This document shows, in pieces, positions 1 to 35,784 of a stretch of 35,784 bases of DNA. The DNA comes from Elusimicrobiota bacterium. GTDB taxonomy: Bacteria; Elusimicrobiota; Elusimicrobia; F11. Position 1 is the stretch's first letter, and the number at the start of each line of letters is the position of its first letter. The DNA lies in contig PLLH01000011.1 of the NCBI GenBank assembly GCA_003140895.1, positions 6,388-42,171 on the forward strand, written 5' to 3'. Position numbers and translations under genes: made by a program. A model generated the notes under the pieces. It did not search any database. It saw only the letters and a program-made list of their open reading frames with translations, and had not been told where the DNA came from.

Positions 1-1480
1 TGTTTGTGTTCGTGAGGGTTTTGATCCGCTCGCCGTTCATATTCATAATGCGGATCCTGAAATTGTCGCTTGATAAGGAAGCGGGGATCGAAAAAGTGGC
101 GGGGCTCCCCAACGCCGGGTTAAAGGGATTGGGATACGAAAAAGTTTCATTCTGTGAAGCGGGGTTTGTCGTGAGAGGGGCGTTTGCTTGAACGGCGTGG
201 AGCGAGGCTGAGGCGTTCAAAAGGCCAAAGCCAAACGTTGTGTCAAATCCGGGCGACCCTAAGTCTGTCGCGAAAAAATCGATGTAGCGCGTCACGTCAT
301 CCACGGACATGGCGGGGTTGATGGACCTTATGAGAGCGGCCACGCCGCTCACCATCGGAGCCGAGAACGACGTGCCATCACCGATCATGGGGATCGTGCT
401 CACGCCGGAAAGAGAATAAATGTCTTTACCCGGAGCCACCAAATCGAGAGCCGTTCCCGTGCAACTAAAGGACGCCAACTCATTTGTTTTGGTGGTGGCT
501 CCCACCGCGATCACCCGGTTGATGGACGCGGGAAATTCAACCTGGCAAGGGGCTTCATTTCCGGCGGCGGCAACGACCACGACGCCTTTGCCCAGCGCGT
601 ACTCAATGGCGGCGGAAATGGATGAAGAGGTTGTCGCACCTCCCAGGCTCATGTTGATGACCGAGGCGCCGTTGTCGGCGGCGTAAATAATACCGTTGGC
701 GATCGCATCAAAGCTTCCGGATCCCAAGCTGTTCAACGCTTTGACGGCCATAACGCGGCAATTTCGGGCGATCCCGGCCATGTCGATGCCGTTGTTCGTT
801 TGAGCGGCGATGATTCCCGACACGCGCGTGCCGTGAAAGCTGCTGGCGTTGTCGGTGGGGTCGTTTCCGGCGCATTGCTCGGGGCCCAAATCGCCGCCGG
901 GGTTGTCGTTACAACCGCTCCCTGTTGCTGGATTATAATTGTTGTTCCAATCAATCATCATGGTCGCTCCATGAAGACCGGAGGTTGAGGTCGTGGACGC
1001 TGGGTTGGTCCACAGGTTTCCACTGATATCGGGGTGCGTCAAAAGAATGCCGGTGTCGATCACGGCGATGGTGATCGTCGGCGCGCCGAGCGTCACGTCC
1101 CAGGCGCCTTCCACGTTAATATAGGAGGAGTGAAGGGCGTATTGGTTAAGGGCGTAGTCGGGATCGTTGGGGGCCGTGAAGGCTTTCAAGACGCCGTTCG
1201 GTTCGGCGAATTCAACGTCCGGATCGCTCTGGAGAATTTTTAAGAACGAGTCGCGCGTTTGACCGGCCGGGATGGGCAAAATATCCACATCGATTTTATC
1301 GATGCGGCGTTGGGCGGAAACGCCGAAGGTTTGAAAGTGGCGGGCTCTGGATTCGGCCGCCCTGCTTTTGTTGTAGCGAACCAGGATTTGATTTTCCAGG
1401 GGAGCCCGGGGTTCAGCGGCGAGAGGCGAAAAGACGGTCGCGATAAAAAGAAGGGAAACGGTGAGCCGGGTGATTTTCAA
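1..1480 (-). CDS. Subtilisin-like serine protease (peptidase S8), secreted, C-terminus truncated by window edge
   Basis: Manual minus-strand translation from TTG at 1480 stays open to position 1. Catalytic motifs are in frame: AVIDTGILLTHPD (Asp ~1055-1057), HGTRVSGI (His ~833-835), GDGTSFSAPMVSGVAAL (Ser ~368-370). N-terminal signal peptide LKITRLTVSLLFIATVFSPLAAE. The C-terminal part has SYPNPFNPALGSPATFSIPA. Absent from the ORF track because it runs off the window. Confidence 0.93.
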   Translation of the reverse strand, partial: MKITRLTVSLLFIATVFSPLAAEPRAPLENQILVRYNKSRAAESRARHFQTFGVSAQRRIDKIDVDILPIPAGQTRDSFLKILQSDPDVEFAEPNGVLKAFTAPNDPDYALNQYALHSSYINVEGAWDVTLGAPTITIAVIDTGILLTHPDISGNLWTNPASTTSTSGLHGATMMIDWNNNYNPATGSGCNDNPGGDLGPEQCAGNDPTDNASSFHGTRVSGIIAAQTNNGIDMAGIARNCRVMAVKALNSLGSGSFDAIANGIIYAADNGASVINMSLGGATTSSSISAAIEYALGKGVVVVAAAGNEAPCQVEFPASINRVIAVGATTKTNELASFSCTGTALDLVAPGKDIYSLSGVSTIPMIGDGTSFSAPMVSGVAALIRSINPAMSVDDVTRYIDFFATDLGSPGFDTTFGFGLLNASASLHAVQANAPLTTNPASQNETFSYPNPFNPALGSPATFSIPASLSSDNFRIRIMNMNGERIKTLTNTN

Positions 1481-2787
1481 TGGGTCGCTCGAGCGGCCGA
1501 AGACCGAGCGGTCGAAGACGGTTTATCGCTGGCGAGAGGGCCCGCGTTCAGCTCAGCGATCAGGCGGTCCCTGACGGCGTTAAAGTCCGTCATATTGGCT
1601 TTGGAGACGGCGGAGGCCGCCGGAAATTCCATGGCTAAAAAGTTGCGCGAAACGCCATCCACGATCATTTCAAAGTGAAGGTGCGGGCCGGTGGAGAGGC
1701 CGGAGTTGCCAACATTGCCGATGGACCCGCCTTGAGAAACGGACGCTCCTTGCCGGACGCCGATCCGTGAGAGATGTCCATAACGAGAAACATACTTTGA
1801 GTTGTGCCGGATCTCAACGCATTTTCCATAACCGCCTTTAACTCCGGCGAAAATCACAACCCCTTTCCCAACGGAAGACACGGGAGTTCCGATGGAGGCG
1901 GCATAGTCGGTTCCATGATGGGGGCGATAGACTCTCAAAATGGGGTGAAATCGATGGGAACTGTAACCTGACGAGATGCGGAAATTTACTTGTGTGAACG
2001 GAGCGCGCAGGAACGCTTTGCGGACGGCCTGGCCTTCCAGATCATAGTAATCTGCCCGATCCGCCAACGGAGCCTGGTAGCGAATGGCGAAATTTTCTTT
2101 TCGCTTTGTTCCCTTACCTATATAGGAGGCCGCCAATACTTTTCCACGTCCGTTCCAGAGCGGCGTGCTGCTTCCAACGATAAATTCTTGTTCCATCATC
2201 ACGCTATACTTGTCTCCGGGTCTTTGTTCAGTGAAGAAGTCGATGCGCCAGGCGAAAATATTGTCGGCGACGTCAACGATCAAATTGTCAACGAAGTTTC
2301 TGTCGTACCCTTGTTTGAGGAGGCTCTTGTACATGCTTTCGGTGACTTCTCCTGATACAAATTTTTTCATCCAGACGGTTTTTTGTTGATTCTTGTTCTG
2401 TGAAAAAATTCCTTCGGTTGAAAGTGAGACAGCATAGGTGTTAATGGGATCTGTGTGATAAAGGAATTGTTTAAAAATACCGTCGGTAGACGTAATGACT
2501 TCAAAGGTGTGGCCGGGTTTAAGAAGTCGCAGGTTGTACATCTTAGAGAAGGCGGACTCCACGTTTGTGACCATTTGTCTTTTGAGGCCTTTCCCAATCA
2601 AAATGGTAGATAGTTCGTCGCCCGCATGCACAGTGCCGGTCGAAATAACGACAAGCGGTTCTTCGGTGTGAGAGAAGGAAAAAAATCCCCCCCGGTTTCT
2701 CAAGGATAAAATCAGAAGGACCGAAATACAGAGAAGTCCTATTCCGATCCATTTCCATGGGGGGCGTTGCGGGTTCAAGTGGTCCAT
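1477..2787 (-). CDS. M23 family metallopeptidase, membrane-anchored, with a LysM/OapA-like N-terminal region
   Basis: N-terminal TM (WIGIGLLCISVLLIL). GDELSTILIGKGLKRQ segment. M23 motifs HHGTDYAASIGTPV, YGHLSRIGVRQG and GPHLHFEM. Confidence 0.93.
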   Translation of the reverse strand: MDHLNPQRPPWKWIGIGLLCISVLLILSLRNRGGFFSFSHTEEPLVVISTGTVHAGDELSTILIGKGLKRQMVTNVESAFSKMYNLRLLKPGHTFEVITSTDGIFKQFLYHTDPINTYAVSLSTEGIFSQNKNQQKTVWMKKFVSGEVTESMYKSLLKQGYDRNFVDNLIVDVADNIFAWRIDFFTEQRPGDKYSVMMEQEFIVGSSTPLWNGRGKVLAASYIGKGTKRKENFAIRYQAPLADRADYYDLEGQAVRKAFLRAPFTQVNFRISSGYSSHRFHPILRVYRPHHGTDYAASIGTPVSSVGKGVVIFAGVKGGYGKCVEIRHNSKYVSRYGHLSRIGVRQGASVSQGGSIGNVGNSGLSTGPHLHFEMIVDGVSRNFLAMEFPAASAVSKANMTDFNAVRDRLIAELNAGPLASDKPSSTARSSAARATH

Positions 2788-2800
2788 TTTTTTTGCAGGG

Positions 2801-2806
2801 ATTATA
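2801..2806 (-). promoter_or_regulatory. Extended -10 (TGC-TATAAT) upstream of the M23 gene
   Basis: The minus strand reads TGTGCTATAATCCCTGCAAAAAAAATGGAC, with TATAAT 13 nt upstream of the ATG. Confidence 0.45.
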
Positions 2807-2939
2807 GCACATGACTTTCAACTATCTTTTTTTTGAGAAAAAAGTCTCTTGATTCCACCCGGGTTTTCATGGGGGAAGGGGCTCAAAAAAATTCTTTCAT
2901 CGACGACGAATCCCCGTTTTCTCTGGGTAATTTTGAGCG

Positions 2940-2969
2940 TTGACTTATTACAACATGTTGTGGTAGAAA
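2940..2969 (+). promoter_or_regulatory. Putative nrdJ promoter: -35 TTGACT, -10-like TAGAAA, with palindrome ACAACATGTTGT between them
   Basis: TTGACT at 2940-2945, perfect 12-bp palindrome at 2950-2961, TAGAAA at 2964-2969 (18-bp spacer), upstream of the RNR start at 3018/3027. Confidence 0.5.
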
Positions 2970-3017
2970 GCTTCTCACACCACTATCAGCAGCGTGGATC
3001 AATTTCTATAACGAGGT

Positions 3018-6000
3018 ATGCTCTCCATGCCAACCGACACCCTAACCAAACTAAACAAGATGAGAAAAGGCCTCAAGGTGGACTTCCGTTTCGGGGTTTC
3101 CGACAGGGATCCATTCTCCCAAATTGATTGGGAAACCCGAAGCAGCAGCATCACCAATCCCGACGGATCCGTCGTTTTTAAAATGGACAACGTCCGGGTT
3201 CCAAAAGGATGGTCGCAAGTCGCGACGGATATTCTGGCTCAAAAGTATTTTCGGAAAGCCGGAGTCCCCGTCGCCCTTAAGAAAGTGAGCGAGCCGGATG
3301 TGCCGGTGTGGCTCCAACGATCCGTGGACGGGACGCTTGATGGCAAAATAGATGATGATCAGCGATTTACATGGGAGCACGACGCCGCCCAGGTCTTTCA
3401 TCGGATGGCCGGTTGCTGGGCCTATTGGGGTTGGAAACATGGGTATTTTCTGGCGGAAGAAGATGCCCGCGCCTTCTATAATGAATCCATTTTGATGTTG
3501 GCGCGCCAGATGGGCGCCCCCAACTCTCCTCAATGGTTTAACACGGGTCTCTATTGGGCGTATGGCATTCAAGGGCCGGCCCAAGGACATTATTTTGTGG
3601 ATCCATCGACGGGACATTTGACCCGTTCGACCAACGCGTATGAACATCCCCAGCCTCACGCCTGCTTTATCCAATCCGTCAGCGACGATCTGGTCAATGA
3701 AGGCGGGATCATGGACCTATGGGTCCGCGAAGCGCGGATCTTTAAGTATGGATCCGGCACCGGTTCCAACTTCTCGGCCATTCGAGGTTCGGGAGAACCG
3801 TTGAGCGGCGGAGGGAAGTCGTCCGGCCTCATGTCATTCCTTAAAATCGGCGACCGATCCGCCGGAGCCATCAAATCCGGTGGTACCACTCGCCGCGCGG
3901 CCAAAATGGTGACGCTGGATCTGGATCATCCCGATGTCGAGGAGTACATCAATTGGAAGGTGAACGAGGAGCAAAAGGTGGCCTCTCTTGTCACCGGATC
4001 GGTTATGTGCGAGAAGAATTTAAACGAGATCCTCAAGGCGGTTCACGCTTGGCCGGAGGAGTCGGAGAAGCTGGACCGGAAGAAAAATACGCGGCTTTCC
4101 GCCGCCATCAAAGCGGCCGCCAGTCATTTCATTCCGGTCAACTATGTGGAGCGGACGCTCGCGTTGGCCCGGCAGGGAATCAAGGAGCTTAAATTCCAGA
4201 CGTACAACACCGACTGGACTTCCGAGGCGTACCTGACGGTGTCGGGGCAGAATTCCAATAACTCGCTTCGCGTTCCGAATGCCTTTATGGAAGCGGTCCA
4301 GACCCACGGCAAATGGAACTTGGTCTGGCGGACGGAAAAAGAGAAAGCCGCTCGCGAAGGCCGGGAGCCCAAGGCCTGCAAGGTCTTGGATGCGCGGCAT
4401 TTATGGGATGAGATTTCTTACGCCGCCTGGTCGTGCGCCGACCCCGGACTCCAGTTTGACACCACCATTAATGAGTGGCACACCTGCCCGGAGGACGGCC
4501 GCATCAACGCGTCCAATCCGTGCAGCGAATACATGTTTTTGGATGATACCGCGTGCAACCTGGCTTCCATCAACCTCATGAAGTTCTTGGATGAGAAAAC
4601 GGGCCAGTTCGATATCGAAGGCTATCATCACGCCGTCCGTTTATGGACCATCATTCTTGAAATCAGCGTTTTGATGGCGCAGTTCCCCAGCCAAGTTATC
4701 GCCCAGAAGTCGTACGACTTCCGGACGCTGGGATTGGGATACGCCAACTTGGGCGCCTACTTGATGGTGAACGGGATTCCCTACGACTCTCCCCAAGCCT
4801 CCGCCATCACCGGCGCCTTGACGGCGCTCATGCATTTTGGTTCCTACGCCACCTCGGCGGAAATTGCTCATGTGAAAGGCCCGTTCCCGCGGTTTTTCGC
4901 CAATCAGGAGCCGATGCTCAAAGTCATGCGCAATCATCGGCGGGCCGCTTTCAACGCGGTGCCGGAGGAATACGAAGATCTGACGGTGAAACCGATCGGC
5001 GTTGATCCGGCTGTTTGCCCGCCCGAACTGCTCAAGGCCGCCCAAGAGATGGCGGACCGGGCGTTGGCGATGGGCGAATCGCATGGGTATCGAAACGCTC
5101 AAGTGACGGTGATCGCGCCGACGGGGACTATTGGCCTTGTCATGGATTGCGATACCACCGGCATTGAGCCGGATTTCGCGCTGGTCAAATTTAAAAAATT
5201 GGCCGGCGGCGGATACTTTAAAATCATCAACAGTTCCATCCCGCCCGCCCTTCGAAAATTGGGGTATTCGGAGAATGAAATTGAAGACATGGTTCGGTAT
5301 TGCCGCGGCGCCGGAACGTTGAACGGATGCCCGCATATTAACCCGCAGAGCCTCAAAGCGAAAGGCTTCACCGATGAGGCGTTGGAGAAGATTGAAGCGG
5401 CGCTTCCCCAGTCTTTCGACATCAGCTTCGCCTTCAATAAGTTCACGTTGGGGGAAAGTTTCTGCACTTCGACGCTGGGTATTTCCGCCGATCAATTGAA
5501 TGATTGGAATTTCAGCATGCTCAAGTTCTTTGGTTTTACGGCCGACCAAATGGCCGAGGCCAACGCGTTTGTTTGCGGCACGATGATGATGGAAGGGGCG
5601 CCTCACTTAAAAGAGGAGCACCTGCCTGTGTTCGATTGCGCGAACAGATGCGGAACCAAGGGGGAACGCTACATTGATCCTCTGGCCCATATTCGAATGA
5701 TGGGGGCGGCCCAGCCGTTTATTTCCGGCGCCATTTCAAAAACCATCAATTTCCCGGCGGAAGCGACGCTGAATCAGATTCAAGAGGCGTATCTTAAGTC
5801 CTGGCAGTACATGGTGAAAGCCAACGCGCTCTACCGGGACGGGTCCAAACTCAGCCAGCCTCTCAACACGGCCGCGGATCTGGGTGAATTCGGCACCACC
5901 AATGAAGAGGCCGCCTCAACGCCGCTTCAAGTGGCGGAGAAGATTGTGCATCGGTATATCGCGAAGCGGCGGCGCTTGCCCTACCGGCGCGCCGGATACA

Positions 6001-6803
6001 CGCAGAAAGCGAAGCTCGGCGGCCACACGGTTTATCTTCGAACCGGTGAATATGACGATGGGACCCTGGGCGAGCTTTTCCTCGACATGCACAAAGAGGG
6101 CGCGGCCTTCCGGAGTCTCATGAACTGTTTCGCGATCGCGGTGTCGTTGGGGCTTCAACACGGCGTTCCGCTGGAAGAGTTTGTCGAGGCGTTTGTGTTC
6201 ACGCGGTTTGAGCCGAACGGGATTGTCGTCGGTAATCCGCGCATCAAGATGTCGACCTCTCTCATTGATTATATTTTCCGTGAGTTGGCCATCACCTATC
6301 TTGAGCGGCAAGACTTGGCGCAGGTTCAGCTGGAAGATTTGCGCGTCGATTCCGTCACGAAGCCGGTTGAGTATGAATCGGAAGAAGTGATGTCGTCTCG
6401 AATTGTTCCTTACGCGGAGCCGTCTCCCTTCAAGTTTAAAACACCGCATTCATCGCGCGTGGATTCCGGCGAGAAACTAGATATTTCGCGCCCCGCGGAC
6501 AAAACGCCCGCTCCGGTTGCGCCCCGGCTCATCAATCCTCAAGCGGGATTTTCATCCGACAATGCCGGCGGCTCTATGGCCGGTGTCGCGTCTCATCAAG
6601 CGGAGCCGCCCTCTCCGGCGCCTGTTCTTTCTCCCACATCCATGAAGGGAGTGAAGGTTGGGTTTCAATATCAGAAAAGCCAGGAGGCTCGTCTCAAAGG
6701 ATATGAAGGCGACGCCTGCCGGGAATGCGGCCAGTTCACCATGGTTCGCAATGGAACATGTCTCAAGTGCAACACGTGCGGGGCCACCTCCGGCTGCTCC
6801 TGA
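3018..6803 (+). CDS. nrdJ: Vitamin B12-dependent (class II) ribonucleotide reductase
   Basis: 1261 aa. Motifs [68 protein letters not shown], and a C-terminal zinc ribbon [31 protein letters not shown] at 3027 has better GAGG spacing than ATG at 3018. Confidence 0.96.
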
Positions 6804-6832
6804 TCCCTGCTCACCAAAACCAAGATCTATTG

Positions 6833-6868
6833 AAAAAACGCCTCTAGAAATAGGGGCGTTTTTTTTGT
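6833..6868 (+). terminator. Rho-independent terminator after nrdJ
   Basis: AAAAAACGCCTC-TAGAAATA-GGGGCGTTTTTTTT: GC stem plus U-run about 30 nt after the stop. Confidence 0.85.
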
Positions 6869-6958
6869 TACAGATAATTTGCGTCTTCTTAAGGCCTTTT
6901 TCATCAAAAAAATAGAATTATGCGAATCAAAAAACACCTCTATTTTTAAACCTATTTG

Positions 6959-6996
6959 TTACAAATTATTTACAAAAAATTAATGACTTCTTAATC
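6959..6996 (+). promoter_or_regulatory. Phased TTA-type direct repeats upstream of the giant ORF (TTACAA, TTACAA, TTAAT, TTAAT; includes TTAA-N7-TTAA)
   Basis: TTACAA at 6959 and 6970, TTAATGACTTCTTAAT from 6980. Spacing 11, 10 and 11 bp. Confidence 0.45.
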
Positions 6997-7026
6997 CCCC
7001 CGGAACCATGTTTAGTACAGGGGAGG

Positions 7027-10000
7027 ATGTATATGTGGAATGTTTTAGCGCACAAGACTTTTAATGCGTTTCGATGGGGAGAGGCCATCCGGAAATGGCT
7101 TGCCACCTCTCTCTCCTTCTTCTTCTTTGTTTCAAACGTGGTTCTCTTGAACGCTCAAGAAACGAATGTTTGGACGGAGCGTCGCAAGAGCGTTCAATCG
7201 CTTGAAAACAGTATTTCCTCGACGGAAAAATCCCCTAAGAATGAATTCAAAATCGCGTATAACACACTGGCGCCTTCCTTCTCTCCTGGATCGTCGCCGA
7301 AGCTCGACATAAACCGGTTGTATAAAACAGAAAAAGCCGGAGACATCGTTCCGGCGAAAGCCGTCCAAATGGATCCGCGGCTGGCGGCCATCCCCCAGAA
7401 CGCCGGCACGATCAAAGAAGTGTGGGTCCGGAAAACTCAAACCTCTCCCTTGGTTGTGTTGATTCAAGACGTCCATTTGAATAACGAAGCGCAGGAAAAC
7501 ATCGCCACGATTCTGACGTCGTTACAAGGCGTGAGCGAACAAATGGGACCTCCCGCGAAATTTGTGGTGGGCGTTGAAGGAGCCTTTGGCCCGTTTGATT
7601 TTCGCCGGTTCCGCGCGTTCCCCAACAAAACATTCACCCGGGAGATCGCGCGTTTCTTTTTGTCGAACGATAAAATTTCAGCCCCCGGTTTTGTCGGACT
7701 CACGCGCGACAATCCTCCGGCGATGGTTGGAATCGACGATCCCGCCGCGTATGAAGCCAACGTGGCAGCGTACCGAACGTCTGTGCGCCACCAGTCGACG
7801 GTCGAAGGGAGCATTGAACAGGCGAAAGCTCAGGTGGAACAGGAGAAGGCCGCAACACTCAATGCGCGGCTCAAGGAATTTGACCGCCTCCAACGGTTGC
7901 ATGGCGAGGGGAAGGTGGGGCTGGCCGAATACGCCCGTCAAATGGAGTCTCTGTTGTCTCGGTCGGGGGGTTCGGACGCGGAACGTTCCGATGGAGACGG
8001 GTGGAGCGCGCGAGAGTTGGTGCTTGAACAGTTTTTGGCCGCCGCCTCGTTAGAACAGAAATTGGATTTTGCTCACGTTGAGCGCGAGCGGGCTCGCGTC
8101 GTCGAAAAGTTGGCCCGCCTCTTGAGTCAATCGGAGTTGGATGAGTTTGTCGCTCAAAGCCTTTCTTACCGGGCGGGCCGCCTTTCGTATTCCGACTTCT
8201 TTAGGACGATTCAATCTCTCATGGCGCGTCATTCGATTTCCATGGAAGAGACGCCGGCGTTTTCCAATTACATCCGCTATGTTCTCCTCTCCGACGGCAT
8301 CAACCCCGAGCGGCTGTTTTCCGCTGTTCAATCCTTGGAGCGGAGCGTTTTAAACGCGCTGGTTGAAACCCCCGCTGAAAAGGCGTTGATGCTTAAGTCG
8401 CGCAAACTCTTTTTGGCGGGGCGCCTGGTTCAATTCGCTCTCACGCCGAATGAATGGAAAGAATATTCTCAGATCAATCTTTCTTTGCCGGTTGATGGGG
8501 CTCACGGGGCCGCCGGATCCGGCTTCGATTCTCTCTTGGCGTCGTTCGAACAGTTTTATGTTCAGGCGGATCGGAGAAGCCAGAAAATCATCGGCCATCT
8601 GCTTAAGGAAGCCTCGAGTGAAGGTCACGGGACTCTTCAAGCGCTGATCGTGGGCGGGTTCCATACGCCGGCCATCACAAACATTTTGAAAGGGCGTGGC
8701 CTCTCCTACGCGGTGGTTCAGCCCAAGATATCCAAAGTCGACGGGACCTCTGGAACCAGCTACCTCTCTATTTTCTCCCGAGAGAAAACGCCGCTCGAAA
8801 AAATGTTTGAAGGAGAGAAACTCACTTTGGCGCCGACGCAGATTTTGATCGGGAGCGATCCTGCGAAAAATCCGTCCGCTTTGGCGATCACCAATGAAGC
8901 CTTGTCTGCGATGGCCGTCGAACGATGGGCGGCGGGGAATCAATCCCTCCCACCGGAGACGGGCGTGTCTGTCTCACGCGACGCTTCCGGCGCTTGGAAT
9001 GTTCTGATCGCGTATGCGAACCGGGTGATCAGCCTCCTGTTGGTTCAAGGAGACGGGAAGCGGCCCTCGGGAACCCGGGTGGTTCAACGCGTCGTCTATC
9101 CTATTATTGGAACCATCCAATATCTTGCGAAAACGCGTCCGATGGCCGAATCCTGGTTCCCGCTTCTCTCCGTCGCATTGATGAAATGGGTTTTGCCTTC
9201 CATGGGAGGAGCGTGGGCGTTGGCGGTGGTTTTAAATGCGGTCGTCTTTACCTTCCTCTTCCATGTCAATACCGTGAATGGCCGATGGGATGTGAAGCAG
9301 ATCGCCGCGCGAATCGTTGGCGCTTCGTACCTCATCGCCGCCGGTTGGGGGTTGGCTGATCCGCTTCTGTCCCTGGGGCATTTCTCATTGTTCCTTGGTT
9401 TGACGATGGGGTTCCATGCCCTTTGGAACGCCGCCATGAGGGCGATGGGGCGCGACGAGTGGCAACTTTCGACGTCGTCGGGGCCCGCCGATACAAAGAA
9501 AAAACCGGGATCAAATAAGGTTGTTGGTCCGGGTGACACCATCGTCGGACTTGAGGGGGACACGGCGGTCATGAAGGGGGCGGCCCTCCTGTCGATATTG
9601 AAAAACAAAGGCACCGGGCCCAACGTGTTCATCAATCGCATCAACGCGGCTCTCCTGGCCAAACGGCCGCTTGATATTGCCGATGCCGATATTCAGAGTC
9701 TTGAGAAAATAAAAGGACAAGAAGGGAACGCCCAAAGAGCTCGCCGGAGCCGGTCCAAATTGGCGGCGGAGTTGATCTTAACTGAATCCCATCTCGATGT
9801 CCTTCGCCAGTTGATTGTGTTGATTCCCGAGTCGGCGGATCGAGCCAATGCACAGAAGCGGGTTGAGCGGTTGGGGCGGGCCCAAGAGGACGCGTTTTTT
9901 GCCGAGCTTACTGGAGATATCGAAAAAGGCCAGCAGGAAGAACGATTGACGAAGCAACGCTTGGCCTCTGTCTCCCGCAGACCGAAAGCGGTTGCGTCGG

Positions 10001-13000
10001 CAAAGAAAAAATCAGATCAGGACGCTCTCATTCGCCAGAGCCAAGAGAGGATGCGGCAACTTCTTCGTGACATTCGGACGGGCGGCGTGAAGGCGCAGTG
10101 GAACGCCTTCGTCGAGCTTCGGACGGTGTTGCTTGAGTTGAAAGCGAAAGGTGTGTCTGCGACTTTCTCGCCTGAGACGCTGAAAGAATTAAGAGACATT
10201 CAGGCGAAGCTCAAAGCGAGCAAAACGAAACCGTCGGCACCGGCTCTCGTTCCTGTTGAGGTGAAGCAGGCGGAAACAACCTCCGTTACTGTTCCAGCGA
10301 ACGCTGTCCCAGCGAACGCTGCCCCAGCGAACGCTGTTCCAGGGGACACACTGGCTTCCTGGACGCGGATTCTTTGGAAAACTGCCGTTGTCGGCGTCTT
10401 GTTGTTGACGGCGTTTCTTGTGGTGACCTACGCGCCCGGTTATGTGAGAGGCGTTCTTCAAGCCACGGATCTCACGTATTGGGGGTCCTCCAAAAATATT
10501 TTAACGGCGGCCGCGTTCATCCCGCAGGGATTTCAATTGGCCGGAGCCCGGCTCACGTATCTCACGGTTCGTTTTATTCTGGTTGTTTTTGAAGCCGCCT
10601 ACCGAACATTGTATGCCGTGGCGCGCCGAACGATGAATATCTCCGGCGGAATTCGCTACAAAGATGAAGAAGGCAAACTGCATCAAGATGGGGTTGAAGT
10701 TGATTTTCTTTCAACGGAGGATGAACTTCAGCGGTCGCTCCACCAGAGATTTCAAATTGATTCAAAGGAATTAAACGGGTTTAGCCGCGCTCAGCTGCTT
10801 CGCCTTTATTTCAAGCTGGATTCAGAAGACACGCGCCGGGCGGACGCTCAGCGGGCCGAGGTCAAAGCGCAAGCCGAGAAGAACCGGTCCGCCCAACCCT
10901 TCCTGGCTCATGTTTATTGGTTTCCCATCCACTTCCCGCTTCATTTACTTGTTTTTCTTCGGGACTATTTCTTTGAAACGGATTTAAAGAGAGCGGCGTA
11001 TCTTCGTTCCGGGCGGTTCCTTAATCATTTGGGCCATGACGCGGCGGCTCAAACCTTGGTCCGGGCGGCGATACAACAAGTGAAAGAAGAAAAGCAGAGC
11101 GTTGGAATAGCCCAAGCCTGGGTCGTGTGGTTCAGCCGCACCAATGTGGCGCTGGCGGGGTTGGGAGGCTATCTCTATCGACGTATCCGGATCACGATCT
11201 TCGGCGCCCTCGGCGGATGGATCTTGGGCGGAATCGCGTATGCCATTCCACAGATCGCTTACGTTAATGCGGATGGTTGGATTCGCCGCCTCCTGCCTCC
11301 ATTGCCGAATTCAAACGTTCTTTATCGTTATGTAAGCCTGTCCCTCAACCATCTGTCGTTTAACGTCGTGTCCATCACGAGCACCTTTTTCACGGCGTTC
11401 GGCTTGCAGTTTGATTCACAAGTGCGGCGCATTCATAAGGCTGTGATGACTCGCCTCGCCGCAGATATGGGAGCTTCTTTGGACTACGATGCCCTCCACA
11501 GTGAACTGCTAAACCTCATGACCCAAGTTCGAGAAGCGAAAAGAGGGTCCGAAATAAAACCGATCGCAGATCGCCTCTCCAACATCCGGGGAATGATGGA
11601 CGCGCGAAAGAATATGAAGTGGTGGAATTTGCGGCGTTTCTCGTTGGGGCAATTTTCAGAGGGAGAATCCGCCGCTTTAAAAGCGCAAATGTTCGAACTG
11701 ACGAGCGTGATAAGCCGGCGCCTTCCCAGTCCCCTATCGCTGAATTCGGAGGCGTCGCAAAAGGTTTTCGAGCAAGCCCCTTCGCTATTTTCAATGACGG
11801 TGTTGAAGGCGTTTTGGGCGGACATTAAAACGTTGAGCTTCTGGTGGACCCTGGCCAAATCCATGACGGGGATGTGGACGTTGGGAGCGGAAATCTCGAC
11901 GGTGGTGGAATTGGCCGGCGATCTCGGCTATAGCGCCGGAACCATCACCGGGGATGGCGAGGCGGGGCGATGGTTCGGGCACAACGCCGCCAATTTGCTC
12001 GAAGGAGAAAACGATTCGGCTATGTCTTTGATGGGCGATTTGCAACGGTTCACATTGGGAGCTGCCGGCTTTATCTCTGCTCCGGCGCACAGGGAACTCG
12101 TGAAGGAGTCCCCTGTGAATCCGGAGAAGACGGCCAAAGCGGTTCCGGTTCAGAAGGACGAGGAGCAAAAAGAGGACGCGCCGCAACCCAAAGAAGGAAA
12201 GAAAGCGGGGAAGAAAGAACCGCAAAAAGAAAAAGAATTGGTTCCGGTGGCGTTTGAAAAATACACCTGGGTTGATGAACGCGCCCGCGTGTCGGGAGCC
12301 AAATGGGCGTTGATGGCGAAGTCCATGGAAATCAACGGGCGCGACGTGATGGAAAAAACGGGCGTCCCCGTTGAGTTGCCGGACCTTCCCAAGGATCCGT
12401 TCGGCATGCCGATCGCTTTGGTGAACGCGGCGGGCCGACCTCTCGCCGAACAGGATCTCGATCCGGCCGATATCTTTTTCCAGTTCACGGATGGAACCCA
12501 AGTTGCAATGAAAGAGGCGTCGTTCGATGCGGGGACCGAGTCTTACTCTCCGCCGGCGGGGAAGAAGTTCGTCCCTCTTCTATTGCCCTTGGACAAAGAA
12601 CTGAATTATCGGGACGCCGATGGACGAGCGCTCCGCGACCGAAGCGGCCGCCTCTTGCCTCAGACGGGGTTCCGGCCTCTTGGGAAGGACATGAATGACC
12701 GGTCCGTTTATTGGATGGACCTGGACGGCCGCGTCACCGCCGCGTATCCGGAAGGAAAAGTGGCCAAACCCGTTAATCCTCTGACGGGAAACGAGGTGTT
12801 GCTGGAGCCCGATCTGGCCGGGGCGAAAAAGGCCGCGGATCAGGCGCAGACGGATTTTATACGGGCGAAGAACAAACTGACCGTCATCGAGCGGCAAATG
12901 GCGGATCAAAAATCCATCGCGTTTGAAGTGGACGAGGATTTTAACATCGTTCCAAACAAATCGTTTAAATCAAAAGCCGAGCTTCCTCCTCTCGCGTTCT

Positions 13001-16000
13001 ACCGGTTTCCGGCTCCCGGGAAACCGTTGGTTGAATATGATCCTTACCTTGAGCCGGATCGCACGGCGGATATGATTAAAGCCGATGACGGCCATGAAGT
13101 CGTTTTCACTCGTTGGGGCGATACACGGGTTGAGGAGACGGCGAAGAACGCGCAGATTTCCAAAACGGAAGCGATCGGCGCCTGGTCCACCATGGCGACA
13201 CTGGACAGCTTGGACCAGCTCATCACATGGGATGAGGCCCTTCGATACAACCCGATTAATAGCCGTCAGCAAATGACTCAGAAATTTTATTTGGCGCTTG
13301 AGAATCGAGCCACGTTGAGCCCGGACGCCGGGCTTGTTCCTGTTTATATGTTCGTTAAATCGGATGACGGCCGGATCATCCCGATTCCCGATATGAAGAT
13401 AGCTGTTAGGTGGATGGAAAAGGCCAAGATTCCACCGACGCTCATGGCGGCCTTGCTTGGAGACGAACATTTCCTGTTCACGTCGGAAGCCAAATGGGAT
13501 GGCATGGAGCTCATTACCAACGCCTCTCCTCATTTTAAAGAAGCCTGGCTTCAATGGTACGGGAGCATCCGGCAAGCCCCGTACGCCGTCCTCGTTAAGC
13601 CTGATATGAAAGCGCCGAAAGCGTTCGTTTCTCAAATGGAACTCATCAATCAATTTGGGCGCCAGGAGGCGGAGACCTTCCAGAAAGAAGGAGCGGTCCA
13701 GTTGCCGGATGGAACGTGGGCGGTGAAATCGTGCTTGGGATATAAAGTGAATGCCAAAGGAGAAGTGATGGAATGGTTTTCCGATCCTCTTCTTCTTCAC
13801 AAATTTCTTGAAAAGGACGACTTGCTCTATCGGTTGAGCAACGGAGACGTGGTTCCTCTTTATCAGATACCGCTCAATCTCCAGGCCAAAGGGGTGCGCG
13901 TGGTTGAAGTTGTCGATCCCAAGGATAACACGGCGATTCGCTTGGGCAGCGAATGGGAACGAATCACCTATCTCATGGGCCAATCAGTCCGATTGGAACA
14001 GCAGTGGCGGGTTAAAAACGCGCCGGGCGGAGCGATGCCCATGCGAGGCGGACCCAGTGGCGCGCCGCGATTCGACAAAATGGACAATCTGCCTGCCGTG
14101 ATCGGTTCGGCCCCCTCCGGCAAGCACTGGTCCTATGATTGGGAGCCTCGTTTTGAAATGGAATGGATGGGATATCTGAACTTTCTTCAAAAGGCCATTG
14201 AGACGATTCAGAATCCGGGGATGAAAGCGGAGCTCGTTAAAAAATACCGGGAAGCGATGGAGACCCGTTCCTATGACATTCATCCGGCGGCGCATGCCAC
14301 TCCTTACATACCACAGATTCGAGACACGCCAACCCATTTCGTCATTCTTGGATCTCCGGAGCAACGCGTGGCGCAGAGTTGGAAAGAAATAAGCGCTCTT
14401 CAGAGGACGGCTTACATGGAGGACCTGAAACGGACCGGCGGTGGAAAAATCATCGTCCCCGGTGGAAAGCAACTCGATGCCATTGAGCGCTATCAGGACG
14501 ACGCGCGTTCCATATCGGAGGAGATGACGAAGGTGATGGATCTTCTGGCCCTGAAAAACCAAGATCCGAAACAAGTGAAAGAACGCCGCGCAACGCTTCA
14601 GAATCTTAAAAAGGAATTTGCCTCGTTGGATAAGAAAATAAACATGGAAACCGTCGCCTATAACAAAACGACCGAAGCGTGGGCCAAGAAATACAAGAAC
14701 CGGGCGCATATATCGAAAGGAAATATGGATCCACCGGGGATTGAGCGGTTTCAGGGTAGCCAAGAGCGCTATGCGGCCGCACGCAAAGAACAGAAGGAGT
14801 ATTTTGAGAGGACGGCACAACTCAGGCAACAAGCGGCCAAGAATGCCAGAGATAAAACATGGTTCGAGAACCAAATGAAAAAATCCGCCAAGGACGACAC
14901 CTATATCGATGCCGATGGAAGCCGGGTGGTCCTGATCACGCCGTTTAAAGAGGCGATTCGCGGCGAAGACCGCGCCAAGACGCAAACCGTCCAGGGAGGA
15001 GAGCGGTTGGTGATTATGGCGCAGATGCTGGCCGGCGAACCATTGAATATCCGCCGGCAGATGAAGGTCGGCGACAACGATCCCTCGCATGCCAAAACGT
15101 TTCTTGAGACGATCGAGGCCCATCGGGCAGCGAAAAAAGAATATCTCAAAATGGCCGAGGGAAAAATGGCCGCGGAACCCGAAGGCGCGCGGAAGACGGT
15201 CATGAGAAACTATAAAGAGGCAGTGGAACGAGATGAAAAATCATTCACGTTGACTCAGGGCGGCGTCAGAAATACGTGGGCCGTGAGTCGGGGCGGCGCC
15301 ATTCATGAAATGATCGATCCCAAAGACCCGTTGAATCCGATCGTTTATTTTGAAACGGTCGACGCAGCGAAGGCCGTTGAAAAGGCGTTTATCTCGTCGT
15401 CAAAGAAACGGTTGTACGACAATCCTCCGCCCAATGAACGGGCGGAAATTGATATCAGCTTAAAGGCGGCTCAGACGGATAACGTGGTGTCCTATCGAGA
15501 AGACGGCAAGAAAGATGGGCGGATTCACATATGGGCGCTTTTCCCAAGTATAAAGGACGCGGAAAAGAATAGAGATGAGAAGCTGGCCCAATTGAATAGC
15601 GCTCGAACGAGGAGCGCCGCCGGCGTGGACAGCATCATTGTCTACGACGTTGATCCGAAGAGCGGAGAAACAAAACTTATTACCGAGGCCGCGGAGGTTC
15701 AGAAGCGAGTCTCGGAGCTGGCGTCACTTAAGAGTTCGTTGGCCCGGCGATATCAGGAGCGTAAGGCCAATCCTGCGGCCGATCCCAATGCGCCCTCATT
15801 GGTTAAGTTGGCTTCGGCGCTGCAGGAAGTGGATCGGGGGATCTATTGGAAAGACGGCCATCAATTCGTCGTTCAGTATGGATTGAAACAAGCTTCGGAG
15901 AATTTTGCCCGGCGTCTTGATGACTACAACAAAGTGTGCGGCAAAGAAGGCCGGGAGCGCCAATTTTCTTTACTGGATACGCAAGATCGCCCTATCGGCA

Positions 16001-19000
16001 CCGTCCTGACGAACGGACATGTTTATTTAACGACCTTGGCGAGAGTGGTTGAAACCAATCCGGACGGGACGACTGAAGTGGAGCTTAAAACATACGCGGG
16101 GCGTTCTCCTCCGACGGACAAAGAGAAGGGAAACCTTGTCGGCGTGTCATTGGAACGGGTCGATGCTCAGGAGCGGGTCCGTAGCCAAATCTCGGGACCT
16201 TTGAATGAGAACGGAGAGTTTGTCCCTCTGTTCTACACGAAAAATAATTTTTCCGGGCCGCTGGCCTTGGGAAAACAGCCCGCCAAAAGCCAAACGTACC
16301 ATTATCGGCCGGAGATGGCAGATTCTGATTATACGAAGCACCCCGAGTTGTATCTGGATAAGTCTCATGTCGTGGAGCGGACCAAAGACGGGGGGGCCAT
16401 CAACGAGCAGATGAGCGCGTTGGGAGCCGTTTGGAGAGAAGTGAAGGATGGCCGCGGCCGGAAAACCCGCACGATCGAAGGACGTTACGACCCCACTGTT
16501 CCGGAGGAGAAAGATCCCTTTAGGCCGTTACGGGAGATTCGTTCGGAGTACGAGGACGCGGATTACGCGGCTCTTAATATTCCATCCAAATCATCCGTTG
16601 TCGACGTGGACTCTGAGCGGTCTCTGGGGTGGTCAAGAATCCTCACCTCGTATGACGAGTACATCAAGACCAAAGAAATTAAATATGAGAGGTGGTTGGA
16701 TCAGACAAAGGAACTGACGTGGGAGGTGAAGGATTCGAACGGACAGCTGGTCAGGAAATATAAGCTGGGTCCTGACGGCAAGCCTCTTAATGTCACATTT
16801 TTCGTTTATTCCTTCGACGGGCCGAATACCTACGGGCGCCTGGGGTTGGCGGATGAAGCCTACACGTTTGTCACCGATGAGAACGGATTAATCAAGGGAG
16901 GGATTGATCCGGCCACCTTTAAAGGCGACGTGTCCACTCTCCCGTATTTCGAATACACCGAGGTTGTTGCCGTGGATGGGGTCGGCCCCGACACGCGTAT
17001 TATTTACCGCATCAATACGCGCGGGGAGACGCGCGGGGAGAAGGGGAAGGACTTTGAGCATAAGCAGGAAGTCAAAAGCGGCTCCGGCGATCTCGTTGAA
17101 ATTCACACCGGCCAGCGTATTAACGGCAACACGGCGTTCATCCCTCAGAAAATCACCTTCAACGATTATGATTACGGACGAGACGGATACGGGCGCATCG
17201 GCGTGACCCATCTTTCCCGCACCTTCGCCGTCCGCTTTAACAACGGGCACACGGGCCATACGTTCAATCTGGCCACGTTGCATTTTGATGAAGGGGCGCG
17301 CGTGATCGGTTTTGATGAGAACGGGCAAATGACGCGCCAATGGTCCATGAAAGACGGCAATGAGTTCAAGGATGAGGCGGGGACCGTGATTCCCCGCTCC
17401 GCGTTGTGCTCTCTCCCGCTTCAGAAGAATGTTTCGCGGATCGCGATTGTTGATCCGGATGGGGTTCTTTTCTACGAGTTGACCCTGCAGGAAGAGTCTC
17501 ATATCGACAAGATCGCGGGGAACGGTGACCTCACCTATAAGCGCGACGCCTTCAAATACGTTTTCGATCCAGAACATGGGTATCGTTGGCGTCGCGTTGT
17601 GCAGTCCCAGTTTAGAGACACCATTCAACAGGGGCATCGCACCGTGTCCGTGAATCTTAAAACCGGAGAAGAATCGAACGTCGCGTATGACCCCGAGAAA
17701 CGCATGAAGGCGGGGACCGCTTCCTCTTCAAGCCGACCGTCTTCTCTCATCAGCCGCGGGACGAACAACGTTCTTGAAGACGTGGTTCCGGAGAGGGAAG
17801 GCCTGATGCGCAGTCCCTATTTGCCGGATCTGCCAGAGCGATATTGGCGCGTGTTGAGGGTCAACAGCAAAAACCGCGAAGGCGCGGTGTCTTACTCGGG
17901 GCGACGCTGGGTGGACGTGTCGGGAGAGACCGTGGTGGAGGTGGTCGACAAAGGATCCGAAAATGGAGAGCTGCGCCAGCATGTGTCATTCCACGTGTCG
18001 GATATGGACGAGGTTCCCTATAAGAAGATGCGTCTTAACCCCGGCGTGAATGCGTTTGATGAAATGTCGTTCGCGGCGAACAACGGGAAAGGCGAACCCG
18101 TCGATCTCACCGATAACGATACCCGGTTCATCTATTTTTATGTTGACGACCTTCAGATGACGGGCAAACCGCTGGAATCCCTTTCTCTCACCCTGGAAGA
18201 CGCGAACGGCAAGAGCGCCACCATTCGATCAAAAGATGACGGCAAAAACGGCTCACCGCATTTTTGGGACATCGTTGTGGGTCACAAAGACACCATTGTC
18301 GACGGGGAAGGCCGCTCTCGCGCCACTGCGGATATGGTGTCCAATTCCCTTTACGCCGCCAGCCGCGGCCAGGTGTTTGCTGTCCGGGTCAAAGATCTCC
18401 GGGATCATATCGACATCACCCAATTGCGTCCGTCCGCCACGCTGAAAGTGGCGGCGTCCAACGACTTGCCCACCTCTCTTCGCGTCAGCCAAATTTACCG
18501 GGCCAGCCGCGGCGCTGGGGAGACGAACTTTACCGAGAGACAAAGTGAACCGTCAAAACGACTGTCAACTCTGACGTCTTTTGTGGAAGTGGGGCCGTCC
18601 GGTCAAACGGCGTTCCTGGACGAGTCCAAAGAAGGGAAGGAGGGGTATTCCGTTCAGCTGCGCGGAGGAGACAACCGGCTCTTGGGCTATGTGCGCGTGT
18701 ACCGGTTTAAAACACCCAACGGCGTTTTGCAGGAACACCGCCGGCTGATTGTGATCGACCAGGTGGGCCGGTTCCCGTTGGCCAGTTTCGGTTTGGTCAA
18801 GGATTCGAAGGGAACCTACCAGGTTGATCCCAAAGACAAAATCCCGTTCACCGTTTTTGAAGAGGGGGATGATATCTACGTGGTCGAAGAGGATCCGGTG
18901 TCTGTCACGACGCCTCGAACGCGCATCGTGTCGCACTACAAAGCGCGATCATTGGATCCCAGCGTTCCGGTTGAAATGCAGTTCGGAGATTTCAGCCGTC

Positions 19001-22000
19001 TTCCGGCCGTGAGCGAAGAAACATTGCGGAGCACGGCCTACAACCGAATTTTCAACAACGGGTTTATTCAGATTCTTCGCCGCGTGGGCGGCGAAAAGCT
19101 GGGACTCATTTCCATCTCCAACGTCAACGTGTCAGATGCGGAAATCGCCGCCGCCGTCAAAACCTTGGATCTGGAATTGCTGGGCAAAGTGAACGAGAAG
19201 CTGGACAGCGTGGCCAAACCGGTTAACAACGTTGTGATCCCTGAATTTCGTTTGAGCCGGATCTTTTCCGTCTCCGGCGCCATTTTGCTGGCGATGCTCT
19301 CCATCCTTCCGTTGATCCTCATGCAGGCTCTCGCGCGCTATCGGAAGTGGAATGCCGAAAATCAGAAACGAGAAGCGTTGAAGAAGAAGCAAGGAGAGAG
19401 CCGTTTCGCCCTCTACGACGATGCTCTCATGCAGAGAGCGTTGGAACGATTCAATAAAAATGTGATGGATGTCAACGTCCGGCTCAACGAGGACGGTCAG
19501 CCGGTGTTGGTTTCAAGCAATGGGTATATCGAAGGCGCTTTCTTGGGCCACTTGTTTTTAATTTACCTGCTGGCCTTTTCGGCCGAGGTGAGAGCCTATG
19601 GCGACGTTGAGGCGGATCAACGATTGACTCGGCTGGACGACTTCGCGAAGTCGGTATCGAAATATCTTTCCATGAAAGTCGGGCAAGGGTCGGACCCGGG
19701 CGTGGCGAGAACCTATATGGCCGGAAAATTTGAGCAACAGATTTGGAGTCAACTGGAAATCTACCTCTCCTCGTTTGCGGAAAGAATAAGAAACGCCTAT
19801 ATCGACGATTTGTCCCGCGTGGCCGCCGGCACGATGCCGGAGGTTCTCCATAACGGGTCGTTTGAAAATGCATTGGCCGCCATGTATCAAGACGCCCTTC
19901 GTCCTGAAACCGAGCGTGACGATACGCATATCCGCGTTTTTGACGAAGAGAATATGAGAGCGTTTGTCAAAGATCATCGTTTTGAGGAAGTTCCCGGGGC
20001 GTTTATCACGTTGGCGCGCCACCTGGTGAAACTGCTCCCGGCGGTGTGGGGCATACTTGTGTTTCGAGCGGGAGATTTCCTTTTCGCGGGCGTTCCCGTT
20101 CTCCTCTTGTTGACGCTCGTGGGCCTCGTCGCCGCTACCGTTATTATTAACGCGAGAACGGAATATAAGATGATCCGGTCGGCCCGCGTCAGCGATCCAA
20201 TGCAAGGCCGCCTTCGCGCGCTCTTGCCTCTCATGGCTGTCGCGGAATCCGCGTATCTTTGGACCGCCTATGGGAATGCGTCGATGTTTACAACTCTCAC
20301 CCTTTTCATGTTGATACTTCTCATGACGGTTGAGGCCGCGGGGATTCTTTTGCCTCGAAAAGCTATTTTTGGAGGGAACCGCTCTCTCATCGGCGTGGCA
20401 TGGACCTATCACGCTCGGCCCTCGGGCCCCATCGGGTCCACCCGGGCCATCGTTATGGTTTTTGCCGTCACATGGCTCTTCACGTTCGCTTCCATCGCGC
20501 TGGGGTCGACGGTCATTCCGTGGTTTCTGGAGAAATTTACCAACGGCGAGGTGATGAGAGTTCTCCTCGTGTGGACGCTGTTCATTTTGCGTCTGCCGCT
20601 CCTTCATCACGGCGTTAACACCTTGGTTCGATTCGGGTTTTCGGCGCTGGCACCCACTCGTGGAGCCAAGAGAAATCCCAACGCGAAAATCCCCGAGGAT
20701 TACATGATGGCCATCGCGCATATCGGGGGGCAGACCATGGCCTCCAAGAACGTGGTTGATGATTCTTCCATTGGAAAGACTGAGATTGACTTGGCAAAGA
20801 TAAAGAAGACGCTAAAAGAAAAAGGGCGGGACATTGACCATCTGATCCTGGCCCAATTTTCTTCCGTTGACGAATTTGACAAAAGCGATAACCAGGAAAT
20901 GGAAAAGAAACTGAAGAAGATCACGGACATGAAAGATCTCGCCGGTAAGATTGATTTGACTCCTTATCGCCTGAGAACCAAGACGCGTCGCCTGTTGGAT
21001 GGCGTTCTTAACATGGTTGGGAACGGCCAAGAGCCTCAGCCGCAGGAAATCACCATCCTCAATAAGGCGTTGTTGCAGGACATTTATGTGGATGAGCTTA
21101 TGAAGAGCCGTACCACCACAAAATGGGCGGGATCATTTAAGAATTCATTTATTGATCTCTTGAACAAAAATCCACGGGGAAGACAAACGGTTCTATCCGT
21201 CGTGAAATCAGCTTTGAGTGACAAGCGGTTGGCCGTGGATCCACAGGTGTTAAACGATCAACCGGCGCTGTCGAAATTGGTTGAAGGGTGGCTTCTGGCG
21301 TTGTTTGAAGAAGAGGAAGAAGCCGATGAGGGGCGCGGGACGACGTTGTGGAACCTGCGCCAGATGATGGATCCCACGATGCCCGAGGCCCTCAAAGTGG
21401 CTCAGGGGCGCCCGGCGTCCCGGCAGGCGGCGGTTGAATATGGATATCGGATTGAGCGGATGATCATTGAAATTTTGCCGATCGGCGGAAGCAGCATTGA
21501 TACGGCCATGAGTTTTGTTGACTTGGCGGAAGCCGCCGCCGATGAAGGGATTGCCCAGCATATCGTCTTGTACAACGGGTTTAACCAATATGACGCCCAC
21601 AACGATCAATCGAAATCCCCCGAAAAGATTTCGGTCATGAGCGGATCGGAAGTCGGACAGCGGGCCAAGCACGGACTTCTTTTGGCGCACGTGTCTCAAC
21701 GCGGGGATAAGCCGGGTGTTCGAACCTATGTTTGCTACAACCACACGGTGTACGGGCTGAAATCCGCCGGGATGCATGAGATTCTGATGGTTCCGGAAGA
21801 GCTTCCCAAAATGAAATCCATGATCATCACCGATCGGAACGCCAAAGCGCTTAATGTGCGTCAGTTTGTTAAGAAAGATATCCGGCGCGTGATGGAAAAT
21901 CCCAACATCGCCATCATGGTCGCCTCGAGGAATACGACCTATGTGTTGGACGATATGGGGTGGACCTCCTTCGCCATTGAAGGCGGCCACGGGCAGGCGA

Positions 22001-25000
22001 TGCTGGCGATACCGGAGAAGACCGGGACCGGGTGGATGAACATCCAACGCACGGCGTTGTGGGAGTCTTGGAAAGAGCTGGGGGACCCAACCGCGTCTCT
22101 TCGGTCCTTTGTTAATAACACGTCGAACGATTTCGGAATGATTCCCTTTTCACCGAACGCCATCGGCATCAGCGAAGATTATTGGAGCGTCCTCCAACAG
22201 GTGTACACGATGGTTTCATTAGGGTTGGAGCCCGAATTCGCTTTATCAGAAGCGTTGGCTCAAAAGGATCGCGAGAACAAAACGTATGCCGAGTGGAAAG
22301 CCGCTCCGCCGCGGTGGTCCGCCGGAGGATTCCAGGCCACGGAGGCGATCATTAACCAACAGGTCCATGAGTTTGGCCCGACTTCATTCTTTGAGCGGGA
22401 AGTTCGGGCGACCAGTCTGGATCACTATTCGTTGGGCCCGCTCATCTTGTTGGATATTCTTCTGATGCCTCTCGCCATCGTAAACGATCTATCCCCGTTC
22501 GTGGGCGTTTCGCTTCTTTTGTGGATTCCCGGAATCATCTTGAACCAGATTTCCACGTTGAATTCGTGGTTGGCTTACCGTCGATCCATGGGGTTCTGGT
22601 CAGGGACCTCGTTGTGGTTCATGAATCGCATTTCAGATTCAATGCTGTTTCCCTCTCGCGTTGTGCGAGACGCGTTGGCTCAGTTATCGGGCGCGCGCGG
22701 TGTTTCCTATGAATTCAAAATCTCCGGGGCTGGAGGGGGCGGGCCGTGGAGCGCCATCTTCCCGTTCATCAAAACCGTTGAAAAAGGCAATAAGAAAGTC
22801 ACGGGATTTATTTATAAAGAGACGGTACTCCTTGACGGGCCCGATCGAGGGAAAGTAGAACAGCGTATTTTGACTCTGAGAGGCGCACTGGTGAGAATCG
22901 TGGCCGCGAAAGACGCGACCGGCGGGCTTAACGGCAACATGAAGGAAATCCACAGCTTCTTCTGGACGTTTGTGGTGGGGCTGGTTCTCATCGGCGTTAA
23001 CGTGTGGGCGTTGCAGTATTTGGATGCCACCAACGTCTTCATGATGTTATTTTCGCTTTGGTTTTCCGTGGCGGTGGCGTTCGGCCCCATGGTGAAAGAC
23101 GCCAAGAAGGGGAAGATGGTGTGGCGTGGCGCGGGGGATTGGATTTCCAAATTATTGGGGCACGCCCTTGGATTTGGAGCCCTGATGGCGGCCTCGGTGT
23201 CGCTGCTGACGGTGTTCTCAATGCCAATGACTTTGGGGGGCGTTCTGGTGGGCCTCGCCGTGGCGGCGGGGGGCGCGGCCTTTTCTTATTTTGGGCTCCT
23301 TCGTTCCATCAAGGCGCTCGACAAAGCGAAGAAGCTTAGGGCGGTTCGATTTCTGTCTGAAATGCACCGGGGATTTTGGCTGAACTTATTTCTGTTCGGC
23401 TGGTTGGTGTTCGCTCCTTTTCCGGCCGTTTTGCGCTTCGATATTTTGCCTGGAGTTCCGATCGTGTTTACTCCCGGCGGGTTCCTCTGGTCTTTCCTCG
23501 TTCCGTTCATGGTCACGGTTGTTGCGATCATTATGATTGGACGCGTGGTCGCTTGGGTTCAAGGGATCCGTGTTCAGCGTCGACTCGTTGTTCTTTCGAA
23601 TCGCGCTAGGGAGCTTCGCGGTCGGCGCTATTCCGCGGACTCTCTCGTGGACGCTCTCGCGACTCAAACGATCACATTCATCCAACAAGGGTCCTATCGG
23701 ATGGCCAACAAGAATTTGGATGAAATGGAAGAGATTCTTCAATTTGACGAAATACGGAAGGAGCTGATATACCTGAGAAAGGAGATCGTGACGGGCCGCA
23801 TGACCAATGCTTCTCTTCAGGATCTTTGGAAACAAGCGGCGAAAGATTACAACAAAGCCAACTACAAAGAGGCGCTGACCTGCCTGGATCAGATTCTCAA
23901 GATCGCGGGGGTTCCGATGGCCACGGCGGGAGCCATGGGTTTCTGGAAACGGTGGACAAGCAATGTGGTTCACATCGGGCGGATCGAAGGTTTTGTGACG
24001 GCGTTGGTTTCGTTGGGTGTGTTGACTCTGACGTCTCCTCAAGGGCCTCCGGCTTTTCTGCAAATCCTGTTGCCGTTTGTATTCGCCGCTGTTCTCGTCT
24101 TCGCCCTGTTTGTGGCAGGGCATCGGTTGACGGGAGTCCTGGATCCCACCCGGCCTCGGCCCGTCACTGGATGGGCAACCGTTATGAAAGCGTCGCTTGT
24201 TGCCAGCTCCGGACTTATCTCTCTCCCATTTTTGGGGCTGGGCCTCCTGACGCCTCCAGCCATTGGAGTGATCTTCATCGCGCTGGGCGCCCTGGCCGCC
24301 GCTTATGTTCATGGACGGCTGAATCAAATCATTGTTCGACGGGCGTATTCTTCGCCGTCAACTTTGGCTTCCGTTCTGACCGCCCAGATGAGCGCGCTGG
24401 AGAAAGCCAAGCAAGCCGATGATCGCGGCGCCGTTGGAATGGCGTTGGATCAAATCATTGATTTACAGGATTGGGGCGTTCGGGAATTTGGCTTAAGCCC
24501 CTCCTCGGCCCGTTATGACCGGCAGTCCCTGGATCGCCAACTCGCTGTTAATCAACAGGCTGTCGTTGATTGGTTCTTTGTCCTTTTTGATCTTCTTAAG
24601 GGTCGTTCGGGTCAGGAGGAGACAACATTGAAAGCGGTCTTGTCTGTTGGCCAGTCCGGCGCCGAAGGGAGCCTTGATAGGAAGAAGGGCGTGAGGACTC
24701 TGTTTATTCCAAAAGGTTCCGATCGATCGGCCGTCGAAAGAGAAATCAATGATTTGTTGGCTGTTGAGGAGTCCGCTTTGTCTCTCGCCTCCACCAAAAT
24801 TCAGGTTTTGTTGACGGGTTCACTGGAAGGCGCGGCGGAGGACTTTGAGAAACAATTCGCCGGGCGGGGGATGGAATTCTTGAAATCAAGCCGTCTTCAA
24901 AAGCTTCAGTCGGCTGATTTAGGAAAGAGTCTTTTCGGAGACACGTTCAACCGGATCACCTTATTCCGATTGCTCAAACATCGGGATACCGTCATTCCTG

Positions 25001-25173
25001 AATTTATTGAACAAGCCCTTCTTGAGCTGCAACGGGATGGATCCTTTAGCCGGGTGGCGGTTGAGATCATCATCTTTACAGCGCTTTCGTCCGAGGCCCT
25101 CGCTGTCAAAGCGAGCCTGGCGGATCTTGAACGCTTGGTGGCTTTCCGGCGGATTGTGGCCCGACAGGCCTAA
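7027..25173 (+). CDS. Giant membrane-associated multidomain protein of about 6,048 aa (function unknown)
   Basis: Single uninterrupted ORF. GGGGAGG RBS at 7020-7026 suggests ATG 7033 (MWNVLAHK) as the start. N-terminal hydrophobic segment KWLATSLSFFFFVSNVVLLNA. TM clusters occur in the N-terminal third and the C-terminal third. Confidence 0.9.
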   Translation: MYMWNVLAHKTFNAFRWGEAIRKWLATSLSFFFFVSNVVLLNAQETNVWTERRKSVQSLENSISSTEKSPKNEFKIAYNTLAPSFSPGSSPKLDINRLYKTEKAGDIVPAKAVQMDPRLAAIPQNAGTIKEVWVRKTQTSPLVVLIQDVHLNNEAQENIATILTSLQGVSEQMGPPAKFVVGVEGAFGPFDFRRFRAFPNKTFTREIARFFLSNDKISAPGFVGLTRDNPPAMVGIDDPAAYEANVAAYRTSVRHQSTVEGSIEQAKAQVEQEKAATLNARLKEFDRLQRLHGEGKVGLAEYARQMESLLSRSGGSDAERSDGDGWSARELVLEQFLAAASLEQKLDFAHVERERARVVEKLARLLSQSELDEFVAQSLSYRAGRLSYSDFFRTIQSLMARHSISMEETPAFSNYIRYVLLSDGINPERLFSAVQSLERSVLNALVETPAEKALMLKSRKLFLAGRLVQFALTPNEWKEYSQINLSLPVDGAHGAAGSGFDSLLASFEQFYVQADRRSQKIIGHLLKEASSEGHGTLQALIVGGFHTPAITNILKGRGLSYAVVQPKISKVDGTSGTSYLSIFSREKTPLEKMFEGEKLTLAPTQILIGSDPAKNPSALAITNEALSAMAVERWAAGNQSLPPETGVSVSRDASGAWNVLIAYANRVISLLLVQGDGKRPSGTRVVQRVVYPIIGTIQYLAKTRPMAESWFPLLSVALMKWVLPSMGGAWALAVVLNAVVFTFLFHVNTVNGRWDVKQIAARIVGASYLIAAGWGLADPLLSLGHFSLFLGLTMGFHALWNAAMRAMGRDEWQLSTSSGPADTKKKPGSNKVVGPGDTIVGLEGDTAVMKGAALLSILKNKGTGPNVFINRINAALLAKRPLDIADADIQSLEKIKGQEGNAQRARRSRSKLAAELILTESHLDVLRQLIVLIPESADRANAQKRVERLGRAQEDAFFAELTGDIEKGQQEERLTKQRLASVSRRPKAVASAKKKSDQDALIRQSQERMRQLLRDIRTGGVKAQWNAFVELRTVLLELKAKGVSATFSPETLKELRDIQAKLKASKTKPSAPALVPVEVKQAETTSVTVPANAVPANAAPANAVPGDTLASWTRILWKTAVVGVLLLTAFLVVTYAPGYVRGVLQATDLTYWGSSKNILTAAAFIPQGFQLAGARLTYLTVRFILVVFEAAYRTLYAVARRTMNISGGIRYKDEEGKLHQDGVEVDFLSTEDELQRSLHQRFQIDSKELNGFSRAQLLRLYFKLDSEDTRRADAQRAEVKAQAEKNRSAQPFLAHVYWFPIHFPLHLLVFLRDYFFETDLKRAAYLRSGRFLNHLGHDAAAQTLVRAAIQQVKEEKQSVGIAQAWVVWFSRTNVALAGLGGYLYRRIRITIFGALGGWILGGIAYAIPQIAYVNADGWIRRLLPPLPNSNVLYRYVSLSLNHLSFNVVSITSTFFTAFGLQFDSQVRRIHKAVMTRLAADMGASLDYDALHSELLNLMTQVREAKRGSEIKPIADRLSNIRGMMDARKNMKWWNLRRFSLGQFSEGESAALKAQMFELTSVISRRLPSPLSLNSEASQKVFEQAPSLFSMTVLKAFWADIKTLSFWWTLAKSMTGMWTLGAEISTVVELAGDLGYSAGTITGDGEAGRWFGHNAANLLEGENDSAMSLMGDLQRFTLGAAGFISAPAHRELVKESPVNPEKTAKAVPVQKDEEQKEDAPQPKEGKKAGKKEPQKEKELVPVAFEKYTWVDERARVSGAKWALMAKSMEINGRDVMEKTGVPVELPDLPKDPFGMPIALVNAAGRPLAEQDLDPADIFFQFTDGTQVAMKEASFDAGTESYSPPAGKKFVPLLLPLDKELNYRDADGRALRDRSGRLLPQTGFRPLGKDMNDRSVYWMDLDGRVTAAYPEGKVAKPVNPLTGNEVLLEPDLAGAKKAADQAQTDFIRAKNKLTVIERQMADQKSIAFEVDEDFNIVPNKSFKSKAELPPLAFYRFPAPGKPLVEYDPYLEPDRTADMIKADDGHEVVFTRWGDTRVEETAKNAQISKTEAIGAWSTMATLDSLDQLITWDEALRYNPINSRQQMTQKFYLALENRATLSPDAGLVPVYMFVKSDDGRIIPIPDMKIAVRWMEKAKIPPTLMAALLGDEHFLFTSEAKWDGMELITNASPHFKEAWLQWYGSIRQAPYAVLVKPDMKAPKAFVSQMELINQFGRQEAETFQKEGAVQLPDGTWAVKSCLGYKVNAKGEVMEWFSDPLLLHKFLEKDDLLYRLSNGDVVPLYQIPLNLQAKGVRVVEVVDPKDNTAIRLGSEWERITYLMGQSVRLEQQWRVKNAPGGAMPMRGGPSGAPRFDKMDNLPAVIGSAPSGKHWSYDWEPRFEMEWMGYLNFLQKAIETIQNPGMKAELVKKYREAMETRSYDIHPAAHATPYIPQIRDTPTHFVILGSPEQRVAQSWKEISALQRTAYMEDLKRTGGGKIIVPGGKQLDAIERYQDDARSISEEMTKVMDLLALKNQDPKQVKERRATLQNLKKEFASLDKKINMETVAYNKTTEAWAKKYKNRAHISKGNMDPPGIERFQGSQERYAAARKEQKEYFERTAQLRQQAAKNARDKTWFENQMKKSAKDDTYIDADGSRVVLITPFKEAIRGEDRAKTQTVQGGERLVIMAQMLAGEPLNIRRQMKVGDNDPSHAKTFLETIEAHRAAKKEYLKMAEGKMAAEPEGARKTVMRNYKEAVERDEKSFTLTQGGVRNTWAVSRGGAIHEMIDPKDPLNPIVYFETVDAAKAVEKAFISSSKKRLYDNPPPNERAEIDISLKAAQTDNVVSYREDGKKDGRIHIWALFPSIKDAEKNRDEKLAQLNSARTRSAAGVDSIIVYDVDPKSGETKLITEAAEVQKRVSELASLKSSLARRYQERKANPAADPNAPSLVKLASALQEVDRGIYWKDGHQFVVQYGLKQASENFARRLDDYNKVCGKEGRERQFSLLDTQDRPIGTVLTNGHVYLTTLARVVETNPDGTTEVELKTYAGRSPPTDKEKGNLVGVSLERVDAQERVRSQISGPLNENGEFVPLFYTKNNFSGPLALGKQPAKSQTYHYRPEMADSDYTKHPELYLDKSHVVERTKDGGAINEQMSALGAVWREVKDGRGRKTRTIEGRYDPTVPEEKDPFRPLREIRSEYEDADYAALNIPSKSSVVDVDSERSLGWSRILTSYDEYIKTKEIKYERWLDQTKELTWEVKDSNGQLVRKYKLGPDGKPLNVTFFVYSFDGPNTYGRLGLADEAYTFVTDENGLIKGGIDPATFKGDVSTLPYFEYTEVVAVDGVGPDTRIIYRINTRGETRGEKGKDFEHKQEVKSGSGDLVEIHTGQRINGNTAFIPQKITFNDYDYGRDGYGRIGVTHLSRTFAVRFNNGHTGHTFNLATLHFDEGARVIGFDENGQMTRQWSMKDGNEFKDEAGTVIPRSALCSLPLQKNVSRIAIVDPDGVLFYELTLQEESHIDKIAGNGDLTYKRDAFKYVFDPEHGYRWRRVVQSQFRDTIQQGHRTVSVNLKTGEESNVAYDPEKRMKAGTASSSSRPSSLISRGTNNVLEDVVPEREGLMRSPYLPDLPERYWRVLRVNSKNREGAVSYSGRRWVDVSGETVVEVVDKGSENGELRQHVSFHVSDMDEVPYKKMRLNPGVNAFDEMSFAANNGKGEPVDLTDNDTRFIYFYVDDLQMTGKPLESLSLTLEDANGKSATIRSKDDGKNGSPHFWDIVVGHKDTIVDGEGRSRATADMVSNSLYAASRGQVFAVRVKDLRDHIDITQLRPSATLKVAASNDLPTSLRVSQIYRASRGAGETNFTERQSEPSKRLSTLTSFVEVGPSGQTAFLDESKEGKEGYSVQLRGGDNRLLGYVRVYRFKTPNGVLQEHRRLIVIDQVGRFPLASFGLVKDSKGTYQVDPKDKIPFTVFEEGDDIYVVEEDPVSVTTPRTRIVSHYKARSLDPSVPVEMQFGDFSRLPAVSEETLRSTAYNRIFNNGFIQILRRVGGEKLGLISISNVNVSDAEIAAAVKTLDLELLGKVNEKLDSVAKPVNNVVIPEFRLSRIFSVSGAILLAMLSILPLILMQALARYRKWNAENQKREALKKKQGESRFALYDDALMQRALERFNKNVMDVNVRLNEDGQPVLVSSNGYIEGAFLGHLFLIYLLAFSAEVRAYGDVEADQRLTRLDDFAKSVSKYLSMKVGQGSDPGVARTYMAGKFEQQIWSQLEIYLSSFAERIRNAYIDDLSRVAAGTMPEVLHNGSFENALAAMYQDALRPETERDDTHIRVFDEENMRAFVKDHRFEEVPGAFITLARHLVKLLPAVWGILVFRAGDFLFAGVPVLLLLTLVGLVAATVIINARTEYKMIRSARVSDPMQGRLRALLPLMAVAESAYLWTAYGNASMFTTLTLFMLILLMTVEAAGILLPRKAIFGGNRSLIGVAWTYHARPSGPIGSTRAIVMVFAVTWLFTFASIALGSTVIPWFLEKFTNGEVMRVLLVWTLFILRLPLLHHGVNTLVRFGFSALAPTRGAKRNPNAKIPEDYMMAIAHIGGQTMASKNVVDDSSIGKTEIDLAKIKKTLKEKGRDIDHLILAQFSSVDEFDKSDNQEMEKKLKKITDMKDLAGKIDLTPYRLRTKTRRLLDGVLNMVGNGQEPQPQEITILNKALLQDIYVDELMKSRTTTKWAGSFKNSFIDLLNKNPRGRQTVLSVVKSALSDKRLAVDPQVLNDQPALSKLVEGWLLALFEEEEEADEGRGTTLWNLRQMMDPTMPEALKVAQGRPASRQAAVEYGYRIERMIIEILPIGGSSIDTAMSFVDLAEAAADEGIAQHIVLYNGFNQYDAHNDQSKSPEKISVMSGSEVGQRAKHGLLLAHVSQRGDKPGVRTYVCYNHTVYGLKSAGMHEILMVPEELPKMKSMIITDRNAKALNVRQFVKKDIRRVMENPNIAIMVASRNTTYVLDDMGWTSFAIEGGHGQAMLAIPEKTGTGWMNIQRTALWESWKELGDPTASLRSFVNNTSNDFGMIPFSPNAIGISEDYWSVLQQVYTMVSLGLEPEFALSEALAQKDRENKTYAEWKAAPPRWSAGGFQATEAIINQQVHEFGPTSFFEREVRATSLDHYSLGPLILLDILLMPLAIVNDLSPFVGVSLLLWIPGIILNQISTLNSWLAYRRSMGFWSGTSLWFMNRISDSMLFPSRVVRDALAQLSGARGVSYEFKISGAGGGGPWSAIFPFIKTVEKGNKKVTGFIYKETVLLDGPDRGKVEQRILTLRGALVRIVAAKDATGGLNGNMKEIHSFFWTFVVGLVLIGVNVWALQYLDATNVFMMLFSLWFSVAVAFGPMVKDAKKGKMVWRGAGDWISKLLGHALGFGALMAASVSLLTVFSMPMTLGGVLVGLAVAAGGAAFSYFGLLRSIKALDKAKKLRAVRFLSEMHRGFWLNLFLFGWLVFAPFPAVLRFDILPGVPIVFTPGGFLWSFLVPFMVTVVAIIMIGRVVAWVQGIRVQRRLVVLSNRARELRGRRYSADSLVDALATQTITFIQQGSYRMANKNLDEMEEILQFDEIRKELIYLRKEIVTGRMTNASLQDLWKQAAKDYNKANYKEALTCLDQILKIAGVPMATAGAMGFWKRWTSNVVHIGRIEGFVTALVSLGVLTLTSPQGPPAFLQILLPFVFAAVLVFALFVAGHRLTGVLDPTRPRPVTGWATVMKASLVASSGLISLPFLGLGLLTPPAIGVIFIALGALAAAYVHGRLNQIIVRRAYSSPSTLASVLTAQMSALEKAKQADDRGAVGMALDQIIDLQDWGVREFGLSPSSARYDRQSLDRQLAVNQQAVVDWFFVLFDLLKGRSGQEETTLKAVLSVGQSGAEGSLDRKKGVRTLFIPKGSDRSAVEREINDLLAVEESALSLASTKIQVLLTGSLEGAAEDFEKQFAGRGMEFLKSSRLQKLQSADLGKSLFGDTFNRITLFRLLKHRDTVIPEFIEQALLELQRDGSFSRVAVEIIIFTALSSEALAVKASLADLERLVAFRRIVARQA
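7441..8740 (+). other. TraB/TIKI/ChaN-like N-terminal region of the giant protein (tentative)
   Basis: LVVLIQDVHLNNEAQENIATIL...FVVGVEGAFG...MVGIDDPAAYEAN...LQALIVGGFHTPAITNILKGRGLSYAVVQPK resembles the GxxH / xxEG / GGxH...L..G pattern of this superfamily. Confidence 0.4.
10291..10350 (+). repeat. In-frame 15-bp tandem repeat ((G)TTCCAGCGAACGCT; VPANA), about 3.5 copies
   Basis: GTTCCAGCGAACGCT / GTCCCAGCGAACGCT / GCCCCAGCGAACGCT / GTTCCAGGGGACACT (last copy degenerate). Confidence 0.9.
12090..19240 (+). other. Predicted ~2,400-aa soluble region of the giant protein between membrane blocks
   Basis: The region lacks long hydrophobic segments. It starts with a Lys/Glu-rich linker (KDEEQKEDAPQPKEGKKAGKKEPQKEKE) and ends before the TM IFSVSGAILLAMLSILPLILMQAL. 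Confidence 0.55.
17017..17040 (+). repeat. Perfect 12-bp in-frame tandem duplication ACGCGCGGGGAG x2 (TRGETRGE)
   Basis: Directly visible: ACGCGCGGGGAG at 17017-17028 and 17029-17040. Confidence 0.9.
21460..22760 (+). other. GT2/cellulose-synthase-like glycosyltransferase core, possibly degenerate, in the giant protein (tentative)
   Basis: Ordered elements: IIEILPIGGSSID, DRNAKALN (compare KAGALN), NIAIMVASRNTTYVL (where a DxD strand is expected), GISEDYW (compare TED), PPRWSAGGFQ (compare QxxRW), then TM helices. Confidence 0.35.
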
Positions 25174-25178
25174 AAAAT

Positions 25179-25219
25179 CTTAATCACTTCTTAACCTGTT
25201 CTTAAGGCGATCTTAATCT
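25179..25219 (+). promoter_or_regulatory. Four perfectly phased 11-bp direct repeats CTTAAN(5-6) (Pho-box/OmpR-family-like; TTAA-N7 x4)
   Basis: CTTAATCActt / CTTAACCTgtt / CTTAAGGCgat / CTTAATCTgcc starting at 25179, 25190, 25201 and 25212. Confidence 0.6.
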
Positions 25220-25251
25220 GCCAAATGACATACTAACCACGCAACATCTGA

Positions 25252-25270
25252 GCCGGTGACATTCATCGGC
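25252..25270 (+). repeat. Small hairpin GCCGGTGA-CAT-TCATCGGC
   Basis: 8-bp stem with one G-U wobble and a 3-nt loop, directly abutting the larger inverted repeat. Confidence 0.6.
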
Positions 25271-25322
25271 ACAACTAAACAGGGGTCAGATTAGGTTAGG
25301 GGTCTGACCCCTGTTTAGTTGT
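25271..25322. repeat. Perfect 20-bp inverted repeat (ACAACTAAACAGGGGTCAGA ... TCTGACCCCTGTTTAGTTGT) with 12-nt loop; REP/MITE-like
   Basis: Left arm 25271-25290, loop TTAGGTTAGGGG, right arm 25303-25322. A nested palindrome GGGGTC-T-GACCCC lies at 25299-25311. Confidence 0.9.
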
Positions 25323-25324
25323 CC

Positions 25325-25849
25325 CTACAGTTCGGAAACCGCTGGAATCCTCTCCCACGCTCTCGTTGTTCCGCTCTTCTTGGTTGGATAAATGTCCGCC
25401 AAAATCTCGTCCGGTTGAAACCATAATTTGATTTCCCGTTCCGCTTCAAGCGGCGTCGCCGACGCGTGAAGAACGTTCTCGAAAAGCCCCGCCGTGGTGA
25501 TCCGTCCGAACATGCCGCGAACCGTGTTGGGCTGAGCCTTCTCCGGGTTGGTGTCTCCGGCCAAAGACCGAATCTTTTGAATGGCGTCGTCTCCTTCGTA
25601 GACGAGAGCGACGACTTTGTCGTAAGGCGCGCCGTGGATTTTTCCCGTGATGTATTCCATCAGTTGGTTGTAAAACGGTTTCCCGACGTGTTGGGCGTAA
25701 TGATCGGCGGCGAGTTGAGGGGAGACGCGTGTCAGGCGAGCTGCGATCAGCGTCAGTTTGGTTTCTTCCAGTTTGGTCAAAACCGGGCCCATGAGAGATC
25801 TCCTCACGGCATCCGGTTTAATTAAGACGAGACTGCGTTGAATGCTCAT
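25325..25849 (-). CDS. ndk: Nucleoside-diphosphate kinase
   Basis: SIQRSLVLIKPDAVRRSLMG, PNTVRGMFGR, NVLHASATPLEAEREIKLWF. AAGGAGATAACA RBS before the ATG. Confidence 0.92.
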   Translation of the reverse strand: MSIQRSLVLIKPDAVRRSLMGPVLTKLEETKLTLIAARLTRVSPQLAADHYAQHVGKPFYNQLMEYITGKIHGAPYDKVVALVYEGDDAIQKIRSLAGDTNPEKAQPNTVRGMFGRITTAGLFENVLHASATPLEAEREIKLWFQPDEILADIYPTKKSGTTRAWERIPAVSEL

Positions 25850-25932
25850 TGTTATCTCCTTGAATTTATGACAAAGACGTCGACGCGTGAGGCGAGAACG
25901 ATTTTACGACGTTTTGGTGTTGAGCGGCGAGT

Positions 25933-27243
25933 TTAGCAGTTTGGTTGGGGCGGTTCGGGCGAAAACTGCGGTGCCGGCGTGATTTTCCCCGTGTACGTCG
26001 TGGGAACAGGGCCTTGGTAGTAACGATAAAAATTTTGGACCAGTGAAAATTGGGCGGACGTGGGCTCCTGGGTTTGGCAGGCCGCGTCCAAATCGTCCAA
26101 GGTGAATGGATCCATCTCAATCAGCGGCTCCGGATCGCATTTTTCAAGGTGGTCCGCCATGTGAATGCTGACGAAATTGCTGACCCCCATTTTAAAAAGC
26201 GCCTTGACGCATTCGGGATCAAATTGCCCGCCGGATTCTCTTTTCATAATTGAGAGGGCGTCGGCCATCGACATGGCCGTCCGATAGTGGCGTTTTGAGG
26301 TGATGGCGTCCAAGACGTCCGCGACGGCGAGGATGCGGCCCAAAAGGGGAATTTCGTCGCCTTTCAAGCCTCTCGGATACCCTTTCCCGTCAAACCGTTC
26401 GTGGTGGCTGGAAGCGATGAGGGGAATGTCCGCCAGCCCCGCTTTGAAGACGAATTTCGACAGCAAGGTGTAGGTGCCTCTGGCGTGGCTTTGGATCTCC
26501 TGGTATTCCGAGGAGGTGAGCGATCCTTCTTTCGTCAGGATCTCTTCCTCAATTTCAATTTTCCCCAAATCATGCATGAGTCCGGCATAGCGCAGCTTTT
26601 CAAGGTCGTTCGATTCCAGCCCCATGGTTTTTCCGATTTCCTGGGCGTATTGGGTCATGCGGAACGAATGGCTGTAGGTCAGGGGATCTCTCTGGTCGAT
26701 GGCGATCGCCAGCACTTCCATCGTGGACTCAAAATTTTTCTTGAGTTCCTCGTAAAGGGTTAGCGTGTGACGGTGCGCCGTGGCGAGTTGCCCCGTTCGG
26801 GCTTTCACTTTTTCTTCAAGCGTCGTATTCCATTCGCGCAGAGCCGCCGACATGGCTCTGTTTTCTTCAAGAATCCGTTGATGTTCGATCGCCTGGTTCA
26901 ATAGGCATTTGATTTGCTCGATGTTGGCGGGCTTCAAAACATACGCCGAGGCGCCAAGGTTCAGCGCGTCAATGGCGTAGTTGGTTTCAGCAAAACCGGT
27001 CATCATGATCACCGTCATCTCCGGACGTTTTGATTTAAGTTCTTTGAGGACGTCGATCCCGGTGATATCCGGCATTTTGATATCCAAAAGGGCCGCGGCG
27101 AAGTCATTCTCTTTGGCGGCCGCGAGGGCGGCCATGCCGCAATCGGCGCTCACCACGGAATAGCCGGATCTCTTGAGAATGCTCTCCAGCGTGATGCGCT
27201 GGCCGTTGTTATCATCGACCAGCAAAATTTTATTGAGGCTCAT
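25933..27243 (-). CDS. Response regulator with REC and HD-GYP domains (RpfG-like)
   Basis: REC: KILLVDDNN, LLDIKMPDITG, VIMMTGFAE, VLKPAN. HD-GYP: LMHDLGKIEI, SSHHERFDGKGYPRGLKGDEIPLLGRILAVADVLDAITSKRHYRTAM. Confidence 0.94.
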   Translation of the reverse strand: MSLNKILLVDDNNGQRITLESILKRSGYSVVSADCGMAALAAAKENDFAAALLDIKMPDITGIDVLKELKSKRPEMTVIMMTGFAETNYAIDALNLGASAYVLKPANIEQIKCLLNQAIEHQRILEENRAMSAALREWNTTLEEKVKARTGQLATAHRHTLTLYEELKKNFESTMEVLAIAIDQRDPLTYSHSFRMTQYAQEIGKTMGLESNDLEKLRYAGLMHDLGKIEIEEEILTKEGSLTSSEYQEIQSHARGTYTLLSKFVFKAGLADIPLIASSHHERFDGKGYPRGLKGDEIPLLGRILAVADVLDAITSKRHYRTAMSMADALSIMKRESGGQFDPECVKALFKMGVSNFVSIHMADHLEKCDPEPLIEMDPFTLDDLDAACQTQEPTSAQFSLVQNFYRYYQGPVPTTYTGKITPAPQFSPEPPQPNC

Positions 27244-28963
27244 GGTGATTCTCCTCCTTCTCCTCCGGTGGTTTTAGCGGGAGATTGACCGTAAAGCACG
27301 ATCCTTTCCCGCGTTGGCTTGTGACCGCGATGGACCCCCCGTGTTTTTCAATAATATTGTTGCTGATCGCCAGCCCCAACCCCGTTCCTCTCGCTTTGGT
27401 GGTGAAGAGGGGTTCAAATATTTTCGATAAATGGATTGGCTCAATACCGACGCCGGTGTCTTGGAAACTGATCGCGATGAATTCCGATTTTGGGCCCTCT
27501 TCGTTTTTCGACGCAATTTCAAAACGGGACGAGACGGTCAAGGTGCCTCCCTGCGCCATGGCTTGTATGGCGTTGTTTGTGATGTTGCAAAAAACCTGGT
27601 TCAATCGGTCCGGGTCCACCATGGCGTGAGGCAGCCGGAGATCCAAGTCCAGTTTAAACTCAATGGTGTCCGGAAACAAGATCAAGCTTGGAATTTGTTC
27701 CAATAGTTCGTTGATCATGGTTTTCCGGGGAACGAGATGGACGACGCGGGAGAAGTCCAACAGTTCTCCAATGATCATCACCGAGCTGTCCACTTCTCCC
27801 TCGACCAGTTTCAAAATTTCTTTGAGATGAGGATCGGACTCCAATATCTCGCTTCCCTTGAGTATATCCCGAACATAGTAAATCGCGTTCTTAATGGCAC
27901 CCAAAGGATTTTTTAATTCGTGAGCCACGCCCGCCGCCAGACGGCCGATGCTGGAGAGCCGCTCGCTCCGCAAAAGCTGTTCCTGCAGCATTTTTTCCTT
28001 CTGCTCCGACATTTTTAAGTCCGTGATGTCGCGAACCACGACTTGGATCACCCCCTGTCCTCCGAAGGACATGAGTTTGAACGACTGCGCGGTCATCCGG
28101 CCCATGCCGTCCCGCCGAACCATCGCGATTTCGCGGTCTTCCATGTTTCCTTCCGATAGAAGTTTCTTCATGGAGTCAACGACCCGTTGGTGATCGGAAG
28201 CCTGGCTGATATCGAAAATGTTCATGCCGGAGAGCTGTTCGCGGGTGTATCCGGTCAACTCTTCCCCGGCGATATTGACGTCTAAGTAGCGGCCGGTTTC
28301 CGGATCGACGATGAAGATGGGAACGCTGGCTTGTTCAAACAAGTTTTGGTAGCGGTCCTTTGTGAGTTTGAGCTGTTCATACACATCGGCGAGCTCAAGC
28401 GCCATGTTGTCCTCATCATATTCGGTGAAAGAGACGGCATCGTCCGCTGTCCAATCTTCCAGGCGGCGACCAATGAACCGGCATGAGGAATCTCCCTTGG
28501 CGATACAATGTGTTTCTAAAAAAGTGATCGGTTCATTTAAGTGGCCACTGAAGGATCCCGTCAGGTATCCGGCCAACAGCCAGCATTGGCATGCTCTCGC
28601 TTTTGAGGGGAAGAACCGCAGGTATTCGGAGGCTTCGCAGGAGTCCGTTGTTTCGATGATGAATTCATTGTTGGTTTCATCCAGCTCGGCGTTTTGCAGC
28701 GTTGCCACGGACTGAATCAGCTGGTTCTTGAAATGCGGGTCCAAGGCGTCCGTTTGGCCGCAGGAAAATCCCAGGCGCGCAAAGATACCAAGAGTCCTTG
28801 TTTCTCCGACGGTCCAGGTCAGTTCCCTTTTTAATCGTCCGATGGCTTCCGGGGCCATCAGGAGTCCCGGATCCCTCGATTTGTTGAAAAAGTTCGAGGA
28901 GAGAATAATGTCGACGCCTTTCGGGTCTTCATTCGGTCCAATATGGGCGGTGGCGAGTTTCAA
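27230..28963 (-). CDS. Sensor histidine kinase with N-terminal XylR_N/V4R sensor and PAS domain
   Basis: V4R-like CQCWLLAGYLTGSFSGHLNEPITFLETHCIAKGDSSCRFIGRR. PAS YQNLFEQASVPIFIVDPETGRYLDVN. H-box GVAHELKNPLGAIKNAI. GTGLGLAISNNIIEKHGG. Confidence 0.92.
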   Translation of the reverse strand: MKLATAHIGPNEDPKGVDIILSSNFFNKSRDPGLLMAPEAIGRLKRELTWTVGETRTLGIFARLGFSCGQTDALDPHFKNQLIQSVATLQNAELDETNNEFIIETTDSCEASEYLRFFPSKARACQCWLLAGYLTGSFSGHLNEPITFLETHCIAKGDSSCRFIGRRLEDWTADDAVSFTEYDEDNMALELADVYEQLKLTKDRYQNLFEQASVPIFIVDPETGRYLDVNIAGEELTGYTREQLSGMNIFDISQASDHQRVVDSMKKLLSEGNMEDREIAMVRRDGMGRMTAQSFKLMSFGGQGVIQVVVRDITDLKMSEQKEKMLQEQLLRSERLSSIGRLAAGVAHELKNPLGAIKNAIYYVRDILKGSEILESDPHLKEILKLVEGEVDSSVMIIGELLDFSRVVHLVPRKTMINELLEQIPSLILFPDTIEFKLDLDLRLPHAMVDPDRLNQVFCNITNNAIQAMAQGGTLTVSSRFEIASKNEEGPKSEFIAISFQDTGVGIEPIHLSKIFEPLFTTKARGTGLGLAISNNIIEKHGGSIAVTSQRGKGSCFTVNLPLKPPEEKEENHHEPQ

Positions 28964-28978
28964 CCGGGCGTTCTCCTT

Positions 28979-29971
28979 TTATTCGGGTCCCAACAAGGCG
29001 ACCACGGAATTGGACTCAACGCTGGCGGGCCAATTGTTTTCGGACCGGACGTATTGGAATGTCGTTGAAAAACCGATAAGGGGGATCTCCCCCACAAGAG
29101 GTTTGACGGCGGCCACGATTTCCTGTTCATTCTCAGCCGTTAAGGAATCGAGAGGAAAATTAAAGAGGAGAAACCCGAAGGCGGGGGCTTCCATTTCCAT
29201 ATGGGAGAGAGCGTTGCGCACCGCCGATTTTGTCGCTTCTTGATACACGTTTGGGTGGTTTTTAAACATGCCAATGTTCACCTCTCCGATTCCCCAGGCC
29301 GACCGGGACAGGCATTCGATTCCGACAAAACCTTGTTTGATGGCGGTATCCTGACTGAGGAGGGGAGGCGTGCTTTGATTTCGTGGCGCCAAGCTCGCCA
29401 TCCACGCGCCGAGGCCCGCGTCCGCGGCGGCGCGCAGAGAAGATTCCGGCTCTTTGGTGGCGGCGGAGTTGCTTAAGAGAATGAGGCCATGGTGATCAAA
29501 TTGTTGGCGAATGGTGCCGCGGTGATTTCGAAATTGAGTGAAAAGAGATGTGAGGCTCGGCAAGAGATTCGTCGGCTCGACTTCGGCCGAGGCCAGTGAG
29601 AGGCACATTTGGCCGCTTTGCAGCATGAAGACGAGAGGCGTGTTGGCGGTGGTGGATTCACTCGAGAAGAGTTGATGGGCGGCGATTCCAACGAGCGTGT
29701 CCTCTCCGCTCACGAGACGAACTCCTTCGATATAATTTTGAAAGTGAAAGCTGTCGGGGCCGAAGACCAGCACGAGGCCGAGGGGGCCTTCGCGCAGTTG
29801 GCTTTTGGCCATTTGAGCCGCTTCGCGGCCGCACTGGAAAGCGTCCGATAAGCTTGAATAGCCGATGGCGGCTGATGTGGTTTCTGAGAGCGTGGCACCC
29901 ATACTGTTTATAAGGATGAAGCCAGGCCGCTCTTCTTTCAAGGTTTTTAAAGCTTTTATTACTCCTTGCAA
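28979..29971 (-). CDS. FIST domain-containing protein
   Basis: SSLSDAFQCGREAAQMAKSQLREGPLGLVLVFGPDSFHFQNYIEGVRLVSGEDTLVGIAAHQLFSSEST; C-terminal IPLIGFSTTFQYVRSENNW. The listed start is TTG at 29971; ATG at 29902 (MGATLSETT) is a plausible alternative. Confidence 0.75.
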   Translation of the reverse strand: MQGVIKALKTLKEERPGFILINSMGATLSETTSAAIGYSSLSDAFQCGREAAQMAKSQLREGPLGLVLVFGPDSFHFQNYIEGVRLVSGEDTLVGIAAHQLFSSESTTANTPLVFMLQSGQMCLSLASAEVEPTNLLPSLTSLFTQFRNHRGTIRQQFDHHGLILLSNSAATKEPESSLRAAADAGLGAWMASLAPRNQSTPPLLSQDTAIKQGFVGIECLSRSAWGIGEVNIGMFKNHPNVYQEATKSAVRNALSHMEMEAPAFGFLLFNFPLDSLTAENEQEIVAAVKPLVGEIPLIGFSTTFQYVRSENNWPASVESNSVVALLGPE

Positions 29972-30009
29972 TAGTTATGTTTTGAGTTTAAATTTAGAGC
30001 GGATTTCTT

Positions 30010-31191
30010 ATGTCTTGTATCCTTCTGATCACCTTCGGCGGAGTTCTTCTAAGCCTTCTTTTTTGGCGGTTTTTTCGCGTGCGCTCTCGCGATTTGACCG
30101 CCTATAAGTCAATTCTTGAAAACAATCAAAAAAAGCTCGATCAGCAGATTTCACAGATCAGTATCTTTACGAAAGCCCTGCCGAATTTGCAAAGCCTCGT
30201 TCTCAGCTCAGACGGTTCGGAATCCTGGCGCTCCTTTTGTTTGGATGAAGCGCGAGCTCTCCTTCGCGCGGATGGAGCGAGCCTCTGGAGATATCACGAA
30301 GAGTCTCAGGAGTTGGAGCTGGACATAACCCGGGGGACCGAGGAAAATCAACCTGCCCCCCCGTCGCGCGTTGCCGTGGCGGAAAGCGAGCTGGGCGTTC
30401 CCTTCCGGCACAAGGGGCCTGTATTAACGCCGCCCTCGCCCGATAAGAATGAGAGCGTCTTGCTGGTTCCTCTCTTTGTCGTCGGTCAGCCATGGGGCGT
30501 CTGTCGTTTCGTCCGCCTGGGAGAGGATCCCATTTCACAGAGAGACTCGGATTTGGTCGGCGTTTTCTTCCGGCAGCTCACCATGACGATTGAAAACCGC
30601 GACATGGTTCATCATCGCGAAAAATTTTATCTCGAACTGGTTCAAACGCTGGCGGACACCCTCGATTCGCGCGACGCCGCCCTGGAAGGACAAACCCGGT
30701 CGGCCCGCCGCCTGGCACGAGGCATCGCTCGCGAGCTCGATTTGCCGGAAGAGTTTATTTATTACTTGGAATTCGCCGCTCTGCTTCATGATATCGGGAA
30801 GATTGCCATTGATGAACAATTGTTGAAGAAACCGGGACGGTTGACGCCGCAGGAGTTTGAAGTGATCAAGAAGCATCCTGAAATCGGGCAGCGGATTCTG
30901 GCGCCCGTGTCACTGCTCGCGCCCGTCGGGCCCATGGTTCTCTATCATCAAGAGTGGTTTAACGGCCAAGGATATCCCGAGGGTCTCAGGGGAGAGGAAA
31001 TTCCTCTGGGGGCGCGGATCGTGGCGGTGCTGGACGCCTGGGGGGCCATGACGTGCGACCATCCATGGCGATCGGCGCTCAGTCTGGATGAGGCCATCGC
31101 CGAAATTAAAAAAGGGGCGGGAACCCAGTTCGACCCCAAAGTGGTGGAGGCGTTTCTGGCGACCTTGGAGAAAAAAGGGTTGATGTTTTAA
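30010..31191 (+). CDS. Membrane-anchored GAF-HD-GYP domain protein
   Basis: N-terminal TM. GAF-like region. HD-GYP motifs LLHDIGKIAID, LYHQEWFNGQGYPEGLRGEEIPLGARIVAVLDAWGAMT. Confidence 0.9.
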   Translation: MSCILLITFGGVLLSLLFWRFFRVRSRDLTAYKSILENNQKKLDQQISQISIFTKALPNLQSLVLSSDGSESWRSFCLDEARALLRADGASLWRYHEESQELELDITRGTEENQPAPPSRVAVAESELGVPFRHKGPVLTPPSPDKNESVLLVPLFVVGQPWGVCRFVRLGEDPISQRDSDLVGVFFRQLTMTIENRDMVHHREKFYLELVQTLADTLDSRDAALEGQTRSARRLARGIARELDLPEEFIYYLEFAALLHDIGKIAIDEQLLKKPGRLTPQEFEVIKKHPEIGQRILAPVSLLAPVGPMVLYHQEWFNGQGYPEGLRGEEIPLGARIVAVLDAWGAMTCDHPWRSALSLDEAIAEIKKGAGTQFDPKVVEAFLATLEKKGLMF

Positions 31192-31241
31192 ACAGAAGAC
31201 TCCGCTTGCCGTTGTGGGGCTCAAGATCATATTCTTCACTC

Positions 31242-31919
31242 ATGTCAGGAACTCTCTTCGTTGTGGCCACTCCCATCGGTCATTTGGCCGATATCACTCT
31301 CCGGGCTATCGATACATTGAAAACCGTGTCGTTGGTGGCCTGTGAAGACACGCGCCGGACCAACATCCTGCTCCATCATCTCAATATTCAAAAGCCGCTG
31401 ATGAGATATGACGAGCACACCCATGAACAAGGATGCCGCCGCATCATCGACGTTCTTGGCATGGGGCAATCGGTGGCGCTGGTGACCGATGCCGGCACCC
31501 CCACCATCTCGGATCCGGGCCGGCGGTTGGTTGAGGAAGTGATAAAAAAAGGACAAAACGTTGTTCCCATCCCGGGCCCAAGCGCTTTGTTGGCGGGGCT
31601 GTGCGCGTCGGGGTTGTCTGGAGAAGGGTTCATTTTCTTAGGTTTTCTCCCCCGGAAAGCCGGCCCGGCCGGTCGCCTGTTGCGAGAGGCTCTTGGATTA
31701 GGTAAAAACGTTGTCATCTTTGAGTCGCCGTTTCGTGTTCACGCGACGCTCAGCGTCATTGCCGGGATCGGCCCCGACTTACACGTGGTTGTGGCACGGG
31801 AACTGACAAAAATACATGAGGAATTCATTCGCGGAAGCGCTCGGGACGTCACGGGCCGAATGGACGGGAAAGTTGTTAAAGGGGAAGTGGTCATCATGAT
31901 TGCCCCCGCTTCCGAATGA
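31242..31919 (+). CDS. rsmI: 16S rRNA (cytidine(1402)-2'-O)-methyltransferase
   Basis: MSGTLFVVATPIGHLADITLRAIDTLKTVSLVACEDTRRT, VTDAGTPTISDPG, VPIPGPSALL. The ORF track starts at 31206; ATG at 31242 matches the family N-terminus. Confidence 0.95.
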   Translation: MSGTLFVVATPIGHLADITLRAIDTLKTVSLVACEDTRRTNILLHHLNIQKPLMRYDEHTHEQGCRRIIDVLGMGQSVALVTDAGTPTISDPGRRLVEEVIKKGQNVVPIPGPSALLAGLCASGLSGEGFIFLGFLPRKAGPAGRLLREALGLGKNVVIFESPFRVHATLSVIAGIGPDLHVVVARELTKIHEEFIRGSARDVTGRMDGKVVKGEVVIMIAPASE

Positions 31920-32953
31920 GGAGAGAAAATTTGATTCGCGTTTCTATTTTGGGCGCCACCGGATATTCCGGCGGCGAATTGTTGCGGCTTCTGCTTAAAG
32001 ACAAAGGCGTCAAGATTCAGCATCTGACGTCGGAGTCGAGCCCGGGGTCGTCTGTCGATTCCGTCCATCCGGCGTTACGGGGGATGCTCACCCATCGTTT
32101 TGAATCCCTGAATGTCCCATTGATCGCAAAGGATTCCGACCTTGTGTTTTCCTGTTATCCGGCTGGGGCGGGGATCAGCCCGAACGCGCGTTTCGTTAAA
32201 GCCGGCGTTAAAGTCATCGATTTATCCGCCGATTTTCGTCTTCCTTCCGCTCAGTTGTATAAGAAGTGGTATAAGTTGCCGCACACGGCCCCCGCTTTGC
32301 TTAAGAAAGCCGTCTACGGGTTGCCGGAATATTTCCGCTCGCAGATTGCGGAAGCCTCCCTCATCGCCAATCCGGGATGTTACGCGACGGCCGCCCTTCT
32401 CGCGGCGTTGCCTCTTGTGAACAAAGGGGTCATCGACCCCCATAGCCTGATTATTGACGCCAAGTCTGGAGTGTCGGGAGCCGGCAAGAAATTGACGCTT
32501 CCTTATATGTTCGGCGAAGTGGATGAAAACTTCCAGGCGTACGCCATCGCTTCTCATCGTCACCAGCCGGAAATGGAACAAATCATCCGTCGAGTCGCCA
32601 AGACATCGGCCACCGTGACGTTTTCTCCCCACCTTGTACCAATGAATCGAGGGATCTTGTCTGTCTTGTACGCCACGTTAAAGAAGCCCCTCTCCTTACG
32701 GGACATTCGCTCCCTTTATCTGCGCGCCTACGAAGGGGAACCCTTCGTCCGAATCCTGCCTGAGGGCGAGCTGCCACAGACGAAAAACGTAGCTTATTCT
32801 AACTATTGCGATATTGGGATCACGGCCGATCCCCGGACCAAACGAGTCATTGTCTTGTCCGCCATCGACAACCTTGTCAAAGGGGCGGCAGGCCAAGCGA
32901 TTCAAAACATGAACATCTGTTTTCACCGTCCGGAACGGGAAGGCCTTGTATGA
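31916..32953 (+). CDS. argC: N-acetyl-gamma-glutamyl-phosphate reductase
   Basis: VSILGATGYSGGELLRLL, active-site NPGCYATAALLA, ASHRHQPEMEQ. ATGA overlap with rsmI. Confidence 0.95.
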   Translation: MRRENLIRVSILGATGYSGGELLRLLLKDKGVKIQHLTSESSPGSSVDSVHPALRGMLTHRFESLNVPLIAKDSDLVFSCYPAGAGISPNARFVKAGVKVIDLSADFRLPSAQLYKKWYKLPHTAPALLKKAVYGLPEYFRSQIAEASLIANPGCYATAALLAALPLVNKGVIDPHSLIIDAKSGVSGAGKKLTLPYMFGEVDENFQAYAIASHRHQPEMEQIIRRVAKTSATVTFSPHLVPMNRGILSVLYATLKKPLSLRDIRSLYLRAYEGEPFVRILPEGELPQTKNVAYSNYCDIGITADPRTKRVIVLSAIDNLVKGAAGQAIQNMNICFHRPEREGLV

Positions 32954-32980
32954 TCCACGCACAAATGAAAGGAGTTTCTT

Positions 32981-33274
32981 ATGGGTTTATTGACGATCAT
33001 CAAACGCATTTTTGGATTTGCGTCGAAAAAAGGAGCGATGGGACCTGGGGATCGAATGCTCAGGTGCATCGACTGCAGTGGGGAGTTTGTTTTTGACGAA
33101 GGAGAACAGCATTTTTTCCAATTGAAAGGGTTCACGGATCCAAAACGCTGCCCTCGCTGCCGTAAAAAAATTAAGCATCGAATGAAGAAAAATCGGACTC
33201 CTCCCAAGGTGAACCGCTCGCATCGCCGGTCCGAATCGCACAACGATTCTCCCTACGTCGACGAACGATATTAA
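32981..33274 (+). CDS. Small zinc-ribbon domain protein
   Basis: CIDCSGEFVFDEGEQHFFQLKGFTDPKRCPRCRKK (zf_trcl-like CxxC..CxxC). AAAGGAG RBS. Confidence 0.8.
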   Translation: MGLLTIIKRIFGFASKKGAMGPGDRMLRCIDCSGEFVFDEGEQHFFQLKGFTDPKRCPRCRKKIKHRMKKNRTPPKVNRSHRRSESHNDSPYVDERY

Positions 33275-33287
33275 GGGGGTTGCCTTT

Positions 33288-34523
33288 ATGAAATCGTCTT
33301 GCTGGCCCCTCGGGTTTTCCGCGACGGGGTTGTCCGCCGGGCTTTCCAAAAAGAAAAACAAAAAGGACATGGCCCTTTTTTTCTCGCACTTGCCGGCGCA
33401 AGGGGCGGCCCTCTTCACGAGCAATCTTGCCAAAGCGGCGCCGATTCTCCTCACTGAGAAGAAGCTCACCCAGCACCGAGGCCATGTTCGAGCGGTGGTG
33501 GTCAATTCCGGAAGCGCCAACGCCGCCACCGGGGTTCCTGGCCTTAACGACGCCGAAACCTCCGCCGCGTGGGTGGCCAAAGGACTTAAGGTGTCTCCCG
33601 ATGACGTCTGGGTGGCCTCCACGGGCGTGATCGGGACGCGGATCAACATGGCGAAGTATGAGCACGGTGTCCGCGGCCTCATCAAAAATTTGGGGTCGTC
33701 CGAAACGAACGAAGGGCATCTCGCGGCGGAAGCCATCATGACCACCGACACCGTTCCCAAGATTGCCGAAATCACGTTTAAATTGGGCGGGGTTCCTGTT
33801 CATATGTGGGGATGCGCCAAGGGGTCCGGCATGATTCATCCGGTTCTTCGCGGGCCGCATGGGCAACTCCACGCCACGATGCTCGTTTTTATTTTGACCG
33901 ACGCCTCGGCGACAACTCCCGTCATGCAACGCGCGCTTGAAAGCGTGGCGGACCGGACCTTTAATTGCGTGAGTATTGACGGCGACACCTCGACAAACGA
34001 TTTCGTTTCCATCCTGGCCAACGGGGCCGCCGGAGCTCCGGAAATCACCGTCCCGCGGGGCCGCCACTACAATGAGTTCAAGGCCGCGCTCATGCAGATC
34101 TGTGATCAGCTGACGAGGAAAATCGCCCTGGACGGCGAAGGGGCCTCGAAACTCGTTGAAGTTCACGTTGAAGGGGCGCGGTCGGAAAAATCAGCGCGTC
34201 AGATGGCTTCCGTGATTGCCTCCTCTCCGCTGGTGAAGACGGCGTGTCACGGGGCTGATCCCAATTGGGGTCGCGTGCTGGCCGCCATGGGGCGTTCCGG
34301 CGTTCATTTTGACCCGACCCGGATCAGAATTTGGTTGGGCGACATTCCCGTCTGCCATGCCGGCGTTGAGCTTCCTTTCTCTGAAGCGGAAGCCATCCGA
34401 TACCTGAAAAACAAAGAGATTTTGATCCGCGTGAATCTGGGGCTCGGGCACAAAAAGTCCCGGTATCTGACGTGCGATTTCACCGGACAATATGTCGGCA
34501 TCAACGCCGGTTACCGAACTTAA
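33288..34523 (+). CDS. argJ: Bifunctional glutamate N-acetyltransferase/amino-acid acetyltransferase
   Basis: AALFTSNLAKAAP, VVVNSGSANAATG, KGSGMIHP...ATMLVFILTDA, ADPNWGRVLAAMG, C-terminal YVGINAGYRT. Confidence 0.94.
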   Translation: MKSSCWPLGFSATGLSAGLSKKKNKKDMALFFSHLPAQGAALFTSNLAKAAPILLTEKKLTQHRGHVRAVVVNSGSANAATGVPGLNDAETSAAWVAKGLKVSPDDVWVASTGVIGTRINMAKYEHGVRGLIKNLGSSETNEGHLAAEAIMTTDTVPKIAEITFKLGGVPVHMWGCAKGSGMIHPVLRGPHGQLHATMLVFILTDASATTPVMQRALESVADRTFNCVSIDGDTSTNDFVSILANGAAGAPEITVPRGRHYNEFKAALMQICDQLTRKIALDGEGASKLVEVHVEGARSEKSARQMASVIASSPLVKTACHGADPNWGRVLAAMGRSGVHFDPTRIRIWLGDIPVCHAGVELPFSEAEAIRYLKNKEILIRVNLGLGHKKSRYLTCDFTGQYVGINAGYRT

Positions 34524-34554
34524 AGTCGCCGACGTTCACCTCTCATCCCTTAAC

Positions 34555-35208
34555 ATGAAAAAAACCGTTGTTGTCAAAGCGCATCGGGAACGGCTTTCGC
34601 CGGAGTCTTTGACCGCGTGCGCCGCCCTTCTTCAAGCGGGAGGCGTGATTGTCTTCCCGACGGACACGGTGTATGGTATCGGCTGCAACGCCTTCCATCT
34701 GGACGCCATCAATCGAATTTATGAGATCAAGGGCCGGTCGTATTCAAAACCGTTGCCGGTGCTTCTCGGGAAACCCGGTCACCTTCCTCTTGTGGCCCAT
34801 GATGTGTCGGCCAAAGCGTTTCCGTTGATTGAGGCCTATTGGCCGGGGCCCTTGACGCTGGTCGTCAATACCGCTCCCATGGCGCTGGCCGCCTCCCGAG
34901 GAAAAAACACCATCGCTGTTCGCGTTCCGGATCACGGCGTCATCCGGCAGATTCTCTCGGTGACGGGCTTGCCGCTCGCCTCAACAAGTGCCAATCTCTC
35001 CGGGCAGATCCCCTCCCGCACCTTCGACGATGTTAAGAAAGCGTTTTTCGGCCGTGTCGACATGATTATTGACGGAGGGCGCTGCCCCTTAGGAAGGGAA
35101 TCATCGGTTGTGGACGTGACGCACGATTCCTTTTTGGTTCTGCGCGAAGGAGCCATTTCGAAGCGGGATTTGGTCAAGACGATGAAATTAGACGGGAGAC
35201 TTGAGTGA
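34555..35208 (+). CDS. tsaC: L-threonylcarbamoyladenylate synthase (Sua5/YciO/YrdC/YwlC family)
   Basis: GGVIVFPTDTVYGIGCNAF, KGRSYSKPLPVLL, LPLASTSANLSGQ. The ORF track starts at 34492 (overlapping argJ); ATG at 34555 is more likely. Confidence 0.92.
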   Translation: MKKTVVVKAHRERLSPESLTACAALLQAGGVIVFPTDTVYGIGCNAFHLDAINRIYEIKGRSYSKPLPVLLGKPGHLPLVAHDVSAKAFPLIEAYWPGPLTLVVNTAPMALAASRGKNTIAVRVPDHGVIRQILSVTGLPLASTSANLSGQIPSRTFDDVKKAFFGRVDMIIDGGRCPLGRESSVVDVTHDSFLVLREGAISKRDLVKTMKLDGRLE

Positions 35209-35678
35209 ACGTTCTCTTCGTATGCACCGGTAATACCTGCCGCAGTCCCATGGCGGAACATCTTTTCCGAAAAATGGCGACGGAGGCCGGGGTGGCGGAT
35301 GTCCATGTGAGTTCCGCCGGGACATCGCCGGCGATGCACCTTGATTTTCCGGATGAGGCGCGCGCCACGCTGAAAGCGGAAGGGGTTGATGGGGTCCAGC
35401 ACGCGCCTCGTCGGTTGGATCAAAAGAACGTGGACGAGGCCGATCTGATTTTAACCATGGAGGCGCACCACAAAGCGGCCCTTGTTTCTTGTTTTCCGCA
35501 GGCCCGCGCCAAAACGCACGTGATCAACGCCTACGCGGGGCTTGGATCCCAGGGAATCCCGGATCCCTATGGCCACTCCGTTCGCGTTTATGAAACCGTG
35601 CTCGCTCAAATTAAAACGGCACTTGAAAAAATTATAAGTAAAATCCAGGAACAGCCAAAACCTTCCGAGGAGGAATAA
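35205..35678 (+). CDS. Low-molecular-weight protein phosphatase (YwlE-like arginine phosphatase)
   Basis: NVLFVCTGNTCRSPMAEHLF, IPDPYG. GTG start overlaps the tsaC stop (GTGA). Confidence 0.92.
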   Translation: MNVLFVCTGNTCRSPMAEHLFRKMATEAGVADVHVSSAGTSPAMHLDFPDEARATLKAEGVDGVQHAPRRLDQKNVDEADLILTMEAHHKAALVSCFPQARAKTHVINAYAGLGSQGIPDPYGHSVRVYETVLAQIKTALEKIISKIQEQPKPSEEE

Positions 35679-35680
35679 CC

Positions 35681-35784
35681 GTGTACGAACAAATCAAAAA
35701 GACCGACCCCCCAATTTATAAGGCCATCAAGGCGGAAGTCCGCCGCCAACAAGACGGGTTGGAGCTCATCGCCTCCGAGAACTT
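35681..35784 (+). CDS. glyA: Serine hydroxymethyltransferase, N-terminal fragment (truncated by window edge)
   Basis: CCGAGGAGGAATAACC-GTG start; VYEQIKKTDPPIYKAIKAEVRRQQDGLELIASEN matches the SHMT N-terminus (LELIASENF). Not in the ORF track. Confidence 0.9.
   Translation, partial: MYEQIKKTDPPIYKAIKAEVRRQQDGLELIASEN

Follow-up and report, generated by a model that had tools for sequence, protein, structure and literature searches.

The locus and its 18.1 kb open reading frame

The window, that is, the whole stretch of DNA analysed (35 784 nt), is part of an Elusimicrobiota genome of 2.53 Mb in 118 contigs. Its forward strand carries an open reading frame (ORF) of 18.1 kb (7027–25173; 6,048 aa), which contains neither a stop codon nor an N; the five remaining frames across the same interval are closed by 81–254 stops. 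ATG 7033, with GGGGAGG 6 nt upstream, appears to be the likelier start. The upstream neighbour nrdJ, which encodes a class II ribonucleotide reductase (3018–6803, + strand; Pfam PF02867/PF08471), is followed by a strong intrinsic terminator (6832–6865, + strand; RNA fold −19.7 kcal/mol, z −7.3, then a U run), and the next gene downstream, ndk (25325–25849), is convergent to the giant ORF. Given the nrdJ terminator on one side and convergent ndk on the other, 7027–25173 can fairly be read as a single-gene unit, in agreement with the first-pass annotation, which had described one monocistronic frame. Elsewhere in the window, a 330-aa ORF without a Pfam match (28979–29971, − strand) is flanked by a PAS/V4R histidine kinase and a GAF-HD protein.

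A search for co-linear homologues, as proposed in the first-pass annotation, yielded a full-length match of 5,988 aa in the independently assembled genome G002 (Candidatus Obscuribacterium magneticum) and, in a third genus, one that is cut off by its contig and covers aa 2233–6048. The G002 protein is 39% identical over 5,175 aligned residues, to a similar degree from end to end, and is encoded directly downstream of the nrdJ C-terminus, that is, beside the same neighbour. A second copy in the source genome lies on contig C16 and is broken by three 2-nt N gaps. The full-length G002 homologue directly after nrdJ rules out an assembly join, and the homologues in G002 and the third genus, together with the C16 copy, show that the frame exists over its entire length and has been maintained. 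Although other family members in the source metagenome-assembled genome (MAG) carry 2-nt N gaps or meet contig ends, the ORF in the window has 6,048 codons free of stops and Ns and co-linear homologues in two further genomes; the chance of an assembly artefact or a random open frame is negligible, and the giant ORF is real. The nearest named relatives, identified by a head-alignment search, are Elusimicrobia MAGs, the closest being Candidatus Obscuribacterium magneticum; the organism belongs to the Elusimicrobiota and not to the Omnitrophota, which the first-pass annotation had named among bacteria with giant genes.

The features of the protein are all encoded on the + strand. The N-terminal signal sequence (7027–7161), recognised from alignment A1 and hydropathy, consists of a basic and a hydrophobic stretch followed by E/Q-T-N-x-W, a style common to all members of the family. 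Next come the TIKI/ChaN-superfamily-like head (aa 127–566; 7405–8724), assigned from its catalytic set, AlphaFold2 and PF04187 matches in relatives, and an N-side membrane block (aa ~700–805; 9124–9441), located by hydropathy. The corresponding block of the homologue retains FxxxH and HxxxN; the CPBP/Rce1-like resemblance is faint, and Pfam is too weak to classify it. A second membrane block (aa ~1110–1680; 10354–12066) is common to the C16 paralogue (BLASTP 25%, E 4e-29). It is followed by a long predicted soluble segment without a Pfam domain (aa 1700–4080; 12124–19266), which is 27–48% identical to G002, block by block. This segment of ~2,400 aa had been called repeat-bearing, a description that was not borne out: neither BLAST nor hhalign detected internal repeats in aa 1700–4090. 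Tandem repetition within the gene is clearest at 10289–10342 (54 bp), where a 15-bp minisatellite codes for (PANAV)n. This linker minisatellite was seen in two family members (window 10289–10342 and L047 3911–3948), and one family contig breaks at it; such minisatellites may split giants in assemblies.

A third membrane block (aa ~4085–4540; 19279–20646; hydropathy) precedes the best-conserved core (aa 4690–5250; 21094–22776), which is 52% identical in G002 (alignments A2/A5). Its motifs DRN, SED and PRWxxGxxQ are reminiscent of GT2 enzymes and are conserved in four of four sequences or nearly so. The GT2-like core proposed from the sequence thus holds at the level of motifs only: searches for GT2 affiliation against PDB sequences, against OpgH and BcsA (hhalign) and against plasmid proteins (tblastn) gave nothing significant, and an AlphaFold2 model of the core from four sequences (pLDDT 39) was discarded. 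The C-side membrane block (aa ~5650–5765; 23974–24321) occupies a position common to most members, ~370–270 aa before the end, and the C-terminal domain (aa ~5790–6048; 24394–25170) has a helical tail ending in ...IVARQA-COOH. Pfam (1,000-aa tiles) and NCBIfam searches of the window protein returned nothing usable. The earlier view of an exported or membrane protein with two far-apart membrane blocks and a helical C-terminus is upheld.

The head, the C-terminus and the cargo

The putative catalytic set of the head comprises D148-x-H150 (7468–7476), E184 (7576–7578), R517 (8575–8577) and G-G-x-H546 (8662–8664), all on the + strand. D148, H150, E184 and R517 are invariant in 77/77 head sequences and H546 in 75/75; further invariant residues are Q147, Q156 and G235, as well as G543 and G544 (75/75). 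In 58 of 77 sequences H and E are 28 residues apart (H-to-E spacing), and 28 is also the commonest distance from R to H. RRSP, a structurally characterised endopeptidase of the TIKI superfamily, has E-x-H, an E at +28 and an Arg 29 residues before the last His, and its 2His/2Glu catalytic set is essential (PMC6254334); in stand-alone ChaN proteins from other genomes of the class the H-to-E spacing is 26–29. The head thus resembles the TIKI/ChaN/Ere superfamily (PF04187 and relatives; RRSP, HopBA1, Bcr135, ChaN; PMC6254334) in its 2His/2acid set, the Arg before the last His, the five predicted core strands and the H-to-E spacing of 28. It differs in that D replaces E in E-x-H, in a helical insertion of ~290 aa before the last two core strands, and in being the N-terminal head of giant membrane proteins.

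The AlphaFold2 model of the head (mean pLDDT 81) places the five core strands in the order expected and includes the helical insertion; pLDDT is mostly >90 at strands 104–110, 141–145, 194–198, 499–505 and 522–528 (module residues). Foldseek, which had also been proposed in the first-pass annotation, found no significant PDB match for the whole head model, and a PDB sequence search with the head profile gave nothing significant. Alignment with ChaN by hhalign was weak (P 0.02 for the whole head; 0.002 and 0.08 for the core). One family member exceeds the PF04187 cut-off (31.2 vs 27.7 bits), which serves here as a tool threshold and does not imply membership of PF04187 itself; the window protein scores below the gathering threshold, and dozens of giant ORFs have sub-threshold matches at the same segment (last strand). 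The TraB/TIKI-like region noticed after the signal sequence is accordingly supported by the invariant catalytic set, the modelled strands and the PF04187 matches in relatives. Because Foldseek was non-significant and the hhalign match to ChaN weak, membership of the TIKI/ChaN superfamily is regarded as probable; judging by the conserved residues, the head is likely to be catalytically active.

The locus had been described as having no clear overall family. This proved wrong: the first ~600 aa (signal peptide plus hydrolase-like domain) are present in 20 distinct ORFs of the source genome, the giant ORF included, in 18 of 41 close-kin genomes, and in 63 of 295 genomes (31/90 genera) sampled across the phylum, where up to about 56 first-look head candidates were found in one genome. 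A single-sequence scan of genome contigs detected no relatives, and an alignment-based scan 105. By summed ORF length, the family takes up at least ~57,000 codons or 171 kb of the source genome, that is, 6.8%; several members extend past the ends of their contigs, so these figures are minima. Downstream of the head, the members of the source genome are mutually unrelated by BLAST, with the C16 paralogue as the exception. No copy of the head was found on known phages or plasmids. Distant heads (24–28% identity) occur in Omnitrophota-titled records, three of which carry the head, and in one 'Chlamydiae' MAG. The copies in L134, L135 and L137 (Omnitrophota-titled) are stand-alone heads of 520–586 aa, and L134 additionally has a 2,683-aa ORF with a head of its own. 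The head very probably marks a class-wide multigene family under a common regulon.

The opposite end of the proteins is constant as well. A terminal Ala is present in all 14 complete members of the source genome (Fisher P 6e-14; background 9%), and in 32 of 47 members from other genomes plus the window gene, compared with 20 of 233 control ORFs. The last ~75 aa of the members have a common helical pattern, and a tail profile (A4) recovers 11 members of the source genome, one of these ORFs being the second half of a contig-split member. That the free C-terminus is conserved suggests that some partner recognises it.

Between the constant ends lies variable cargo. Pfam matches in the source genome include PP2C, Clp-like AAA+, an ABC1-type kinase, a protein kinase with GHKL ATPase-like stretches, a glycogen debranching enzyme, PPDK with GNAT, a PEP-utiliser with GlpX, a MoxR-type AAA with a WD40-like propeller, an AAA_11/12 helicase and LpxC; those in other genomes include M48, PP2C, transketolase N, aminotransferase V, PIG-L, radical SAM, CheR and subtilase, among others. 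The LpxC, GlpX, PP2C and PtsI-like stretches score far below housekeeping cut-offs. Active-site motifs are retained in the PP2C cargo (RNED, DGxGG) and in the LpxC-like cargo (EH, HKxxD, GxGH); a canonical LpxC is encoded elsewhere in the genome. The sole GlpX-type FBPase match of the genome is a split, low-scoring one within a giant (G000:C16 81302–82099, L045). In the membrane blocks, CPBP-like FxxxH..HxxxN motifs were found in 15 of 96 N-side blocks, vs 1.6 in shuffles, and Pfam matches in single members comprise an Rce1-like one (best 7.8e-6, one member) and M50 (3.4e-4); the window protein has no Rce1-like or M50 Pfam match. L044 has an M50-like HEAAH...AGPLTN membrane domain (aa ~700–790) beside a Clp-like AAA+ (1118–1247, continuing in L161), a predicted pair resembling a membrane protease–unfoldase.

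The family promoter and its candidate regulon

Upstream of the giant ORF, four direct repeats in 11-bp phase (GTTAC, TTTAC, ATTAA, CTTAA), followed by a −10 element, form the family promoter (6958–7016, + strand). The consensus within the source genome is TTTAC, TTTAC, CTTAA, CTTAA in 11-bp phase with TAnAAT ~11–12 bp downstream. A position weight matrix (PWM) from which the window gene had been left out during training scored the window promoter at 34.0, compared with at most 9.3 for 20 shuffled windows, and additionally detected L035 and L044, both outside the training set. Among members of the source genome with an intact 5′ end, L034 alone has no promoter site. In other Elusimicrobia, the two-repeat core lies upstream of 44 of the 85 family ORFs with enough upstream DNA (1.7 expected), the G002 homologue among them. 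In a genome-wide count based on one exact pattern of the strict core and on individually examined loci, the core was present at 31 sites, whereas its reverse occurred 7 times. Roughly half of the 31 sites stand before family genes. In L036, L040, L041, L046 and L050 no more than a few to ~9 nt separate the −10 element from the start codon, suggesting leaderless or near-leaderless mRNAs for several giant genes.

The box also precedes an exported ORF of >2,100 aa. Another site lies before an ORF of >3,650 aa (L229+L234; G000:C91 from 46.5 kb, continuing past N gaps) that consists of YD-like repeats '..SNDGFGNITVGTI.Q.YD..LLRRTGQAK..' and has no TIKI head. Further sites stand before genes for PorV/UPF0164-like outer-membrane proteins, identified by eye (L227 1248–3341 and L228 2023–3048), of which the L228 gene sits in a run of small exported proteins. 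An orphan box of four TCTTAA repeats in 11-bp phase (25180–25217, + strand) follows the stop codon of the giant ORF. Behind it, no ORF is present (25180–25322); the same interval contains a 22-bp perfect hairpin (−49 kcal/mol, z −7.3), the sequence of which was not found among the other loci examined. Perhaps the orphan box belongs to a short RNA that would be antisense to ndk at its end.

PhoB/SphR Pho boxes consist of 8-bp direct repeats with 3-bp linkers (11-bp phase) and a CTTAA core (PMC1906773). The family box resembles them in its 11-bp phase, its CTTAA core and its position about 10–12 bp before the −10 element (PMC1906773), and differs from them in having four repeats of two types (TTTAC ×2, CTTAA ×2) and in preceding giant surface-type genes. 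A Pho regulon in the strict sense is unsupported, since on the genome's own phoBR-porin-pstSCAB contig (C63) no site exceeded 8 bits. From the form of the promoter, we infer a regulon under a candidate OmpR/PhoB-type regulator.

Possible function and relation to known systems

The favoured reading, to which a probability of roughly 0.55 is assigned, is that of coordinately induced, Sec-exported giant carriers with variable cargo, most likely for dealing with other cells. An OmpR/PhoB-type response regulator would bind the four phased repeats and switch on the set. The signal peptide would direct each chain to Sec export, the TIKI-superfamily hydrolase head would come to lie at the outer face of the inner membrane, and the membrane blocks would anchor the chain. 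The variable middle would be the cargo or business part, which in the window member may be the ~2,400-aa soluble domain together with the conserved membrane-embedded core. The C-terminal domain with its free Ala end could be recognised by a partner, for instance a sorting factor or a PDZ-type, tail-specific protease. At the cell surface, the set might then be used on other cells in adhesion, antagonism or predation. Both the lineage-variable expansion and the fact that the regulon also takes in repeat giants and outer-membrane proteins tilt the balance towards a role facing other cells; a role in cell–cell interaction is in itself a tentative assignment, and predation is suggested by analogy with other phyla. 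A point against the carrier reading is the ATP-dependent cargo (AAA+, kinase, PPDK), which would be strange in an extracellular location.

Resemblance of the cargo to housekeeping enzymes (LpxC, GlpX, PPDK, glycogen debranching, PP2C, kinase) would fit a different assignment, in which a stress-type regulator controls a set for the cell's own envelope stress or homeostasis and the cargo enzymes remodel or police its own envelope and metabolism. The Pho-box geometry of the promoter (PMC1906773) points the same way, as does the member in which a Clp-like AAA+ adjoins an M50-like HEAAH membrane domain. However, with a canonical LpxC present the basic pathway does not need the LpxC cargo, no box was found on the phoBR-pst contig, and the lineage-variable paralogues, 20 or more in number, give the impression of diversification directed at something external, so that this assignment is doubtful. 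Rather unlikely is a self-processing polyprotein, in which the TIKI head and intramembrane-protease-like blocks would cut the chain and free the cargo enzymes. Endopeptidases do occur among TIKI members (PMC6254334), and the CPBP-like motifs, the M50 and Rce1-like matches in single members and the free, conserved C-terminus are in its favour, but many members have degenerate protease-like membrane blocks or none, a cleavage-site motif was not detected, and the window member has no protease-type Pfam match. The window protein might also be a stand-alone envelope polymer synthase or exporter built around a GT2 core, its function unrelated to that of the other giants, which comes close to what the first-pass annotation proposed. 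The high conservation of aa 4690–5250 and the position of DRN, SED and PRWxxGxxQ next to TM helices agree with this. It is nevertheless quite improbable: profile and pairwise searches and the low-confidence core model lend it no support, and members without a GT2-like core have the same head, tail and promoter.

Extended to its limit, the carrier reading would describe a new carrier–cargo system of the Elusimicrobiota, and perhaps the Omnitrophota, in which one regulator controls 20–50 TIKI-headed, alanine-tailed giants whose interchangeable cargo of repurposed enzymes is displayed on, or delivered into, other cells. This is speculative; if true, it would account for a large part of the 'giant gene' phenomenon in both groups. 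The shared promoter and constant C-terminus shift the question from a single odd gene to a regulon, and together with the common head they turn poorly conserved giants into a definable gene family. New handles are an active site to mutate, a tail for recognition tests, a promoter by which the inducing condition can be sought in transcriptomes, and a profile for finding members in any genome. No literature on the family's TIKI head, its alanine tail or its promoter was found in a search that did not cover bioRxiv and most subscription journals and is weak evidence to that extent.

CdiA-type polymorphic toxins and MARTX combine constant carrier parts with exchangeable cargo, and the Elusimicrobiota family is organised likewise, without a recognised sequence relation. 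Unlike these toxins, it has the variable part inside with both ends constant, the cargo is metabolic or regulatory in look, and there are neither immunity genes nor a known secretion partner. An assignment of the window gene as a polymorphic toxin of the CDI type was rejected because its C-terminus is the constant part and the next gene is convergent ndk, not an immunity gene.

In previous reports, the huge ORFs of Omnitrophota and Elusimicrobiota are presented as poorly conserved and poorly understood (PMC10066038; PMC11573180; PMC12057145, citing the West-Roberts 2023 preprint), and Elusimicrobiota are already on record as rich in huge proteins. Lipocone domains were noted in gigantic Omnitrophota proteins in a 2025 survey (PMC12419801). 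The present family resembles the giant ORFs of Omnitrophota and other PVC-related phyla in that its members are giant, exported and TM-bearing, have few Pfam domains and occur several to a genome. It differs from those giants, as there described, in being defined by a constant head, a constant tail and a common promoter.
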